Positions 1 through 64,000 of a stretch of DNA of 64,000 bases are shown one piece after another. A program made the translations under genes and the position numbers. How positions within the stretch are numbered: position 1 is the first letter of the stretch; every line of letters begins with the position of its first letter. The stretch comes from Kineococcus endophyticus. GTDB taxonomy: Bacteria > Actinomycetota > Actinomycetes > Actinomycetales > Kineococcaceae. The stretch spans positions 124,001 to 188,000 of the forward strand of contig NZ_JBFNQN010000008.1 of the NCBI RefSeq assembly GCF_040796495.1, given 5' to 3'. The notes below the pieces were generated by a model, which had not been told where the DNA came from, searched no databases, and worked only from the letters and a program-made list of their open reading frames with translations.

Positions 1-452
1 GCCATGACGCGGTCCACGAGCGCGTCGTAGTTGTGCTCGACGTGCCGGGGTTCGCTCGGGGCGCCGACGCTGACGACCGCCTGCAGACCGGGCACCCGGC
101 CAGCGGCCGCGAGAACCGCTGCGCCGCCGAAGGAGTGCCCCACGAGCAGGGCTGCGGGAGTTCCGCGCTCGGCCATGAAACCGGCCGCGAGCACGGTGTC
201 GTCGACCTTGTGCGTGAAGGACCCGTCGCCCCAGTCGCCCTCGGACTGGCCCAGCCCGAGGTTGTCGAACCGGAGCATGCCGATGCCCTCCTCGGCGAGC
301 CCCTTGCAGATGCGCGCGGCGGCCGGGGAGTCCTTCCCCAGGGTGAACCCGTGGGCGAAGATGCCCCACCCCCGGACCGGCCCGGCGGGGACGTCGAGCA
401 GGCCGGCCAGTCGCTGCCCCGTCGAACTCGTGAAGGACACCGCGTCAGCCAT
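1..452 (-). CDS. Alpha/beta hydrolase, N-terminal part (probable hydrolase-OsmC fusion)
   Basis: The gene reads leftwards from an ATG at 452 and runs off the window edge, so only about the first 150 residues are seen. They show the alpha/beta-hydrolase pattern: an early strand ending in the AHGF oxyanion-type turn (residues 33-36), the motif RFDNLGLGQSEG (61-72) and the nucleophile elbow GHSFGG with Ser107. The stretch after the elbow, with SVGAPSEPRHV, matches hydrolases that are fused to a C-terminal OsmC peroxidase-like domain, but that part lies outside the window. Substrate unknown. It is divergent from the amylosucrase gene, with a 122-bp gap (453-574) holding the start regions of both. 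Confidence 0.85.
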   Translation of the reverse strand, partial: MADAVSFTSSTGQRLAGLLDVPAGPVRGWGIFAHGFTLGKDSPAAARICKGLAEEGIGMLRFDNLGLGQSEGDWGDGSFTHKVDDTVLAAGFMAERGTPAALLVGHSFGGAAVLAAAGRVPGLQAVVSVGAPSEPRHVEHNYDALVDRVM

Positions 453-574
453 GCCGACGACCCTAGTGGCCCGGGCGCAGCCGGTGGGGTCGTCGGCCCG
501 CCACGGCGGGAGGGCACTGGTGGTCGCCCCACCCGGCACGGCAGAGTTGAGCGACCGCACGACGAGGAGGACAT

Positions 575-2530
575 GTGCACCACCACCGGAGCCAGCCCCC
601 ACCGCCCGTCCCGGAGGACCTGCTCGCCGGGCTGGAACCGCTGCGGCGCGAGACCTTCGCGCTGCGCGTGGCGCGGTGGTGGCCGGACCTCGCCGCCGGC
701 CTCGCCGACGTCTACCCCTCCGACGTCGCCGCCACGGCGGGGGAGCGGTTGCTGCGCGCGGCGGCCACGGCCTACGCCGCCCGCGACGAGGCCCTGCACC
801 GGCTGGACCAGGAGCGGACCTTGCGTCCGGACTGGTTCCAGGACCCGGCGCTGGTGGGCTACGCGGCCTACACCGAGCGCTTCGGCGGGACCCTGGCCGG
901 GGTGCGGGACCGGTTGGACCACCTCGAGGACCTGGGGGTGGGGTACCTGCACCTCATGCCCGTCCTGCGGCCGCGCGAGGGCGACAGCGACGGTGGGTAC
1001 GCCGTCGCCGACTACCGCGACGTGCGGGCGGACCTGGGGACGGTCGAGGACCTGGCCGACCTCGCGACCTCGTTGCACAAGCGCGGCATCAGCCTCGTGC
1101 TGGACCTCGTCCTGAACCACGTGGCCCGCGAGCACGCGTGGGCGCAGGCGGCCCGCGCCGGGGACGAGCGCTACCGGCGGTACTTCCACGTCCACCCCGA
1201 CCGAGCGGTGCCCGACGCCTACGAGCGCACGTTGCCGGAGGTGTTCCCCGACTTCGCCCCGGGGAACTTCAGCTGGGACGACGGGCTCGACGCCTGGGTG
1301 TGGACGACGTTCAACTCCTTCCAGTGGGACGTCGACTGGTCCAACCCCGACGTGCTGCTCGAGTACACCGAGATCGTCCTCTTCCTGGCCAACCTCGGGG
1401 TGGACGTGCTGCGGCTGGACGCCATCGCGTTCATCTGGAAGCGGCTGGGGACGAACTGCCAGAACCAGCCCGAGGTCCACAGCCTGACGCAGGTCCTCCG
1501 TGCGGTGACCCGCATCGCCTGTCCCGCAGTCCTGTTGAAGGCCGAGGCGATCGTCGCCCCCGACGACCTGGTGCACTACCTGGGCCGGGGACGGCACCAC
1601 GGTCGGGTCAGCGACCTCGCCTACCACAACACCCTCATGGTGCAGATCTGGTCGATGCTGGCCGCGCAGGACGTCACGCTGGCCACCCACGCCCTGCGGT
1701 CCCTCCCCCCGGTCCCGGCCTCGACGGCGTGGATCACCTACGTCCGCTGCCACGACGACATCGGCTGGGCCGTCTCCGACGCCGACGCAGCGGCCGTGGG
1801 GCTCTCGGGTCACGAGCACCGGCGGTTCCTGTCCGACTGGTACTCCGGGACGTTCCCCGGGTCGACCGCGCGCGGACTGGTGTTCCAGGAGAACCCCGCC
1901 ACCGGCGACCGGAGGATCAGCGGGTCGGCCGCAGCCCTCGTGGGGTTGACGGCGGCCCGGGCGGGCGGCCCGGACGGCACCGTGGACGAAGCCGCCGTCG
2001 ACGGCGCGGTCGCGCGCCTCCTGCTGGCCCACACCGTCGTCATGGGCTGGGGCGGGATCCCCGTGGTCTGGATGGGCGACGAACTCGCCCTGGACGGCGA
2101 CCCGGCCTGGGCCGCCGTCCCTGAGCAGGCCGCGGACAACCGCTGGGTGCACCGGCCCTGGTTCGACGACCGGGAACTGTCCGCGGCGGCGGACCCGTCG
2201 ACGGTGCCCGGCCGCGTCCTGAGCGGCTTCCGCCACCTGGCGAGGGTGCGGGCCTCCCTGCCGCACCTGCACGCCTCGGTGGCCGCCGAGGTGCTCGAGA
2301 TGTCCGACCCCGGGGTGCTGGCCGTCCTGCACCGCCACCCCGAGGGGAACCTCCTCTCCCTGTGCAACGTGACCGAGGGCTGGCGGTCCTGGCCGGGGTT
2401 CCGCCTGGAAGGTCTGGGGCTGACGCAGGCGCAGGACGCGCTGACCGGAGGGCCGGTGCCCCGCGGCGGCGACGGCGACGTGTGGCTCGCGCCGTGGCAG
2501 GCGGTCTGGCTGGTCGCCTCCGACGTCTGA
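575..2530 (+). CDS. ams: Amylosucrase (GH13)
   Basis: Amylosucrase transfers the glucosyl unit of sucrose onto an alpha-1,4-glucan and releases fructose. The 651-residue length fits the family. An N-terminal helical domain precedes the GH13 barrel. The catalytic set is readable: nucleophile Asp282 in RLDAIAFIW, acid/base Glu324 in LLKAEAIV, and Asp394 in RCHDDIGW. The run [14 protein letters not shown] and the QWDVDWSNP segment are typical of amylosucrase rather than of trehalose synthase or alpha-amylase. The start is GTG 575, with AGGAGG at 565-570 only 4 bases upstream; an ATG at 573 is in another frame. No sucrose transporter or fructokinase is adjacent, and there is no signal peptide, so it should act on cytoplasmic sucrose. 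Confidence 0.93.
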
Positions 2531-2537
2531 GGCGGTG

Positions 2538-2592
2538 TCCCGAGTTCCCCTGTCCCGGAAGCCAGGACCCGGAGGGAGAGGGGAACTCGGGA
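2538..2592. terminator. 13-bp perfect inverted repeat after amylosucrase gene
   Basis: TCCCGAGTTCCCC at 2538-2550 is exactly mirrored by GGGGAACTCGGGA at 2580-2592, with 29 bases between the arms. It begins 7 bases after the amylosucrase stop. No T-run follows, as is common for actinobacterial hairpin terminators. It could also be an operator for the chemoreceptor gene that starts at 2788. The rest of the 257-bp gap shows no gene. Confidence 0.5.
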
Positions 2593-2787
2593 GCGCGCCC
2601 TGCACCACGGAACCCGTCGGTGCGCACGGGGAACGTCACTCCGACGGTCGCACCCGCACGGGCGGTTCCACCCTGCGGAACGTCAAGCACGCTGTTCCCG
2701 CGTGTCGAAGGGGTGGAGTCGCGCTTCCGTCCTCGAGCACCGGGGACCGCGACGGTCCGGCGGAGCCGGGCGGAGGAGGTCGGACGG

Positions 2788-4368
2788 ATGACGCGACTGC
2801 GGTGGACCATCGGGAAGCGACTGGCAGCGGGTTTCGCCCTCGCCGCCGTCCTGCTCACGGTGGTCGGTGGGATCTCCTTCCGCAGTTCCGGCCAGCTCGC
2901 CGAGAACGAGGCCGCCGTCAACCACACCTACGCGGTGCTCACCGCCGTGGACACCGTCACGGCCGACCTGAAGGACGCCGAGACCGGCCAGCGGGGTTTC
3001 GTCATCACCGGCGCGGACGACTACCTCGCCCCGTTCACCGCGGCGACCCAGGCGGTGAACGGTCACCTCGACGAGGTCGCCCGCCTCACGGCGGACAACC
3101 CCGCGCAGCAGCAGCGCATCGCCCAGCTGCGCCCGCTGGTGCAGCAGAAGGTCGCGGAGATGCAGCAGACCATCGACCTGCGCCGCGAGAAGGGTTTCGA
3201 GGCCGCCCAGGCCGTCGTCCTCACCAACGCGGGCAAGGCCGTCATGGACCAGATCCGTGCTCTGACGGGCCAGCTGCGCGGTGAGGAGGAGTCCCTGCTC
3301 ACGGTCCGCGCCGCGGCGTCCGAGCGTGCGCACACCACGATCGAGCGCACCGTGGTCGGCGGCACCGCCGTGGGGCTCGTCGCCTTCGTCGTCATCGGTC
3401 TGCTCGTGACCCGCAGCGTCCTCACGCCGCTGCGCGCCCTGAACTCCCGCCTGGCCGACATCGCCGACGGCGACGGCGACCTGACCCAGCGCCTCGCCGA
3501 GGACCGTCGCGACGAGTTCGCCGACACCGCGGCCGGGTTCAACCGGTTCGTGGTCAAGGTGCAGGAGACGGTCCGCGAGACCGCGCAGGCCGCCGACGCC
3601 GTGACGACCGCGACGCAGGGCCTGCACGGCACCGCCGGCCGGATCGAGGCGTCGGCGGAGGCCGTGAGCGGCCAGGTCGCCTCCATGGCCGCGGCCGCGG
3701 GCCAGACCTCGGCGAACGTGCAGTCGGTGGCCGCCGGCGCCGAGGAGATGGGGGTCTCCATCGAGGAGATCTCGCTGAACACCACGCAGGCGGCGGGGGT
3801 GGCGGCGGAGGCCGTCGCGCTGGCCGACGCCACGACGCGGACGGTCGAGGCGCTGGGGGAGTCCTCGCGAGGCATCTCCGACGTCGTGCAGACCATCACG
3901 GCCATCGCCGCCCAGACGAACCTCCTGGCGCTCAACGCGACCATCGAGGCCGCGCGGGCCGGCGACGCGGGCAAGGGGTTCGCGGTCGTGGCCTCGGAGG
4001 TCAAGGACCTCGCCCAGGAGACCGCGACCGCGACCGGCGACATCACCGGGCGGGTCCAGACGATCCAGCAGGACACCGCCCGCGCCGTCGACGCCATCGC
4101 CCAGATCAGCGAGATCATCTCGCGCATCAACGCGTTCCAGACCACCATCGCCGCCGCGGTCGAGGAGCAGTCCGCGACGACGCGGGAGATGTCCCGCAGC
4201 GTGACCGAGGCAGCGGACGGGTCCGCGCAGATCGCGGCCGTCGTCCACGACGTCGCCTCCGCGGTCTCCGAGACGGGGGCCGGCGTCCGGTCGACCCGCG
4301 AGGCCTCCGAGGACCTGGCCGGGATGGCCGACCGGCTCAAGGCCGTCGTGGGGCGCTTCCGCTACTGA
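2788..4368 (+). CDS. Methyl-accepting chemotaxis protein with CHASE3 sensor
   Basis: This 526-residue chemoreceptor should sense a ligand outside the cell and control CheA through its cytoplasmic hairpin. Order: short cytoplasmic head, TM helix about residues 10-30, an extracellular CHASE3 domain (the signature DAETGQRGF is clear), a second TM helix near 190-210, a HAMP domain with [11 protein letters not shown], then the long methyl-accepting coiled coil. The tip motif is [23 protein letters not shown]. The protein ends VVGRFRY, nearly the same as the other receptor here (LVGRFRF). The ATG at 2788 is chosen because GGAGGAGG lies just upstream and the TM segment follows at once; the longer open frame from 2362 overlaps the amylosucrase gene. 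Confidence 0.93.
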
Positions 4369-4412
4369 GGGCGCCTTCCCCCGGCCACTCCCGCACGGCA
4401 GGATGCGGGGGC

Positions 4413-4850
4413 ATGACGCGCGACGTCCAGGTCACCTTCGACGCGGCCGACCCCCGGCGGCTGGGCCGGTTCTGGGGCGAGGTCCTCGGCTACGTGGACA
4501 TGCCGCCCCCGGCTCCGCACGGGACGTGGGAGGAGGCCCTCGCCGCGTGGGGCGTCCCGCAGGAGCGGTGGGAGGAGGCGTGGGCGGTCGTGGACCCCGA
4601 GGGCCGCGGCCCCCGCCTGTACTTCCAGCGCGTCCCGGAGGACAAGGCCGGCAAGAACCGCGTGCACCTCGACGTGCGGGCGGCTCCGGGGGCGCAGGGG
4701 GAGGAGCGGATGGCCGCCCTCGCCGCGGAGGCGGAACGGCTGGTGGCGCTGGGGGCCCGGGTCCTGGAGCGACACTCCCCGGAACCACCCTTCGGGGCCG
4801 GCCACGTCGTGCTGGCCGACCCCGAGGGGAACGAGTTCTGCCTGGACTGA
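4413..4850 (+). CDS. VOC (glyoxalase/bleomycin-resistance fold) family protein
   Basis: A 145-residue single-domain protein of the VOC superfamily. It opens with a beta strand followed by DPRRLGRFWGEVLGY, and closes with GHVVLADPEGNEFCLD, the usual end of a VOC module where the Glu of NEFC would be a metal ligand. The central RLYFQRVPEDKAGKNRVHLDV resembles actinobacterial VOC proteins annotated only as glyoxalase-like. The reaction is unknown. The gene follows the chemoreceptor by 44 bases and converges on the sugar operon at 4870. It may be transcribed with the receptor, but nothing else links them. Confidence 0.85.
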   Translation: MTRDVQVTFDAADPRRLGRFWGEVLGYVDMPPPAPHGTWEEALAAWGVPQERWEEAWAVVDPEGRGPRLYFQRVPEDKAGKNRVHLDVRAAPGAQGEERMAALAAEAERLVALGARVLERHSPEPPFGAGHVVLADPEGNEFCLD

Positions 4851-4869
4851 GCCCGGCAGGTGGGGAGGA

Positions 4870-5844
4870 TCAGGCCAGCGGCGACGGGCCGAGCTCGTCG
4901 AGCAGTTCCTGCATCTTCTTGTACGCCTTGTTGCGGTAGTCGATGAGGGCGGCGAGCTTCTCGGGGTCGAGCTCGAGGAACCCCGAGCCCGTCTTCGTCC
5001 CGAACTTGCCCTGCTCGACGAGCGCGGTCAGGTTCGCCGGCGCCGAGAGGCGCTCACCGAAGTGGCCCTCGAGGACCTTGAAACCCTTGGCGTAGACGTC
5101 GAGGCCGGCCATGTCGGCGATCGCGAACGGGCCGAAGAAGGGCAGGCGGAACCCGAAGGTCGTGGAGACGATCGTGTCGACGTCGGCGGGGGTGGCGACA
5201 CCCTCGTCCACGACCGACATGGCCTCCTTCAGCAGGACGTACTGCAGGCGGTTGAGGACGAAACCGGGGACGTCCTTGACCTGGGCGCCCCGGCGTCCCG
5301 CACGCGTCAGCAGGTCGTCGATGAGCGGCAGGACGGCCGGGTCGGTCGCCTCGCCGGTGACGAGCTCGACACCGGGGATGAACGGCGCCGGGTTGGAGAA
5401 GTGCACCGTGAGGAACAGCGACGCGTCCTCGAACGCCTCGGCCAGCACCTTGACGGGGATGGTGGAGGTGTTCGTCCCGATGATCGTGCCCGGGGTCACG
5501 GCCTTCTCGACGCGCGAGAGGACGTCCTTCTTGACCGTCGGGTCCTCGAAGACGGCCTCCTCGACGAAGTGCACGTCGGCGACGGCCTCCTCGATGGAGT
5601 CCGCGGGGTGGAACTTCTGCTTCAGCACCTCGGTGCTGCCCTGCGCGAACAGGCCCTGCGCCTCGAAGAGCTCGGACTCCTTCAGCAGACGCTCGTAGTT
5701 GCGCTGCGTGGACTCCTTGTCGGCGTCCGCGAGCCACACGTCGTTGCCGGCGAGGGCGAGGGACTGGGCGATGCCGCCGCCCATGTAGCCGGTGCCGATC
5801 TGGGCGACCTTGGTGATCTTGTCGGTGCGGGGTGCAGTGGGCAC
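4870..5844 (-). CDS. 3-hydroxyacyl-CoA-dehydrogenase-fold NAD oxidoreductase
   Basis: 324 residues with an N-terminal Rossmann domain (GTGYMGGGIAQSLALAGNDV, about 17-36) and a C-terminal helical 3HCDH domain with SNPAPFIPGVELV, PGFVLNRLQ and FGTKTGSGF. The family includes fatty-acid enzymes and also L-gulonate 3-dehydrogenase, which oxidises a sugar acid at C3. It is the last gene of an operon of sugar isomerases and a DHA-type kinase, 9 bases after the TPI-like gene, so a sugar-acid or polyol substrate seems likelier than an acyl-CoA. That is inference. The start is GTG 5844, with AGGAG upstream overlapping the TAG stop of the previous gene. Confidence 0.85.
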   Translation of the reverse strand: MPTAPRTDKITKVAQIGTGYMGGGIAQSLALAGNDVWLADADKESTQRNYERLLKESELFEAQGLFAQGSTEVLKQKFHPADSIEEAVADVHFVEEAVFEDPTVKKDVLSRVEKAVTPGTIIGTNTSTIPVKVLAEAFEDASLFLTVHFSNPAPFIPGVELVTGEATDPAVLPLIDDLLTRAGRRGAQVKDVPGFVLNRLQYVLLKEAMSVVDEGVATPADVDTIVSTTFGFRLPFFGPFAIADMAGLDVYAKGFKVLEGHFGERLSAPANLTALVEQGKFGTKTGSGFLELDPEKLAALIDYRNKAYKKMQELLDELGPSPLA

Positions 5845-5853
5845 GGAACTCTC

Positions 5854-6627
5854 CTAGGAGTGGTCGTCCGCTCGGTTGAGCGGGTGGGCCGCGATCTCCT
5901 CGATCACGGCCTGGAAGTTGGCGACGTCGTGGGCGAAGCGGCCGAGGAACAGGCCGTCGACCCCCTCGGCGACGTCGGTGAACATGCCCGGGCCGGCGCT
6001 GCCGCCGTAGAGGATGCGCGTCAGGCCGCGGCGGTGCGACAGGGCGTCGCGCAGGCGCGTGGTGACCCCGACCACGTGCTCCGGGGGTGCGGGCTCGGTC
6101 TGACCGATCGCCCAGTTGGGCTCGTAGCCGATCGCGACCTCGGCTTCGGACGGGACGTCCTCGAGCGCGGCCAGGACCTGGCTGATCGTGGTGCGGGCGG
6201 CGTCGGCGACGTCGATGCGGACGTTCTCGCCGATGCACACCAGGGGGACGAGACCGTTGCGAGCGGCGGCGGCCGCCTTGCGCGCCGTGACGATGTCGTC
6301 CTCGGCGAACATCCGCCGCCGCTCCGCGTGGCCGATCTCGACGAAGCGGGCCCCCGCCTCGCGCAGCGCGGCGGGGGACACCTCACCCGTGAGAGCCCCG
6401 AAGTCCTCCCACGACGCGTCCTGGGCCCCGATGGCGATCCCCGTCCCGCGCAGCAGGTCCAGACCCGTGGTCACAGTGAGGAAGTCGGGGATCACGAAGG
6501 CGTCCACCCCGGCCTCGGCCACCACCGGACCGAGGGCCGCCACGTCGGCGAGGTAGCTCCGCGTCCGGGCCAGCGAGAAGTACATCTTCAGGCTGACCCC
6601 GACGAGCGGGCGGGGGCGGGTCGTCAT
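5854..6627 (-). CDS. Triosephosphate-isomerase-family enzyme, probable tetrulose-phosphate isomerase
   Basis: A 257-residue TIM barrel with the TPI catalytic residues in place: Lys14 in VSLKMYF, His100 in EIGHAERR (usual motif GHSERR, here Ser to Ala) and Glu169 in GYEPNWAIG, plus the phosphate loop YGGSAGP. Glycolytic TPI is normally encoded with gapA and pgk. Here the gene lies between an RpiB-like and a 3HCDH-like gene and follows a DhaK-DhaL kinase. In known tetritol pathways this set contains a TPI homologue (EryH/LerI type) that converts L-erythrulose 1-phosphate to D-erythrulose 4-phosphate. I infer that role. The motif changes fit a paralogue with altered specificity. Confidence 0.88.
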   Translation of the reverse strand: MTTRPRPLVGVSLKMYFSLARTRSYLADVAALGPVVAEAGVDAFVIPDFLTVTTGLDLLRGTGIAIGAQDASWEDFGALTGEVSPAALREAGARFVEIGHAERRRMFAEDDIVTARKAAAAARNGLVPLVCIGENVRIDVADAARTTISQVLAALEDVPSEAEVAIGYEPNWAIGQTEPAPPEHVVGVTTRLRDALSHRRGLTRILYGGSAGPGMFTDVAEGVDGLFLGRFAHDVANFQAVIEEIAAHPLNRADDHS

Positions 6628-6660
6628 GGTGCGCAGGGCTCCGGTCTCGAGGGGCAGGTC

Positions 6661-7161
6661 TCAGCAGGAAGGGACGCTACCCGCCTCGTCCGACGCGCCC
6701 GTCTCGTACCCCGTGATGGCGTCGACCTTGGCGGCCGAGGCGCTGGAGGTGTCGAAGACGTAGCCGAGGAACTCCTTGGCCAGCCGCCGCGCCAGCTCCT
6801 TGCCGATGACCCGCTCGCCCAGCGTCAGGACCTGGCCGTCGTTGGACAGCACCAGCCGCTCCACCGAGAAGGAGTCGTGGGCGACCGAGGCGCGGATGCC
6901 CGGCACCTTGTTGGCCGCGATGGCCACGCCCATGCCCGTCCCGCACACGAGGATCCCGCGGTCGGCCTCACCCGCGGCGATCTTGCGGGCCGCGGCGACG
7001 GCCACGTGCGGGTAGGCGGTCTTGTCCGTGTCGGCGTTCACGCCGACGTCGATGACCTCCTTGACCCGGGGGTCCTCCAGCAGGTCGGCCTTGATCGCGT
7101 CCTTGTACGAGACACCGGCCTCGTCGGCGCCCAGGACGACGCGCCACTGCAGATCAGTCAT
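6661..7161 (-). CDS. rpiB: RpiB/LacAB-family sugar-phosphate isomerase
   Basis: 166 residues of the RpiB family, with the catalytic Cys73 in [16 protein letters not shown] and a start domain with [15 protein letters not shown]. RpiB-family enzymes interconvert aldose and ketose phosphates. In tetritol catabolism the homologue EryI turns D-erythrulose 4-phosphate into D-erythrose 4-phosphate, and the operon context fits that step better than ribose 5-phosphate isomerisation. The gene starts at ATG 7161, 13 bases after the kinase stop, and is followed by the TPI-like gene after 33 bases. The tail after GYETGASDE is variable and probably disordered. Confidence 0.9.
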
Positions 7162-7174
7162 GTCCTTCTCCTCC

Positions 7175-8884
7175 TCAGAGCTTGTCGGCGACGGTGCGGG
7201 TCACCAGCGCCAGCGAGACGGCGCCGGCGTCGGGGTGGCCCAGGGACCGTTCGGCCAGCGGCCGGGCCCGGCCGATCTGCGGGCGCAGGTCCTTGGTCGC
7301 CTCCGCGGCCTGCGTGGCGGCCTGGGCGGCGGTGGTGAACGCCGTCTTGAGGTCATCACCGGCGGCGATCCGCTCGGCCAGGGTCTCCGCGAACGGGACC
7401 TGGGAGTCGAGCATCGTCTTGTTGCCGACCCGCGCCCCGGCGAGACGCATGACGGCCTCCACCGAAGCGGTGGCGCCCTCGGAGACCTGCTCGGCCGACG
7501 GCTTGCCCTCGTCGCCCAGCTTCTCGGCGAACGCGTGCAGCAGCACCCCCCAGATCACTCCGGAGGTCCCGCCCGCGCGGTCCGCCCAGGCGGCACCCGC
7601 GGCCGACAGCGTGGACCCGGCACCTGCGCCGGCGTCCGCCGCGGTGCGGGCGGCCTGAGCGGCCGCGACGGAGCCGTTGACCATGCCGGTGCCGTGGTCA
7701 CCGTCCCCGGCGATGGCGTCGATGCGGCCCAGTTCGGCCTCTGCGTCCTTGAGCACGTCGCGGACGGCCTCGATGAGCCCCGCGATCTTCTGCCCGGACT
7801 CGGCCGCCTCGGCGGGGGTGCCGGTGTAGTCGGCGACCTCGTCCTCGGGGACGACGTAGGTCGGAGCCGGGGTGGTCTCGATGGTCGCGCCCACGGACAG
7901 GGCCGGGCACTGCGCCGGGTCGGTCCAGAGCTTTTCGAGCTCCTCGTCCAACCACGTGACGGTCAGCGAGCAACCCGCCATGTCCAGGCTGGTGACGAGT
8001 TCGCCGACCTGCGGAGCCACGATCTCGTAGCCCGCCGCGCGCAGCTGCTTCGCGATGGGCACGTAGAGCAGGAACAGCTCCTCGTACTTCGTCGCCCCGA
8101 GGCCGTTGACGAGGACCGCGACCCGGCCCGAGTCGGGCGCCGACTCCGGCTTCCCGGCGAGGACCTTCTCCACCAGCAGGGTGGCGATCTCGGTGGGGGT
8201 GCCGATGGGTTCCTCGGAGATGCCGGGTTCGCCGTGGATGCCGAGGCCGATGGCCATGTTCCCGGGCGTCACCGTGAACAGGGGTTCCGTCTCACCCGGC
8301 AGGGTGCAGCCGGCGAACGCGATGCCCATGGAGCGGGTGACGTCGTTGGCGTGACGGGCGACCCGGACGACGTCCTCGAAGCCGTAGCCGGCTTCGGCGG
8401 CCGCGCCGGCGATCTTGAAGGCGACGACGTCACCGGCTATGCCGCGGCGCTCTCCGTTGGCGCCCTGGCCCTCACTGGCGACGTCGTCGGTGACGACGAG
8501 CAGTTCGGCGGGAATCCCCTCGGCGCGCAGGCGTTCGGCGGCCAGGCCGAAGTTGAGGATGTCCCCGGCGTAGTTGCCGAAGCCGAGCAGGACCCCGCCG
8601 CCGCGGTGGGCGGCCTTGGCGACGTCGTAGACCCAGCGGGTGGAGGGGGAGGCGAAGACGTTGCCGCACACGGCGCCGTCGGCAAGTCCCGGGCCGACGT
8701 AGCCGGCGAAGGCGGGGTAGTGGCCCGAGCCGCCGCCGGCGATGACGGCGACCTTGCCCTCGGGGGTGGCGGTGGAGCGGATCACCCCGTGCGGGACGGG
8801 CTGGACGTAGTGGGAGTACAGGTCCACGAAACCGGCGACGGACTCGTCGACGAACTCCGCGGGGTCACCGAAGATCTTGGTCAT
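7175..8884 (-). CDS. DhaK-DhaL fusion kinase, probable erythrulose kinase
   Basis: ATP-dependent dihydroxyacetone-type kinase of 569 residues. The DhaK half (about 1-330) carries [11 protein letters not shown] and the substrate-binding His217 in GIHGEPG, which forms a covalent hemiaminal with the keto substrate. The DhaL half (about 360-569) has the Mg-ATP aspartates Asp394 and Asp396 in [11 protein letters not shown]. The two-domain layout is the ATP-using type, not the PTS-coupled one. Mycobacterial relatives phosphorylate L- or D-erythrulose (LerK, DerK). With TPI- and RpiB-like genes downstream, a tetrulose is the likely substrate, although dihydroxyacetone remains possible. The start is ATG 8884, with AAGGAG upstream; the longer open frame to 8992 runs back into the previous gene. 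Confidence 0.9.
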
Positions 8885-8906
8885 CTGGACGGTCTCCTTC
8901 GATCGC

Positions 8907-9908
8907 TCAGTGCTTCGCAGCGCCGCTGCTGAACGGCTGGAACGGGGTCGCCTTGGGCAGCACGCGGCGGATGTACTCGCGGTTCGTCGCACCCACGCTG
9001 ATGCTGTCGCCGCCGTAGTGTTCCACGCAGAACGCGCCGCGGAAACCGGCGTCGAGGGCCATCGCGATGGCCTTGCGGTAGTTGATCGTCCCGAACTCCA
9101 GGGGAGCCGGGTGGGTGCGCACCGAACCGGTCGAGGGTTCCTCGTCGCGGTAGTAGTTCTTGAGGTGCCAGTAGTTCGTGTACGGGAACGTCTTGGCGGC
9201 GATCTCCTCCCACGGCTCCACCTCGCGGTGCAGACGCAGGATGTTGCCGAAGTCGGGGTTGAGGCCGACGTTGTCGTAGCCGACGTCCTGGACGAACTGG
9301 ACCATGCGGTCGGCGGTGCCGAGGTAGGTGTCCTCGTACATCTCCAGCGCGATCTGCACGCCCACCTCCTGGGCGTGCTTCGCGAGTTCCTTGATCTTGC
9401 CCACCGCCACGGCGCGGACGTCGTCGCTGAAGTCGTCGGCGTAGCCGGGCTCGAGCCAGAACCACAGGGCCTTGGCCTGCGCCGGGGTGAACCCGCGCAT
9501 GAAGCCGAAGTTCACGACCGGGATGCCGATGGCGGCGCACGCGTCGATGGCGCGGTGGGAGTAGGCCAGGTTCTCGTCGGCCTTCTCGTGGTCCATGACC
9601 GAGCGGCGCGAGGTGGAGAACGCCGGGATCTGCAGACCCGAGGCGCGCACGGTGCGGGCGAACTCCTGCTGACGCTCCGGGGACAGGTCCGCGATGCGGA
9701 TCCAGGTGTCCGTCGGGTCGATGCACGTGTACCCGGCGTCCGTCATGACCTCGAAGGTCTGCGCCCAGCCCTCGGCCGACTGCTCCTGCACCGTCGAACC
9801 GTCCGGCAGGACGTGCGGGTGGGGCATCATCGGCACCGTGATCGGCCAGTTCTGACGGGTCAGCACGGCCGGGAAGCCGTCGAACACGCGGGTGGCGTCG
9901 TCGCTCAC
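8907..9908 (-). CDS. Sugar phosphate isomerase/epimerase-type TIM barrel, first gene of tetrulose operon
   Basis: 333 residues of the xylose-isomerase-like TIM-barrel (AP_endonuc_2) family. Metal-ligand candidates are the acidic and His residues in IALEMYEDTY, GLNPDFGNI, YWHLKNYYRD and CVEHYGGDS. It is larger than simple epimerases. Members of this family include isomerases, epimerases and 3-oxo sugar-acid decarboxylases (for example OiaC, which releases L-erythrulose). Being the first gene before an erythrulose-type kinase, it is a candidate for producing the tetrulose. That is inference. The GTG start at 9908 has AGGAG 8 bases upstream. The operon promoter should lie in the 76-bp gap to the regulator gene, which holds a palindrome. 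Confidence 0.82.
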   Translation of the reverse strand: MSDDATRVFDGFPAVLTRQNWPITVPMMPHPHVLPDGSTVQEQSAEGWAQTFEVMTDAGYTCIDPTDTWIRIADLSPERQQEFARTVRASGLQIPAFSTSRRSVMDHEKADENLAYSHRAIDACAAIGIPVVNFGFMRGFTPAQAKALWFWLEPGYADDFSDDVRAVAVGKIKELAKHAQEVGVQIALEMYEDTYLGTADRMVQFVQDVGYDNVGLNPDFGNILRLHREVEPWEEIAAKTFPYTNYWHLKNYYRDEEPSTGSVRTHPAPLEFGTINYRKAIAMALDAGFRGAFCVEHYGGDSISVGATNREYIRRVLPKATPFQPFSSGAAKH

Positions 9909-9935
9909 GTTCTCACTCCTGAGGTCGTCGTGACA

Positions 9936-9954
9936 CGGATTCTATAGAAAATCA
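9936..9954. promoter_or_regulatory. Candidate GntR operator TTCTATAGAA
   Basis: A 10-bp perfect palindrome TTCTATAGAA (9940-9949) in an AT-rich patch, read on the minus strand as TTTCTATAGAATC. It lies in the 76-bp gap between the GntR gene and the first enzyme gene, where an operator for the operon is expected. A near-identical 13-mer occurs at 54746-54758, in front of another sugar operon. Confidence 0.5.
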
Positions 9955-9984
9955 TGGAGCTTGGCGAGTGCCCGGCCGGACGTG

Positions 9985-10641
9985 TCACCCGACCGCGCGT
10001 TCGAGCACGCGCTCGAGGTGGACGCGCATGGCCGCCGCGGCGGCGGCCGGGTCCCGCCGCTCGAAGGCGCGGACGATGGCCTCGTGCTCGGCCACGCTCT
10101 CGTGGGCGTCGCTGACCCGGTCCTCGTCCTGGTGCAGGCGCTGCACGAAGCCGCGGAAGGAGTCCAGGGTCCGCACGATGAAGGGGTTGGCCGTCCCCTC
10201 GGCCAGCAGCTCGTGGAAGGACCAGTCGGCCTCCAGGTAGTGCTTGAAGCCCGAGTACCCCGGGCCCGTGGGGGCCTCGCGCTGCTCCTCGACCGCCGCC
10301 CACAGCCGGGCCACGAAGGCGTCGTCGGTCCGGGCGCAGGCCCGCTCGGCGTTGCCGGGTTCGACCAGCAGGCGGACGTCGACGAGCTGGCCCAGCTCCT
10401 CGCTCGACAGCAGGGGGGCCGCCCGGTACCCGCGGCGCGCGCTGCGCACGACGAGACCGGAACCCTCGAGCCGGGCCAGGGCCTCGCGGACGGGGGTGGC
10501 CGACACGCCGAGGCGGTCGGCGAGGGTCTGGGTGCGCAGTGCCGAGCCGGGTTCGAGCCCGCGGTTCATGAGGAGTTCGAGGATCGCGTCGTGCACGGTG
10601 TCCGTGAGCCCGCGGGGAGTCGTCACCGACCAGTCGTCCAT
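9985..10641 (-). CDS. GntR-family regulator with FCD domain
   Basis: A 218-residue transcription factor: winged helix-turn-helix (LADRLGVSATPVREALARLEGSGLV, about 45-69, split by its usual turn) and a C-terminal helical FCD effector domain. In the FCD part, FHELL, AHESVAEHEAI and MRVHL supply the metal- or ligand-binding His/Asp positions. FCD regulators usually bind organic or sugar acids. It is the first gene on the minus strand before the tetrulose operon, 76 bases away, and most likely represses it. It starts at ATG 10641, with only 33 bases to the divergent peptidase start. Confidence 0.9.
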   Translation of the reverse strand: MDDWSVTTPRGLTDTVHDAILELLMNRGLEPGSALRTQTLADRLGVSATPVREALARLEGSGLVVRSARRGYRAAPLLSSEELGQLVDVRLLVEPGNAERACARTDDAFVARLWAAVEEQREAPTGPGYSGFKHYLEADWSFHELLAEGTANPFIVRTLDSFRGFVQRLHQDEDRVSDAHESVAEHEAIVRAFERRDPAAAAAAMRVHLERVLERAVG

Positions 10642-10674
10642 GGGACCGGGACGCTACCGGCTACGGTTGCGGGG

Positions 10675-12012
10675 GTGAGCGCCGACACCAGCACCTCGCA
10701 GGGCACCCCCTCCGCGGAGGACGAGGTCCTCGACCTCTGCCGCGACCTCATCCGCATCGACACGTCGAACTACGGCGACGGTTCCGGTCCCGGCGAACGC
10801 GTCGCCGCCGAGCACGTCGCCGAACTGCTCCACGAGGTCGGGTTGCAGCCCCAGTACGTCGAGGGGTTCCACGGCCGCGGCAACGTCGTGGTGCGGGTGC
10901 CGGGGGACGAGCGCGGCACGGCCGAGCGGGGTGCGCTCCTGCTGCACGGTCACCTCGACGTCGTGCCCGCCCGGGCCGCGGACTGGAAGGTCGACCCGTT
11001 CGCGGGCGAGGTCGCCGACGGCTGCCTGTGGGGTCGCGGCGCCGTGGACATGAAGGACATGGACGCGATGCTGCTCGCCGTCCTGCGTGAGACGACCCGC
11101 GCCGGGACGCGCCCGCCGCGCGACCTCGTGTTCGCGTTCCTCGCCGACGAGGAGGCCGCCGGGACCCAGGGCGCGCAGTGGCTCGTGGAGAACCGTGCCG
11201 ACCTGTTCGAGGGCGTCACCGAGGCGGTCAGCGAGGTCGGGGGTTTCTCCGTCGACCTCGACGGCCAGCGCACGTACCTCCTGCAGACGGCGGAGAAGGG
11301 CCTGGCCTGGTTGCGCCTCGTCGCGCACGGCCGCGCCGGCCACGGGTCGCAGGTGGGGACGGACAACGCCGTCACCCGGTTGTGCGCGGCCGTCACGCGC
11401 ATCGGGGGCCACACCTGGCCGCTGGAGTACACGGCCACCGTCCGGCAGTTCCTGCAGGGCGTCTCGGAGATCACCGGTGTCGCCTTCGACGAGGACGACC
11501 CGTCGGCGCTGCTGGCCACCCTCGGGACGACGGCCCGGTGGGTCGGCGCCACGCTGCAGAACACGGCGAACCCCACGGTCCTCGAGGCCGGGTACAAGCA
11601 CAACGTCATCCCCGGCACGGCGACCGCGCTCGTCGACACCCGGTTCCTGCCCGGGCGCCAAGAGGAACTCATGGCGACGATCCGGGAGCTGGCCGGTGAC
11701 CGCGTCGACGTCGAGGTCGTCAACGAGTCGGTCGCCCTCGAGACGGAGTTCGCGGCCCCGCTCGTGGACCGGATGCGGTCGGCGCTGGAGGCCGAGGACC
11801 CCGGCGCGAAGGTCCTGCCGTACTGCCTCTCCGGCGGGACCGACAACAAGTCGTTCTCCCACCTCGGCATCCGGGGCTACGGGTTCGCGCCGCTGCGGCT
11901 GCCGGCGGGCATGGACTTCGCGGGCATGTTCCACGGTGTCGACGAGAGGGTCCCGGTGGACGCCCTCGAGTTCGGGGTGCGCGTGCTGCGGCGGTTCGTG
12001 GCGACCTGCTAG
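10675..12012 (+). CDS. M20-family metallopeptidase / deacylase
   Basis: A 445-residue di-zinc hydrolase. Ligand motifs appear in order: HGHLDVVP, GRGAVDMKD, ADEEAAG with the catalytic Glu, a later SEVGG position, and MFHGVDERVP near the end. The internal dimerisation domain includes AHGRAGHGS. This branch (ArgE/DapE/carboxypeptidase-like) hydrolyses N-acyl amino acids or dipeptides; the exact substrate is not evident. The start is GTG 10675, with a purine-rich GGGGG stretch upstream. An open frame to 9961 overlaps the regulator on the other strand and is discarded. It lies between the sugar regulator and a chemoreceptor, so its partners are unclear. Confidence 0.9.
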   Translation: MSADTSTSQGTPSAEDEVLDLCRDLIRIDTSNYGDGSGPGERVAAEHVAELLHEVGLQPQYVEGFHGRGNVVVRVPGDERGTAERGALLLHGHLDVVPARAADWKVDPFAGEVADGCLWGRGAVDMKDMDAMLLAVLRETTRAGTRPPRDLVFAFLADEEAAGTQGAQWLVENRADLFEGVTEAVSEVGGFSVDLDGQRTYLLQTAEKGLAWLRLVAHGRAGHGSQVGTDNAVTRLCAAVTRIGGHTWPLEYTATVRQFLQGVSEITGVAFDEDDPSALLATLGTTARWVGATLQNTANPTVLEAGYKHNVIPGTATALVDTRFLPGRQEELMATIRELAGDRVDVEVVNESVALETEFAAPLVDRMRSALEAEDPGAKVLPYCLSGGTDNKSFSHLGIRGYGFAPLRLPAGMDFAGMFHGVDERVPVDALEFGVRVLRRFVATC

Positions 12013-12103
12013 GCGGTCGCCCGGTGGTCTGAGACGACTCAAGCGCGTCCCCTCCGGTGCCGATGGTCTCCCGTCGGAGTTCTGACGAGGGGAGCTGTTC
12101 ACC

Positions 12104-13651
12104 GTGTCGTTGACCACCCGGATCGTGGGGGCCGCAGCGTCGTTGGCCGTGGTGGCCGTCGCCACCGGTACGTGTGGAGTGCTGGCGACGCGGTCGGTGT
12201 CGCAGGACATCGACCAGCTCTCCACGGGGCCGTTGCAGCGGCAGAGCACGGTGCGCGCCATCGAGCTCGCCAGCAGCGACATCGCCACGCTCGCGCTCAG
12301 CGGTGCCTTCGTGCCCGGTCAGGGTCCGCGTGTCGCCCCCGAACTGGACAAGCGTCGCGCGGAGGTGACCTCGAGCATCACGAAGCTCGCCACGCTGGTC
12401 CCCGCGTCGGAGAAGGGGCTCGTCGAGGACCTGCGCACGCAGTACCAGGCCGGAGAGGCGGCGGGGCAGCAGATCCTCGCAGCCAAGGACGAGGCGTCGG
12501 CGGCCGCCGCCAACCAGGCGTACAACACGGCGCAGGCCGGGTTCGCGAAGGACATCACGACGCTCAGCGACAGTGCCGACGCCGCGGTCACGGCCGCCGT
12601 CGCCGAGGGCCGGTCGCAGGCGCAGCGGGCGCTGGTGCTGACCCTGGGACTGCTGACGGTGGGCTTCGGCGTCTCGGCCGGCGTCGTCACGCTGACGGTC
12701 CGCCGCATCCGCTCCGACGCCCAGGCCATCGTCGACGTCGCCCAGGCCCTCGAGCGCGGCGACCTCACGGCCACCAGCGGTGTGCAGAACTCCGACGAGC
12801 TGGGTCGGGCCGCCGCGGCCCTGGACCGCGCCCTGGCGCAGCTGCGCGTCGACATCTCCTCGGTCGCGGACGGGGCGGGCACGCTCGGCCGCACCTCGGC
12901 GGCCCTCGCCGACCGCAGCGTCGAGGCGGGGTCGGCGTCCCAGCGCACCGGCCGCAGCGTCGAGCTCGTCGCCGGTGACGTCGCGTCGGTCGCGACGAAC
13001 CTGCAGGCCATCGGAGCCGGGGCCGACGAGATGGGCAGCGCGATCCGCGAGATCTCCTCCTCTGCCGCCGACGCCACCGGCGTCGCGGCGCAGGCGGTCC
13101 AGGTCGCCGACGACACCACCGCGACCGTCTCCCGACTCGGGGAGTCCTCCGCCCAGATCGGCTCGGTCGTCAAGGTCATCACGGCCATCGCCGAGCAGAC
13201 GAACCTGCTGGCCCTCAACGCGACCATCGAGGCCGCGCGCGCCGGGGAGATGGGCAAGGGCTTCGCCGTCGTGGCCGGGGAGGTCAAGGAGCTGGCGCAG
13301 CAGACCGCGCGCGCCACCGAGGACATCTCCCGTCAGGTGCAGGCGATCCAGGACGACACGACGGGCGCGGTCTCGGCCATCGGGTCGATCGCCGAGGTCA
13401 TCTCCCGCATCAACGACCTGCAGACGACGATCGCCTCGGCGGTCGAGGAGCAGACGGCGACGACGTCGGAGATCGCCCGGTCGATCGCCGAGGCCGCCGC
13501 CGGCGCCGACCGGGTGGACGGCGGCGTCCGCGAGGTGTCGGACGCGACGCGCACCACGGTGCAGACCGTCGAGTACGCGCAGCAGGCCGCTCAGGAGGTG
13601 GCGGGGATCTCCTCGCAGCTGCAGACGCTGGTGGGCCGCTTCCGCTTCTGA
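12104..13651 (+). CDS. Methyl-accepting chemotaxis protein
   Basis: A 515-residue chemoreceptor with an N-terminal TM helix (about 7-28), a roughly 160-residue periplasmic four-helix-type sensor without the CHASE3 signature, a second TM helix (about 178-200), a HAMP region and a signalling hairpin with the tip [23 protein letters not shown]. Its cytoplasmic half is clearly homologous to the receptor at 2788-4368, and it ends in the same type of tail (LVGRFRF), while the sensors differ. It starts at GTG 12104, 15 bases after a GGGGAG. It stands alone between a peptidase gene and a convergent oxygenase operon, as chemoreceptor genes often do. Confidence 0.92.
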   Translation: MSLTTRIVGAAASLAVVAVATGTCGVLATRSVSQDIDQLSTGPLQRQSTVRAIELASSDIATLALSGAFVPGQGPRVAPELDKRRAEVTSSITKLATLVPASEKGLVEDLRTQYQAGEAAGQQILAAKDEASAAAANQAYNTAQAGFAKDITTLSDSADAAVTAAVAEGRSQAQRALVLTLGLLTVGFGVSAGVVTLTVRRIRSDAQAIVDVAQALERGDLTATSGVQNSDELGRAAAALDRALAQLRVDISSVADGAGTLGRTSAALADRSVEAGSASQRTGRSVELVAGDVASVATNLQAIGAGADEMGSAIREISSSAADATGVAAQAVQVADDTTATVSRLGESSAQIGSVVKVITAIAEQTNLLALNATIEAARAGEMGKGFAVVAGEVKELAQQTARATEDISRQVQAIQDDTTGAVSAIGSIAEVISRINDLQTTIASAVEEQTATTSEIARSIAEAAAGADRVDGGVREVSDATRTTVQTVEYAQQAAQEVAGISSQLQTLVGRFRF

Positions 13652-13653
13652 GC

Positions 13654-13670
13654 CGCCCGCACGTCGGGCG
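13654..13670. terminator. Short hairpin between convergent genes
   Basis: CGCCCG, a five-base loop CACGT, then CGGGCG, starting just after the chemoreceptor stop and ending 7 bases before the reductase stop. Position and structure fit a bidirectional terminator, though no T-tract is present. Confidence 0.45.
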
Positions 13671-13676
13671 CGGCGG

Positions 13677-14684
13677 TCAGGGCAGGTCGAGGACCAGGAG
13701 GGGTTCGCGCCCCTCCGGTCCGGCGGCCACCCGGGAGACGCAGACGCAGACGGAGCCCCCGTCGGCCTGCTGGTCCTCCGACAGGTAGACGTCCCGGTGG
13801 TCCACGACGCCGTCGACCCGGCGGACGGGCAGGACGCACAGCCCGCACTCGCCCTTGAGGCAGTCGTACATGAGGTCGGCCCCGCTGCGCTGCAACGACT
13901 CCAGCACCGTGCTGCCGGGGTCGACGACCGTCTCGATGCCGAGGGCGGGCAGCTGCACGCGGAACGCCTGCGCCGCGTGCCGTCCGGAACTGCCGAACGT
14001 CTCGTACCGCAGCGCGGTGGACGGCAGGCCGTGCCGTCGCCAGGCGTGGGTCACGGCGTCGAGCAGGGCCAGCGGACCGCACACGTAGGCCTCGGTGCCG
14101 GGGGCCTGTCGTGCCGTGCGGGCGAGCAGCGCGTCGACGTCGAGGCGGGTGCCCTCGTCGGAGACCGCCGGCTGGACCCGCTCGCCCAGTTCGGCCTGCA
14201 GGTCCGCGAGGTAGGGCATGCGGTCGCGGGAACGGCCCGCGTAGACGAGGTCCACGTGGGCGCCGAGGCGCGTGAGGGTCCGGGCCGCGGCCGCGAGCGC
14301 CGTGATCCCGACGCCACCGGCGATCAGCAGGTAGCGCTCGGCGCCGATGCGCACGGGGAAGTTCTGCAAGGGACCGGTGCAGCGCAGCACGTCCCCGGGG
14401 CGCAGGCCGTGCACGTGGGCGGAGCCGCCGCGGCTGGTCGGCGACAGGTGCACGGTGAGGGCGAGGCGCGAACCGTCGGGGCTGGAGTCGACGACGGAGT
14501 AGGAGCGGACCTCGGGCCGCACGCCACGGTCACCGTCGGGGACCTCGACGCGGACGTCGAGGTGGGTGCCGGGGTCGGCGCGACGGCGAGCGCCGGCGGG
14601 GGGTTCGAGCACGACGCGGCGGATGCCGGTGGCGACGTCGGCGGTCTCCACGACGCGGGCGTCGTGGAAGGTGCGGGCGTTCAC
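13677..14684 (-). CDS. vanB: Rieske oxygenase reductase, vanillate O-demethylase VanB type
   Basis: A 335-residue flavin reductase: FAD-binding barrel with RSYSVVDS, NAD-binding domain with AGGVGITALAA, and a C-terminal plant-type [2Fe-2S] domain (YDCLKGECGLC, then a fourth Cys near GSVCVC). This order is the phthalate-dioxygenase-reductase/VanB layout. It passes electrons from NAD(P)H to the oxygenase encoded just upstream. The GTG start at 14684 overlaps the stop of the oxygenase gene by four bases (GTGA), so the two are translationally coupled. Confidence 0.88.
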   Translation of the reverse strand: MNARTFHDARVVETADVATGIRRVVLEPPAGARRRADPGTHLDVRVEVPDGDRGVRPEVRSYSVVDSSPDGSRLALTVHLSPTSRGGSAHVHGLRPGDVLRCTGPLQNFPVRIGAERYLLIAGGVGITALAAAARTLTRLGAHVDLVYAGRSRDRMPYLADLQAELGERVQPAVSDEGTRLDVDALLARTARQAPGTEAYVCGPLALLDAVTHAWRRHGLPSTALRYETFGSSGRHAAQAFRVQLPALGIETVVDPGSTVLESLQRSGADLMYDCLKGECGLCVLPVRRVDGVVDHRDVYLSEDQQADGGSVCVCVSRVAAGPEGREPLLVLDLP

Positions 14685-15808
14685 GAGGTGACCTGCGAGG
14701 GGGTGCTGCTGGGGACGGGCAGGGAGCGGCCCTCGGCGGCGAGCATCCGGTCGAGGATGCGGCGCACCCACATGCCGCCGGCGTCGATGGTGAGGCTGTA
14801 GAACACCTTGTCGGGGTTCGCGTCGATCGCGCGCTGCTGGGCGACGAGCATGGCCTCGTCCTCGGCGAAGACGCCGTGGACGCCTTCGCGCAGCTGGGTG
14901 GTGATGAGCTGGCTCTCGAGGCGGTAGTTGCGCATGAACGCCCAGAAGTAGTGCGACGTGGTGTCGGTCTCCGGGGTGATGGTGTTCATGACGTAGCCGT
15001 TGACGCCGCGGGAGCGGTCGCCCTCGGGGGCTCCGGTGCCGGCTTCGGCGACCCCGACGTCGATGCAGATGGTCGAGGGCGCGTAGTAGTGGATGATCTG
15101 CCAGCGGTCGACGCGGCCGGAGAAGCCGGGGAACTTGTCGCGCATGTTCTTGAGCCAGAAGGGCGGGGGTTCGACGTCGCGCATCCAGCGGGTGACGGTG
15201 ACGCTGCCGTCGTCCTCGTGGCGGGTGGTGAACTCGCTCTCGGACAGTTCGGCCTGGCCGATGCTGGAGCCGTGGACGAACTCCTCGTGGGTGAGGTCCA
15301 TGAGGTTGTCGAGGATGAGCTGGTAGTTGCAGGGCGCTTCGATGGTGAGGCCGTCGCCGGCCCACTCGGGGGAGTCCATCTGGTGCATGTCGGGGATGGT
15401 GTCGGCGTCGGCGAGCAGGGGGTCGCCGGGCCAGACCCAGACGTAGCGGTAGCGCTCGACGACGGGGTGGGAGGTGACGAGGGCGCTGGGGTTGACGGTG
15501 GGCTGGGCGGGCATCGAGGTGCAGCGGCCGGCGGCGTTGTACTGCAGGCCGTGGTAGGGGCACTGGATGCCGTCGCGGCCGACGAGCTTGCCCTGGGACA
15601 GGGGGGCGAGCCGGTGCCAGCAGGCGTCGTCGAGGGCGACGGGGCGTCCGTCCTGGGTGCGGTAGAGGGCCAGGGGCCGGCCGGCGACGGTGCGGGCCAC
15701 GGGGGCCTTGGCGGTGACCTCGTGGTCCCAGGCGGCGGCGTACCAGGCGTTCAGCGGGTACGGGAAGATCTTGGCGGTCACGCGCCCGGGGACGTCGAGC
15801 TCGGTCAC
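14681..15808 (-). CDS. vanA: Rieske non-heme iron oxygenase, vanillate O-demethylase VanA type
   Basis: A 375-residue oxygenase. The Rieske cluster ligands are Cys63/His65 (CWH) and Cys83/His86 (CPYH). The catalytic iron site is in NLMDLTHEEFVHGSS. The C-terminal half resembles the VanA-type domain that demethylates methoxy-aromatic acids. Paired with a VanB-type reductase, vanillate or a similar lignin monomer is the natural guess, though relatives act on other O- or N-methyl aromatics. I chose GTG 15808 because AGGAGG precedes it by 5 bases. An ATG at 15826 overlapping the iclR stop (ATGA) is possible but lacks a ribosome site and would add six residues. Confidence 0.85.
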   Translation of the reverse strand: MTELDVPGRVTAKIFPYPLNAWYAAAWDHEVTAKAPVARTVAGRPLALYRTQDGRPVALDDACWHRLAPLSQGKLVGRDGIQCPYHGLQYNAAGRCTSMPAQPTVNPSALVTSHPVVERYRYVWVWPGDPLLADADTIPDMHQMDSPEWAGDGLTIEAPCNYQLILDNLMDLTHEEFVHGSSIGQAELSESEFTTRHEDDGSVTVTRWMRDVEPPPFWLKNMRDKFPGFSGRVDRWQIIHYYAPSTICIDVGVAEAGTGAPEGDRSRGVNGYVMNTITPETDTTSHYFWAFMRNYRLESQLITTQLREGVHGVFAEDEAMLVAQQRAIDANPDKVFYSLTIDAGGMWVRRILDRMLAAEGRSLPVPSSTPSQVTS

Positions 15809-15822
15809 GGGGTCCTCCTGGT

Positions 15823-16647
15823 TCATCGCGGCGGTGCGGTGGGAGCCGGTGGCTCGCGCTCCGCACCTTCCGGCGCGGTGGCGGTGTCCCGCCAGAGCTG
15901 ATTCCGCACAGCGGAAGGCGGCGCGCCCAGCGTCCGGGAGATGCCGAGGGCTGCGGCGCGGACGGCGGGCCCGAGGGCGACGGGGGAGGCGGCGCCGCTG
16001 TGGACGACGAGCGAGACGGCGGCGACGACGTCGCCGTCGGGGCCGCGGACCGGGGCGGCGACGGACACGGCGTCGGGGGTGACCTCGCGGTCGCTGACGG
16101 CGACCCCGGTGCGGCGGACCTCGGCGAGCGCGGCGCGCAGCCGGGCCGGGTCGGTGACGGTGTGCGGGGTCCAGCGTCGGACGGGCAGGGCGAGGGCGGC
16201 CTCCTGGACGTCCGCGGGGGCGTGGGCCAATAGCGCCCGGCCGACGCCGGTGGAGGCCAGGGGGAAGCGGGTGCCCACCCGGGTCATGACGGTGACGGCG
16301 TCGCGGCCGGTGAGGCGTTCGACGAAGACGCTCTCCAGGCCCTCGCGGACGGCCAGCTGGACGTTCTCCCGCGTGGCGACGTAGAGGTCCTCGAGGAAGG
16401 GGAGGGCTGCGTCGCGCAGGGCGTTGCCGCGGGGGGCCAGCGAGCCGATCTCCCACAGGCGCAGGCCGACGTGCAGCGTGCCGTCGGGACCGCGCTCGAG
16501 GGCGCCGCAGCGCAGCAGGTCACCCACGATGCGGTGGGTGGTGGTCAGGGGCAGGCCGGTGGCGGCCGCGAGGTCGGCCAGCCGCTGAGACCGGCGCGCG
16601 GGGGTGAAGGCGGCGAGCACCTCGAAGGTGCGCGACGTGAGGGTCAC
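15823..16647 (-). CDS. IclR-family regulator
   Basis: A 274-residue regulator with an N-terminal winged helix (LADLAAATGLPLTTTHRIV) and a C-terminal IclR effector domain (VREGLESVFVERLTG, TGVGRALLA, VSVAAPVRGPDGDVVAAVSL). IclR proteins commonly control aromatic catabolism. It is the first gene of iclR-vanA-vanB and faces the CoA-ligase operon across a 145-bp gap, so it may control both directions. The start is GTG 16647, chosen because the typical short lead into the winged helix begins there. Confidence 0.88.
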   Translation of the reverse strand: MTLTSRTFEVLAAFTPARRSQRLADLAAATGLPLTTTHRIVGDLLRCGALERGPDGTLHVGLRLWEIGSLAPRGNALRDAALPFLEDLYVATRENVQLAVREGLESVFVERLTGRDAVTVMTRVGTRFPLASTGVGRALLAHAPADVQEAALALPVRRWTPHTVTDPARLRAALAEVRRTGVAVSDREVTPDAVSVAAPVRGPDGDVVAAVSLVVHSGAASPVALGPAVRAAALGISRTLGAPPSAVRNQLWRDTATAPEGAEREPPAPTAPPR

Positions 16648-16675
16648 CCGGACAGCATGCCCCGTCCACATCAGG

Positions 16676-16705
16676 ATTGACAGGGTTCCTGTCGATCTGC
16701 ACACT
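16676..16705 (+). promoter_or_regulatory. Dyad overlapping a TTGACA -35 element
   Basis: GACAGG-GTT-CCTGTC (16679-16693), extendable to 9-bp arms with one mismatch (16676-16696). It overlaps TTGACA (16677-16682) reading towards the CoA-ligase operon, with a weak -10 (CACACT, 16700-16705) at 17-bp spacing. A repressor bound here would block that promoter; the adjacent IclR is the obvious candidate. Confidence 0.45.
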
Positions 16706-16792
16706 CGAGCCGTGGTCGTCCCCCGACCGCGGCAGGACACTTGGCAGGACCCCCCCGACGACCCCGACGACGTGGACCGAGGAGCAGCACCC

Positions 16793-18406
16793 GTGGACGG
16801 CTTCGACACCCTGCTCGACCGTGGACTGGGGTCGTGGCCTGCGCGCCGCGCCCGCATCGACCCGGACGCGACGGCTCTCAGCCAGGCGGGCCGGACGCGC
16901 AGCTACCGCGAGCTCGCGGTGCGCACCGACCGGCTGGCCGGTGGTCTGGCGGCCCTGGGCGTGCAGCGCGGTGACCGGGTCGCCTACCTGGGTCTGAACG
17001 ACCTCGCGGCCGTGGAGCTGCTCTTCGCCTGCGGCCGTGCGGGGGCCCTGTTCGTCCCCCTCAACATCCGCCTCGTCGCCCGCGAGCTGGCGTTCGCGCT
17101 GCGCGACTCCGGGTCCGAGGTCCTCGTCGTCGGGCCGGGGGTGGACGCCGTCGCCGCCGCGGTCATCGCCGAGGACGTGCCGCTGCGGGCCGTGTTGTCG
17201 ATCGTCGAGGTGCCGGGGGTCGCGTCGGCTCCGCTGGAGGAGGTGCTGCTGGGGGCGGACTCCGCTCCGGCGGTCGCCTGCGCCTCCCTCGAGGACCCCG
17301 CCGTCCTCCTCTACACCTCCGGGACGACCGGCCGACCCAAGGGCGCCGTGCTGACCCACGGGAACCTCACGTGGAACACGCTGAACCAGCTCACCCACGT
17401 CGACGTCTCGCGCCGGGAGCGGGCCCTGTGCACGGCGCCGATCTTCCACGCGGTGGGGCTGGGGCAGATCACGCTGCCGACGCTGCTCAAGGGGGGGCGG
17501 GTCGAGGTCCTGCCGCGGTTCGACGCCGCCGGCCTGTTGCGCACCGTCGAGGAGTTCCGCGCGTCGAGCTTCGCCTGCGTCCCGACGATGCTGCAGATGA
17601 TGGTGGACCACCCCTCCTGGCCGGAGGCGGACCTGTCGTCCCTGCACACCGTCGTCTACGGAGGCTCGGCCGTCCTGGAGCGCGTCGCCGCCGCCTGGCG
17701 CGAGCGCGGCGTCGAGGTCGTGCAGGGCTACGGCATGACGGAGGCCGCCCCCGGCGTGTTCATGGAGACCCCGGCCGACGGTGTCCCCCGGCCGACGTCG
17801 GTGGGAGCGCCGCACTTCTTCGTCGACGTCGCCGCCGTCGGCTCCGACGGACGGCCCGTGCCGCTGGACCCCTCCACGACCCCCTCGGAACTGCTCGTGC
17901 GCGGCCCGAACGTCTTCGCGGGGTACTGGGGACGCCCCCAGGACAGCGCCGACGCCTTCACCGGCGAGGCGGGGGACTGGTACCGGACCGGTGACGTCGT
18001 GGACGTCGACGACGAGGGCCGCGTCCGGGTCGTGGACCGGCTGAAGGACCTGTTCATCTCCGGCGGCGAGAACGTCTACCCCGCTGAGGTGGAGGCCGTC
18101 ATCGCCAGCCTGCCGGGGGTCGCGACGACGGCCCTGGTCGCCGTCGCGGACGACCGCTGGGGCGAGGTGGGCGCCGCCTACGTGACGGCCCTGGAGGGCG
18201 TCACGCTCGACCCTGACGAGCTGCGCGAGCAGTTGCGCACCCGGATCGCGGCCTACAAGGTGCCCCGGTGGGTGTTCTGCGTCGAGGAACTGCCCATGGG
18301 CGGCACCGGCAAGATCCGCCGCGTCGACCTGCGCAAGCGGGCCGCGGACGACGTCGCCGCCCTCCTCGCCGCCCAGCCACCCGCGCAGCAGGTCGTGCCC
18401 CGGTGA
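16793..18406 (+). CDS. Acyl-CoA synthetase (AMP-binding, class I adenylate-forming)
   Basis: A 537-residue ligase that activates a carboxylic acid as an acyl-adenylate and then the CoA thioester. Landmarks: the P-loop LLYTSGTTGRPKG, the A5 motif QGYGMTEA, the hinge region YRTGDVVDVDDEG and the catalytic Lys in MGGTGKIRR. The size and motifs fit medium/long-chain or aryl-acid ligases, and the substrate cannot be read off. It opens an operon (DUF3237, SDR, amidohydrolase, MaoC, possibly marR) and is divergent from iclR-vanAB. The GTG start at 16793 follows GGAG by about 9 bases; upstream in-frame GTGs lack a ribosome site. Confidence 0.9.
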   Translation: MDGFDTLLDRGLGSWPARRARIDPDATALSQAGRTRSYRELAVRTDRLAGGLAALGVQRGDRVAYLGLNDLAAVELLFACGRAGALFVPLNIRLVARELAFALRDSGSEVLVVGPGVDAVAAAVIAEDVPLRAVLSIVEVPGVASAPLEEVLLGADSAPAVACASLEDPAVLLYTSGTTGRPKGAVLTHGNLTWNTLNQLTHVDVSRRERALCTAPIFHAVGLGQITLPTLLKGGRVEVLPRFDAAGLLRTVEEFRASSFACVPTMLQMMVDHPSWPEADLSSLHTVVYGGSAVLERVAAAWRERGVEVVQGYGMTEAAPGVFMETPADGVPRPTSVGAPHFFVDVAAVGSDGRPVPLDPSTTPSELLVRGPNVFAGYWGRPQDSADAFTGEAGDWYRTGDVVDVDDEGRVRVVDRLKDLFISGGENVYPAEVEAVIASLPGVATTALVAVADDRWGEVGAAYVTALEGVTLDPDELREQLRTRIAAYKVPRWVFCVEELPMGGTGKIRRVDLRKRAADDVAALLAAQPPAQQVVPR

Positions 18407-18861
18407 GCGCCCCGGGCCTGGAGGAACTGTTCACCCTGCGCATCGAGGTCGGCGACCCCGTCGACCTCGGCCCCGCCCCCGACGGGCACCGCCGCATGGT
18501 CCCCATCGTCGGGGGCACCCTCGACGGACCCGGCGGGTTGACCGGTCGCGTCCTGCCCGGTGGTGCCGACCACCAGGTGCTGACCCCCGGGTTCGCCCTC
18601 CTCGACGCGCAGTACGTCGTGGAGACCTCGGCCGGTGACCGCCTCTCGGTGCACAACCGCGGCGTGCGCAGCGGATCGCCGCAGGACATGGCGGCCCTGG
18701 CGCGCGGCGAGGTCGTCGACGCCGACCGGGTGTACTTCCGCTGCACCCCGCGACTGTCGAGCGCGGCGCCCGACTGGGCGTGGGTCTGCGGCCGCGTGTT
18801 CGTCGCCGACGCCCGCCGGCACCCCCGGCGGGTCGACGTCCAGGTCTTCACCGTCCTCTGA
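18403..18861 (+). CDS. DUF3237 family protein
   Basis: 152 residues, a small beta-rich protein of the DUF3237 (UPF0311) family. Recognisable parts are the opening LFTLRIEVGDPVDLG, the turn GGTLDGPGGLTGRVLPGGADHQ and YFRCTPRLSSAAPDWAWV. No biochemical function is known to me. Genes of this family often sit in degradation operons for aromatic or carboxylic acids, as here. Its GTG overlaps the ligase stop (GTGA), so the products are likely made together. It may act on a CoA-bound or hydroxylated intermediate, but that is a guess. Confidence 0.8.
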   Translation: MSAPGLEELFTLRIEVGDPVDLGPAPDGHRRMVPIVGGTLDGPGGLTGRVLPGGADHQVLTPGFALLDAQYVVETSAGDRLSVHNRGVRSGSPQDMAALARGEVVDADRVYFRCTPRLSSAAPDWAWVCGRVFVADARRHPRRVDVQVFTVL

Positions 18862-18898
18862 GCACCCCGAACCGTTCCACCACAGGAGGAATCAGCAC

Positions 18899-19831
18899 AT
18901 GAGCACCACGTTGCAGGGCAAGGTCGCGGTCGTCACCGGCGCCGGGGCGGGCCTCGGCGCCGCCTACGCGGTCGCCCTGGCGCAGGCGGGTGCCGCGGTC
19001 GTCGTCAACGACGCCGTCGAGGCGGCCGCTCGCAGCACCGTCGAGGCGGTCGAGGCCGCCGGCGGGCGCGCCGTGGCGGTGGTCGCGCCGGTGGGGTCGG
19101 CCGAGACGGCGCAGCAGCTCGTCGACACGGCGCTGGCCGAGTTCGGCGGGTTCGACGTCCTGGTGACGAACGCGGGGATCCTGCGGGACAAGTCGTTGCT
19201 GAAGATGAGCGACGACGACTTCGACGCCGTTCTCGCGGTCCACGTCCGGGGTACGTTCTCCTGCGTCCGCGCCGCGTTCGCCTCGTTCAAGGAGCGGGGT
19301 GTCCCCGGCCGCATCGTCACGATCGGTTCGCCCACCGGCCAGCGCGGGAACTTCGGCCAGACGAACTACGCGGCCGCCAAGGCCGCCGTCGTCGGCATGG
19401 TCCGCACCTGGGCGCTGGAGATGAAGAAGGCGCAGGTGACCGTGAACGCGGTCGTCCCCGTCGCCGCGACCGCCATGACCCGCACCATCCCGTACTTCAC
19501 GGCCGCCGTGGAGGCGATGGACGCCGGTGAGCCGATCCCGTCGTTCTACCGGCAGGACCTCGGGTTCGGGACCCCCGAGGACGTCGCGGGTCTCGTGGTG
19601 TTCCTCGCCTCCGACGAGTCCGCCGGCATCAGCGGTCAGGTCCTCGGGGCCGGCGGGGACCGGCTGCAGGTGTGGAGCCACCCCGAACCCGTCCTGACCG
19701 TCCACCACGAGGGCGGCTGGGACGCCGAGACCATCGCGGGGCAGTTCGCCCCGACGTTGCGCGAGAACCTGCAGTCCGTCGGCGAGCGGTTCCCCGAACT
19801 GCCGGCCGACCTCGTGCGCCCGCAGGCCTGA
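18899..19831 (+). CDS. Short-chain dehydrogenase/reductase (MFE-2-like)
   Basis: A 310-residue classical SDR, longer than the usual 250 because of a C-terminal tail of about 50 residues. It has the cofactor motif TGAGAGLGAAYA (the order seen in peroxisomal multifunctional enzyme type 2 dehydrogenase domains), NAGI, the active-site Ser in IGSPTG, and YAAAK. The length and tail resemble hydroxyacyl-CoA dehydrogenases encoded next to MaoC hydratases. With the MaoC gene two places downstream, it may do the second oxidation step of a beta-oxidation-like route. It starts at ATG 18899, with AGGAGG 9 bases upstream. Confidence 0.88.
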   Translation: MSTTLQGKVAVVTGAGAGLGAAYAVALAQAGAAVVVNDAVEAAARSTVEAVEAAGGRAVAVVAPVGSAETAQQLVDTALAEFGGFDVLVTNAGILRDKSLLKMSDDDFDAVLAVHVRGTFSCVRAAFASFKERGVPGRIVTIGSPTGQRGNFGQTNYAAAKAAVVGMVRTWALEMKKAQVTVNAVVPVAATAMTRTIPYFTAAVEAMDAGEPIPSFYRQDLGFGTPEDVAGLVVFLASDESAGISGQVLGAGGDRLQVWSHPEPVLTVHHEGGWDAETIAGQFAPTLRENLQSVGERFPELPADLVRPQA

Positions 19832-19836
19832 GCCCC

Positions 19837-20745
19837 GTGTACCGCCCGGAGATCGACGTCGACGCCGTCACGGCCGTCGACACCCACGTCCACGTGGAGG
19901 TCGGCGACCACGGTCACTGCTCGCTGCCGCCGGACCTCGCTGCCGCCGCCGCGAAGTACTTCCGCACCGACGGCGTCACGCCCGACATCGCCTCGATCGC
20001 GCAGTTCTACCGGGAGCGGTCCATGGCGGCGGTGGTGTTCACCGTCGACGCCGAGCACCAGCTGGGCCACCCGCCCATCCCCAGCGAGCAGGTCGTGGAG
20101 CAGGCCGCCGACCACGCCGACGTCCTCGTCCCGTTCGGTTCGGTCGACCCGCACCGGCCCGACGCGCTCGACCGCCTGCGGTCCCTCGCCCTCGACCACG
20201 GCGCCCGGGGTTTCAAGCTGCACCCCACGGTGCAGGGTTTCGACCCCTCGGCGCCGCAGCACCGCCCGTTCTGGGCCGCGCTGGCCGAGCTGGGACTGCC
20301 CGTGGTCGTCCACACGGGTCAGACGGGCATCGGCGCGGGGGTGCGGGGAGGGCACGGGTTCAAGCTGCGCTACTCCGACCCCATGCTGCTCGACGACGTC
20401 GCCGCGGAGTTCGGCGACCTGACGTTGATCTTCGCCCACCCCTCCGTCCCGTGGCAGGACGAGGCGATCTCCATCGCGACCCACAAGGCGAACGTGGCGA
20501 TCGACCTGTCGGGGTGGCGGCCGAAGTACTTCCCCCCGGCGCTGGTCCGGGCGGCCGACACGTTCCTGCGCCACCAGGTGCTGTTCGCCTCCGACTTCCC
20601 CCTCATCCACCCCGACGTGTGGATGGAGGACTTCGCCGACCTCCCGATCCGCGACGAGGTGCGGCCCCTCATCCTGCGCGACAACGCGTTGCGCATCCTC
20701 GGGCTCCGTCCCGAGCCCACCGACCCCACCGAGGAGAACCGATGA
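19837..20745 (+). CDS. Amidohydrolase_2 family metal-dependent hydrolase/decarboxylase
   Basis: A 302-residue TIM-barrel protein of the family that includes aromatic-acid decarboxylases and lactone or amide hydrolases. Metal-ligand candidates are DTHVHVE (start of the barrel), GFKLHPT, VVVHTGQTG, FAHPSVPW and ASDFPLI (the catalytic Asp). The family spans decarboxylases such as gamma-resorcylate decarboxylase, and hydrolases. A decarboxylase or ring-opening hydrolase step would suit an operon that starts with a CoA ligase, but the reaction is open. The GTG start at 19837 lies 5 bases after the SDR stop. Confidence 0.82.
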   Translation: MYRPEIDVDAVTAVDTHVHVEVGDHGHCSLPPDLAAAAAKYFRTDGVTPDIASIAQFYRERSMAAVVFTVDAEHQLGHPPIPSEQVVEQAADHADVLVPFGSVDPHRPDALDRLRSLALDHGARGFKLHPTVQGFDPSAPQHRPFWAALAELGLPVVVHTGQTGIGAGVRGGHGFKLRYSDPMLLDDVAAEFGDLTLIFAHPSVPWQDEAISIATHKANVAIDLSGWRPKYFPPALVRAADTFLRHQVLFASDFPLIHPDVWMEDFADLPIRDEVRPLILRDNALRILGLRPEPTDPTEENR

Positions 20746-21215
20746 CCACCGACAGCACCACCCCCCAGAAGGTCGTGCGCTTCGAGGAACTGACCGGTCT
20801 GGTCGGCACCGAGGTCGGCCCGTCGAGCTGGTTGCTCGTCGACCAGGAGCGCATCGACCGCTTCGCCGTGGCCACCGGGGACGACCAGTGGATCCACACC
20901 GACCCCGAACGTGCCAAGGACGGCCCCTTCGGCGGGACCATCGCCCACGGGTTCCTCACGCTGTCGCTGCTCATCCCGCTGTGGTCGGAGGTCTTCGACG
21001 TCGAGGGCGTCACGACCAAGGTGAACTACGGGATGGACCGCGTCCGGTTCACCGCCCCCGTCCCCGCGGGCTCCCGCGTCCGCTTCGCCGGGACGCTCAA
21101 GGAGGTCACCGAGGTCAAGGGCGGCGTGCAGCTGACCGTGTCCGGCGCCATCGAGATCGAGGGCCAGGAGCGGCCGGCGGTCGTCGTCGACTTCCTCGCC
21201 CGCTTCTACGCCTGA
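20742..21215 (+). CDS. MaoC-type enoyl-CoA hydratase
   Basis: 157 residues of a single hot-dog fold with the hydratase-2 motif: FAVATGDDQWIHTDPERA followed by GPFGGTIAHGF, giving the catalytic Asp/His pair. Members hydrate trans-2-enoyl-CoA to the (R)-3-hydroxy form. The start overlaps the amidohydrolase stop (ATGA). With the CoA ligase and the MFE-2-like dehydrogenase of the same operon it forms ligase, hydratase and dehydrogenase steps. No acyl-CoA dehydrogenase or thiolase is encoded nearby, so the pathway needs partners from elsewhere. Confidence 0.88.
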   Translation: MTTDSTTPQKVVRFEELTGLVGTEVGPSSWLLVDQERIDRFAVATGDDQWIHTDPERAKDGPFGGTIAHGFLTLSLLIPLWSEVFDVEGVTTKVNYGMDRVRFTAPVPAGSRVRFAGTLKEVTEVKGGVQLTVSGAIEIEGQERPAVVVDFLARFYA

Positions 21216-21307
21216 CCACCGTGGAAACCACCGTCGGCTCCCGCACCGCCCGTGCGGGGGCCGACGGCCCGGGCTGCGCAGCAGCGGACGTAGGGTTGGA
21301 TGGGGCG

Positions 21308-21748
21308 GTGACCAGCCAGACCGACGTGACCCTGCTGTACCTCATCAAGCAGGTCGAGCTCGCCATCCGCAACCGGCTGGACGCCGTCGTGGGCGCGCAC
21401 GGGCTGACGTCGCTGCAGTACACGGCCCTGACCGTGCTGGAACGCCACCCCGGGATGACCTCGGCCGACCTGGCGCGCAACTCCTTCGTGCGGGCCCAGA
21501 CGATGGCACAGATGGTCGTGGACCTCGAAGCGAAGGGGCACCTGTCGCGCGAGGTCGACGAACGCTCCCGGCGCCGGATGCTGCTGACGCTCACCCCGAC
21601 GGCGCAACGCGTCCTCGAAGAGCTGCGCGAGCCCGTCGCCGAGATCGAGGAGGAGATGGTGCGCGGGCTCGGGGTGCGCGAACGGGAGACGTTCCGCAAG
21701 GCCCTGCAGGTGTCGCGCCGGGCGCTGGGGGAGACGCCCCCTCGGTGA
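21308..21748 (+). CDS. MarR-family regulator
   Basis: A 146-residue winged-helix repressor: helices around LTSLQYTALTVLERHPGM, recognition region TSADLARNSFVRAQTMAQMVVDLEAKGHL, and the beta wing with ERSRRRMLLTLTPTA. It follows the MaoC gene by 92 bases in the same direction and so probably belongs with the CoA-ligase operon, perhaps sensing its acid or CoA ester. The GTG start at 21308 is chosen at the usual distance before the first helix; a longer frame reaches back into the MaoC gene. Confidence 0.87.
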   Translation: MTSQTDVTLLYLIKQVELAIRNRLDAVVGAHGLTSLQYTALTVLERHPGMTSADLARNSFVRAQTMAQMVVDLEAKGHLSREVDERSRRRMLLTLTPTAQRVLEELREPVAEIEEEMVRGLGVRERETFRKALQVSRRALGETPPR

Positions 21749-21774
21749 GCGCCCTCGCGTCGTAGGGTGCGCCG

Positions 21775-22098
21775 GTGCCCCGCTACGACCGAGACGAGAT
21801 CGCCCGCCGCGCCGGGCACGCCAGCTGGCGCGAGGCCGTGCAGGCGACGGCCGACCTGCCGCAGCAGGAGGCGGGCCGCCTGCTCGGCGTGAGCCACCCC
21901 ACGATCCGCGTCTGGCGGGCCGAGCTCGGACTGGGGCCGGCGGCCGCCCGTCCCTCCGCCGCCGACACCGCCGCCGCGTTCCGGGCCGACCCGGACGATC
22001 CCCGGCACGGCAGCGCCAACGGCTACCGCAACCTGCGGTGCCGCTGCGAGGCGTGCACCGCCGCGTGGACGGCCTACCAGCGCGACCGGCGAGGCTGA
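21775..22098 (+). CDS. Small HTH protein with Cys-containing tail
   Basis: A 107-residue protein of unknown role. The N-terminal half is a helix-turn-helix (QQEAGRLLGVSHPTIRVWRAEL, about 50-71). The C-terminal part reads HGSANGYRNLRCRCEACTAA, where three Cys and the leading His could bind a metal. Similar HG-x-GY-x-CRC-x-C tails occur in small actinobacterial and phage proteins of unknown function. It starts at GTG 21775, 26 bases after marR, and converges on the next gene. Confidence 0.72.
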   Translation: MPRYDRDEIARRAGHASWREAVQATADLPQQEAGRLLGVSHPTIRVWRAELGLGPAAARPSAADTAAAFRADPDDPRHGSANGYRNLRCRCEACTAAWTAYQRDRRG

Positions 22099-22105
22099 AG
22101 CGCCG

Positions 22106-22576
22106 TCAGTCCCCGGTGGTGACGCCGGTGGCGGCGTCGAGGGCCTCGCGGGGGGTGGTGCCGTCCTCGCGGGCGACGACGGCGTCGATGAAGCCCGTCA
22201 GCGTCTCGGCGACGGGCGCGTCCCCGCGGGCCTCCCAGTGGTCGTGGTCGACGGCCTCGGCGAAGTCGGCGAAGCCCGCCGCGGCGGCCGCCTGGTCCTC
22301 GTAGCTGCCCTCGGTGACCTGCAGCCAGTGCTGCCAGGCCGCGGGGAACGCCTGCCCTTGCTCCTGCGACTCCGCGAAGCGCAGGACGGTGCCGACGGTC
22401 TCGGCGTCCAGGCTGTGCGGGGCGAAGGCCAGCACGGTCGCCGCCTGCGGGTGGTCGGCGATGATGTCGAGCGTCCCCGCCCGCTCCGCGTCGTCGAGGA
22501 ACCGCTCCAGGCTGCGGTGGTTCCCCGCCGGCCAGGGCATCTTGTTCGCACAGTGCGTCCGCCGCGTCGTCGCCAT
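22106..22576 (-). CDS. Hypothetical protein, acidic and helical
   Basis: 156 residues with no family I recognise. It is acidic and Ala-rich, predicted mostly helical, with no TM helix or signal peptide. Short aromatic motifs such as FPAAWQHWLQVTEGSYED and DHDHWEARGD break the helices. Codon use looks genomic, so it is likely real. It lies head-to-tail after the recombinase gene, 8 bases downstream, and might be co-transcribed with it. An internal Met (PWPAGNHRS) at about residue 13 is an alternative start. Confidence 0.7.
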   Translation of the reverse strand: MATTRRTHCANKMPWPAGNHRSLERFLDDAERAGTLDIIADHPQAATVLAFAPHSLDAETVGTVLRFAESQEQGQAFPAAWQHWLQVTEGSYEDQAAAAAGFADFAEAVDHDHWEARGDAPVAETLTGFIDAVVAREDGTTPREALDAATGVTTGD

Positions 22577-22583
22577 GCTCGGA

Positions 22584-23615
22584 TCATGTCACGGCTGCGT
22601 GGCTCCCGGCGTCGCAGGCCAGCGTCCGGAGCGCCGCGTAGGAGCGGCTGGCCGCGGCGGCCGAGCGCAGCTCGTCGGCGCCGGCGTCGACGTACTGCTG
22701 CGACGTGGCCAGGCTCCGGTGGCCCAGCAGCCGCATCACCTCGACCGCGCTGGCCCCGCTCGCGACGACGCGGGTCGCGAACGTGTGCCGCAGCGCGTGG
22801 ACGAGGGCGCCCCGCTGGACGCGGTCGCTGACCCCGGCGGCCCGGTAGCACTGCTCGACGAGGTACTGCAGCTGGTGGCGGGACAGCGCGCGTCCGCGGG
22901 TGTCGACGAACAGCGGTGCGTCCAGGCGCGGTGCCCGGGCCGCCGGGAACCGGCGGGCGCGGCTCGCGAGGTAGCGGTCCACCAGTTCGGCCAGCGCCTC
23001 CTCGACGGGCAGGCTGCGCTCGGCGCCGCCCTTGCCGCGCACCCGCACCCGCCGTTCCCCGGCCGTCCCGGCGAGGTCGCCGATGCGCAGGCCCACGAGT
23101 TCCGCGCTGCGGATCCCCGTCACGAGCAACGTCGCCACCACCGCCAGGTCCCGTTCGGGCCACGGGTCCCGCGCCCGCCGGCCGGCGGCCACCGCGTCCA
23201 GGAGAACCTCCGGGGTGTCGTTGCCGCGCAACGGCTTCGGACCCTGCTCGACCGGGCGCGGCCGGTGGACACCCGACATCGGGTTCCCGGGCAGGACGTC
23301 CTCGGCGACGAGGAAACCGCACAACCCGTTCCACGTCGACCAGCACCGCGCGATGGAACTGCGGGCGTGGTCGAGCGAGAAGTCGGCGAAGGCGGCGCGC
23401 AGGGCGGGCGTCGTGAGGTCACCGACGAGGGGTTCGGTCGCATCGACGACGGCGGCCAGGCGCGGGGTGATGCCGGCCACGTCGCGGGCGCGGGCCGCGA
23501 GGGTGTTGGGGGAGTCCTTGCGGGGGAGTCGGGCCACTTCGTAGGCCTGCACTGCGGCCGACAGGGCGGAGGAAGTGGTGAGGGACTCGAGAACCCCGGG
23601 GTTCAGGGGAGCCAT
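22584..23615 (-). CDS. Tyrosine recombinase (XerC/D-like phage integrase family)
   Basis: A 343-residue site-specific recombinase with an N-terminal helical core-binding domain (about 15-125) and a C-terminal catalytic domain. All catalytic residues are present: Arg169 (TGIRSAELVGL), Lys195 (RGKGGAER), His273 and Arg276 (HALRH), His299 (LGHRS) and nucleophile Tyr308 (SQQYVD). It is slightly longer than XerC/XerD (about 300). No other phage or integrative-element genes are nearby. It starts at ATG 23615, next to a gene-poor stretch that contains an inverted repeat at 23704-23723 and a dif-like site at 24087-24114, which could be its targets. Confidence 0.9.
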   Translation of the reverse strand: MAPLNPGVLESLTTSSALSAAVQAYEVARLPRKDSPNTLAARARDVAGITPRLAAVVDATEPLVGDLTTPALRAAFADFSLDHARSSIARCWSTWNGLCGFLVAEDVLPGNPMSGVHRPRPVEQGPKPLRGNDTPEVLLDAVAAGRRARDPWPERDLAVVATLLVTGIRSAELVGLRIGDLAGTAGERRVRVRGKGGAERSLPVEEALAELVDRYLASRARRFPAARAPRLDAPLFVDTRGRALSRHQLQYLVEQCYRAAGVSDRVQRGALVHALRHTFATRVVASGASAVEVMRLLGHRSLATSQQYVDAGADELRSAAAASRSYAALRTLACDAGSHAAVT

Positions 23616-24423
23616 GCTGCCGACGATACGAGCCAGGGGAGTGCTCTGTCAACTCAAAGCGTTGCAGGGCAACGACATCGGGGGAGTCGGACGTGGTCCT
23701 GGCCGCATATCCGTCGTTATGCGCAGTTCGACGACGTGCCACGAGAACGCCGGGACCGGTCCGGTGCGACTGGCGCAGGTGGCGAGACGGGATCCGACGA
23801 CGCGGGCCGTCTCGCCGCTGCGTGGGCGTCGACCGGGCTGTGGTGACGTCGTGGGAGTCGCGACCTGGTGGACGCGACGCGTCGCCGGCCGGGCTCGGCG
23901 ATGTTGGGTCCGAGCGACCGTGCAGGTACCGGGACTTCGGACCCCAGTGGCCGACGCGCCGGAGAGGTCGACATCCGGCGCTGTCGGCGTCGACGCCTGA
24001 TGCTGACGCCGACGTCGGAGTCTCGACGGGGGCGCTGTCACCAGGGTCCGACGGTGGGCGTCGCCTGACGATCAACCCCTGTCTGGCACGCCGATAATCT
24101 TCATTATGACATCTCAAGGAGGGGTGGCACGTTTCCTCGCCTCTCACGCCCTCCCCTGGCTGTCGTGCCGCCTGCCTCTGAGTGACCTGCTGACTCTGTC
24201 TACCCGTGGTCGTCGGCTTGTATCCGCTGACGACGACTGACTGTCGTCGTCGCATGAGGTCCGCCAGGCCGCCTCAACTTCACGGTCACGGACGTCTCGG
24301 TCATGTCGATGTCCGGATGCACGTTGAGCACCACGATCACCCGCACATGGCTGAAAAGCGGTCACTCACTCACACGCATGCCGCGAGGTGCCCTTGCCTG
24401 GCGCACCGGCAAGGATGCCGATC
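23616..24423. other. Gene-poor stretch upstream of recombinase
   Basis: About 800 bases in which no frame looks like a protein on either strand: the open frames are Arg/Pro-rich shadows with no family resemblance. It is less GC-rich than its neighbours in places. It holds an inverted repeat CGCATA-N8-TATGCG (23704-23723) and the dif-like site at 24087-24114. A GTG at 24124 with AAGGAGG only 1 base upstream opens a 38-codon frame, too close for normal initiation. The stretch may be a recombination locus or decayed DNA. Confidence 0.6.
24087..24114 (+). other. dif-like XerCD recombination site candidate
   Basis: CCGATAATCTTCATTATG (24091-24108) has inverted ATAAT/ATTAT arms and closely follows the actinobacterial dif pattern as I remember it (CCGATAAT, two variable bases, ACATTATG, then TCAAGT). 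Most core positions agree; the outer right arm agrees less. It lies in non-coding DNA 470 bases from a tyrosine recombinase gene. It could be the chromosome dimer resolution site or a dif-like attachment site. I rely on memory for the consensus. Confidence 0.5.
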
Positions 24424-24603
24424 ATGTTTCGGCCCTGGGGCAACGTCGTCCTCATCGTTGGTGCTCTCGCACTGATCGTTGTCTCTCTCGTCGACGTCAG
24501 GCGACGGCGACGGCGCGGGGATCAGGGGTGGACGACAGGTCACAAGCTCGGGGTCGTGTCCATGTCCCTCGTCGTCCTGTCACAGGCGCTGCCGCTGATC
24601 TAG
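24424..24603 (+). CDS. Small two-TM membrane protein
   Basis: A 59-residue hydrophobic protein. Helix 1 spans about VVLIVGALALIVVSLVDV (8-25), followed by a very basic loop (RRRRRRGDQG), then helix 2 (LGVVSMSLVVLSQALPLI) to the C-terminus. The basic loop should stay in the cytoplasm. It resembles the small unnamed membrane proteins of actinobacteria. ATG 24424 has AAGGA about 9 bases upstream. It ends one base before the first 16-bp repeat at 24605. Function unknown. Confidence 0.6.
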   Translation: MFRPWGNVVLIVGALALIVVSLVDVRRRRRRGDQGWTTGHKLGVVSMSLVVLSQALPLI

Positions 24604-24604
24604 T

Positions 24605-24647
24605 CGCACGGTCATCCCGCGGTGCACGCGGCGCACGGTCATCCCGC
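24605..24647 (+). repeat. Two copies of a 16-bp direct repeat
   Basis: CGCACGGTCATCCCGC at 24605-24620 and again at 24632-24647. A third exact copy is at 25143-25158. The two left copies lie between a small membrane gene and the 3' end of the PH-like gene; the third lies upstream of that gene. Copies two and three also share the next two bases (AG). They bracket about 500 bases like the ends of a small cassette. Confidence 0.7.
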
Positions 24648-24671
24648 AGTCCAGGAGTCGGCGGGGGCGCG

Positions 24672-25031
24672 TCAGCTGGCATCGGCAAGGACCAGCACCG
24701 GCCACGTCACGCTCTCGCGCACAGCGGCGATCAGCCCACGTGAGATGACGTGGCGGAACAGGAGGTTCTGCACCAACACCGTGTCGTGTCCTACTCTCAC
24801 GTACGGCACCGAGAAGAGAAGGACAGCCAGGACGCTGGGCGCAGCGAAGCAGACGCTGATCACCGCCGCCTCGCCTCGGGTGGCCCACGGTGGCTGCGAA
24901 GGGGCCAGCCCCATCGGGTCGTTCAAGCACCAGACCCCGGTGAGCAGCCCCCACAGCACCCAGCCGGAGATCTGGTTGGCGCGGTTGCGCAGGACCTGCT
25001 TGGCATCACCGCCTGACCGCCTTCTGCCCAC
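24672..25031 (-). CDS. Membrane protein with bacterial PH-like domain, possibly truncated
   Basis: 119 residues with two TM helices (about ISGWVLWGLLTGVW and AAVISVCFAAPSVLAVLLF), then RVGHDTVLVQNLLFRHVISR, the opening strands of a bacterial PH-like (DUF3093/bPH) domain. Such domains usually run some 40 residues further, whereas this one stops soon after TWPVLVLADAS, so the 3' end may be lost. Codon use is less biased to G/C at third positions than in the flanking operons. The start is probably GTG 25031, with a weak ribosome site. It is bracketed by the 16-bp repeats. Function unknown. Confidence 0.55.
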   Translation of the reverse strand: MGRRRSGGDAKQVLRNRANQISGWVLWGLLTGVWCLNDPMGLAPSQPPWATRGEAAVISVCFAAPSVLAVLLFSVPYVRVGHDTVLVQNLLFRHVISRGLIAAVRESVTWPVLVLADAS

Positions 25032-25142
25032 CCGTCGAGTCTCCAGTCCCCTGGGCGATCATCCGCGAAGCATCGGCAGGATCACCCGTGTCCTGAGCAT
25101 CATGCGACGCCAGCGTGCCTGGCGGCAGCCGTCGACGACGAC

Positions 25143-25158
25143 CGCACGGTCATCCCGC
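25143..25158 (+). repeat. Third copy of the 16-bp repeat
   Basis: An exact third copy of CGCACGGTCATCCCGC. Nearby, CGCCAG-N5-CTGGCG at about 25108-25124 forms a small hairpin. The 25032-25328 stretch otherwise shows no gene on either strand. Confidence 0.65.
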
Positions 25159-25328
25159 AGGCCGCGCGGTCATGGAAACCCCGCTCCACTCCCCCGCAGG
25201 TCCTGGTGATCGTCGACGAGGACAGATCGGATGAGACGAGTAGGTGGCCTGCCGACTCACGCGACTTGTTCCACCGCAGGTCAGGACGGTGCGGTCGGGA
25301 CAGACGGCAAGGTCCCGCTTCGTCGTCC

Positions 25329-25949
25329 TCAGAGTGTTTGCCGGGCGACCTGTGAGGACTCCTGCAGCATCGCGCACGCCACTCGCGTGAGCGTCGGCGT
25401 CACGGTCGCCCAGGGCCCCTCCTCCTCCAGGACGGCGGCCGTGACCGCCTGCAACCCACCGACCAGCAGGCGGGCCGTCGTCTCGTCCAGCGGGAGCAAG
25501 CCCGCGCTGCGGAAGGCCGCGCCGCTGGAGAGTTCGCGCATCAGGTCCAGCATCGTGTCCGTGGACCGCCGCTCGGTCTCGACGGCCACCAGGTCCAGGG
25601 TCGGCAGGTCCCTGATCCAGCTCAACGTCACCTGAGGATCAGCGGCGACCACGTCGACGTAGGCCTCGATCGCCTGGTGCACCTGGTCGCGCCAGGACGA
25701 ACCCCCTCGCACCGCAGTGCGGACGGCGTCGACCACCCGACGGTCCTGTTGCTCCAGCAGAGCGACGTAGCACTGCTCCCTGCCGGAGAACTCCTCGTAG
25801 AACGTCCGCCGGGACACCTTGGCGTGCCGGACGACGTCGGCCACGGTCGTCGCCTTGAACCCCTTCTCGCGCAGTGCAGCTGCCATGCCGGTCAGCAGTC
25901 GCTGCCGCGAAGGGGTGGTCGCCGGCTCGGCGCTTTTCGAGATCTGCAC
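25329..25949 (-). CDS. TetR-family repressor divergent from P450-reductase fusion
   Basis: A 206-residue TetR protein. The DNA-binding helices are in RLLTGMAAALREKGFKATTV and ADVVRHAKVSRRTFYEEFSG; the C-terminal ligand domain is unremarkable. In Bacillus, CYP102A genes are controlled by divergently or adjacently encoded TetR repressors (Bm3R1, FatR), and the same layout is seen here. The start is probably GTG 25949 (MQISKSAEPATTPSRQ), without a good ribosome site; upstream sequence in this frame would cover the operators. The 99-bp gap to the P450 gene holds two matching palindromes at 25969-26007. Confidence 0.88.
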   Translation of the reverse strand: MQISKSAEPATTPSRQRLLTGMAAALREKGFKATTVADVVRHAKVSRRTFYEEFSGREQCYVALLEQQDRRVVDAVRTAVRGGSSWRDQVHQAIEAYVDVVAADPQVTLSWIRDLPTLDLVAVETERRSTDTMLDLMRELSSGAAFRSAGLLPLDETTARLLVGGLQAVTAAVLEEEGPWATVTPTLTRVACAMLQESSQVARQTL

Positions 25950-25968
25950 ACAACCATCATCGCATGGC

Positions 25969-26007
25969 GGTACGCGGGCGTACCGACGTCCGGTACGGTC
26001 TCGTACC
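25969..26007. promoter_or_regulatory. Tandem TetR operators GGTACG-N4-CGTACC
   Basis: GGTACG-CGGG-CGTACC (25969-25984) and GGTACG-GTCT-CGTACC (25992-26007). Both have perfect 6-bp arms and 4-bp spacers, with centres 23 bp apart (about two helical turns). Both lie between the divergent tetR and P450 starts. This is what two cooperating TetR dimers would need to shut both promoters. Confidence 0.75.
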
Positions 26008-26048
26008 ACGAGAGCAGCACCACGCACCCCACGTCACCTGGAGCACCC

Positions 26049-29000
26049 GTGACCCCGACCTCGGCGACCGCCCGCCCGCACACCATCCCCGAACCCCCGC
26101 GGGTCCCCCTCGTGGGGCACGTCCAACTCCTCACCGCCCCCAGCTTCACCGAGTTCACCCTTCGACTCGCGCAGCGCCTGGGGCCCGTCTTCGGGCTCCG
26201 GCTGTTCGGGGAGGAGATGACCCTCGTCAGCGACCAGGCGTTGGTCGCGGAACTGTGCGACGAGAGCCGTTTCCACAAGAAGATCGACGCCACCCTGGAG
26301 CGGGTGCGGCTCCTGGGCGGCGACGGACTGTTCACCGCTCACGACGAAGAACCCAACTGGAAGACCGCTCACGACCTGCTCATACCCGCCTTCTCCCTGG
26401 GCGCCATGCGCGGGTACCACGACACCATGGTCGAGGTCGGTCACCGGCTGCTGGACCGCTGGGAGAAGCACCCCACGGTCGACGTCCCTGGCGATGCGAC
26501 CAGACTGACCCTGGACACGATCGGTCTGTGCGGCTTCGGGTACGACTTCGAGTGCTTCAGCCGGGCCGAGGAGCACCCGTTCGTCTCCGCGATGGTCAGG
26601 GGCCTGGCCTACACGCAGGAGACGGCCATCACCCCACCAGGAACAGCGTGGCTTCGGCGTCGGGCCGACACCCGCTTCGAGCAGGACCGTCAGACCCTCA
26701 CGCAGTTCGTCGACGACGTCATCGCCCATCGCCGGGCACAGGGGTCCAACGACGGTCAGGACCTGCTGGACCGCATGCTGTTCCCCGCCGCGGGACAGGG
26801 GTTGGACGTCCAGAACATCCGTCACCAGGTCATCACCTTCCTCATCGCCGGCCACGAGACCACCAGCAGCGCCCTGTCCTTCGCCGTGTACTTCCTCCTC
26901 AAGCACCCCGAAGTCCTCGCTCGCGCGCAAGCTGAGGTGGACGCGGTCTGGGGCGACCAGGACCGCCCGTCACCGGCGTTCGCAGACGTCGGACGGCTGA
27001 CGTGGATCCGGCAGGTCCTCAACCAGACGTTGCGGTTGTGGCCCACGGCTCCCGCGTTCACCGTCCAGCCCTACGAGGACACCGTCATCGGAGGGCGCTA
27101 CCAGGTCCGACGCGGACAGGCCCTGACGATCAGCACGCCTGCGTTGCACCGCGATCCGTCCTGGGGCGGCAACCCGAACACCTTCGACCCCCGCCGCTTC
27201 GACGCCGAGTTCGACGCACAGCGCCCGGCGCACGCCTACAAGCCCTTCGGGAACGGCCAGCGCGCCTGCATCGGTCGACAGTTCGCCCTCCACGAAGCCG
27301 TCCTGGTGCTGGGGATGATCCTGCACCGGTTCGAGCTCGTCGACCACACCGACTACCAGCTGAAGATCCGCGAGTTGTTGACCTTGAAGCCGGAGGGTCT
27401 CACGATGAGGGTCCGACCCCGCCACGTCCGGAGGTCGACGCTGCCCGTCGCCAACCCGTGCGGGGTCCCGAACTCGGGCGCCGCCGAGGTCGCCCTCCAC
27501 GACGGCACCACCTCCGCAGCCACCAGGGCCGCCGGCGGCGACCTGGCTCCCTCCACCGTGGACCGGTTGCGGATCGCGCACGGCTCGACCATGGGCACCG
27601 GCCGGGCGGTGGCGCGCGACCTGGCCGAACTCCTGGGCGGCGCCCGCGCGGTGAGCGCGCCGCGAGCTCTGGACGACCTGGTCGACGACCTGTCACCCGA
27701 GGACATCCTCCTCGTCGTGGCCGCCTCCTACAACGGCCGCCCAGCCGAGGAGGCGACCCGCTTCACGCAGTGGGTGCAGGACCTCCCCGCCCAGGCGCTG
27801 ACCGGTGTCCGGTACGCCGTCCTGGGCCTGGGCGACCGGAACTGGCCGGGCACCTACCAGCAGGTTCCGCAGCTCCTCGACCGCGCCCTGGCCGCAGCGG
27901 GGGCCGAACGCCTGACAGACCTGGGGGCTGCCGATGCCGCCGGAGCGTTCGACGCCGCCGTCGACCAGTGGACCCGCCGGCTGCACGCTGCGCTCGCCGG
28001 CCCCACAGGGGTCGGCGACCCGGACACCGCCCTTCCCGCCCCTCGCCCACCCCGCTACCGGGTGCAGCGACAGGCGGGGGCGAGGCCGGTCCCCTCCGTG
28101 CGAGAGGGGGCCGAAGAGGTGTTGCGCGTCGTGGACTCCCGACCCCTGACCTCGGCCCAGGCCCCGGCGGGACAGCGCAAGCACCACGTCCGGCTGGCGC
28201 TGCCCCCAGGTGTCACGTACCGCACCGGGGACCACCTCCTGGTGTGGCCACGGCAACGGGCTGACCTGGTCGAACGCGTTGCACGACGCTTCGGGCTGGA
28301 CCTGGCGGACGTCGTCAGCCTGACCGTCGAGGGCAAGGGCTCGATCCGCGCCTCCCACCACCTGCCGGTGGGGCGACCCCTCACGGTCCGTCAGCTGCTC
28401 GGCGAGGTGCTCGACCTCCAACGGCCCGCCGGCGCCTTCGAGGCGGCCGCGTTGCGCGACTGCACCTCGTGCCCCCCGGACCGGCGAGCCCTGGCCGCCT
28501 TGGCCGACGCCTCCCCCGAGGACTTCGACGACGTGGCCCACGGGCCGGTCAGCGTCGTGGACATGGTGGAACGCCACCCCTCCTGCGAGCTCGGCTTCGA
28601 GGACTTCCTGGGGTTGATGAGGCCGGTGCAGCCGCGGCGCTACTCCATCTCCTCCTCGGCCGTGGCGACCCCGGACACCGTCGACCTCGCCGTGGCGGTG
28701 GTGGAGCGACCACTGCCGCGGCGCGAGGGGGCCCACCGCGGGACGGCGTCGACCTTCCTGTCCGCGACGGTGGCCGGCGACGTCGTCGACGCCAGCATCG
28801 CCCCGTGCCCGGAGGTCTTCCGCCTTCCCAGGGCCGCGGACGGCACGGTGAGCACCGACGTCGTGATGGTCACTGCCGGCACCGGCGTGGCCCCGTTCCG
28901 CGCAGCCGTCGCCGAGGAGGTGCACCTGGGTGGGACCGGCCGCTTGACCCTGTACGTGGGCTGCCGCGCAGAGGCACTCGACTTCCTGCACCGCGACGAG

Positions 29001-29303
29001 CTCACGGACGCAGCGGCGCGCGGAGTCGTCGACCTGCGCCCGACGTTCTCGCAGGAGCCCGTCGACGGTCTGCGCTACGTGCAGGACCGCCTGCGCGCGG
29101 ACGGCGGGGACCTGTGGAGCCGCCTGCAGGCCGGTGCTCACATCCGGGTGTGCGGCGCAGCCGACACCGTGGGCGCCGGAACCCGCTCGTTCCTCGTGGA
29201 CCTGCACCGGGACCACACGGGATCGAGCGTCGAGCAGAGCCGGCAGTGGCTCGAGGACCTGGTCCAGGAAGGCCGTTACGCCGAGGACGTGTGGGCGTCG
29301 TGA
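26049..29303 (+). CDS. CYP102-type cytochrome P450-reductase fusion (BM3-like)
   Basis: A self-sufficient monooxygenase of 1084 residues: heme domain (1 to about 460), FMN domain from about 505 (HGSTMGTG, ASYNGRPAEE, LGLGDRNWPGTYQ), FAD/NADPH reductase (RRYSISSS near 863, GTGVAPFRA, end DVWAS). Heme ligand Cys407 is in FGNGQRACIGRQFA, and the oxygen-activating Thr271 is in AGHETTS. Phe95 matches BM3 Phe87. Two oddities: the K-helix reads QTLR (Gln326, Arg329) where the family has ExxR, and the BM3 fatty-acid anchors Arg47 and Tyr51 align with Glu and Leu. So the substrate may not be a free fatty acid. GTG 26049 follows GGAG by 5 bases. Two SMR transporter genes overlap its end. Confidence 0.93.
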   Translation: MTPTSATARPHTIPEPPRVPLVGHVQLLTAPSFTEFTLRLAQRLGPVFGLRLFGEEMTLVSDQALVAELCDESRFHKKIDATLERVRLLGGDGLFTAHDEEPNWKTAHDLLIPAFSLGAMRGYHDTMVEVGHRLLDRWEKHPTVDVPGDATRLTLDTIGLCGFGYDFECFSRAEEHPFVSAMVRGLAYTQETAITPPGTAWLRRRADTRFEQDRQTLTQFVDDVIAHRRAQGSNDGQDLLDRMLFPAAGQGLDVQNIRHQVITFLIAGHETTSSALSFAVYFLLKHPEVLARAQAEVDAVWGDQDRPSPAFADVGRLTWIRQVLNQTLRLWPTAPAFTVQPYEDTVIGGRYQVRRGQALTISTPALHRDPSWGGNPNTFDPRRFDAEFDAQRPAHAYKPFGNGQRACIGRQFALHEAVLVLGMILHRFELVDHTDYQLKIRELLTLKPEGLTMRVRPRHVRRSTLPVANPCGVPNSGAAEVALHDGTTSAATRAAGGDLAPSTVDRLRIAHGSTMGTGRAVARDLAELLGGARAVSAPRALDDLVDDLSPEDILLVVAASYNGRPAEEATRFTQWVQDLPAQALTGVRYAVLGLGDRNWPGTYQQVPQLLDRALAAAGAERLTDLGAADAAGAFDAAVDQWTRRLHAALAGPTGVGDPDTALPAPRPPRYRVQRQAGARPVPSVREGAEEVLRVVDSRPLTSAQAPAGQRKHHVRLALPPGVTYRTGDHLLVWPRQRADLVERVARRFGLDLADVVSLTVEGKGSIRASHHLPVGRPLTVRQLLGEVLDLQRPAGAFEAAALRDCTSCPPDRRALAALADASPEDFDDVAHGPVSVVDMVERHPSCELGFEDFLGLMRPVQPRRYSISSSAVATPDTVDLAVAVVERPLPRREGAHRGTASTFLSATVAGDVVDASIAPCPEVFRLPRAADGTVSTDVVMVTAGTGVAPFRAAVAEEVHLGGTGRLTLYVGCRAEALDFLHRDELTDAAARGVVDLRPTFSQEPVDGLRYVQDRLRADGGDLWSRLQAGAHIRVCGAADTVGAGTRSFLVDLHRDHTGSSVEQSRQWLEDLVQEGRYAEDVWAS

Positions 29304-29734
29304 CCACGAACACCGGACACAGCTCCGGCCACAGCCGTGCACCCGAGGACCAGCCGGGGAGGCGGCCGCGGTCCAGCCTCACCCCGCGCGCCGCCCTCTT
29401 CCTGGCGATCGCGGTGTTCGCGGAGGTCAGCGCCTCCCTGTCGTTGAAGGCCGCCCTGACGAACCCCTGGTGGTACGGCGTCGTGCCGTTGGGTTACGGC
29501 GGCGCCTTCGCCCTCATGGTGCTGGTCCTGCGGACCGGCGCGCCGTTGGGCCTGACCTACGGGATCTGGGGCGCGTCCGGCGTCGGCTTGACCGCAGTCC
29601 TGTCGGCGGCGCTGTTCGGAGAACCCTTCAACGTGGTCGTCGCTGCCGGAGTGGTCCTCATCGCTGCAGGCGTCCTGTGCGTGGAACTCGGTTCACGGTC
29701 GCACTCCGGAGACGAAGCCGAGGTGCAGGGCTGA
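29300..29734 (+). CDS. SMR-family transporter subunit, longer partner
   Basis: A 144-residue small multidrug resistance protein. Four TM helices follow a 30-residue polar N-terminal extension that ordinary SMR proteins lack. The proton/substrate-coupling Glu42 is in FAEVSASLSLK, and the GLTYGIWGASG motif of helix 3 is present. Its GTG overlaps the P450 stop (GTGA), so the two are coupled. With the next gene it forms a two-component SMR pair, like EbrAB or YkkCD, in which two unlike subunits make the exporter. It may export the P450 product or substrate. That role is inferred from position only. Confidence 0.88.
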   Translation: MTTNTGHSSGHSRAPEDQPGRRPRSSLTPRAALFLAIAVFAEVSASLSLKAALTNPWWYGVVPLGYGGAFALMVLVLRTGAPLGLTYGIWGASGVGLTAVLSAALFGEPFNVVVAAGVVLIAAGVLCVELGSRSHSGDEAEVQG

Positions 29735-30051
29735 TGGCGTGGGTGTTCCTGGCGGTGGCCATCATCGCCGAGGTCGCAGCGACCCTGTCCCTGAAGATGG
29801 CCGTCACCGGCCGCAAGGCCTGGTACGCCGCTGTTGCAGCGGGATACCTCGTCGCCATCGGACTCCTCTCACTGGCCCTCGACGCCGGGCTGGGCCTGGG
29901 GTTGACCTACGGGGCGTGGGCCGCAGCCGGCGTCCTCCTCACGACACTGGCCGGCGCCGTCCTCTTCGCCGAACGCGTCAGCCGCACCTCCGCCGTGGGC
30001 ATCGCCCTGGTGATCACCGGGATAGCACTCGTCAAGTGGGGAACGAGCTGA
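29734..30051 (+). CDS. SMR-family transporter subunit, shorter partner
   Basis: A 105-residue four-helix SMR protein of standard length with Glu13 in IIAEVAATLSLK and LGLTYGAWAAAGV in helix 3. The ATG shares one base with the stop of the other SMR gene (TGATG), a strong sign that both subunits are made together. The two proteins are similar but clearly different, which is the pattern for heterodimeric SMR exporters. It is the last gene of the P450 operon; the 173 bases after it hold no gene and meet a convergent tetR. Confidence 0.9.
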   Translation: MAWVFLAVAIIAEVAATLSLKMAVTGRKAWYAAVAAGYLVAIGLLSLALDAGLGLGLTYGAWAAAGVLLTTLAGAVLFAERVSRTSAVGIALVITGIALVKWGTS

Positions 30052-30224
30052 CCGCCGTCGTCCGGCAACAGGCGTCACGCGTGGGTCGTGCGACGTCGCC
30101 GCACACCCGAGGGGAGCGTGTGACTCGCCCACAGGCCCGGGGGTGGTGGAGGCGGGCCCGTTGGCGACTCGCAGTCGAGCGGTCCAAGGGGTGAGGAGCA
30201 GCCCCGCCTCGACCGCGGAGGGTT

Positions 30225-30854
30225 TCACGTGTCCTGCGGTGGGCGAGCGGAACAGACGAGCATCTCCAGGCCGAGCTCGAACGCGCGCGTGGCGACCGGG
30301 TCCGCCGGGTCCTCTCCGGCGACGGTCGCGAAGGCGGCGGCGAACCGCGGGACGACGTCCTCCTGCCCGGTGGGGTCGAAGACGACGACGGGCCCCGACA
30401 TGTCCAGCACGCTGCCGAGGATGAACGACTCGAAGGCGGTCAGGAGCGGCAGGACGTCCCGACTGCTCCAGCCCACCGCCTCCGCGGCCACGGCGAAGTC
30501 CTCGTACTGCGCCAGCAGCACCGGCGCCGAGACCCGGTGCGTCATGAGCAGCGGGATCGCGCGGGGGTGGCCGGCGAAGGCGCTGCGGTAGGAGCGGGCC
30601 CAGGCGCGCAGACCGTCCTCCCAGGCCAGGGTGCGCAGGGGCTCGGAGTCGATGGCGGCCGAGACCAGGGCCCGCACGTCCTCGACCACGGCCGCGAGGT
30701 CGGGCACGTGGTGGTAGAGCGAGGTGGGGTTGACCCCCAGGCGCGCAGCCACTTTCCGGATGCTGGCCCCCTCCGCCCCGTGGCGGTCGACCAGTTCCAG
30801 CGCGGTGGCGGCGATGAGCTCGCGGCTGAGCAGCGGCTGCTTCGGTCGGGCGAT
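30225..30854 (-). CDS. TetR-family regulator, start codon uncertain (possible ATC start)
   Basis: A TetR-type regulator with TetR_C-like ligand domain: LIAATALELVDRHGAEG, then SIRKVAARLGVNPTSLYHHV as the recognition helix. In this frame no ATG, GTG or TTG occurs between 30947 and the first helix. A good site GGAGG (30861-30865) sits 6 bases before ATC at 30854, giving a start of the common form M-ARPKQPLLSREL (209 residues). Alternatives are TTG 30947, GTG 30974 or ATG 30986, which would run into the divergent promoter and add a non-homologous lead. It is divergent from the amidase-deiminase pair and probably controls it. Confidence 0.8.
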   Translation of the reverse strand: MARPKQPLLSRELIAATALELVDRHGAEGASIRKVAARLGVNPTSLYHHVPDLAAVVEDVRALVSAAIDSEPLRTLAWEDGLRAWARSYRSAFAGHPRAIPLLMTHRVSAPVLLAQYEDFAVAAEAVGWSSRDVLPLLTAFESFILGSVLDMSGPVVVFDPTGQEDVVPRFAAAFATVAGEDPADPVATRAFELGLEMLVCSARPPQDT

Positions 30855-30948
30855 GACGGGCCTCCAGGTCTCGGCCGCCGAGCCTACGCAAACACCGTCG
30901 GCCCACCGCAGACGGCGCGCCCGCAGGGTCTGGTCGAGGGAAACCAAA

Positions 30949-30969
30949 CGGTGTATGTTTTGCGTCGTG
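30949..30969 (+). promoter_or_regulatory. Promoter for amidase gene, likely leaderless transcript
   Basis: TATGTT (30954-30959) is a fair -10 element in an AT-rich patch, CAAACGGTGTATGTTTTG. Transcription from it would begin 7-8 bases later, at or next to the GTG at 30967. No ribosome site precedes that GTG, so a leaderless mRNA is likely. The CAAAC/GTTTTG imperfect dyad may be the TetR operator. Confidence 0.4.
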
Positions 30970-32991
30970 GACACAGAGGTCTTCACCGTGGTGGAAGCAG
31001 ACGTCGAGTCGCTCAGGGCCGCCCTGCAGTCGGGCGCCGTGAGCAGCGTGGAACTGGTGGCGCGCTACCTGAACCGCATCGGCCGGTACGACCGGTCCGG
31101 CATCCGGCTCAACTCGGTGCCCGTGCTGAACCCCGGCGCCTTCGCCGAGGCCCGCGCCGCCGACCTGCGCCGCGCCCGCGGTGAGGTCCTCGGCCCCCTG
31201 GACGGCATCCCGTACACCGCCAAGGACAGCTACCAGGTGCGCGGGCTGCCCGTCGCCAGCGGCTCCCCCGCGTTCAGGGACCTCATCGCGCAGCAGGACG
31301 CCTTCACCATCGCCCGGCTGCGTGCGGCCGGGGCGGTGCTGATCGGCCTGACCACCATGCCGCCCATGGCGGCCGGCGGGATGCAGCGCGGCCTGCACGG
31401 ACGGGCCGAGTCCCCCTACAACGCCGAGTTCCTCACCTCGGCGTTCGGGTCGGGGTCCTCCAACGGCTCCGGTACCGCCACCGCGGCCAGCTTCGCCGCG
31501 TTCGGCCTCGGTGAGGAGACGTGGTCGTCCGGTCGGGCTCCCGCGTCCAACAACGCCCTCGTCGCCTACACCCCGTCCCGCGGGGTCATCTCCGTGCGGG
31601 GCAACTGGCCCCTGGTGCCGACGATGGACGTCGTCGTCCCGCACACGCGCAGCGTCGCCGACCTGCGGCACGTCCTGGACGTCGTCGTCGCCGACGACGA
31701 GACCACCGAGGGCGACTTCTGGCGCACTCAACCCTGGATCGACCTGCCCGCCCCCTCGCAGGTCCGTCCGCCGTCGTTCGCGCAGGCGGAGGACCTCCCG
31801 CTGGCCGGCCTGCGACTGGCCGTCCCGCGCACCTACGTCAACGCCGATCCCACCAGCGCCCACCCGATCCTCACGCGGGACAGCGTGATGGAACTCTGGG
31901 GCCGGATGGAGGACGACCTCGTCGCCGCGGGCGCCGAGGTGGTGGTCGTGCCGTTCCCCGTCGTGGAGAACTACGAGGAACTCCACGACGGCGACCAGGG
32001 CCTCGTCGCCCGGGGTCTGGTGAGCCGGGAGTTCCTGCGCGACGAGGTCGGCGACCTCTCGGTCTGGGCGATGGACTGCTTCCTGCGCCAGAACGGCGAC
32101 CCGGCACTGCACCGCTTCGCCGACGTGGACCCCGCGCTCATCTTCCCCGCACCCCCCGGCGCCCTCCCGGACCAGTACGGCGTCCTGCCCTTTGACATCG
32201 CCTACGACATCGCCGACTACGTCGCCCGGGCGAAGGAGTGGGAACCGGACTGGCGCGACGTCGCAGGTCTCGAGGACGGCCTGCGCGGTCTGGAACAGGC
32301 GCGGCGCGAGGACTTCGACGAATGGCTGCAGGCCGAGGGGTTCGACGCCGTCGTGTTCCCGACGGCCGCCGACGTCGGACCCGCCGACGCCGACGTCGAC
32401 CCCGCCTCGGCCGAGATCGCGTGGCGCAACGGGGTCTGGGTCTCCAACGGGAACCTCGTGCCCCGCCACCTCGGCATCCCGACCGTCACCGTCCCCCTGG
32501 GCACCATGTCCGACACCGGGATGCCGGTGGGCCTCACGATCGCCGGAGCCGCGCACACGGACACCCGGCTCGTGCAGCTGGCCTCCTCCATCGCCGCGCT
32601 GCGCGAACGCCGCACACCGCCGCCGCGGACCCCGGCTCTGCCCGACGAAGCGGCCTTCGGCGAACCGCGCCCGGCGGCCGCCGGTGACCTCGCCGTGCGC
32701 GTGGACCAGGTGAGCGCGGTCGTGGAGGGCGACGAGACCGTCGTGACGTTCTCCGCCACCGTGACGGGGGGAACCCCGGCCGAGCACTCCGCCCACGTGG
32801 ACGGCGTCCGTGTCGAGACGCACCTGCAGGACGGTGTCCTGCGCGGCACGACCCGCACACCGGCCGACGCCCACGGCCCGGCCGTCAGTTCCTGGCACGG
32901 CCCGTACGGCCCGCTCGTCGTCGTGCTCGTGCGCGACCAGGCCGGCGTGGTGGCCGGCGACCTCGCGACGACGCCGGACGCCCCGCTCTGA
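30967..32991 (+). CDS. Amidase-signature hydrolase with C-terminal extension
   Basis: 674 residues. The amidase signature is clear: catalytic Lys in YTAKDS and the Gly/Ser-rich loop GSGSSNGSGTATAAS bearing the cis-Ser and nucleophile Ser. Typical members have about 450-500 residues. Here an insert-rich middle and about 110 extra residues at the end (after PPPRTPALPDEAAFGEP) form a beta-rich tail of unknown role. It is 42 bases upstream of an agmatine deiminase gene, so hydrolysis of N-carbamoylputrescine or another polyamine amide is conceivable, although that step is usually done by a nitrilase-family enzyme. The GTG 30967 start is tentative; ATG 30955 is the alternative. Confidence 0.85.
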   Translation: MDTEVFTVVEADVESLRAALQSGAVSSVELVARYLNRIGRYDRSGIRLNSVPVLNPGAFAEARAADLRRARGEVLGPLDGIPYTAKDSYQVRGLPVASGSPAFRDLIAQQDAFTIARLRAAGAVLIGLTTMPPMAAGGMQRGLHGRAESPYNAEFLTSAFGSGSSNGSGTATAASFAAFGLGEETWSSGRAPASNNALVAYTPSRGVISVRGNWPLVPTMDVVVPHTRSVADLRHVLDVVVADDETTEGDFWRTQPWIDLPAPSQVRPPSFAQAEDLPLAGLRLAVPRTYVNADPTSAHPILTRDSVMELWGRMEDDLVAAGAEVVVVPFPVVENYEELHDGDQGLVARGLVSREFLRDEVGDLSVWAMDCFLRQNGDPALHRFADVDPALIFPAPPGALPDQYGVLPFDIAYDIADYVARAKEWEPDWRDVAGLEDGLRGLEQARREDFDEWLQAEGFDAVVFPTAADVGPADADVDPASAEIAWRNGVWVSNGNLVPRHLGIPTVTVPLGTMSDTGMPVGLTIAGAAHTDTRLVQLASSIAALRERRTPPPRTPALPDEAAFGEPRPAAAGDLAVRVDQVSAVVEGDETVVTFSATVTGGTPAEHSAHVDGVRVETHLQDGVLRGTTRTPADAHGPAVSSWHGPYGPLVVVLVRDQAGVVAGDLATTPDAPL

Positions 32992-33033
32992 CGGCTCGCC
33001 CACCCCAACGACCGCCCGACAGGAGACACCCCG

Positions 33034-34089
33034 ATGAGCACAGCAGCGACCGGTACGACGACCCCCGACACGACCGGCACGTCGATGCCCGCCGAGTGGG
33101 AGCAGCACGCCCTCACCTGGATGGGTTTCCCCCCGCCCAACGAGACGTTCGGCGAGGAGGGCGGGGCCGACCTCGAGCGGGCCCGTGTGGCGTGGAGCCG
33201 CGTCGCCGCCGCCGTCGTGGCCCACGAACCCGTGCGCATGCTCGTCCGCCCCGAGGACGTGGGCGCAGCCCGCGAACTGCTCGACCCCCGGGTGCAGCTG
33301 GAGCAGGTGGGCCTCGACGACTCCTGGCTCCGGGACACCGGACCGACGTTCGTGCGCGGGCGGGGCGGCCTGCAGGCCGTGGACTGGACGTTCAACGGCT
33401 GGGGTGCCCAGAGCTGGGCCGCCTGGGACCAGGACCGGCTGCTGGGCGCGCACGTGGCGTCGCTGGCCGGTGTCCCGGTCGCGTCCTCCCCACTGGTCAC
33501 CGAAGGCGGGGGTTTCCACGTGGACGGCGACGGCACCGTGCTGCTCACCGAGACCGTCCAGCTCGACCCCGCCCGCAACCCCGGCTGGACGCGCGAACAG
33601 GTCGAGGCGGAGGTCCACCGCCACCTCGGCACCACCACGGCGATCTGGTTGCCCCGGGGACTGACCGCCGACTACGGCGAGTTCGGCACCCGCGGGCACG
33701 TCGACATCGTGGCGACGTTCTCCCGCCCCGGGGCGGTGCTCGTGCACACGCAGACCGACCCCGGCCACCCCGACCACGAGGTGTCGCAGGAGGTCCTGGA
33801 ACTGCTGAGGACCGCGACCGACGCCCGGGGCCGCCGCCTGGAGGTGACCGAACTGCTCGCCCCGAAGACCACCGAGGTCGACGGTGAACTGGTCGACTTC
33901 TCCTACGTCAACCACTACGTCGCCAACGGCGTGGTCGTCCTCTGCGGCTTCGCCGACGACCGCGACGAGGCTGCGGCGCAGGTCCTCTCGCGCGCCTACC
34001 CGGGTCGGGAGGTCGAGCTGGTGGACGCCCGGGACGTGTTCGCCTTCGGCGGCGGCATCCACTGCATCACCCAGCAGCAGCCGGCCTGA
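33034..34089 (+). CDS. aguA: Agmatine deiminase (peptidyl-arginine-deiminase fold)
   Basis: 351 residues of the PAD_porph family, which turns agmatine into N-carbamoylputrescine and ammonia. Conserved parts: MPAEWEQHALTWMGFP at the start, DDSWLRDTGPTFV, EGGGFHVDGDG, GTRGHVDIVATF, and the nucleophile Cys344 in GGGIHCITQQQ. Length and motif order are standard. ATG 33034 has AGGAG upstream. It probably shares a transcript with the amidase. No arginine decarboxylase gene is in view, so agmatine would be taken up or made elsewhere. Some relatives act on other guanidines, so the substrate is likely but not certain. Confidence 0.9.
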   Translation: MSTAATGTTTPDTTGTSMPAEWEQHALTWMGFPPPNETFGEEGGADLERARVAWSRVAAAVVAHEPVRMLVRPEDVGAARELLDPRVQLEQVGLDDSWLRDTGPTFVRGRGGLQAVDWTFNGWGAQSWAAWDQDRLLGAHVASLAGVPVASSPLVTEGGGFHVDGDGTVLLTETVQLDPARNPGWTREQVEAEVHRHLGTTTAIWLPRGLTADYGEFGTRGHVDIVATFSRPGAVLVHTQTDPGHPDHEVSQEVLELLRTATDARGRRLEVTELLAPKTTEVDGELVDFSYVNHYVANGVVVLCGFADDRDEAAAQVLSRAYPGREVELVDARDVFAFGGGIHCITQQQPA

Positions 34090-34108
34090 CAGCTCAGGAC
34101 CGGGTTCC

Positions 34109-35063
34109 TCACCCGCCCGTCGCCTCCAGGTGGCGCCGGAGTTCCTCGCGGTCCGGCGGACGAGCACCCGCCCGCCGGCACGTGGAGGAGGCGCTGTGCA
34201 CGGCAGCCTCGACCACGCTGCGCAGGAGCGGACCGGAGAGGCTGCGCAATCGCGGCCGGGCCTGGACACCGAGCAGGCCGGCGGCGGCGAGGGCGTCGAG
34301 CAGGCCGGAGGTGAAGGCGTCACCGGCGCCGACCGTGTCCACGACGGGCACGGTCGGCGCGTCGAGTTTCCACGAGCCCGCTGCCGGTGACGGCCACGGC
34401 CCCCGCGGCGCCGCGGGTGACGACCACCAGGGCCGGCCCCGTCCGGAGCCACCTCGTCGCCACGTCGACGTCCGCCTCCCCGGGGAACAGCCAGCGCAGG
34501 TCCTCGTCCGACGCCTTGACCACGTCGCCGGCGGCCACGAAGTCCTCGACGAGGGGGACCGCCTGCTCCGGACCGGAGAAGGACACCGGACGGACGTTGG
34601 GGTCGTAGCTCGTGCTGGCCACGGCCCGGGCGCTGCGGAGGAGTTCCAGCGCGGTGGCCGCACCCGGCGGAACGGAGGCACCGATCGACCCGGTGTGGAC
34701 GTGGTCGAGGTCCGCGGGCAGCTGCACCCGGGGCAGCGTGGAGTCGAGGTCGAACTCGTACGTCGCGCGCCCCTCGCCGTCGACCTGCGCACGGGCGACC
34801 GACGTGGCGCCGCGGACGAGGGAACCGGGGAAGAGGTCGACGCCGGCCCCGACGAGGTGCTGCTGGAGCACCTCACCCCGTGCGTCGTCGCCGATCCGGC
34901 CCAGGAACTGCACCCGGTGTCCCAGTCGGCCGAGCCCGTGGGCGACGTTCAGGGGACTGCCGCCGGGGTGTTCGGCGCTGCGGCCGTCCTCGTGGCGGAC
35001 CACGTCCACCAACGCCTCGCCGACCACCAGGACGCGGGCACCGCGGTGCGGGGAGGTGTTCAC
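34109..35063 (-). pseudogene. PfkB-family sugar kinase, frameshifted
   Basis: The reading frame from GTG 35063 (AGGAG upstream) gives a good PfkB/fructokinase N-terminal part (VVGEALVDVV, GGSPLNVAHGLGRLG, GRIGDDARGEVL, SYDPNVRP, KASDEDLRWLFPG) up to AVAVTGSG. The rest, with the essential DTVGAGDAFTSGLLDAL loop and its catalytic Asp, is in another frame ending at 34109. One extra base near 34370-34390 explains the break. Read as it stands, the product ends at 34320 without the catalytic loop and should be inactive. The cause could be a real mutation or a sequence error. It is the third gene of the operon with SDR and transaldolase-like genes. Confidence 0.85.
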
Positions 35064-35089
35064 GGGGGCTCCTGGGGTCGGGGATCGGG

Positions 35090-35842
35090 TCAGGACTGCT
35101 CGGCCATGCTCCACATCGACCACAGCGCCGTGCGCATCCGCCGGGGTTGCTGCAGGACGGTGACGACGGCGGAGGCGACGTCGTCGGGGGCCAGGAAACC
35201 GTCCTTGACGGGATCTCCCGCCGTCCTCCCGACGCCGTCGGCGAAACCCGTGTTCACCGCCGCCGGGGCGATGGTGCTGACGCGGACGCCGCGCTCCCGC
35301 AGTTCCCGGGCCAGCGAGGTCGCCAGACCCACCTGGCCGTGCTTGCTCGCCGCGTACACGGCCTCGTCCCCTCCCCCGGTGCCCAGCCCGGCCACGGAGG
35401 CGACCAGGACGACGTCACCACCGGCGTCTTCGTCCGCCGCGCGGTCGTCGAAGTGCTGCACCGCAGCCCGGACCGCCCACACCGTCCCGAGGAGGTTCGT
35501 GTCGACGATCGCCTGCAGCACGTCGTCGGGGTAGTCGCAGATGCCGCCGAACACCCCGATGCCTGCGTTGCAGACCACCGAGTCGAGGCGACCGAACCGG
35601 TGCACGGCCTCGGCGACGGCCTGGCGGGCCGCGTCCGGGGAACGCACGTCGAGCCGCACGGCGAGGAACTGCTCCGGCGGGTGACCCGAAGCCACCAGCG
35701 TCGCCCTGCCGGGGTCGAGGTCGGCCAGCACCACCCGGGCCCCGGCCTCCAGGAGTTGCCGCGCGGTGGCGGCTCCGATGCCTGCCCCCGCGCCGGTCAC
35801 CAGGACCACCGATCCGGTCAGGTCGCGGCGTTCAGCGGGCAC
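35090..35842 (-). CDS. Short-chain dehydrogenase/reductase
   Basis: A 250-residue classical SDR: cofactor motif VTGAGAGIGAATA, acidic pair after LADLDPGRA favouring NAD(H), NAG in VVCNAGIG, catalytic Ser in ASVAGLG and YAASKHGQVG with the Tyr/Lys pair. It lies between a transaldolase-like gene and a PfkB kinase under apparent SorC control, so a polyol or sugar is a likely substrate. The order would fit oxidation to a ketose, phosphorylation, then aldol cleavage. The start is GTG 35842. Confidence 0.87.
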   Translation of the reverse strand: MPAERRDLTGSVVLVTGAGAGIGAATARQLLEAGARVVLADLDPGRATLVASGHPPEQFLAVRLDVRSPDAARQAVAEAVHRFGRLDSVVCNAGIGVFGGICDYPDDVLQAIVDTNLLGTVWAVRAAVQHFDDRAADEDAGGDVVLVASVAGLGTGGGDEAVYAASKHGQVGLATSLARELRERGVRVSTIAPAAVNTGFADGVGRTAGDPVKDGFLAPDDVASAVVTVLQQPRRMRTALWSMWSMAEQS

Positions 35843-35882
35843 GTGCGGTCTCCTCGTCGAGGTGGGGGTTGCGAGCGGCGGT

Positions 35883-36530
35883 TCAGGCGCGGCGGAGCAC
35901 GAGGTCCTCGAACGTGGCGTGCGCGCGTTCGCTGTGCTCGTCGGTCTGGCAGGCGTCGAGGACGTCGGGGTGCGCGGTGAACGCCCTGATCCCGACGGCC
36001 AGGGCCTGTTCGACCGCCTGCGGGTTCCGCACGCTGGCGAGCAGAACCTGCGTCGGGCTGTCCCGCAGGGCCGCGTGCATGGCCCCGACGAGTCCGACGG
36101 GCGGTTCGCCGGTGCGGTCGGCGATCTGCCCGAAGTAGGGGGCGATCCACGCCGCGCCGACCTGTGCGGACATCGCCGCCTGGGCGACGGTGTTCACCGC
36201 GGTGATGAGCGTGGGGACGCCCGCGCGGCGCAGGACCGCGGCGGCGGAGAACCCCGCGCGCGTCGCGGTCAGCTTGACGACGACGCGGTCACCGAGGTCG
36301 GTGATGCGCGAGGCGTTGGCCACCATCTCGGACGGGCTGCTCCCCCACGTCTGGAAGAACACCTCCTCCGCACCGGCCGCCACGTAGCGGGAGTACAGCT
36401 CGGGGAAGTCGCCGGCGCCGCGGTCGGCGCGGTCGAGGATCGCCGGGTTGGACGTCACACCGCTCACCAGCCCGGCCCGGAGCAGGGCCTCGACCCGCTC
36501 GACGTCGGCGCTGTCCGCGTAGAACCTCAC
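35883..36530 (-). CDS. Transaldolase-family protein (fructose-6-phosphate-aldolase-like)
   Basis: 215 residues, the short form of the transaldolase family (FSA/TalC-like). The Schiff-base Lys86 is in RVVVKLTAT, matching FSA Lys85. YADSADVERVE at the start and GVTSNPAIL are also diagnostic. The usual TTNPS/T is changed to TSNPA, so the acceptor site may differ. These enzymes cleave or form C-C bonds in sugar phosphates or in free ketoses such as dihydroxyacetone. It is the first gene of the operon and is divergent from the SorC regulator. GTG 36530 is preceded by GGAGGAG. Confidence 0.87.
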   Translation of the reverse strand: MRFYADSADVERVEALLRAGLVSGVTSNPAILDRADRGAGDFPELYSRYVAAGAEEVFFQTWGSSPSEMVANASRITDLGDRVVVKLTATRAGFSAAAVLRRAGVPTLITAVNTVAQAAMSAQVGAAWIAPYFGQIADRTGEPPVGLVGAMHAALRDSPTQVLLASVRNPQAVEQALAVGIRAFTAHPDVLDACQTDEHSERAHATFEDLVLRRA

Positions 36531-36550
36531 GCACTCCTCCAGGCGCTCAG

Positions 36551-36570
36551 TTGAGCGGGGGTACGCTCAA
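36551..36570. promoter_or_regulatory. SorC operator candidate TTGAGCG-N6-CGCTCAA
   Basis: A perfect dyad with 7-bp arms, TTGAGCG (36551-36557) and CGCTCAA (36564-36570), in the 104-bp gap between the divergent transaldolase-like and SorC genes. Another half-site CGCTCA at 36544-36549 lies in line with it, so more than one dimer could bind, as expected for tetrameric SorC proteins. Confidence 0.6.
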
Positions 36571-36634
36571 CGGTGAACTGCACTATCGTGCCGCGGGAGT
36601 CCTGGTGTCAACGAAACCCGTCGGGAGGAGCCGC

Positions 36635-37570
36635 GTGGACAGCGCGCTGGAGGCCCTGCGAGCGACCACCGCCGCACGGCGCTACTACGTGGACGGGGCG
36701 ACCAAGAGCGCGATCGCCGACGAACTGCGGGTGTCTCGGTTCAAGGTGGCGCGCCTCATCGACCGCGCGGTGAAGGACGGCATCATCACCTTCACCGTGC
36801 GCGAACCGGCCGGTGTGCAGGTGGAGAGCTCGCTGCGGCTCGCGGCGCACCTGCAGGTCCCCGAGTGCGTGGTCGTGCCCACGGCGGCCGAGGCGCCCGA
36901 ACGACGACGCGCGGAACTCGGTGCGGCCGCCGCGCGGATCGTCGCCGGCCTCCTCGAGGACGGTCAGCGGCTCGGCATCACGTGGGGACGCACGTTGCGG
37001 GCGGTGGTCGACGCCCTGCCGGAACTGCCGAAGGTCGACGTCGTGCAGCTGGTCGGCGGCCTGGCCCAGGAACCCCTCGCCTCCGGCCCCGCCGACCTCG
37101 TGCGGGCGGTGGGCTCGCGCACCGCCGGCCGGGCCTGGGTCCTGCACGCCCCTCTCCTCGCCGACACCCCGGGCAGCGCCCGGACCCTGCGGGCCGAGAC
37201 GTCGATCGCGGCCACCCTCGCCCTGTACGGCGGGACGGACCGCGCCGTCGTCGGCATCGGCTCCTGGCGCGGCGACGGTTCGGGGTTGCGTTCGGCGCTG
37301 CCCGCCGCGGTGCAGACCGCCTGCGACGACGCGGGTGTCGTGGCCGACGTCGGAACGACGCTCCTCGCGCAGGACGGCTCGGTCCTCGAGGTTCCCGGGC
37401 TGTCGGACCGGGCGATCTCGGTGACCACCGAGGAACTGCGCTCCATCCCCGACGTCACGGCCGTCGCGGTCGGGGAGGACCGTGCGGACGCCGTCCGGGC
37501 GGCCTGCCGCAGCGGGATCGTCCACCGCCTGGTCACCGACCACCGGACCGCCGAGGCTCTGCTCGGCTGA
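36635..37570 (+). CDS. SorC/DeoR-type sugar-responsive regulator
   Basis: A 311-residue SorC-family protein: helix-turn-helix GATKSAIADELRVSRFKVARL (split by its turn) followed by the sugar-phosphate-binding domain with GITWGRTLRAVV, QLVGGL, GIGSW and a closing IVHRLVTDHRTAEALL. SorC proteins bind phosphorylated sugars and release DNA. It is divergent from the transaldolase-SDR-kinase operon and should regulate it. The GTG at 36635 follows GGGAGGAG by 4 bases; an in-frame GTG at 36605 would add ten residues without a clear ribosome site. Confidence 0.88.
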   Translation: MDSALEALRATTAARRYYVDGATKSAIADELRVSRFKVARLIDRAVKDGIITFTVREPAGVQVESSLRLAAHLQVPECVVVPTAAEAPERRRAELGAAAARIVAGLLEDGQRLGITWGRTLRAVVDALPELPKVDVVQLVGGLAQEPLASGPADLVRAVGSRTAGRAWVLHAPLLADTPGSARTLRAETSIAATLALYGGTDRAVVGIGSWRGDGSGLRSALPAAVQTACDDAGVVADVGTTLLAQDGSVLEVPGLSDRAISVTTEELRSIPDVTAVAVGEDRADAVRAACRSGIVHRLVTDHRTAEALLG

Positions 37571-37666
37571 CGTCCGAGGGCCTTCGACGAGGAGACGTCG
37601 CGCCTCCGGAACTGCCCGGGGACGGAGTTCCCGACCTGACGTCGCGCTGCAGTGCGGGACTCGGGG

Positions 37667-37696
37667 TTGACACGTTCGACTCCGAGTCGCTTGACT
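37667..37696 (+). promoter_or_regulatory. Promoter before SAM riboswitch
   Basis: TTGACA (37667-37672), a full -35 consensus, with TTGACT (37691-37696) as a weak -10 after 18 bases. Transcription would begin near 37702-37704, exactly at the 5' strand of riboswitch helix P1. An imperfect hairpin with GGAACT/AGTTCC arms at 37608-37631 may end the preceding sorC transcript. Confidence 0.55.
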
Positions 37697-37701
37697 GACC
37701 A

Positions 37702-37797
37702 CACCATCCAGAGCGGCCGAGAGACTTGGCTCGACGACGCCGCAGCAACCACCGGGTCCCACGGGTTCCGACAGGTGCTTCCGCCAAGACGATGGAG
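37702..37797 (+). promoter_or_regulatory. SAM riboswitch (S-box / SAM-I/IV clan)
   Basis: The sequence follows the S-box core in order: CCATCCAGAG (P1 5' strand and start of the internal loop), GAGAGACTTGGCTCGACGA (P2 with the GA kink region), GCAGCAACC (the conserved GCAACC), then a P3 hairpin and AGGTGCTTCCGCC (the GGUGCU-UCC box), and GATGG closing P1 against CCATC. The P4 arm of classical SAM-I seems absent, so it may be an actinobacterial SAM-I/IV variant. SAM binding normally switches downstream genes off when methionine is plentiful. It precedes a leader-peptide gene and the ABC operon. Confidence 0.85.
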
Positions 37798-37810
37798 TGC
37801 GGAGGACGTC

Positions 37811-37912
37811 GTGCAGAACGTGAACGGAGCCGCGGAGCGACCGCGGGTCCACCTGGTGCGCCGGCGCCACGTCGACCTCGCTCGGCAGTCGAGCAGCTGC
37901 TGTCCGGCCTGA
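37811..37912 (+). CDS. Short leader peptide ending in Cys-Cys-Pro-Ala
   Basis: A 33-codon frame starting at GTG 37811 with GGAGGA 5 bases before it. It ends RRRHVDLARQSSSCCPA. I recall many actinobacterial leader peptides with an RRHVDL-type core and a terminal Cys or Ser/Cys run before sulfur genes. The two Cys codons (TGC TGT, 37898-37903) sit at the foot of a hairpin that spans the stop codon. Ribosome stalling at these codons when cysteinyl-tRNA is short could alter the RNA fold and let transcription or translation proceed. A second in-frame GTG at 37820 is possible. Confidence 0.7.
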   Translation: MQNVNGAAERPRVHLVRRRHVDLARQSSSCCPA

Positions 37913-37918
37913 CCGGAC
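37902..37918 (+). terminator. Hairpin over leader stop codon, attenuator candidate
   Basis: GTCCGG, loop CCTGA, CCGGAC. The 5' arm begins inside the second Cys codon of the leader peptide, and the loop and 3' arm cover its TGA. A ribosome held at the Cys codons would keep this hairpin open. No T-run follows. A GC-rich 80-base stretch lies between it and the lipoprotein start. Confidence 0.5.
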
Positions 37919-38001
37919 CCTCACCCCCCACCTGCGCGGCGTCGCCCGCGGGCCTACCCCACCTGCTCACCTCGCTCGCGAGCACGTCCCCCAGGAGCAC
38001 T

Positions 38002-39645
38002 GTGCCCACCCGTCGGAGAACCCTGTCCACTGCCGCCGTTGCGGCTTCGGTCCTCTTGAGCGGCTGCGCCGCAACCTCGTCCGGGTCGGAAGGAGTGGGT
38101 CGCCGGGTCGATGGGGGGACCGCCGTCTACGCCACGGACCGGGAACCCACCTGCCTCGACCCGCACAACAGCGGGGACATGCCCCAGACCTACATCGCAC
38201 GGCAGTACCTCGACAGCCTCGTCTCGGCGACCTCCGACGGTCAGGTCGTCCCGTGGCTGGCGGACAGCTGGACGATCTCCCCGGACGGTCTGACGTACGA
38301 CTTCACCCTGAAGAAGGGTGTCGAATTCACCGACGGCACTCCCTTCGACGCCGCCGCGGTGGTGGCCAACTTCCACCAGATCCTCGACCCCGCGACGCAG
38401 TCGTCCACCGACCTGCTGTACCTGACGTCCTACTTCAAGCAGGCCGTGGCCGTCGACGACCACGTCGTCCGCATCGAGCTCCTGCGCCCTTACTCCCCCT
38501 TGCTCATCGCTCTGAGCCAGGCGTTCTTCGGCATGGAATCACCCAAGGCCATGGCCCGCGGCCTGGCCCAGAACTGCGTGTCGCCGGTCGGCACCGGACC
38601 CTTCGTGGTCAAGCGGTGGAACCGTGCCCGAGACGTGGAGCTCGTCGGGAACGAGAACTACAACTCCGCTCCGGCGAACGCCAAGCACCAGGGACCAGCC
38701 TACCTGGAGGGGGTGACCTGGCGGTTCCTCAAGGACAACACCACCCGCTACAGTGCGCTCGCCGGCGGTCAGGTGGACGCCATCTTCAACCTCCCCGCCG
38801 AGTCGCAGGAATCGGCGGAGTCCAATCCGGACCTGCAGCTCAGCAGCTTCGTCCACTCCGGTTCCCCCTTCAGCCTCGGTCTGAACACGCGCAGCGACGT
38901 CTTCTCCGACGTCCGCGTGCGCAAGGCGTTCGCGCACGCCTCCAACGCCCAGGCCGCCGTGCACAGCGCGTACGGCGGCGTCTACCCGTACGAGGGGAAC
39001 ACCATCTCCAGTGGAACCCCCTCCTACTCCGCAGCCTCGCACGACCCCTACCCCTACGACCCGGCCGAAGCCGGACGCCTCCTCGACGCGGCCGGCTGGA
39101 CCGGCCGGGACTCCGAGGGGTACCGCACCAAGGACGGCCGGCGGTTGACGGTGCTGCTGCCCTACAACTCCGACAGCGGGGAGACGCCCCCCGGGGACGT
39201 CACGATCCTGCAGAACATCCAGGCGGAGGAGAAGCTCGTCGGCATCGAGGTGGACCTCGAACCCCTCGACGGTTCTTCGATGAACTCCGTCTGGGGTGAC
39301 GAGACCAAGTACGACGCCCTGGGGACCTACTGGAACTCCCCCACCCCGCACGTCATGTACATCCAGTTCTCGCAGGCCACCCTCGACGTCGACAACGGCC
39401 AGAACGTGGCCTTCGACGCCGATCCCGCCCTGGACGACGTGCTGCTCAGGGCCAGTGCGACCACCGACCCGGGCACGCAGAAGGTGCTGTACGCCCAGGC
39501 GCAGCAGATGGTGGCCGACCACGCCTGGGCGGTCGGCCTCTACCCCGTCCAGACCCGACTCGCTGTGCGCAAGGAGCTGAAGGACGTCTGGATCGAGACG
39601 TCCGAGGGCGAACCGGTGCTGCACGACGCCTACCTGACGGAGTGA
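38002..39645 (+). CDS. ABC transporter solute-binding lipoprotein, family 5 (peptide/nickel type)
   Basis: 547 residues. The signal peptide is a lipoprotein type with Cys22 in VLLSGC. The body has the family-5 features: EPTCLDPHNSGD, ADSWTISPDGLTYDFTLKKGVEFTDGTPF, and AVGLYPVQTRLAVRKELKDVW near the end. The family binds oligopeptides, and also many small organic solutes. Because a SAM riboswitch and a Cys leader precede it and flavin monooxygenases of desulfurisation type follow, I infer an organosulfur ligand, for instance a thioether or sulfonated compound. GTG 38002 has AGGAG 4 bases upstream. Confidence 0.9.
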   Translation: MPTRRRTLSTAAVAASVLLSGCAATSSGSEGVGRRVDGGTAVYATDREPTCLDPHNSGDMPQTYIARQYLDSLVSATSDGQVVPWLADSWTISPDGLTYDFTLKKGVEFTDGTPFDAAAVVANFHQILDPATQSSTDLLYLTSYFKQAVAVDDHVVRIELLRPYSPLLIALSQAFFGMESPKAMARGLAQNCVSPVGTGPFVVKRWNRARDVELVGNENYNSAPANAKHQGPAYLEGVTWRFLKDNTTRYSALAGGQVDAIFNLPAESQESAESNPDLQLSSFVHSGSPFSLGLNTRSDVFSDVRVRKAFAHASNAQAAVHSAYGGVYPYEGNTISSGTPSYSAASHDPYPYDPAEAGRLLDAAGWTGRDSEGYRTKDGRRLTVLLPYNSDSGETPPGDVTILQNIQAEEKLVGIEVDLEPLDGSSMNSVWGDETKYDALGTYWNSPTPHVMYIQFSQATLDVDNGQNVAFDADPALDDVLLRASATTDPGTQKVLYAQAQQMVADHAWAVGLYPVQTRLAVRKELKDVWIETSEGEPVLHDAYLTE

Positions 39646-39652
39646 GACGACG

Positions 39653-40660
39653 ATGAGCACCTCCACCCCGACCCTCGAGGTCCGGCCCGCGGTGGCCCGC
39701 CCGTCCGGTCCGCGTCGTGCCGCGGCACGCCGGTGGGCCCTGAAGCTCGCCGGCGCGATCGGCCTCCTGTGGGCTGTCGGCACGATCGTCTTCCTGCTGG
39801 GGAACCTGGTCCCGGGGGACCCCGCCGTCGCGGTGCTGGGCGGTGCGTCCCAGCACCCCACCCCGGAGGCGGTCGCAGCCGTCCGAGCGGCCTACGGGTT
39901 CGACGACCCGCTGGTCGTGCAGTACCTGCACCACCTCGCCGGGTTGGCACGCTTCGACTTCGGCGAGTCGTACACGTTCAAGCAACCCGTCGTGGAAGTC
40001 ATCGGCAGCCAGTTCGGCCCGACCCTGGTGCTCACGGTGTCGGCGCTGGTCACGGCCTGGGTCCTGTCCGTCGCGTCGACGCTGCTGACGGCGGGGCGGA
40101 GCCGGTGGGCGACGACGGTGGGGTCCGGCGTCGAGGTCGTGGCCGCTGCTCTGCCCCAGTTCTGGCTGGGTCTCGTCCTGCTCGTCGTGGTCGCCGCCAA
40201 GCTCCAGTGGCTGCCGGTCATCGACAACGGGGTCGCCGGCCTGGTGCTGCCCACCCTGACCCTCGCGATCCCGCTGGCCGGTTTCCTCGGTCAGGTCACA
40301 CGGGACTAGTTCGAGAAGGCGCTCGGTGAACCCTTCGTCCTGTCCGCACGGGCCCGTGGCATGTCGGTGGCGGGTGTGCGGTGGCGGCACGTCCTCCGGC
40401 ACGCGGCGCTGCCCGGCATCAGCCTGTCCGGCTGGGCTCTGGGCTCGCTCATCAGCGGGGCGGTCGTCGTCGAGGCGATCTTCGCCCGGCAGGGGCTCGG
40501 TCAGGGCCTGGTCGGGGCCGTGGCGGCGCAGGACCTGCCGCTCGTCACCGGCATCACGTTCGTGGTCGCCCTCGTGTACGTGGTGGCCAACCTGCTGACC
40601 GACGCGGCGTTCGTCCTCGTCGACCCCCGTCTGCGTCACGCCCTGGGAGGCACCCGGTGA
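39653..40660 (+). pseudogene. DppB-type permease interrupted by in-frame TAG
   Basis: From ATG 39653 the frame encodes the N-terminal helix, the long periplasmic segment (GDPAVAVLGG, YGFDDPLVVQYLHHL, FGESYTFKQPV) and several TM helices, then hits TAG at 40307-40309 after GQVTRD. The same frame continues without a gap as FEKALGEPFVLSARARGMS (the EAA loop that docks to the ATPase) and more TM helices to 40660. One G-to-T change (GAG to TAG) would explain it. The first product of 218 residues lacks the ATPase-docking loop. The importer should fail unless the stop is read through or is a sequence error. Confidence 0.88.
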
Positions 40661-41538
40661 CCACCGTCGAGATCGCGACCGACCCGCAGGCCCACGCCTC
40701 CCCGGGGGTGGTCCGCAGGCCACGGTCCTCCTGGCGCTCCCCCGCCCTGCTGCTCGCACTGGCGGTGATCGCGCTGGTCGCGCTGGCGGCCCTCCTCCCG
40801 GGTGCCCTCACCCGCCAGGACCCGCTCGTCATCCACCTCGACCAGAGCTTCGCCGCCCCGTCCGCGGAGCACTGGTTCGGCAACGACCAGTCCGGCCGGG
40901 ACGTCTTCGCCCGTGTCGTGCACGGGACCCGGCAGTCCGTCCTCATCGGCCTCGGCGCCACCGCCCTGGCCATGGCCGGCGCGCTCGTCCTCGGACTGCT
41001 GGCCGGCCTCGGGTCGCGGTTCACCGACGGGGCCGTGAACCGCGCGGTCGAGGTCCTGTACGCCTTCCCCGGGCTCCTCCTGGCCCTCGTGCTCATCACC
41101 GTCTTCGGGAACGGCGCGCTGACGCAGATCGTCGCCGTGGGGGTGGCGTCCCTGCCGGGGTACACCCGCATGGTCCGCGGTCAGGTGCTCGCGGTGCGGT
41201 TTGCGCCGTACGTGCAGGCGGCCCGCACGCTGGGCCACCCGTCGCGGACGATCGTGGCCCGGACGATCCTGCCGAACGCCTTCCGCCCGCTCGTCGCCCT
41301 GATCACCCTCGGCGTGGGGCAGGCGATCGTCTGGGCCGCCGCACTGGGCTTCCTCGGCCTGGGCGTCCAACCCCCCGCGCCGGAGTGGGGGGCGATGCTG
41401 AACGCCGGCCGCAACTACCTCCAGCAGGCCTGGTGGCTCGACTTCTTCCCCGGTGCGGTCATCATCCTCACCACGCTCGCGGTCACCGTCCTGGGCCGCT
41501 TCCTGCAGAACGCCACCCGACCCGGGAGCCCCTCGTGA
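40657..41538 (+). CDS. DppC-type ABC permease
   Basis: A 293-residue inner-membrane permease with six predicted TM helices. Typical markers: HWFGNDQSGRDVFARVVHGTR after the first helix, the EAA loop YVQAARTLGHPSRTIVARTILPNAF, and LGFLGLGVQPPAPEWGAML near the end. It would pair with the interrupted DppB-type subunit to form the channel. The GTG start overlaps the previous stop (GTGA). It is intact, as are all later genes of the operon, which argues that any loss of function in the first permease is recent. Confidence 0.9.
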   Translation: MTTVEIATDPQAHASPGVVRRPRSSWRSPALLLALAVIALVALAALLPGALTRQDPLVIHLDQSFAAPSAEHWFGNDQSGRDVFARVVHGTRQSVLIGLGATALAMAGALVLGLLAGLGSRFTDGAVNRAVEVLYAFPGLLLALVLITVFGNGALTQIVAVGVASLPGYTRMVRGQVLAVRFAPYVQAARTLGHPSRTIVARTILPNAFRPLVALITLGVGQAIVWAAALGFLGLGVQPPAPEWGAMLNAGRNYLQQAWWLDFFPGAVIILTTLAVTVLGRFLQNATRPGSPS

Positions 41539-43220
41539 ACCCACTCCACCCCAGCGACCCCCCGCAGCACGATGCCCTCGTGCGGGTCAGGGACCTGTCG
41601 GTCTCCTTCGGCGACCGCCAGGTCGTCCACGACGTGTCCTTCGACCTCACGGCGGGTACCTGCGTCGCGATCGTCGGGGAGTCCGGCTCGGGCAAGAGCG
41701 TGTCCGCCCGGTCCCTCCTGGGGCTCACCGGACCGGGTTCGACGATCCACGCCGGCGAACTCTCCTTCGCCGGTCGCGACCTGCGGGCGCTGTCCGACCG
41801 CGCCTGGCGCAGAGTCCGAGGCCGCGACATCGGCCTGGTCCTGCAGGACGCGCTGGTCTCCCTGGACCCCCTGCGCCGCGTCGGCGACGAGGTCGCCGAA
41901 CCCCTGCGGCTGCACGGGGTCGGCCGCCGCCGGGAACGGCACGAGCGGGCCGTCGCCCTGCTGGGGGACGTCGGTGTGCCCGAACCCTCGTGGCGCGCCC
42001 GGCAGCGGCCGGCGGAACTGTCGGGCGGTCTGCGTCAGCGAGCGCTCATCGCCGCGGGCATCGCGCTGGACCCGCCCGTCCTCATCGCCGACGAACCGAC
42101 CACCGCGCTGGACGCGACAGTGCAGGCGCAGGTCCTCGACCTGCTCGCCGACGGTGTGGCCCGCGGTCGGAGCCTGCTGCTCATCAGTCACGACCTCGCC
42201 GTCGTGGACCGGCTGGCGGACACCGTCCTGGTGCTCCGCGAGGGGAGCGTCGTCGAGTCCGGCCCGACGGCGCAGGTGCTGGGTGACCCCCGGCACGAGT
42301 ACACCCGCCGGCTCATCGCGGCCGTACCCTCCGCGCAGTCGCGCGGGGAGAGGTTGTCCTCCCCGGCGGGCCCGGGGACGACGGCGGTGCCGCGTCCGCG
42401 GACCTCCGTCCTCCCGGCGCCGGTGGACGACACCCCTGCGCTGCTGCGGGTGTCCTCGGTCTCGAAGCACTACCGAGGCCCCGACGGCGTGACGCGCACC
42501 GTTCTCGACGACGTGTCGTTCGACGTCCGTCGCGGCGAGACCGTCGGCATCGTCGGGGAGTCGGGGTCCGGCAAGAGCACAGCCGCGGCGATCGCACTGG
42601 CCCTGGTGGAACCCGACGGGGGTGCCGTGGAGTTCGCCGGGCTCCCCTGGACGGGAGTCACCGAGAAGCAGCGCCGACCGCGGCGTCGTCGCCTCGGCTA
42701 CGTCCACCAGGACCCGTTGAGCTCGTTCGACCCCCGCCACGACGTGCGCCGCATCCTTCTGGACGCCGTCGGTCGGGTGGAGGAGGACCCGGCCGGTCGC
42801 GTCTCGGAACTCCTCGACCACGTGGGGTTGTCCGCTCGCCACCTCCACGACCACCCGTTGCGGTTGTCGGGTGGGCAGCGGCAGCGGGTGGCCATCGCCC
42901 GTGCCCTGGCCACCCGCCCTGACCTGGTGGTCTGCGACGAACCCGTCTCCGCCCTCGACGTGTCGATCCAGGCCCAGGTGCTCGACCTCCTGGGGGACCT
43001 GCAGGACGAGCTCGGCACGGCGTACCTGTTCATCAGCCACGACCTCGGGGTCGTGCACCACCTCAGCGACCGTGTGCTCGTCGTCCAGGGGGGACGCATC
43101 GTGGAGGAGGGCGACGCCGACCAGGTCTTCGAGCAACCCCGGCACCCGTACACGCAGGCACTGCTGGCAGCGGTCCCCCGGATCCGCCGCTCCACCGGCG
43201 TCCCGGGAGCCCGCCCGTGA
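41535..43220 (+). CDS. Fused DppD-DppF ABC ATPase
   Basis: 561 residues containing two complete ATPase modules that are separate genes in most importers. Module 1 (about 15-265): Walker A GESGSGKS, signature LSGGLRQRA, Walker B LIADEPT, switch His in ISHD. Module 2 (about 305-550): GESGSGKST, LSGGQRQRVAIARAL, VVCDEPVSALD, ISHDLG. Each ends in the oligopeptide-type tail (HEYTRRLIAAVP, HPYTQALLAAVP). Both sites look active. The start overlaps the permease stop (GTGA). The product supplies energy for the riboswitch-controlled importer. Confidence 0.93.
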   Translation: MNPLHPSDPPQHDALVRVRDLSVSFGDRQVVHDVSFDLTAGTCVAIVGESGSGKSVSARSLLGLTGPGSTIHAGELSFAGRDLRALSDRAWRRVRGRDIGLVLQDALVSLDPLRRVGDEVAEPLRLHGVGRRRERHERAVALLGDVGVPEPSWRARQRPAELSGGLRQRALIAAGIALDPPVLIADEPTTALDATVQAQVLDLLADGVARGRSLLLISHDLAVVDRLADTVLVLREGSVVESGPTAQVLGDPRHEYTRRLIAAVPSAQSRGERLSSPAGPGTTAVPRPRTSVLPAPVDDTPALLRVSSVSKHYRGPDGVTRTVLDDVSFDVRRGETVGIVGESGSGKSTAAAIALALVEPDGGAVEFAGLPWTGVTEKQRRPRRRRLGYVHQDPLSSFDPRHDVRRILLDAVGRVEEDPAGRVSELLDHVGLSARHLHDHPLRLSGGQRQRVAIARALATRPDLVVCDEPVSALDVSIQAQVLDLLGDLQDELGTAYLFISHDLGVVHHLSDRVLVVQGGRIVEEGDADQVFEQPRHPYTQALLAAVPRIRRSTGVPGARP

Positions 43221-44419
43221 GCCGCCGTGGGCCAGGTGAGCTCGCGGAGGTCCTGGACGGCATCGCCGCCGGCGCGGTCGGGCGGGAGGAGAAGCGGGAA
43301 CTGCCCTTCGCCGCGGTCGACGCGTTGCGCGAGGCCGGGGTGACCGCGTTGACGGTGCCCACCGAGTTCGGCGGGGGCGGTGCCACGGACGAGGAGCTGT
43401 TCGCCGTCCTCGTCGACCTCGCGGCGGCCGACTCCAACCTCCCGCAACTCCTGCGCGCGCACTTCGCCCACGTCGAGGGACTGCGCCTGGACCCCGACCG
43501 GCCGGGCACCGCCGACTGGTTCCGGGCCGTGGCCGCCGGCGAGGTGTTCGGCAACGCGACGCACGAGAGGAGCTCGGCCGTCGTGGAGTCGCTGTCGACG
43601 CGACTGACGCGCGTCGGGGACGGGTGGCAGCTCGACGGTGTGAAGCACTACACCACCGGGTCGCTCTTCGCGGACTGGATCGCGGTGAGCGCCCAGCGGG
43701 AGGGGCCCGACGGGACGACGGTGCCCGTCGGCGTGGTGGTGTCGAGCAGGGCTGCGGGGGTCGACCTGCGCGACGACTGGAACGGTTTCGGTCAACGCCT
43801 GACCGGCAGTGGGACGACCCGCTTCGACCGGGTCCGCGTCGACCCCGCCCACGTGGTCGAGCAGCACGGTGACGGGGTCCCCACGCCGATGACGGCCTTC
43901 GTGCAGCTCGTCCTGCTGGCCTGCCTCGCCGGCACCGCGCAGGCCGTGGTGCGCGATGCGACGGACTTCGTCCGCACCCGCACCCGTGTGTACCGGCATG
44001 GATCCGGGGCGACGGCCGCCCAGGACCCCCTCGTCCTGCACGTCGTGGGGCGGCTCGCCGCGGACGCGGCCGCGTCCCGTGCGCTCGTCCTGGACGCCGC
44101 GCGCGCCCTGGACGCCGTGCACGCGGCCACGGGTCCCGAACGCACCGGAGCCGTGGAACAGGCCGAACTGGCCACCGTGCAGGCCCAGGCGGTGGTCGTG
44201 GAACTCGTGCTGCGCTCGACGACGGCTCTCTTCGACGTGGGGGGCGCCTCCGCGACCGACCTCGGTCGGCACCTCGACCGGCACTGGCGCAACGCCCGGA
44301 CCCTCGCCTCGCACAACCCGGTCGCCTACCAGTTGCGGACCGTCGGCGACCACCTCGTCAACGGGTCCGGGCTGACGTACGCCTGGGCGACCGGCGAGGC
44401 CGGGAAGGAGATCGCGTGA
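43217..44419 (+). CDS. Acyl-CoA-dehydrogenase-fold flavin monooxygenase (DszC/SfnB-like)
   Basis: 400 residues with the acyl-CoA dehydrogenase fold, but with the markers of the FMN-dependent monooxygenase branch: VFGNATHERS, KHYTTGSLFADWI, and DRHWRNARTLASHNP near the C-terminus. DszC oxidises dibenzothiophene sulfur and SfnB relatives act in dimethyl sulfone use; both need a flavin reductase, which is not encoded here. The GTG overlaps the ATPase stop (GTGA). Under a SAM riboswitch, oxidation of an imported thioether or sulfone is a good guess. Confidence 0.87.
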   Translation: MSRRGPGELAEVLDGIAAGAVGREEKRELPFAAVDALREAGVTALTVPTEFGGGGATDEELFAVLVDLAAADSNLPQLLRAHFAHVEGLRLDPDRPGTADWFRAVAAGEVFGNATHERSSAVVESLSTRLTRVGDGWQLDGVKHYTTGSLFADWIAVSAQREGPDGTTVPVGVVVSSRAAGVDLRDDWNGFGQRLTGSGTTRFDRVRVDPAHVVEQHGDGVPTPMTAFVQLVLLACLAGTAQAVVRDATDFVRTRTRVYRHGSGATAAQDPLVLHVVGRLAADAAASRALVLDAARALDAVHAATGPERTGAVEQAELATVQAQAVVVELVLRSTTALFDVGGASATDLGRHLDRHWRNARTLASHNPVAYQLRTVGDHLVNGSGLTYAWATGEAGKEIA

Positions 44420-45798
44420 GCGCCGTGAAGCCGTTGTTGCTGAACCTGTTCGAGATGAACTGCGTCAGCCACATCACGCACGGGTTGTGGCGTTTGCCCG
44501 GGAACCGCCGCCACACGTTCGAGGACGTCGAGTACTGGACGACGCTGGCCCGCACCGCCGAGGAGGCGGGGTTCGACGCCGTGTTCCTGGCCGACGTCGT
44601 CGGAGCCTACGACGTGTTCCGCGGCGGACCGGAGACCGCTCTGCGGGAGGGACTGCAGATCCCGAGCAACGACCCGCTGCTCGTCGTCCCGGCGATGGCC
44701 GTCGTGACCGAGCACCTCGGGTTCGGGGTGACCTTCTCCACCAGCTACGAACCCCCGTTCGCCTTCGCGCGACGCATGAGCACCCTCGACCACCTGACCC
44801 GGGGGCGCGTGGGCTGGAACGTCGTGACGTCGTACCTGCCGAACGCGGCCCGGAACTTCGGGCTCGCCGACGAGATCGAGCACGACCACCGCTACGCCAT
44901 CGCCGACGAGTTCATGGAGGTCGTCTACAAGTTGTGGGAGGGGTCCTGGGACGACGACGCGGTGGTCGCCGACCGCGACCGTGGCGTCTACACCGACCCG
45001 ACCCGGGTGCGGTACGTGCACCACACCGGCGAGCACTTCCGCGTCGCCGGACCGCACCTGACGTCACCCTCCCCCCAGAGGACGCCGCTGGTGGTGCAGG
45101 CCACCGCCTCCCGGGCCGGCATCGAGTTCGCCGGCCGGCACGCCGAGCTCGTCTTCACCGGCGGACCCGACGAGGCGTCGGTGCGACGGACCATCGCCGC
45201 GGTGCGGGAGGCAGCCGTCCGGCACGGCCGCCAGGCCGAGGACGTGAAGTTCGTGGTCCAGGCCAGCGTGGTCACGGGCCGCACCGCTGCGGAGGTCGCG
45301 GCGAAGGTGGCCGAGCACGAGCGCTTCGACAGCCTCGACGGTCGGCTCGCCCACGCGTCCCTGCCCTTCGACCCCACCGCCCATCCGCGGGACCGGACCG
45401 TCGGCGAGGCGCTGGCCGCGGAGGGCAGACTGGACGACCCCGCCACCCGGGGGTTCCCGCTCGAGCAGCGGATCGCGGACTTCCTCGACGCGACGGGCCG
45501 CTTCGCCCGGACCTTCTCCGTGGCCGGGGAACCCCACGTCGTCGTGGCGGAGATCGAGCGCTGGCTCGACGACGTCGGCATCGACGGCATCAACCTCACC
45601 CAGCACCACAGCTACGGGACCCTGGAGGACTTCGGCGAGTTCGTGGTCCCGCGGTTGCGCGAGCGTGGCCGCCGCCCCGAGGGGTACGTCAAGGGTCAGA
45701 CGATGCGCGAACGCTTCGGTGGAGCCGGACCGCACCTCCCGCCCGACCACCCAGGCCGCCGGTTCGCCGGCGGGAGGGGTCTTCGAGGACGCACCTGA
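44416..45798 (+). CDS. LLM-class flavin monooxygenase (NtaA/SnaA/DszA family)
   Basis: A 460-residue bacterial-luciferase-like barrel of the NtaA/SnaA/DszA/SoxA branch: LFEMNCVSHITHGLW at the start, GFDAVFLADVVG, the SNDPLLVVPAMA stretch, RGRVGWNVVTSYLPNAARNFG, and SPQRTPLVVQATASRAGIEFA. Members use reduced FMN and oxygen to cleave C-S or C-N bonds. Translationally coupled to the DszC-like gene (GTGA), it could perform the sulfur-releasing step after S-oxidation. The substrate is not known. No NADH:FMN reductase gene is seen in the operon. Confidence 0.9.
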   Translation: MSAVKPLLLNLFEMNCVSHITHGLWRLPGNRRHTFEDVEYWTTLARTAEEAGFDAVFLADVVGAYDVFRGGPETALREGLQIPSNDPLLVVPAMAVVTEHLGFGVTFSTSYEPPFAFARRMSTLDHLTRGRVGWNVVTSYLPNAARNFGLADEIEHDHRYAIADEFMEVVYKLWEGSWDDDAVVADRDRGVYTDPTRVRYVHHTGEHFRVAGPHLTSPSPQRTPLVVQATASRAGIEFAGRHAELVFTGGPDEASVRRTIAAVREAAVRHGRQAEDVKFVVQASVVTGRTAAEVAAKVAEHERFDSLDGRLAHASLPFDPTAHPRDRTVGEALAAEGRLDDPATRGFPLEQRIADFLDATGRFARTFSVAGEPHVVVAEIERWLDDVGIDGINLTQHHSYGTLEDFGEFVVPRLRERGRRPEGYVKGQTMRERFGGAGPHLPPDHPGRRFAGGRGLRGRT

Positions 45799-45863
45799 CG
45801 CCGGCAGGGGCCCCAGAACGACCTCGGCATGCACGCAGCCCACCACCGCAGCATGATCGCCGG

Positions 45864-46931
45864 GTGGGACGACGCGTCGGCATCGAGGAGGAGTTCCTGC
45901 TGGTCGACGCCGACACGGGCAGGGCTCGTGGCGACGGGCCGGCGGTGGCGCGGGCCGTGGAGGAGCAGACCGAACTGCAGCAGCAGCAGGTCGAGACCGG
46001 CACCGCTCCGCACACGGACCTGCGGGAGGCGGCCTCCGACCTCCTCGGACGCCGCGCCCGCACCGCTGCGGCCGCCCGGGAGCGGGGGGCCCGGCTGCTC
46101 GCCCTGGCGACCCACCCGCTGCCGACGGCGTCCGCCACCACCCGCGGCGAGCGCTACCAGCGCCTGGAGGACCACTACGGGTTGCTGGTCCGCGAACAGC
46201 TGACGTGCGGGTGCCACGTCCACGTCGAGGTCCCCGACCGGGGCGAGGCCGCCGCCGTCCTGGACCGCCTGCGGCCCTGGACGTCCGTGCTGCTGGCCCT
46301 GTCGTCCAACTCCCCGTTCTGGCAGGGCGCCGACAGCGGGTACGCCTCGTACCGCACCCAGGTCTGGTACCGCTGGCCGACGGCCGGACCGACCGAACCG
46401 TTCGGGGACGCGGCCGGCTACGACCGGGCCACGGCGCGGTTGCTGGCCACGGGCGTCCCCCTCGACGCGGGGCAGTTCTACTTCGACGCCCGCATCTCGG
46501 CGACGCACCCCACGGTGGAGGTCCGCGTCGCCGACGTCTGCCTGCTGGCCCGCGACGCGGTGCTCCTCGCCGCCCTCACCCGGGGACTCGTGGAGACCGC
46601 GGCCCGCGAGGCGGCGGACGGCCTCCCGGTGCCCGACGTCTCCGTCGCCGCCCTGCGCGCGGCGTCCTGGCGTGCCGCGCACGACGGGACCGGCGGCGAG
46701 CTCGTCTCCCCCACCTCCGGCCGGCCGGAACCCGCCGACGCGGTGCTGACCGCCCTGGTGGACCACGTGCGTCCCGCCCTGCTCGACGCCGGGGACGAGG
46801 AGCTGGTGTTGACCGGGCTGGCGGACGTCCGCCGCCGCGGCACGGGCGCGGACTGGCAGCGCGCCACGGCGGCCCGGTCGGGGGTGGACGCCGTGGCGCG
46901 CGAGGCCGCCGAGGCGACCCTGCGGTCCTGA
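45864..46931 (+). CDS. Carboxylate-amine ligase YbdK family (glutamate-cysteine ligase 2)
   Basis: 355 residues of the GCS2 family: GIEEEFLLVD at the start, then LEDHYGLLVREQLTCGCHVHVEVPD (ligand region with paired His), SSNSPFWQGADSGYASYRTQVWYRWP and FDARISATHPTVEVRVADV. Relatives have weak glutamate-cysteine ligase activity or join other amines to glutamate. The gene follows the LLM gene by 65 bases in the same direction. Whether it shares the riboswitch-controlled transcript is unclear, but a thiol-related ligase here supports a sulfur theme. The GTG start at 45864 is chosen for the typical short lead into GIEEEF. Confidence 0.88.
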   Translation: MGRRVGIEEEFLLVDADTGRARGDGPAVARAVEEQTELQQQQVETGTAPHTDLREAASDLLGRRARTAAAARERGARLLALATHPLPTASATTRGERYQRLEDHYGLLVREQLTCGCHVHVEVPDRGEAAAVLDRLRPWTSVLLALSSNSPFWQGADSGYASYRTQVWYRWPTAGPTEPFGDAAGYDRATARLLATGVPLDAGQFYFDARISATHPTVEVRVADVCLLARDAVLLAALTRGLVETAAREAADGLPVPDVSVAALRAASWRAAHDGTGGELVSPTSGRPEPADAVLTALVDHVRPALLDAGDEELVLTGLADVRRRGTGADWQRATAARSGVDAVAREAAEATLRS

Positions 46932-46935
46932 ACCG

Positions 46936-47763
46936 TCAGACGCGCCGCTTGAGACTGCCCTTGAGGTCCGGGACGTCCGCGAGCAGGCGCTTGGTGTAGT
47001 CCGCCTGCGGCGCGAAGATCACCTCGTCCGTGCTGCCGCGTTCCACGACCTTCCCGTGCTCCATGACCGCGACGCGGTCGGCCAGGTAGCAGGCCTGCCC
47101 GATGTCGTGGGTGATGAACAGCACCGTCAGCCCGAGGTCGTCCTTCAGGTCGTGCAGGACGTTGAGGACGTTCACGCGCAGCGTGGCGTCGAGCATGCTC
47201 GTCGCCTCGTCGGCCAGCAGGACCTTGGGCCGCATCATGAGCGCACGAGCCAGCATGACGCGCTGCCGCTGACCACCCGACAACTGGTGCGGGTACTTGT
47301 GCAACGTGTCGGCCGGGGTGAGCCCGACGTAGCCCAGGCACTCCTCGATGAGGGCGTCCGCCTCGTCCCGCCCGACCGAGGCCAGCGCCAGGCTGCGCCG
47401 CAGCAGGCCGCCGACGGCGAAGAACTGGTTGAACGAGGCGAACGGGTCCTGGAAGACCGCCTGCACCTCGCTCCAGTACGACCGCAACTGCTTGCCCCGC
47501 AGGTTCGTCACGTCCTGCCCGCGGAAGGAGATCGCGCCGGAGGTCACCGGCATGAGCCGCAGCAGCATCCGCGCGAGGGTCGACTTGCCGGAACCGGACT
47601 CCCCCACGACGGCCAGCACGTTGCCGGCCGGGAAGTCCAGGGAGACCCGGTCCACGGCCACGACCTTCGACCCGGCAACGTGGAACTCCTTCACGACGTC
47701 CCGGCAGGCGAGCACGCTGTCGGTCGCCGTCGCAGCGGCCGGTCCGGTGGTTCCCGTCGTCAT
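46936..47763 (-). CDS. ABC importer ATPase (DppF type)
   Basis: A 275-residue ATPase, the last gene of the second importer operon. Walker A GESGSGKST, Q-loop VFQDPFASFN, signature LSGGQRQRVMLARAL, Walker B VLLADEAT and switch His in FITHD. Walker B is followed by ATSMLDATLR, where most relatives have PTSALD, a modest change. The ATG overlaps the preceding ATPase stop (ATGA). Unlike the riboswitch-controlled importer, the two ATPases are separate genes here. Confidence 0.9.
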   Translation of the reverse strand: MTTGTTGPAAATATDSVLACRDVVKEFHVAGSKVVAVDRVSLDFPAGNVLAVVGESGSGKSTLARMLLRLMPVTSGAISFRGQDVTNLRGKQLRSYWSEVQAVFQDPFASFNQFFAVGGLLRRSLALASVGRDEADALIEECLGYVGLTPADTLHKYPHQLSGGQRQRVMLARALMMRPKVLLADEATSMLDATLRVNVLNVLHDLKDDLGLTVLFITHDIGQACYLADRVAVMEHGKVVERGSTDEVIFAPQADYTKRLLADVPDLKGSLKRRV

Positions 47764-48692
47764 CGCAGACCTCCCTCGGTCGGCTGCGGGCGGGTCCGGC
47801 GGTCCCGGCCCCGTGCCCGCGTCTCCTCCGTCGGGTCCAGCACCGACGACAGCAACTTCTTCGTGTACGGGTGCTGCGGGTCGTGGACGAGCTGTTCCGT
47901 GGGGCCCGTCTCGACGATCTTCCCCGCGTTCATGATGGCGAGCTTGTCCGACACCTGGGACAGCACGGGCAGGTCGTGCGTGACGAACACGACCCCCGAC
48001 ATGATGCGCTGCTCGACCATCGCCAGGAGCATCTCGACCAGCATCCGCTGGCTCGACACGTCCAGGGCGGACGTCGGTTCGTCGGCGATGAGCAGCCGGG
48101 GGTTCAGCAGGGTCGAGACGACCGTGATGACGCGCTGCTTCATCCCGCCGGACAACTGGTGCGGGTAGGAGTCGAGCACGCGGACCGGCATCTCCAGCAT
48201 CTTCAGCCGGTCCCGGGCCAGGTCCAGCGCCTGGTCCCGCGTCACGGACCGGTCGTGCGCCCGCATGACGTCGTGCACGAGGTTGCGCACGCGCAGGGTC
48301 GGGCTGATGGCGTTCATCGCCCCCTGCGGCAGCATCGAGACCACGCCGCCGCGGTACTTCCGCTGCCGCTTCAGGTCCTGGTCGCCGCGCAGCGTCGTCA
48401 GGTCGATCTGCTCGCCGTCGATCTCGAGCGTGCCCTCCACGACGTACAGCGGGGGGTTGGCGATCATGGCCAAGGAGTTGCCCAGGGTGGTCTTGCCGCA
48501 CCCCGACTCCCCCGCGAGGCCGAGGATCTCCCCCTCGCCGAGTTCCAGGGTCACCCCGTCCACCGCGGTGAAGTCCCGGTCCCCGCCGCCGTAGACGGCC
48601 CGCACGCCGACCGCGCGGGCGAGCAGCGTCGACGTGCCCGTCCCCGTCCCCGTGCCTGACGTCGGTGCCCCGGACGCTCCGGTGGTGCTCAC
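47760..48692 (-). CDS. ABC importer ATPase (DppD type)
   Basis: A 310-residue ATPase with Walker A GESGCGKTT, Q-loop MLPQGAMNAISPTLRV (the DppD-type long Q-loop), signature LSGGMKQRVITV, Walker B LLIADEPTSALD and switch VTHDLPV. The end carries the oligopeptide-type tail HPYTKKLLSSVLDP that is followed by a basic segment. A Thr/Gly/Ser-rich N-terminal lead of about 22 residues may be disordered. Its GTG overlaps the permease stop (GTGA). Confidence 0.9.
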   Translation of the reverse strand: MSTTGASGAPTSGTGTGTGTSTLLARAVGVRAVYGGGDRDFTAVDGVTLELGEGEILGLAGESGCGKTTLGNSLAMIANPPLYVVEGTLEIDGEQIDLTTLRGDQDLKRQRKYRGGVVSMLPQGAMNAISPTLRVRNLVHDVMRAHDRSVTRDQALDLARDRLKMLEMPVRVLDSYPHQLSGGMKQRVITVVSTLLNPRLLIADEPTSALDVSSQRMLVEMLLAMVEQRIMSGVVFVTHDLPVLSQVSDKLAIMNAGKIVETGPTEQLVHDPQHPYTKKLLSSVLDPTEETRARGRDRRTRPQPTEGGLR

Positions 48693-49717
48693 GACCGTCC
48701 CCCTTCGTGCGCCGTCCTGGCCCGGCCGGCGCCCACCCCGGCACGTTCGCCGCCCACGGGTCGCGTGGCCGCGGCCGCCTGCGCCTCGGCGAGGCGGCGG
48801 GCCTGCGTCTGCTTCATCTGCTTGCGCTTGCCGCGGCGCAGCCGCGGGTTGAACACCTCGTCGAGGCTGGCCTGCAGCAGCAGGAACCCGAAGGAGACGA
48901 GGGTCAGGACGATGGTCGGCGGCAGGAACGCCCACCAGGCGCCGCTGGCGACGGCTTGGAAGGCCAGCGCCCAGTGCAGCTGGGTCCCGAGGGAGTCCGC
49001 ACCCGCCGGCCCGAGCCCCAGCATCGACAGCGCCGCTTCGGCGAGGATCGCCCCGGAGACCTGCAGCACGAACGCCATGACCGCGTAGGACAGGATGTAC
49101 GGCAGCACGTCGCGGACGAGGATGCCGCCGAGGCGCGCCCCGGACAGCCGGGCCACGTCGATGTGCTCGCGGGTGGCGACCGAACTGGCCTGGGCGCGGA
49201 CGGCGCGAGCCGTCCAGGGCCAGGACGTGATGCCGATGACCACCGCGAGGGACCACATGGTGCTCTTGGGCAGGGAGATCGAGATGAGGATCAGGACGAT
49301 GATCGAGGGGATGGCCAGGACCACGTTCGTGATGCCCATGAGCAGTTCCTCGAGCCAGCCGCCGACGTAGCCCGCGAGGAGCCCGATCGCGACACCGATG
49401 GTCGTCGCGATGATGCCGGCGACCAGCCCGATGACGAGCGAGGTGCGGGTACCGGCCATGAGGACGGCGAGGACGTCGTGCCCGAAGTTGTCGGTGCCGA
49501 ACAGCAGGCCGTTCCCCGGCGGGTCGTACAGCGACCCGACCTTCTCGCTCGACGACGTCGGGTAGAAGTACCCCGCGACCCCGAGCAGCAGGACGAGCAC
49601 GACGAAGCCGAGGGCGACCCAGAACCGGGCGGAGAAGTTGAGGCTGCGGAACGGGTTGGACCGTGGAGCGGTCGCCTCGTCCGCGGTCGCCACGCTGGAG
49701 ACGTTCGGTGTGGACAT
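48689..49717 (-). CDS. ABC importer permease (DppC type)
   Basis: A 342-residue permease: a cytoplasmic lead, TM helix 1 (WVALGFVVLVLLLGVAGYF), the periplasmic LFGTDNFGHDVLAVLMAGTR, then five more helices with the docking loop HIDVARLSGARLGGILVRDVLP. The last 60 residues form a long basic and Ala-rich cytoplasmic tail that most DppC proteins lack. ATG 49717 has GAGAGG upstream and lies 1 base after the stop of the partner permease. Confidence 0.9.
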   Translation of the reverse strand: MSTPNVSSVATADEATAPRSNPFRSLNFSARFWVALGFVVLVLLLGVAGYFYPTSSSEKVGSLYDPPGNGLLFGTDNFGHDVLAVLMAGTRTSLVIGLVAGIIATTIGVAIGLLAGYVGGWLEELLMGITNVVLAIPSIIVLILISISLPKSTMWSLAVVIGITSWPWTARAVRAQASSVATREHIDVARLSGARLGGILVRDVLPYILSYAVMAFVLQVSGAILAEAALSMLGLGPAGADSLGTQLHWALAFQAVASGAWWAFLPPTIVLTLVSFGFLLLQASLDEVFNPRLRRGKRKQMKQTQARRLAEAQAAAATRPVGGERAGVGAGRARTAHEGGRS

Positions 49718-49718
49718 G

Positions 49719-50729
49719 TCACCTCTCCCCGGAAGCGGCCGCACGGATGCGCGGATCGACGATGCCGTAGACGATCTCGACCAGGAAGTTGGCCGCGAGC
49801 ACCGCCAGCGTGATGATGAGCGTGATCGCCTGGATCACCGGGTAGTCGTTCTGCGAGATGGCGTTGAAGAGCAGCGTGCCGACCCCCGGGTAGTTGAACA
49901 CCAGTTCGGTGATGAGCGCGCCGCTGACCAGCGTCCCGATCGACAGGGCCAGCCCCGTGATCTGCGGGAGCATCGCGTTCCGGAAGATGTACCGGGTGAT
50001 GCGGTTGTCCCCGATGCCCATGGCGCGGCCGTAGTTGACGTAGTCCCCGCCGAGCTCGTAGATCGCCATGGAGCGCATCCCGACGGCCTGGCCGCCGATG
50101 AAGACGATGACCAGTGACAGGAACGGCAGCCAGTAGTACTGCAGGGCGTCGGTGACGAAGTCCAGCGAGAACGCCGGGCTGTTGCCGAGGGAGTAGGCCC
50201 CGCCGACGGGGAAGATCCCGGCGACGACGGCCAGCCCGTACAGCAGGAGGATGGACAGGCAGTAGTACGGCATGGCCGACAGGAACAGCGAGGACGTGAA
50301 GACGCTGCGGTCCCAGTTGCCGCCGCGGAAGGCCGCGACGGCGCCGACGACGTTCCCGAGCACCCAGCCGATCACGATCGCCGGCAGCTGGACCGCGATC
50401 GACCACGGCAGGGCCTGCCCGAGCAGCGAGTTCACCGACGTCGGGTAGGACGCGAACGACGTCCCGAGGTCGCCGCTGAAGACCTTGCCGAGGTAGGTGA
50501 GGAACTGCTGCCACAGCGGGGCGTTCAACCCGAACTGCTGGACGAACCCCTCGTAGATCTGCTTCTGCTGCTCACCGTTGACGGCCCCGCCCCGGGCCAG
50601 GTTGGACACGATGACGTCCACCGGGTTGCCGGGAACGAGCCGCGGGAGCAGGAAGTTCAGGGACACCGCCGCGACGAGCGCGACGACGTACCACACGGTC
50701 TTGCGCGCGATGTACTGTCCGAGCTTCAC
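49719..50729 (-). CDS. ABC importer permease (DppB type)
   Basis: A 336-residue permease with six TM helices, beginning YIARKTVWYVVALVAAVSL and LPRLVPGNPVD, with the docking loop NYGRAMGIGDNRITRYIFR and the C-terminal YGIVDPRIR. It is intact, in contrast to the DppB-type gene at 39653. The start is GTG 50729, 9 bases after the stop of the binding-protein gene. It forms the channel with the DppC-type subunit. Confidence 0.9.
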   Translation of the reverse strand: MKLGQYIARKTVWYVVALVAAVSLNFLLPRLVPGNPVDVIVSNLARGGAVNGEQQKQIYEGFVQQFGLNAPLWQQFLTYLGKVFSGDLGTSFASYPTSVNSLLGQALPWSIAVQLPAIVIGWVLGNVVGAVAAFRGGNWDRSVFTSSLFLSAMPYYCLSILLLYGLAVVAGIFPVGGAYSLGNSPAFSLDFVTDALQYYWLPFLSLVIVFIGGQAVGMRSMAIYELGGDYVNYGRAMGIGDNRITRYIFRNAMLPQITGLALSIGTLVSGALITELVFNYPGVGTLLFNAISQNDYPVIQAITLIITLAVLAANFLVEIVYGIVDPRIRAAASGER

Positions 50730-50738
50730 GGCCCGACC

Positions 50739-52562
50739 TCAGGCTTCGATCTTCTTGATCTTGAAGAGCCAGTCGTTCCCGGCCCCGCGGAACATCGGCG
50801 GCGCGTAGTCGTTGGCCTGGGTCGGGAAGTTCGTCCAGTTGCTCGCGTTGAACTCGAAGAACTCGTCCGGCCGGTACATGAGGGGGATGGCCGGCGCCTG
50901 CTGGCGGTACATGTCGTCCAGGGCCGTGAGCGCCTGCTTCTTCGACCCGTCGTCCGGCGCCGCCGCGGCCGCCTCCAGGAGGTCGTTCACCTGGTCGTTG
51001 GTCCACCGACCGTAGTTGCGGAAGGCCGTCTGCCCCAGCGGGGCGAGCTCGACGTTGCTCATGACGTCGCTGAAGCGCTGCCACGGCGTCGCCGGGTTGG
51101 TGCCCGACACGTACCAGCAGCACATGTCGAAGTCGCCGTTCGCCACCGACGTCGTGACCTGCGCCTGCTGGGGGAAGTTCGTGGCGGCGTCGATGCCGAT
51201 CGCCTTCAGGTTCTTGGCGACGATCTCCAGCGCGGCGTTCCAGTCCGTCCACCCCTGGGGGGTGATGAGCTTCCACGGCCCGAGGCGCTGACCGTCCTTG
51301 GCGTAGATCCCGTCCGAGCCCTTGGCGTACCCGGCGTCGGTGAGGGTCTTCTCCGCCTTGGTCGCGTCGAAGGACCAGCCGTCGGCCTTGGCGCGGTCTC
51401 CGTCGAACCACTTGTCCTCGGCGCCGCCGGGGATGATGAGCGAAGCCTGCACGTCGGCGGAGTACCCCGACATCGCCGTCTCGGCGATCGAGGCGTAGTC
51501 GATGGCGAAGGCGACGGCACGGCGGACCGCCGGATCGGCCAGCGCGCCGCGGGTCGTGTTGAAGATGAACATCGGCATGGAGCCCGGCACGTAGTAGGGC
51601 TTGTCCTTGACGTAGGTCCCGACGGGCTTGCCCGACTCCCACATCTTCCAGATCTGCGGGACGAACTGCTGCATGACGTCCAGCTCGCCGTTCTGGAACT
51701 TCAAGTTGCCGTCCTCGTTGGACTTGAAGATCGGGTGGATGATCTTCGTGGGGGCCGGCAGGCCGCCGTAGAACTTCTGTCCCCAGTACTTCTCGTTGCG
51801 GGCCAGGATGATCTGGGTCTGGTCGGCCTTCTCCAGGGTGTAGGGGCCCGAGCCGAGGAGCTCGGTGGTCTCCCAGCTGGCCAGCTTGTTGCCGGTCTCG
51901 GACGCGACCTTCTCGAAGACGGCCTTCGGGAGGATGAACTGGACGGCGAGCTGCTGCAGGATCATGTCCACGTTCTTGCGGTCCTGGTTGATCGCGACCG
52001 TGATGGTGTCGCCGCTCGCGGTGATGTCGTCGGCCTCGACCCAGAAGGACGCCACCGTGAGCGTCGGGTCGATCTTCCCCAGCTGGAAGGTGTAGAGGAC
52101 GTCGTCCGCGGTCAGCGCCGTCCCGTCCGACCACGTGACGCCGTCCTGCAGCGTCAAGGAGACCGACGACGTGCCGTCGACCTTGTAGTCCGCGGCCAGG
52201 CCCGGCTTGAGCTCGCCGGAGACGATGTCGAACCGGAGGAGGGTCTCGTAGACGTACTGCGCGACGTTGTTCGCGGCCGGCCACGCCGGGGCCCCCGCGA
52301 AGGTGTTGAAGTTCGTGGGCGGGCTGAACTGGAACCCCGCCAGGAACAGCTGGTCGGCCGCGTCGCCCCTGCGCCCGCCGCCGATCTTGCCGTTGTTGCC
52401 GATGCCGGGCAGCGTGCTGTCCTTCGTGCCGCCACCGCCACCGCTGCCACCGCCGCAGGCGGCGAGGGCGACCCCACCGGCCGCGACGCTGGAGACGGCG
52501 AGGAAGCGGCGGCGCGTGGCGCTGCCCGTGGGTTCGGGTGCGCTGGACGGGGTGGTGGACAT
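50739..52562 (-). CDS. ABC solute-binding lipoprotein, family 5, twin-arginine exported
   Basis: 607 residues. The leader has a twin-Arg motif RRRFLAV and a lipobox with Cys36 (ALAAC), followed by a Gly-rich linker, so it is probably exported folded by Tat and lipid-anchored. The family-5 body shows GLAADYKVDGTSSVSLTLQDGVTWSDGT and AIPLMYRPDEFFEFNASNWTNFP. Family-5 proteins bind peptides, but a branch binds oligosaccharides. The sugar-type enzymes encoded upstream in the same direction make a glycoside or oligosaccharide plausible. ATG 52562 has AAGGA upstream. Confidence 0.9.
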   Translation of the reverse strand: MSTTPSSAPEPTGSATRRRFLAVSSVAAGGVALAACGGGSGGGGGTKDSTLPGIGNNGKIGGGRRGDAADQLFLAGFQFSPPTNFNTFAGAPAWPAANNVAQYVYETLLRFDIVSGELKPGLAADYKVDGTSSVSLTLQDGVTWSDGTALTADDVLYTFQLGKIDPTLTVASFWVEADDITASGDTITVAINQDRKNVDMILQQLAVQFILPKAVFEKVASETGNKLASWETTELLGSGPYTLEKADQTQIILARNEKYWGQKFYGGLPAPTKIIHPIFKSNEDGNLKFQNGELDVMQQFVPQIWKMWESGKPVGTYVKDKPYYVPGSMPMFIFNTTRGALADPAVRRAVAFAIDYASIAETAMSGYSADVQASLIIPGGAEDKWFDGDRAKADGWSFDATKAEKTLTDAGYAKGSDGIYAKDGQRLGPWKLITPQGWTDWNAALEIVAKNLKAIGIDAATNFPQQAQVTTSVANGDFDMCCWYVSGTNPATPWQRFSDVMSNVELAPLGQTAFRNYGRWTNDQVNDLLEAAAAAPDDGSKKQALTALDDMYRQQAPAIPLMYRPDEFFEFNASNWTNFPTQANDYAPPMFRGAGNDWLFKIKKIEA

Positions 52563-52680
52563 GGTGGGTTCCTTCCGAGCGGTCTGGTGGGTCCTGGTGG
52601 ACGGGGACGGTCGTCGACGGTGACGACGTCTCCGCGGTGGGACTGCGGACGGGCGGTGCGTTCCTGCGGTGTGCGGTGGT

Positions 52681-53799
52681 TCAGACGGTGCGGGTGGTGG
52701 GGTCCCAGTCGGCCGGCAGCAGCTCGGCCGGGGCCACGGTGCTGGTGACCGGCACGAACGCACCCGTCTGGGCGGACTCGGCGATGGAGACCATCGCATC
52801 GACCACGTGGTGGGCCAACGCCCCCTGCACCCGGTGCGGACGACCCTCGCGCACCGCGCGGGCCATCTCCAGCACCCCCGTCCCCCGCGTCGACAGCGCC
52901 TTGGTCGAGGCGACCGTCTCCCAGTCCTCACCGTCGCGGCGCCGGATCCGCAGGTCCCCGTCGAAGTTGTTCGGGTCCGGCAACGCCAACGTCGCCTCGG
53001 TCCCGGTGATCTCCACGAACCCGTGCCGCGGCAACGGGGAGTCGAAGGAGAAGATGCTGCTGGCCGAGGCGCCACCGGCGAACCGCGTCAACGCGCTGAC
53101 GTGGGTGGGCACCGTCACCTCGAACACCTCCCCGGCCTTGGGCCCGGACCCGATGGTCCGCTGCGCCCGGGACGTCCCGGCCACCGCGGCGACCTGCGTG
53201 ATCGGCCCGAACGCCTGCACCAGCGTCGTCAGGTAGTACGGGCCGATGTCGAACAACGGCCCGGCCCCGTGCTGGAACAAGAACGCCGGGTTGGGGTGCC
53301 AGGACTCCGGCCCCGGGGACTGCATCAACGTCAACGCGCTCAACGGGGTGCCGATGTCCCCGCGCCGCAGCACCGCCAACGCCGTCTGCAACCCCACCCC
53401 CAAGAACGTGTCCGGCGCGCAACCCAACCGCACCCCCGCCGCGTCCGCAGCCTCGATGAGCTGGCGACCACCGTCGCGGTCCAGGGCGACCGGCTTCTCC
53501 GACCACACGTGCTTGCCCGCGCCGATCGCGGCCAGCGACACCTCCACGTGGGCGGCGGGGATCGTCAGGTTGATGACGATCTCCACCTCCGGGTGCTCCA
53601 GGACCGCCTCGATCCCCCCGTGCACCGGCACCGCGTGCTCCCCGGCGCGGGCCTTGGCCGCCTCGGGGAACAGGTCACCGATCGCGTGCACCTGCACGTC
53701 GGGGAAGGAGGTCAGGTTCTCCAGGTACGTCCCGGAGATCACCCCCGCCCCGACGATCCCGATCCCCACGGGCCCCGAGCGCTGTTCCGGGGCGCTCAC
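52681..53799 (-). CDS. Gfo/Idh/MocA-family NAD(P) oxidoreductase
   Basis: A 372-residue enzyme: Rossmann domain with GIVGAGVISGTYLENL, the conserved WSEKPVALD (the EKP catalytic motif), and a C-terminal domain with PAFLFQHGAGPLFDIGPYYLT holding the usual Asp/His. Members oxidise sugars, inositols or glycosides, often at C3. It is coupled to the TIM-barrel gene upstream (GTGA overlap), a pairing common in 3-keto-sugar chemistry. After its stop a 118-bp gap leads to the binding-protein gene; an additional promoter could lie there, but the gene order suggests one operon. Confidence 0.9.
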   Translation of the reverse strand: MSAPEQRSGPVGIGIVGAGVISGTYLENLTSFPDVQVHAIGDLFPEAAKARAGEHAVPVHGGIEAVLEHPEVEIVINLTIPAAHVEVSLAAIGAGKHVWSEKPVALDRDGGRQLIEAADAAGVRLGCAPDTFLGVGLQTALAVLRRGDIGTPLSALTLMQSPGPESWHPNPAFLFQHGAGPLFDIGPYYLTTLVQAFGPITQVAAVAGTSRAQRTIGSGPKAGEVFEVTVPTHVSALTRFAGGASASSIFSFDSPLPRHGFVEITGTEATLALPDPNNFDGDLRIRRRDGEDWETVASTKALSTRGTGVLEMARAVREGRPHRVQGALAHHVVDAMVSIAESAQTGAFVPVTSTVAPAELLPADWDPTTRTV

Positions 53800-54584
53800 G
53801 CCGGCACTCCACTGCTCAGCGCCTTGGTGAGGTTGGTGTAGCTGTCCTGCACGGCGGTGAACATGTCCCCGGTCGTGTCGTCCAGTTCGAGGACCCCCAG
53901 CTCGACGTTCCCGCACGCGGCCAGGATCGCGCCGGTGTCGATCGCGCCGGTCCCGAACGCCACCTGCTTGGTGTTGTCGCGCGAGCCGTCGCCGTCCTTC
54001 AGGTGCACGGCCTTGACCCGCGACCCCAACCGGTCCAGCAGGTCCGGCACGTCCACCCCACCGACCACGGCCCAGTACGTGTCCACCTCCAACGCGACGG
54101 CAGGGTGCAGGTGGTCGGCCAGCACCTCCAACGCCGGCCGGCCGCCGATGCGGGTTTCCAGCTCGAACTCGTGGTTGTGGTAGCCGATGGTGACGCCGGC
54201 GTCGGCGGCCCGCTGCGCGGCGGTGTTCAACTCCGCCGCGATCGCCGCGACGTCCTCGGCCGTGGTCCAGCGGGCGCGGTCCACGTGGGGGTCGATGACC
54301 AGCGTGGTGCCGGTGGCCGCCGCCGCGGCCAGGACCGCGTCCAGGTCCGCGCCGATCACCGAGGTGTGCGCCGAGGGCGCCGACAACCCGTGCGCGGCCA
54401 GCGCCGGCGCCAACGTGGTCGCCGAGGAGGTCAGCCCGAACGGTTCGACCTGGGTGAACCCGATCGCGGCCAGCCGGGCCAGCGTGCCGTCCAGGTCGGC
54501 GGCCAACGCCTCCCGCACGGTGTACAGCTGCACCGAGATCCGCGACGCGTCGAGCGCGGTTCCGGGTGGAGTGGGGGCAGTCAT
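53796..54584 (-). CDS. Sugar phosphate isomerase/epimerase-type TIM barrel
   Basis: 262 residues of the xylose-isomerase-like TIM-barrel family. Metal-binding segments: IGYHNHEFELE (Glu/His), LEVDTYW (Asp), VKAVHLKDGDG (His). The family includes epimerases, 3-keto-sugar enzymes and lyases. It is the first gene of the importer operon and overlaps the Gfo/Idh/MocA gene. It starts at ATG 54584. The 224-bp gap to the divergent gene at 54809 holds the box at 54746-54758. Confidence 0.86.
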   Translation of the reverse strand: MTAPTPPGTALDASRISVQLYTVREALAADLDGTLARLAAIGFTQVEPFGLTSSATTLAPALAAHGLSAPSAHTSVIGADLDAVLAAAAATGTTLVIDPHVDRARWTTAEDVAAIAAELNTAAQRAADAGVTIGYHNHEFELETRIGGRPALEVLADHLHPAVALEVDTYWAVVGGVDVPDLLDRLGSRVKAVHLKDGDGSRDNTKQVAFGTGAIDTGAILAACGNVELGVLELDDTTGDMFTAVQDSYTNLTKALSSGVPA

Positions 54585-54745
54585 GGGTGGAGCGCGTCCT
54601 CTCGTCGGTGAGCGGCGTGCAAGGGCGTCGTCCTCGACACCCCTCCGTCCGGCTCGGTCAGCCGAACCGGTTCAGTGGAAGATAGGCGACGAGGCTCTCC
54701 AGCGCCAGCCCCCACGCCGCACCGGTTTCGTTGCGATGTGGACAC

Positions 54746-54758
54746 TTTCTACAGAATC
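54746..54758 (+). promoter_or_regulatory. Box TTTCTACAGAATC matching the GntR-operon palindrome
   Basis: Differs in one base from TTTCTATAGAATC found (minus strand) at 9938-9950 next to the FCD-GntR gene. Here it lies in the 224-bp gap between two divergent sugar-enzyme genes. The same regulator may control both loci. Nothing else in the gap stands out. Confidence 0.45.
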
Positions 54759-54808
54759 TCGGATTCCGGACCGGTGAGCGCTGGTGCGACGGGTGGGAGC
54801 ATCTCCCT

Positions 54809-55681
54809 GTGAGCACCCCCCGACGCCCGGCCGGGCCGCGTCTGGTCGCGACCTGCTGGACCACCGCAGGCACCGCCCGACCGCTCGACGTCCCCGAACT
54901 CGCCTCGCACACACCGTTCGAGCGGATCGACGCCGTCGCGGACGGCGGGTGGGCCGGACTGGGGTTCGCCCACGACGACCTGGACCTCATGAACCGGACG
55001 ACGGGTTTCGCCGCGGTCGCCCGGCACGCACGCGACCGCGGACTGGACCACGTGGAGGTGGAACTCGTCACCGACTGGTGGCTCGACCCGTCGCAGTGGC
55101 GTCCCCGTTGGAACCTCCTGCTGGACGCCGCTGAGGCGTTCGGCTCCCCCGTCGTCAAGGCCGGGAGCGCGTTCGGCGCTCCGTGGTCCGACCTGTCGTC
55201 CCTCGTGGAGCCGTTGCGGCGCTTGGCCGTCGAAGCCGCCGACCGCGGCACGCGGGTGGCCCTGGAACCGCTGCCGTTCGCGGTGGTCGGGTCGGTGCCC
55301 GCGGCGGCGGACCTCGTGCGCCGCGTCGACCACTCCGCCGCCGGCCTGACCGTCGACCTCTGGCACGTGGTGCGCGCCGGGACCACGCTGGACGAACTGG
55401 CGACGTGCCTCGACGCCGACCGGGTGTTCCAGGTCGAACTCGACGACGCCGACGCCCAGCCTGTGGGCGACCTGTTCGAGGACACGCGCGACCGGCGCCG
55501 CTACTGCGGCGAGGGGGACCTCGACGTCGAGGGGTTCGTGCGCGTGCTGCGCGACCTCGGGGTGGACGTGCCGTGGGGGGTGGAGGTCCTGTCGGAGGAG
55601 CACCGGCGTGCGGGGCTCGAGGAGGGACTGCGTCGAGCGCGGGACACGGCCCTCGCGGTCCTCGACGCCGCCGGCGCGTAG
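54809..55681 (+). CDS. Xylose-isomerase-like TIM barrel protein
   Basis: A 290-residue TIM barrel of the AP_endonuc_2 group, distinct from the other two in this window. Segments that could bind metal: VEVELVTDWW, VALEPLPFAVVG, LTVDLWHVV, FQVELDDAD and the late WGVEVLSEEHRR. It is transcribed away from the importer operon and stands alone before the CocE remnant. Its reaction is unknown; sugar isomerase, epimerase or hydroxypyruvate-isomerase-like activity are options. GTG 54809 follows GGGAG by about 9 bases. Confidence 0.83.
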   Translation: MSTPRRPAGPRLVATCWTTAGTARPLDVPELASHTPFERIDAVADGGWAGLGFAHDDLDLMNRTTGFAAVARHARDRGLDHVEVELVTDWWLDPSQWRPRWNLLLDAAEAFGSPVVKAGSAFGAPWSDLSSLVEPLRRLAVEAADRGTRVALEPLPFAVVGSVPAAADLVRRVDHSAAGLTVDLWHVVRAGTTLDELATCLDADRVFQVELDDADAQPVGDLFEDTRDRRRYCGEGDLDVEGFVRVLRDLGVDVPWGVEVLSEEHRRAGLEEGLRRARDTALAVLDAAGA

Positions 55682-55704
55682 TCCCCCGAGGTCCCTGCCC
55701 GCCC

Positions 55705-56640
55705 TCAGCCGCGCAGCACCGGCAGCTGCAGGTAGGAGGCGTGCTCCCCGCCGGTGTGGACGACGTGGGTGCCGGCGTTCGCGCCGGTGTACTCCTCGAT
55801 CCCGGGCATGAGGGTGCCCAGCAGGTTCGCGGAACTGACGACGAACCGCAGCTGCTCGCTGGGCCGGAACACCAGCCCCAGGGGCAGCAGGTCGATCTCC
55901 ACGTCGACGACCTCCCCCTCGCTCAGCTCCTCGACCCGGTCGAAGCTGTGCGCGGGCACGTCCGGGGTGGACAGCTCCGCGTCCAGGTGACGTGCGGAGA
56001 CTCGCAGCCGACCGTCGCTCCCCTATGTACTTCAGGATCGTCGCGCCGTGGTCGGTCAGGTCGTGCACCCGCGCGCCGGTGTTCGGGGTCGTGAAGGCGG
56101 CCAGCGGGGTCCCGTGCACGTCCAGCTTCTGCACCAGCACGAACAGGTCCATGTCGTCCGCCCCGCGGGCTTCGACCCACAGGTGGGCCTCGGGGTAGCC
56201 GACGAGGACGGTCTCGGCCTCGAAACGGGCGGTGAAGGAGACCCGGTCGGGGTTGACCCCCACCACGTACGCCGCCTCCACCGCCGCGGCGGGCACCTGG
56301 GTGCTCAGGGCGCGGCGGGCGCCGTCGAGGTAGTACCTCGTGGACACCGCCTCGTCCGGGGGGAACGACCCCGCGGGAACGTCGACCCGGTCCCCACCGG
56401 CCAGGTCCAGGACCGAGTAGCGCACCCGCGGGGTCTGCTCCCAGCCGTTGTCGACGCCCTTGAGGTGGTGGTCGAAGAAGCGGCGCAGGTCCTCGACGTT
56501 CGCCTCGTCGTAGTAGTCCGGCCACTCCTGGGTGTTGTGGATCCGCAGCCACTTGTCCTGCGAGGCCATCCGCCGCCAGGCGCGGAACGTGCCCGCGGTG
56601 TGCAGGGTGTTGGAGTAGGAGCCCCACGACGTCGCGCAGC
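55705..56640 (-). pseudogene. CocE/NonD hydrolase remnant, 5'-truncated and frameshifted
   Basis: On the minus strand, SWGSYSNTLHTAGTFRAWRR, then DKWLRIHNTQEWPDYYDE and FFDHHLKGVDNGWE, match the region after the catalytic domain of CocE/X-Pro dipeptidyl-peptidase-type hydrolases, and the jelly-roll C-terminal domain follows. The frame breaks near 56018-56026 at a run of four C; the rest (ARHLDAELSTPDVPAHSFDR to LPVLRG) continues in another frame to 55705. The catalytic domain with the nucleophile Ser is absent upstream, where the HTH/Clp-N locus begins. So this is a dead remnant, probably cut by a rearrangement at about 56640. Confidence 0.82.
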
Positions 56641-56646
56641 CGCATC

Positions 56647-56692
56647 GTCAACAACTGTTGACACTCGGCCCCGCCGTCAAGCATCGTTGACG
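56647..56692 (+). promoter_or_regulatory. Two dyads and promoter before HTH/Clp-N genes
   Basis: GTCAACA-AC-TGTTGAC (56647-56662) is a perfect palindrome that contains TTGACA (56658-56663), a -35 consensus. CGTCAA-N6-TTGACG (56675-56692) is a second dyad ending one base before the ATG at 56694. Both share GTCAA/TTGAC arms. A weak -10 (CATCGT) lies at 56682-56687. The layout suggests autoregulation by the HTH protein encoded next. Confidence 0.6.
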
Positions 56693-56693
56693 C

Positions 56694-56909
56694 ATGACCG
56701 AGAGCACCGACACCCTCCTCGTGCAGGGCGCGGACGCCGACCCCCGGGTCGGCCTGCGCGCCGTCGCCGCCCTCGCACGGCTCCAGGTCCGCCTCGAGCA
56801 GTTGCAGGTCGACCGTGCGCGTTCGCTCGGCTGGTCGTGGGCCGAGATCGCCGCCGAACTGGGCGTGTCGAAGCAGGCGGTCCACAAGAAGCACGCCCGG
56901 CGCGACTGA
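56694..56909 (+). CDS. Small HTH protein partnered with Clp-N protein
   Basis: 71 residues: a helical N-terminal part (RVGLRAVAALARLQVRLEQLQV) followed by a helix-turn-helix (SWAEIAAELGVSKQAVHKKH). Small HTH genes directly upstream of a Clp N-terminal-domain gene are common in actinobacteria, and the pair probably acts together in stress-related regulation. It starts at ATG 56694, where a dyad abuts the start codon, so it is likely autoregulated. 26 bases separate it from the Clp-N gene. Confidence 0.8.
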   Translation: MTESTDTLLVQGADADPRVGLRAVAALARLQVRLEQLQVDRARSLGWSWAEIAAELGVSKQAVHKKHARRD

Positions 56910-56935
56910 CACCCACCCAGGACCCGGAGGTCCCC

Positions 56936-57505
56936 GTGTTCCAACGCTTCACGTCCGAGGCCCGCGACGCCGTCGTCGCCGCGCAGGAGTGCGCACGACG
57001 ACTGCGCGCCGACCACATCGGGGCCGAACACCTGCTGCTCGCCCTGCTCGACACGACCGGAGCGGCGCGCGGCGTCCTGGAGGCGGTGGAGGTCGACCGC
57101 GACCGGCTGACCGAGGCCGTCCGGAACGCCTCGCACGCCGACGGTGCCCACGACGACGCCGACCACCTGCAGGAGCTGGGGATCGACCTCACCGAGGTCC
57201 GCCGGCGCGTCGAGGAGACCTTCGGGTCCGGCGCCCTGGACGTCCCGGCGGTGCGGCGGCGCGGCCTCCTCGACCGGGTGCTCCCGTCCCAGCACCTGCG
57301 GTTCGGCCGGGACGCCAAGAAGGCCCTGGAGAACTCCCTGCGAGCCGCCCTCGACCTCGGTGACCGCCACGTCGGGGACGACCACGTCCTGCTGGGGCTG
57401 CTCGCCGACCGTCGCGTCGTCGCCGTCCTGGAGTCCGCAGGCACCACCCTCGACCTGCGGGCGGCCCGGTCGCTCGTCCTGCTGGGCCGTCGCCGTTCAG
57501 CCTGA
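56936..57505 (+). CDS. Clp N-terminal-domain protein without ATPase
   Basis: A 189-residue protein with two ClpA/B/C N-terminal repeats and no AAA+ module. Repeat 1: FTSEARDAVVAAQECARRL with HIGAEHLLLALL. Repeat 2: FGRDAKKALENSLRAALDL with VGDDHVLLGLL. Such stand-alone Clp-N proteins may bind substrates or block the Clp chaperone, or serve as a sensing partner for the HTH protein encoded just upstream. The GTG at 56936 has GGAGG 5 bases before it. Confidence 0.87.
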   Translation: MFQRFTSEARDAVVAAQECARRLRADHIGAEHLLLALLDTTGAARGVLEAVEVDRDRLTEAVRNASHADGAHDDADHLQELGIDLTEVRRRVEETFGSGALDVPAVRRRGLLDRVLPSQHLRFGRDAKKALENSLRAALDLGDRHVGDDHVLLGLLADRRVVAVLESAGTTLDLRAARSLVLLGRRRSA

Positions 57506-57519
57506 CGACGGGACGGTCG

Positions 57520-58917
57520 TCAGGCCGCGGGGAAGGTGTCCGTCGGCTCGGGTCCGTCGCTGCCGGCGGCGTACGTCTCCAACGGCACCTCGTCCGCCCG
57601 CCACGCATCGATGACGGGGGCCAGGATGCGCCAGCAGTCCTCCGCGGTGTCCCCGCGGACGGACAGCAGGGGGTCACCGTCGAGGACACCGGCCAGGACC
57701 TCCCCGTAGGCGGGCAGCTGCGAGTCGGCCAGGTGCGTCGTGAGCGTGGTCTCCTCGAGGTCGAACGGGCTCCCCTCGGCGTTCACGGCGAGGTCGACGC
57801 TGACGGAGTTCGGCTTGAACCCCAGCCGCAGGCGGGTGGGACCCGGGTTCCCGTGCAGACCGGTCAGCAGGTGCGGGACGGGTTTGAACGTGATGACGGC
57901 CTCCTTGCGGGCCCGCCCCAGCGCCTTGCCCGACCGCAACCGGAAGGGAACCCCCGCCCACCGCCAGGTGTCGACGTGCAGCACGACCTCGGCCAGCGTC
58001 TCCGTCCCGCGGTCGGGGTCGACCCCGTCCTCGGCGGCGTAGTCGGGCAGGTCGCGCTCTCCGATCCGGCCGGCCGTGTACCGGGCGCGCCGGCTCGCCT
58101 CGGCGGGCGGCCCCGCGAGCCGGGTCGCCCGCAGCACCTGGGCCTTGCGGTCGCGGAACTCCCGTTCGTCGAGCGCCGCGGGTGCGTCCATGGCGAGCAC
58201 CGCGAGGACCTGCAGCAGGTGGCTCTGCACCATGTCGACGAGGGCGCCGGCCTTGTCGTAGTAGCGCGCCCGGCCCTCCAGGGCGAGGTCCTCGTCGTAG
58301 AAGACGTCGACGCGTTCCACGTGGCCGGCGTTCCACGTCGGCTCGAACAGGCGGTTCGCGAACCGCACGCCCAGGGTCCCCAGCACGGTGGACGTCCCCA
58401 GGAAGTGGTCCACCCGGTGGACGTGCTCCTCGGGGACGAGCTGGGCCACGACCTCGTTCAGCTCGTGCGCCGACGCCTCGTCCGACCCGAAGGGCTTCTC
58501 CATGACCAGGCGGGTGCTCTCGGGCAGGTCCTTCCCGACGAGGCCGCGGCAGGCGCGGGCCGTCACGGCCGGCGGGAGGGCGAAGTAGACGGCGACGGGC
58601 GCCGTGCAGGACTGCAGCAGGTCCAGGAGCGCGTCGGGGTCGGTGACGTCGACCTGCGCGTAGCGGCTCCCGTCGCGCACGGCGTCGGCCGCCGCGGTGT
58701 CGCCGTGCTCGTCGAGCCCGGAGAAGGCGCCGGCCACGACCTCGCGCCACCGGTCGTCGTCCCAGTCCTCCGACCCGGCACCGACGAGCTGCAGGGACGA
58801 CCCGTGCCCGTGGCCGGGGTCCTCGCGGCGGTCCGAGACGAGCAGCCGGGCCAGTCCCGGCAGGAGGAGGCGTGCCGCCAGGTCGCCGCTGGCGCCCAGG
58901 ACGAGCAGGGTCGCCAC
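57520..58917 (-). CDS. zwf: Glucose-6-phosphate dehydrogenase
   Basis: 465 residues. NADP-binding LVLGASGDLAARLLLPGLARL, the KPFG motif in LVMEKPFGSD, the substrate site RVDHFLGT (His as base; Tyr of the usual RIDHYLGK is Phe here) and AGALVDMVQSHLLQVLAVLAM are all present. It oxidises glucose 6-phosphate to 6-phosphogluconolactone. No gnd, pgl or opcA gene is adjacent, so this may be a secondary zwf. GTG 58917 is favoured because the Rossmann strand follows at once; GTG 59058 would add a 47-residue Gly/Asp/Gln-rich lead. The 236 bases up to the next gene show no other gene. Confidence 0.9.
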   Translation of the reverse strand: MATLLVLGASGDLAARLLLPGLARLLVSDRREDPGHGHGSSLQLVGAGSEDWDDDRWREVVAGAFSGLDEHGDTAAADAVRDGSRYAQVDVTDPDALLDLLQSCTAPVAVYFALPPAVTARACRGLVGKDLPESTRLVMEKPFGSDEASAHELNEVVAQLVPEEHVHRVDHFLGTSTVLGTLGVRFANRLFEPTWNAGHVERVDVFYDEDLALEGRARYYDKAGALVDMVQSHLLQVLAVLAMDAPAALDEREFRDRKAQVLRATRLAGPPAEASRRARYTAGRIGERDLPDYAAEDGVDPDRGTETLAEVVLHVDTWRWAGVPFRLRSGKALGRARKEAVITFKPVPHLLTGLHGNPGPTRLRLGFKPNSVSVDLAVNAEGSPFDLEETTLTTHLADSQLPAYGEVLAGVLDGDPLLSVRGDTAEDCWRILAPVIDAWRADEVPLETYAAGSDGPEPTDTFPAA

Positions 58918-59153
58918 CGGGTCACCCCCGTGGTGCCCGTCCTGCCGGGCACCCGATGCCCCGTGCCCGCCCGCCTCGGTCCCACCCGTGGCCGGGTGGT
59001 CCCCCGTCGGCCCTGCCTGCGACTGGTCGTCCGCCTGTCCGTCCCCGCGCCCGTTCACGGGGCCACCCTGCCCGCGGCGCGGCGGGTGCGCACGGCGGCG
59101 GGCCGGTGCCCGCGGAACTCCCGTGGGACTCCCGGGTGGCACCCGGTGCGCTG

Positions 59154-60047
59154 TCAGGTGAGGTGCTCGCGCAGGAACTGCACCGTCTCGGTCAGCGCCT
59201 CGGCCGCCGCCGCGGGCGAGCCCACCCAGAGGTGGTCCGCCCCCGGCCAGGTGCGGACCCGCACCGGGGCCCCGGCCGTCACGAGAGCCTGTTCCATCCG
59301 GGCGACCTGACGGACGGAGACGAAGCGGTCGGCCTCGCCGTGCAGCAGCAGGAACCGCGTCGGACCGGCGGCCGGGTCGACGTGCCGGGCCGGGCTCGCG
59401 TCCGCCGTGAGGTCGGGGTCGGCGCTGACGGGACGGCCCAGCAGTCGCGCCTCGCGCGAACCCGCGGCGTCCGGACCCTCGGGGTCACCGCCCCCGTCGG
59501 AGGCGACCGTCGCGAGGTCGGTGGGCGCGTACCAGGCGACCACGGCGGTCGGGCGAGGGCCGGTGTCGAGGGGGTCGACCTCCACGGCGACGGCCAGCGC
59601 GAGGTGGCCGCCGGCGGACTCCCCCCACAGACCCAGGCGCGACGCGTCGACACCCAGCTCGTCCGCCCTGGCCCGCAGGAACCGGACCGCCGCGCGCACG
59701 TCGTCGCGCGGGGCGGGCCACGTCGCCTCGGACGACAACCGGTGGTCCACGGCGGCGACCGCCAGTCCCGCCCGCGCCAGGTCGCCGACGAGGTGCGCGA
59801 GCGGGGTGGGCCCCAGCCAGCGGCGGTCGCCGGTGGCCCAGCCCCCGCCGTGCACGAACACCACGACCGGCGGGGGGACCGCGCCGGGAGCGGGCAGGTG
59901 CAGGTCGAGTTCGAGTGGCCGGCACCCCGGCGGGGCGGCGAAGGGAACTCCACCCAGGAACCGACCGCCACCGTCGTCCAGGACCGGAGCGGGCAGCGCC
60001 CAGTCGAGGACGTCGGGCGGCCGGGGCAGTTCCGGTCGCCCGGTCAC
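59154..60047 (-). CDS. Alpha/beta hydrolase, HSL/BD-FAE-type esterase
   Basis: A 297-residue esterase of the hormone-sensitive-lipase-like group: oxyanion motif VHGGGWATGD, nucleophile Ser in GESAGGHLA, acid and base in HGEADRFVSV and GADHLWVG. No signal peptide. It is the last gene of the MFS-GH1-cupin operon, with its GTG overlapping the cupin stop (GTGA). It may remove acetyl or feruloyl groups from a glycoside taken up by the MFS transporter. Confidence 0.88.
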   Translation of the reverse strand: MTGRPELPRPPDVLDWALPAPVLDDGGGRFLGGVPFAAPPGCRPLELDLHLPAPGAVPPPVVVFVHGGGWATGDRRWLGPTPLAHLVGDLARAGLAVAAVDHRLSSEATWPAPRDDVRAAVRFLRARADELGVDASRLGLWGESAGGHLALAVAVEVDPLDTGPRPTAVVAWYAPTDLATVASDGGGDPEGPDAAGSREARLLGRPVSADPDLTADASPARHVDPAAGPTRFLLLHGEADRFVSVRQVARMEQALVTAGAPVRVRTWPGADHLWVGSPAAAAEALTETVQFLREHLT

Positions 60048-60613
60048 CGGCCCTCCTCGTCCCCGGGCACGTCCCAACGGAACCCGAGCATGAGCTCGAC
60101 GTCCAGCGCGCGGGCCGCGGCGAGCAGCCGCGGGACCTCGGGGACGAACGGGGGTTGCTCGGCCAGGTCGTCGGTGGGTGTCCCCATGGTCTGCGGGAAC
60201 CGCTCGAACCCCCCGGTGACGACCCCGAGCAGCTGCGCGGCCTCCTCGACGCGGTAGGCGTGCGGCAGACCGGCGGGGACGAACCCGAAGTCCCCGGCCC
60301 GCAGCAGGTGGGTGCGGTGCCGGCCGTCCCGGTCGGCGAGGAACAGACGGACGGCACCGTCGAGCACGTGGAACACCTCGTGCGTCCCGGCGTGGGAGTG
60401 CGTGGGGATGAGTTCGCCCGACGGGCAGGTGCTCGTGAAGACGCCGAACTGCCCGTCGGTCTCGTCGGCGCTCACGAGGAGGGTGAACAGGTCCCCGAAG
60501 AGGTTCGCGTGCTCCCCCTCCCCGCGCCGCAGGACGTACGGTTCCGGCCGGCCCGGCAGCACACCGGACCAGGCCGGGCGGCCGTCGGCGTCACGCAGGT
60601 GCTGGAACGACAC
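60044..60613 (-). CDS. Cupin-domain protein (quercetin-dioxygenase-like)
   Basis: A 189-residue cupin: motif 1 THSHAGTHEVFHVLDGAVRL gives two to three His and a Glu for metal binding, and motif 2 is GDFGFVPAGLPHAYRVEE. The size and an extra segment at each end resemble single-domain quercetin 2,3-dioxygenase-like proteins. If so, the operon could handle a flavonoid glycoside: GH1 removes the sugar, and the cupin opens the ring. That is a guess from context. The GTG start at 60613 has GGGGGAG 5 bases upstream and lies inside the 3' end of the GH1 gene (23-base overlap). Confidence 0.82.
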   Translation of the reverse strand: MSFQHLRDADGRPAWSGVLPGRPEPYVLRRGEGEHANLFGDLFTLLVSADETDGQFGVFTSTCPSGELIPTHSHAGTHEVFHVLDGAVRLFLADRDGRHRTHLLRAGDFGFVPAGLPHAYRVEEAAQLLGVVTGGFERFPQTMGTPTDDLAEQPPFVPEVPRLLAAARALDVELMLGFRWDVPGDEEGR

Positions 60614-61859
60614 GGGCACTCCCCCGGCTGTGGTTGCGGGCCGTCGCGACGAGGTCGCGGTAGACGGCGGCGGACGGTTTGGCGGTGCGCTCGAGCGTGG
60701 CCCGGTCGACGGCGAACAACCCGAGCTTCGGGCCGTACCCGAAGATCCACTCGAAGTTGTCGAGCAGCGTCCAGTGGCAGTACCCGAGGACGGGCGTCCC
60801 CGCCGCGACCTCGTCGGCCAGGAGTTCCAGCGAGGCCGGCAGGAACGCGGCCCGCTCGGTGTCGTCCTCGGTCTGCATCCCGTGCTCGGTGACGAGCACG
60901 GGGACGCGGGACACCTCGTGCGCGTACCGGACGGCGCCGGCCAGGGAGGACGGGTCGGCCGAGGAGCCCATGCCGTTGCGCGGCCCCTCGGGAACCACCT
61001 CACCGTCGGGTCCGTGCCAGAACACCTCGTAGTTCTGCACGCCGACGAAGTCGTCCTCGCGGGCGACGTGCAACCAGTGGTCGTAGACGGCGGCGCGGCG
61101 GGCGTCCCGGTGGGTCTCACCCCCGGGCAGGGCGCGTTCGTCGGCCAGAGCGATCGAGACCCCGACGGGCAGGTCGGAGCGCAGGGCCTTCGCGGCGGAC
61201 CGCGCGGCCCGGTGCGCCCGGGTCATCGCGTGGCAGAACGCGTCCTGCACGTCGGCGGGCACCACGTTGGAGGAGTAGTAGCGCTCCGTCCCGGCCGCCC
61301 GGGCCGCGCTGTCGAGCATGGCCCGCTTGAGCGTCTCGGCCTCCGGCGGCAGCTTCCCGCTCGCTTGCAGCAGCTGCTCGAGGTTGGGTTCGTTGAGCGT
61401 GACGGCCGCCTGGAGCCGGTCCCCGATCCGGGCGGTCACCCGGTCCACCTGGTCGGCGAACCGGTCGGCGGCGTCGGGGGCGAGCCAGGAACCCGCGGCG
61501 GCGAACCAGTGCGGGGAGGTGAAGTGGTTGTACGTCACGAGGGGTCGCAACCCCCGGACGAGCGCCGCGTCGACGAGGTGGTCGTAGTGGTCGAGCGCCG
61601 CCACCGAGACCTCGCCGCGGGCGGGTTCCACCCGGGCCCACTCGACGGAGAACCGGAAGGCGTCGAGCCCGAGACCCGCGGCGAGGTCGAGGTCCGCCTC
61701 GACGCGGTCCCAGCTGCCGCAGGCGGGTCCGGAGGGTTCGCGGAACAGCGTCGGTTCGGCGTGCTCGAGGAACCACGTGTCGCTGTGCACGTTGTCGCCC
61801 TCGGTCTGGTGGCCGGACGTCGCGACGCCCCAGAGGAAGTCGTCGGGGAAGGGTTGCAC
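60591..61859 (-). CDS. GH1 family beta-glycosidase
   Basis: 422 residues. The start FPDDFLWGVATSGHQTEG is typical of GH1, the acid/base Glu is in TLNEPN, and the nucleophile Glu is in LVTEHG where most members have TENG. WTLLDNFEWIFGYGPKLGLF closes the barrel. It hydrolyses beta-glucosides or related aryl glycosides in the cytoplasm. The Asn-to-His change next to the nucleophile is unusual. GTG 61859 is chosen because GAGAGG lies 8 bases upstream; the GTG at 61868 overlaps that site. It is preceded by the MFS gene in the same operon. Confidence 0.9.
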   Translation of the reverse strand: MQPFPDDFLWGVATSGHQTEGDNVHSDTWFLEHAEPTLFREPSGPACGSWDRVEADLDLAAGLGLDAFRFSVEWARVEPARGEVSVAALDHYDHLVDAALVRGLRPLVTYNHFTSPHWFAAAGSWLAPDAADRFADQVDRVTARIGDRLQAAVTLNEPNLEQLLQASGKLPPEAETLKRAMLDSAARAAGTERYYSSNVVPADVQDAFCHAMTRAHRAARSAAKALRSDLPVGVSIALADERALPGGETHRDARRAAVYDHWLHVAREDDFVGVQNYEVFWHGPDGEVVPEGPRNGMGSSADPSSLAGAVRYAHEVSRVPVLVTEHGMQTEDDTERAAFLPASLELLADEVAAGTPVLGYCHWTLLDNFEWIFGYGPKLGLFAVDRATLERTAKPSAAVYRDLVATARNHSRGSARVVPAPA

Positions 61860-61893
61860 GGGAGGCACCTCTCAGGTTCGGGGTTCGTGGTCC

Positions 61894-63162
61894 TCAGCGG
61901 GCGCCGCGGACGAAGGTGATCGCGAGACCGCCCAGCAGGGCCGCCGCCGCCCCGGCGAGGAAGAGCGCGGACCAGTTCCGGTCCGCACCGTGGACACCGA
62001 GGGCGATGAGGGCGGGCGCCACCGCGGCGACGAGGGTCTGGGGCAGGTTGTCGGCCACCTTGACGAGACCGAGGTCCTTGGCCGGGTTCTCCGGGTCGGG
62101 CAGCACCGTCGTGGCGAGCGCGAGTTCCACGGCGAAGTAGACGCCCTGGCCCAGACCGACGACGGCGCAGGCGAGCAGGTACCCGGGGAAGGTCGTGACG
62201 ACGGCCGCGAGGACCAGCCCGGCCGTGAAGACGAGGGCCGCGACGACGATGAAGGGCTTGCGCGCTCCGACACGGTCGCTGAGGCGGCCCACGGCCGGCG
62301 CCACGAGCAGCGTCACCCCGGCGTTGACGACGACGGTCAGCAGGATCGAACGGCCGAGGTCCGGGGGCGCGACGTGCAGCCGGGCCATGAGGAACAGCGG
62401 CTGGTAGATGTTCAGGGCGGCTACGCCCGAGAACACGAGCACCCGGCTCGTGAACACCCAGGCGAAGTCGCGGTGGCGCAGCGGGTTCACCCAGAACATC
62501 CCGAGGACCTGGCGCAGGTCCACGCGCGGTCGGGGGTGCGGGTGGCAGCGGTCCGGCACGGCAACGGCCAGCAGCACGAGGCACACCACCGCCAGGCCCG
62601 TCGGGAGCGCGACGAGCGGCACGAGGTCCGACCCGAACGGCGAGGTCATCCCCAGACCGGCGAGCGCGCCGAGCGGCGTGCCGAGGCTGACGAGCGCGGC
62701 GGCCGGTCCGCGGCGATCGGCGGGCAGTTGGTCGGTGAGCAGCGCCGTGCACGTGATGGTCGCCCCCACGAAGCCCAGCGTGGTCAGCAGCTGGGCCACC
62801 ACGTAGGTCGGGACGTCGGGGGCCACGACGAGCAGCGCGCCGCCCGCCACGAAAGCGAGTGCGGAGCCGAGCAGGAACGGCCGGCGACGGCCCGCGCGGG
62901 ACCGGGACCGGTCGCTGAGGGTGCCGACGAGCGGGAGGGCGACGAGCGTGAAGACCCCGGCGATGCCGCTGGAGAGGGAGATCGTCGTCGTCGCGGTGCT
63001 CGCGTCGAGCTGGTCGGCCTTGAGCGCCAGCGTCAGCAGCGCCGCCGTCATCTGGGCGGCCCCCGCGCCGACGCAGGCCAGCAGGAGCAGGAGCGAGAAC
63101 CCGCGCGGGGCGACCGGTCGCGGGGCGGAGAGGGGCACGGAGAGCTGGGAGGGAAGGGTCAT
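61894..63162 (-). CDS. MFS transporter, probable glycoside/sugar importer
   Basis: A 422-residue major facilitator with 12 predicted TM helices. The loop between helices 2 and 3 carries GTLSDRSRSRAGRRRPFLLG, close to the RRP motif of sugar/H+ symporters (SLC45/GPH-like), and the second half repeats it as GRLSDRVGARKPFI. It is the first gene of the operon with GH1, cupin and esterase, so it should import the glycoside they process. ATG 63162, with GAGGAA upstream. It is divergent from tetR, with a 135-bp gap containing a strong operator. Confidence 0.86.
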   Translation of the reverse strand: MTLPSQLSVPLSAPRPVAPRGFSLLLLLACVGAGAAQMTAALLTLALKADQLDASTATTTISLSSGIAGVFTLVALPLVGTLSDRSRSRAGRRRPFLLGSALAFVAGGALLVVAPDVPTYVVAQLLTTLGFVGATITCTALLTDQLPADRRGPAAALVSLGTPLGALAGLGMTSPFGSDLVPLVALPTGLAVVCLVLLAVAVPDRCHPHPRPRVDLRQVLGMFWVNPLRHRDFAWVFTSRVLVFSGVAALNIYQPLFLMARLHVAPPDLGRSILLTVVVNAGVTLLVAPAVGRLSDRVGARKPFIVVAALVFTAGLVLAAVVTTFPGYLLACAVVGLGQGVYFAVELALATTVLPDPENPAKDLGLVKVADNLPQTLVAAVAPALIALGVHGADRNWSALFLAGAAAALLGGLAITFVRGAR

Positions 63163-63252
63163 GGCTTCCTCGCCGGGGTCGGGGGCCGCCGCAGCGGCCG
63201 TGTTCGTCGTCGAACGTCCACCCCGTCGTCGGGGTGGCCCGACCGTACCCCC

Positions 63253-63276
63253 AAAACATGAAGGTGTCCATGTTTT
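63253..63276. promoter_or_regulatory. TetR operator AAAACATG-N8-CATGTTTT
   Basis: A perfect 8-bp-arm palindrome, 24 bp overall, in an AT-rich patch between the divergent MFS and tetR starts. Position and form fit a TetR operator that controls both directions. Confidence 0.7.
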
Positions 63277-63297
63277 CGGCTTCGCTACCGTGCGCCC

Positions 63298-63897
63298 ATG
63301 GCTGGACCCCGCGGCGAGTACCGCAAGAGCGCTGAACGCCGGGCCCAGATCCTGGAGGCGGCCTCGACCGTCTTCGCGCGCACGGGCTACTCGGCGAGCT
63401 CCGTCAACGAGATCGCCCGGGTGGTGGGGATCAGTCAGACCGGGGTCCTGCACCACTTCGCGGGCGGCAAGCCGGCGCTGCTGCAGGCCGTCCTGGAACA
63501 GCGCGACGCCCGCGCCGAGGACCGCCTCAGCGGCCGGCACGGCCGGGAGTTCCTCGCCGGCCTCGTCGCCATCTCCCGGGCCCAGGCCGACCAGCGGGGA
63601 CTCGTGCAGCTCTACCGGCTGCTGGCGGCGGAGGCCACCGACCCGGCCCACCCCGCGCACGAGTACTTCTCGACGCGCTTCCGTCGCATCGCCGACGCCG
63701 TCACCCAGGCCTACCGCGAGGTGGCCGACGCCGGGGGTCTGCGCCCGGGCCTCGACCCGCGGACCGCCGCCCTGCGCACCCTCGCCATGACCGAGGGGTT
63801 GGAACTGCTGTGGCTGCAGGGGTTCGAGGTGGACATGGCCGGCGACATCGCCGACTTCCTGGACGCCCACCTGACGGACCCGCTGGCCAGGGGCTGA
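63298..63897 (+). CDS. TetR-family repressor of MFS-GH1 operon
   Basis: A 199-residue TetR protein: RRAQILEAASTVFARTGYSA, then VNEIARVVGISQTGVLHHFAGGKPALL as the DNA-binding region; the C-terminal helices resemble TetR_C domains of sugar- or xenobiotic-responsive members (YFSTRFRRIADAV, AALRTLAMTEGLELLWLQ). It starts at ATG 63298, 21 bases after the palindrome. The target is probably its own gene and the divergent MFS-GH1-cupin-esterase operon. The last 103 bases of the window after it contain no gene I can support. Confidence 0.9.
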   Translation: MAGPRGEYRKSAERRAQILEAASTVFARTGYSASSVNEIARVVGISQTGVLHHFAGGKPALLQAVLEQRDARAEDRLSGRHGREFLAGLVAISRAQADQRGLVQLYRLLAAEATDPAHPAHEYFSTRFRRIADAVTQAYREVADAGGLRPGLDPRTAALRTLAMTEGLELLWLQGFEVDMAGDIADFLDAHLTDPLARG

Positions 63898-64000
63898 TCC
63901 CGAGCACGCCGTCGCGCGGCCACGTCAGGAGGGCGAGGGACCGACGACGCCACCCGCACCGGCGCGACGGCCGACCGGTCGCCACGACCTCGTGGCGGTT

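Follow-up and report, generated by a model that had tools for sequence, protein, structure and literature searches.

The window analysed here is a 64,000-nucleotide stretch of the Kineococcus endophyticus genome (5.04 Mb, 46 contigs). On its forward strand lies an operon that begins with a gene for the substrate-binding protein of a family-5 ABC importer (38002..39645; PF00496), whose Shine-Dalgarno (SD) sequence, AGGAG at 37993-37997, was assigned by eye. Profile matches identified the following genes as encoding ABC permease 1 (39653..40660), ABC permease 2 (40657..41538) and a double ABC ATPase (41535..43220). Permease 1 contains an in-frame TAG at 40307-40309; its frame runs past this codon to a normal end, homology spans the TAG in four homologues, and intact copies exist. 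The TAG may reflect a recent loss or else an error of the assembly. Two flavoenzyme genes follow. The first (43217..44419) encodes a DszC/MsuC/SfnB-like flavin monooxygenase, with the methanesulfinate monooxygenase 6u76 as its best PDB match and a TIGR04022 score of 298.8 bits, below the cut-off of 430.9. The second (44416..45798) encodes an LLM monooxygenase of the NtaA/DmoA family (TIGR03860, 459.2 bits; cut-off, 279.7), with the alkane monooxygenase 3b9n, which we take to be LadA, and the dimethyl-sulfide monooxygenase 6ak1 as its best PDB matches. A GCS2/YbdK-type glutamate-cysteine ligase-like gene (45876..46931, from profile matches) comes next, of uncertain start and operon membership. 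Beyond the operon and in the opposite direction, the ORFs at 46936-53075 (reverse strand) suggest by eye a second family-5 ABC importer operon, with no Rfam match.

A first-pass annotation had described the operon as encoding a family-5 importer with DszC/SfnB- and DszA-type flavoenzymes. The importer, the DszC/SfnB/MsuC-like enzyme and the LLM enzyme were all recovered, but the SfnB cut-off was missed and the LLM enzyme lies nearest to alkane and dimethyl-sulfide monooxygenases rather than DszA. The annotation's broader suggestion, use of an organosulfur source, agrees with these gene families: together with the SAM control described below, they fit a putative operon for organosulfur scavenging.

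Upstream of the importer gene, cmscan of the whole 64-kb window against 4227 Rfam families found only one family reaching its gathering score, SAM-I (RF00162), at 37701..37798 on the forward strand (53.7 bits versus a cut-off of 44.4; E 1.4e-9; 108 of 108 model positions). A permissive scan of 37600-38100 (501 bases) likewise returned RF00162 alone, the tool reporting only the best family per clan. Across the whole window genome, SAM-I-IV (RF01725) gave no match at E 0.001, and none of the five SAM-IV (RF00634) matches lay at 37701-37798; a SAM-IV or SAM-I/IV identity of this aptamer was therefore set aside. The S-box core that had been read base by base in the first pass was fully borne out, with P1 strands CCATC (37704..37708) and GATGG (37791..37795), GAGAGACTTGGC, GCAACC and GGTGCTTCC all located. 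P1 was assigned by cmscan and an alignment of 52 aptamers, and P3 (37744..37779) by these and by fold prediction. P2a/P2b span 37713..37743 and include the 3' side of the kink-turn (6 nt, 37733-37738), and the pseudoknot strand CTTGG in L2 (37725..37729) is partnered by CCAAG (37784-37788). In the 52 sequences, 100% of the P2a and pseudoknot cells were paired, with changes on both sides in three of five and four of five pairs, respectively. Judged by these matches, the element is a genuine SAM riboswitch of the SAM-I type, with binding of SAM predicted.

As cmscan and the P3-P1 spacing indicate, no P4 lies between P3 and the 3' strand of P1. The missing P4 had already been noticed, and it proved to be common to the family. 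Among 90 SAM-I matches at E 0.001 in 12 Kineococcaceae genomes (87 over the cut-off), the P3-P1 distance was 12-14 nt in 89; in the remaining one the rule misplaced the ends, and an earlier measurement of the set gave no value above 19. In the best-scoring 30 SAM-I aptamers of a 296-genome sample of the class, the distance was 24-35 nt. Aligned as P4-less aptamers, the 52 sequences had 96.2% of cells paired, a percentage biased upward because the structure was itself derived from this family, and ten pairs showed changes on both sides, compared to 3.5 in shuffles (0 of 500 as high). The pseudoknot covaried as CTTGGC/GCCAAG, CCTGGC/GCCAGG and CCCGGC/GCCGGG. A model built from the Kineococcaceae P4-less aptamers (R1) scored 89.4 bits at the window aptamer, which is itself in the R1 alignment, and in a scan of the 296 class genomes it gave ten strong matches in the window genome. 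Outside that genome, 17 matches exceeded 60 bits, of which 16, in 13 genomes, were read as P4-less; a match in G257 was dropped as P4-bearing, and matches below 60 bits were counted as P4-bearing without individual reading. By spacing and model score, the absence of P4 is a group trait, marking a P4-less SAM-I group present in a minority of the sampled actinomycete genomes. The current RF00162 model scores this group lower than the P4-bearing aptamers compared. The suggestion of a variant subclass thus holds in the sense of a P4-less SAM-I group, but not in the sense of SAM-IV or SAM-I/IV, whose models give no match here.

The riboswitch had been placed in front of the importer operon. The operon is indeed the one downstream, but a leader gene that had been overlooked intervenes: a 33-codon ORF with a GTG start (37811..37912, forward strand), encoding the 33-aa peptide VQNVNGAAERPRVHLVRRRHVDLARQSSSCCPA with the C-terminus SSSCCPA. 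Two cysteine codons, TGC TGT (37898..37903), are followed by two more codons and the stop. An SD search located GGAGG at 37801..37805, 5 nt past core P1. The peptide scored 31.2 bits, above the cut-off of 27, with NF042934, a curated actinobacterial family named 'putative leader peptide', and also matched the model of the Cys-rich leader Ms4527A, below the cut-off of the latter. Two other leaders of the window genome scored above (39.0 bits) and below (18.6) the NF042934 cut-off. Among ten further leaders from related loci, four were above it, including all three SAM-IV-associated ones tested; of the remaining six, three were below (25.4, 17.6 and 16.5 bits), one matched only another leader model, and weakly, and two matched no family. 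A leaderless start of the mycobacterial type is unlikely for the window ORF, because an aptamer precedes it and it has an SD. We predict that this ORF is a cysteine-sensing leader on which ribosomes would stall at the Cys codons. Elsewhere in the same genome, at G000:C1:17570-17611 (L252), there is a cysteine leader, QRRHVDLCRTRSAVCR, that is possibly leaderless; no SAM aptamer was seen upstream of it, the RF00162 and RF00634 matches being elsewhere.

Employing one rule fixed for all sets (a short ORF with an xDL-type motif, a Cys soon after and an early stop), we found a leader downstream of 32 of the 90 Kineococcaceae SAM-I aptamers; a slightly different rule gave 30. With at least 250 nt of downstream sequence available, 31 of 88 aptamers carried a leader, compared to 0.025 on average, and never more than 1, in 40 rounds of dinucleotide shuffling. 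The rule found none in the 88 reverse complements, none in 348 stretches further downstream, and none behind the best-scoring 30 SAM-I aptamers of the class sample, which are P4-bearing. Within the window genome, a leader followed five of ten SAM-I and none of five SAM-IV aptamers. Aptamer-leader pairing is common in Kineococcaceae and sparser outside, as only 2 of 16 P4-less aptamers (L163 and L192) in the class sample outside the window genome carry a leader by the same rule. No leader was recognised behind the other 58 of the 90 Kineococcaceae aptamers, nor behind a plasmid-borne P4-less aptamer of Rhodococcus antarcticus that precedes an LLM gene. These cases, together with the 2 of 16, show that the leader is not required for use of the aptamer. 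Directly after the P4-less aptamers of L164, L166 and L167, short Cys ORFs of another type were seen by eye (VIDQCRRGVTACRR, EMDCMRMSSALCLR and VTDCMRTISMSCR, respectively); no NCBIfam model matched those of L166 and L167, and the three possibly represent a further leader-peptide family.

A pattern search for the leader motif in 84,980 species genomes yielded 32 loci. RF00162 was above its cut-off in 29 of them; L027, L039 and L040, where it was not, were excluded before counting. Because these loci were selected by the leader motif, they show spread rather than frequency, and the 29 come from Rhodococcus, Pseudonocardia, Kineococcus, Actinomycetospora, Plantactinospora, Quadrisphaera, Segeticoccus, Ornithinimicrobium and a Mycobacteriaceae MAG. 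Four of the pattern-found aptamers (three with a leader) duplicate Kineococcaceae ones, and the deduplicated set comprises 117 aptamers and 58 leaders. A plasmid copy of the element was considered and rejected: a Rhodococcus example gave no megablast match, the peptide gave no match, and the window matched three records only in the aptamer part.

Upstream of the window aptamer, the sequence TTGACA (37667..37672) is a probable -35 box, judging from its sequence and shared position, and transcription is expected to start near 37700. TTGAC stood 33-39 nt upstream of 46 of the 121 aptamers with duplicates still in (44 of 117 without them), compared to 5 of 4457 control stretches. The promoter named in the first-pass annotation is thus supported by a TTGACA whose position is common to related aptamers, but a generic sigma-70 scan found no promoter at the window leader.

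We compared the first genes behind aptamers with and without a leader. Of the 57 scanned behind leader-bearing aptamers, nine encode an LLM monooxygenase and seven each a family-5 binding protein, a rhodanese and a Cys/Met PLP enzyme, the last with OAH/OAS sulfhydrylase as its best NCBIfam match; MTHFR was absent among the 25 families listed of 26. Of the 59 scanned behind aptamers without a leader, ten encode an LLM monooxygenase, nine MTHFR, nine a Cys/Met PLP enzyme (here best matched by O-succinylhomoserine sulfhydrylase) and six a family-5 binding protein. For these tallies the genes were picked by an ORF rule, 5 of the 121 loci were left out for want of a usable ORF, and the four duplicate loci were counted twice. 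The pattern fits dual control of genes feeding cysteine and methionine, only as a tendency.

In the 58 distinct leaders, the chosen SD overlapped core P1 by 1-2 nt in 40, lay 0-2 nt away in 14 and 5 nt away in three, among them the window leader; that of L022 was misplaced by the rule and left out. As the SD was taken as the best one among in-frame starts, its presence in every leader is partly by construction. In 46 of the 58, at most three codons separated the last Cys from the stop, the rule having demanded a Cys but only loosely its closeness to the stop. A single Cys was present in 17 of the 58, and an RRHVDL-type motif was common to the leaders. In 28 leader pairs chosen by aptamer similarity, differences at codon positions 1, 2 and 3 numbered 119, 99 and 170 (chi-square p 3e-5), which shows that the leader frame is under constraint; these were 28 of 46 pairs, the others being dropped for fewer than 45 aligned bases or fewer than four differences. 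A first pN/pS test gave 0.36, lower in 49 of 49 pairs, but it is partly circular, since the pairs were chosen by peptide similarity, and it still included the duplicates.

No intrinsic terminator was found in 37600-38100, and an output through such a terminator was set aside. In the predicted fold of 37886-37930 (-11.9 kcal/mol), a hairpin, GTCCGG-CCTGA-CCGGAC (37902..37918), spans the leader stop codon and may be inhibitory. Past the stop, the stretch 37913..37985 is rich in C (55%) and poor in G (23%) and may serve as a Rho loading site. Over the 70 nt that follow the leader stop, the C content was 1.5-fold that of G or more at 42 of 57 loci, compared to 40 of 220 control stretches, the controls being coding rather than intergenic. 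With no terminator, a C-rich spacer and a hairpin across the stop, the output region of the window fits either Rho loading masked by a stalled ribosome or the freeing of the next ribosome-binding site. Global folding of the leader was discarded as evidence because the whole leader was no more stable than its shuffles (z 0.47). At the window locus, ligand-free structure prediction paired the leader SD more than prediction with the aptamer helices forced. Combined with the 5-nt gap between core P1 and the SD, this result means that folding at the locus gives no support to the sign of SAM control.

Homologues of the binding protein, 42-44% identical, were found in four other genomes of the genus. 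In G004, G006 and G010 the gene order is binding protein, two permeases, ATPase and LLM monooxygenase, as in the window, and the SfnB-like gene had no match in the stretches fetched around these operons. All three are preceded by a SAM-IV aptamer (103.8-104.8 bits) with a leader immediately after it that scores above the NF042934 cut-off. In G007 the binding protein gene lies at the start of contig C441 and a SAM-IV aptamer with a leader at the end of contig C224; we infer that the latter belongs to the homologous operon of G007. By the fixed rule, these four are the only SAM-IV aptamers with a leader among 46 in Kineococcaceae. SAM sensing plus leader thus goes with such operons while the aptamer class differs, and replacement of one aptamer class by another in evolution is the simplest reading of this, although not proof. 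The two loci whose leaders are most similar to that of the window were rejected as orthologues of its operon: L115 is followed, as judged by eye, by LLM genes and another importer, and L089 by no evident sulfur operon.

We propose, as a probable reading, that the window leader is a nested two-sensor switch in which SAM gates ribosome entry into a cysteine-sensing attenuator, so that expression of the operon would require low levels of both SAM and cysteine. Its two parts are the P4-less SAM-I aptamer, close to the expected transcript start, and the leader ORF with its cysteine codons and a ribosome-binding site adjoining P1. The order of these elements can be read directly from the DNA; ligand binding, the sign of the response and the output are predictions. 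At high SAM, the aptamer would close P1 and hinder ribosome entry to the leader ORF, as is to be expected from an SD that overlaps or adjoins core P1 in most leaders. The leader would remain untranslated, no ribosome would stall and downstream expression would be off, either through Rho loading on the C-rich stretch or through a ribosome-binding site of the importer gene that stays folded. At low SAM the leader would be translated. If charged Cys-tRNA were plentiful, the ribosome would reach the stop and leave, and the operon would still be off; if it were scarce, the ribosome would stall on TGC TGT beside the stop, the C-rich stretch or inhibitory hairpin would be blocked and the operon would be expressed. 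Such both-low logic would suit an operon that supplies sulfur to the SAM and cysteine pools. The simple SAM-repressed control assumed earlier is probably only half of the circuit, because the aptamer precedes the cysteine leader and not the importer gene directly. Counting against the nested switch, L089, one of the two nearest relatives of the window leader, has no evident sulfur operon within 8 kb (ORFs of at least 250 aa, by eye). The 42-44% identity of the binding proteins in the aptamer-swap comparison, the stop codon in permease 1 and the folding result at the window locus also weigh against it.

At the window locus, the SD lies outside core P1 and folding shows no release of it without P1; moreover, the same genome has aptamers without a leader and at least one leader without an aptamer. 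These observations would also suit two independent controls in one leader, with the aptamer acting by a route of its own (e.g. transcription), the cysteine leader by another and no gating by SAM. We regard such independence as unlikely, since at 54 of 58 distinct loci the chosen SD either overlaps core P1 or starts no more than 2 nt from it, and the region contains no recognisable intrinsic terminator. Less probable again is that the short ORF encodes a functional small protein, or merely delivers ribosomes to the importer gene, and senses no cysteine. The common RRHVDL-type motif beside a varying number of Cys residues, only one in 17 of the 58, would suit such a role, and a riboswitch-linked uORF in Mycobacterium tuberculosis is reported to work by reinitiation (PMC11260477). 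However, 46 of 58 leaders have their last Cys no more than three codons before the stop, a closeness only loosely required by the rule, and the same peptide family includes the Cys-rich leaders of Mycobacterium smegmatis, reported as cysteine-responsive attenuators (Canestrari 2020, as cited in PMC13236596 and PMC9094748). Direct control of the operon by the SAM-I riboswitch alone, as the first-pass annotation proposed, with the ORF incidental, appears very improbable. In its favour are the good evidence for the aptamer and the lack of a recognised leader at 58 of 90 family aptamers, but the window leader is above a curated cut-off, chance would produce 0.025 leaders in 88 aptamers, and a leader also accompanies aptamers of the other class.

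The nested switch resembles several known systems in part. The window aptamer shares with SAM-I (RF00162) P1, P2 with the kink-turn side, P3, the L2-J3/4 pseudoknot, the conserved core and a score above the cut-off; it differs in that its group lacks P4 (12-14 versus 24-35 nt) and precedes a leader ORF in 32 of 90 family cases. SAM-IV (RF00634) is also without P4 and has PK-1 (PMC6890682), and it precedes homologous operons with a like leader, but it gave no match at the window site, P5 and PK-2 having been looked for only through the RF00634 model. With the actinobacterial cysteine leaders (NF042934; the Ms4527A and Ms5788A models; Seliverstov 2005, PMC1262725), the window leader shares a profile score above the NF042934 cut-off, Cys codons beside the stop, a pyrimidine-rich spacer and the lack of a detected terminator. 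Those of mycobacteria are called leaderless in the title of Canestrari 2020, as cited in PMC13236596, whereas the window ORF has an aptamer before it and an abutting SD. The M. smegmatis cases are termed translation attenuation in PMC13236596, which cites them; for mycobacterial cys leaders, Rho loading masked by a stalled ribosome was raised by Seliverstov et al. (PMC1262725), who call their own prediction rather weak.

Riboswitch control of uORFs has mycobacterial precedents (PMC11260477 and PMC12810186). The nearest precedent that we found is the M-box riboswitch of pe20 in M. tuberculosis (PMC12810186), with a Cys-codon-bearing uORF behind the aptamer; its ligand is Mg2+, however, and the paper describes uORF1 as poorly conserved and its codons as rare; its main text nowhere uses the word 'cysteine' and so claims no amino-acid sensing. 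The B12 riboswitches of M. tuberculosis (PMC11260477) have leaders with translated uORFs that alter expression of the next gene, but no cysteine leader is described there, the word 'cysteine' being absent from the main text. In Bacillota, a tandem of T-box and SAM riboswitch before ssuABC (PMC12452182) combines sensing of tRNA charging with sensing of SAM at a single importer operon; it consists of two riboswitches in series, with no leader peptide behind a riboswitch.

Each component of the nested switch is known already; what would be new is a SAM riboswitch gating a cysteine leader, with the M-box of M. tuberculosis close to it. In the open literature searched, no cysteine leader is described as lying behind a SAM riboswitch; this is weak evidence of absence, as subscription papers lay mostly outside the search. 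Equally, that literature, a limited test, holds no description of a riboswitch that directly targets an amino-acid attenuator and whose aptamer class is swapped. With slightly less confidence than for the window itself, we favour the view that a recurrent modular gate exists in actinomycetes, in which a SAM aptamer, whether P4-less SAM-I or SAM-IV, would control ribosome entry into a cysteine attenuator ORF, the aptamer class being exchanged and the attenuator kept. The sensing part of a regulator would then be replaceable by an unlike one with the logic retained. Two known principles of RNA sensing, an aptamer and ribosome stalling, would be joined in series at one leader, forming a natural gate that takes two inputs on sulfur status and can be tested with simple reporters. 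The gate would offer a reason why some actinomycete sulfur operons bear both elements, and it provides a sequence signature for finding more of them.

SAM-sensing aptamers are numerous in the window genome, with ten SAM-I aptamers over the cut-off and five SAM-IV aptamers (15 in total); the class genomes listed with SAM-I mostly have one each, as counted under stricter filters. At two places in the window genome (C9 229348-229714 and C7 30363-30715), a SAM-I and a SAM-IV aptamer form a back-to-back pair, separated by about 160 nt and facing outward, and coordinates indicate similar pairs in G001, G003, G004, G005 and G009. Such pairs seem to equip the two sides of a divergent region with different aptamers for the same ligand.
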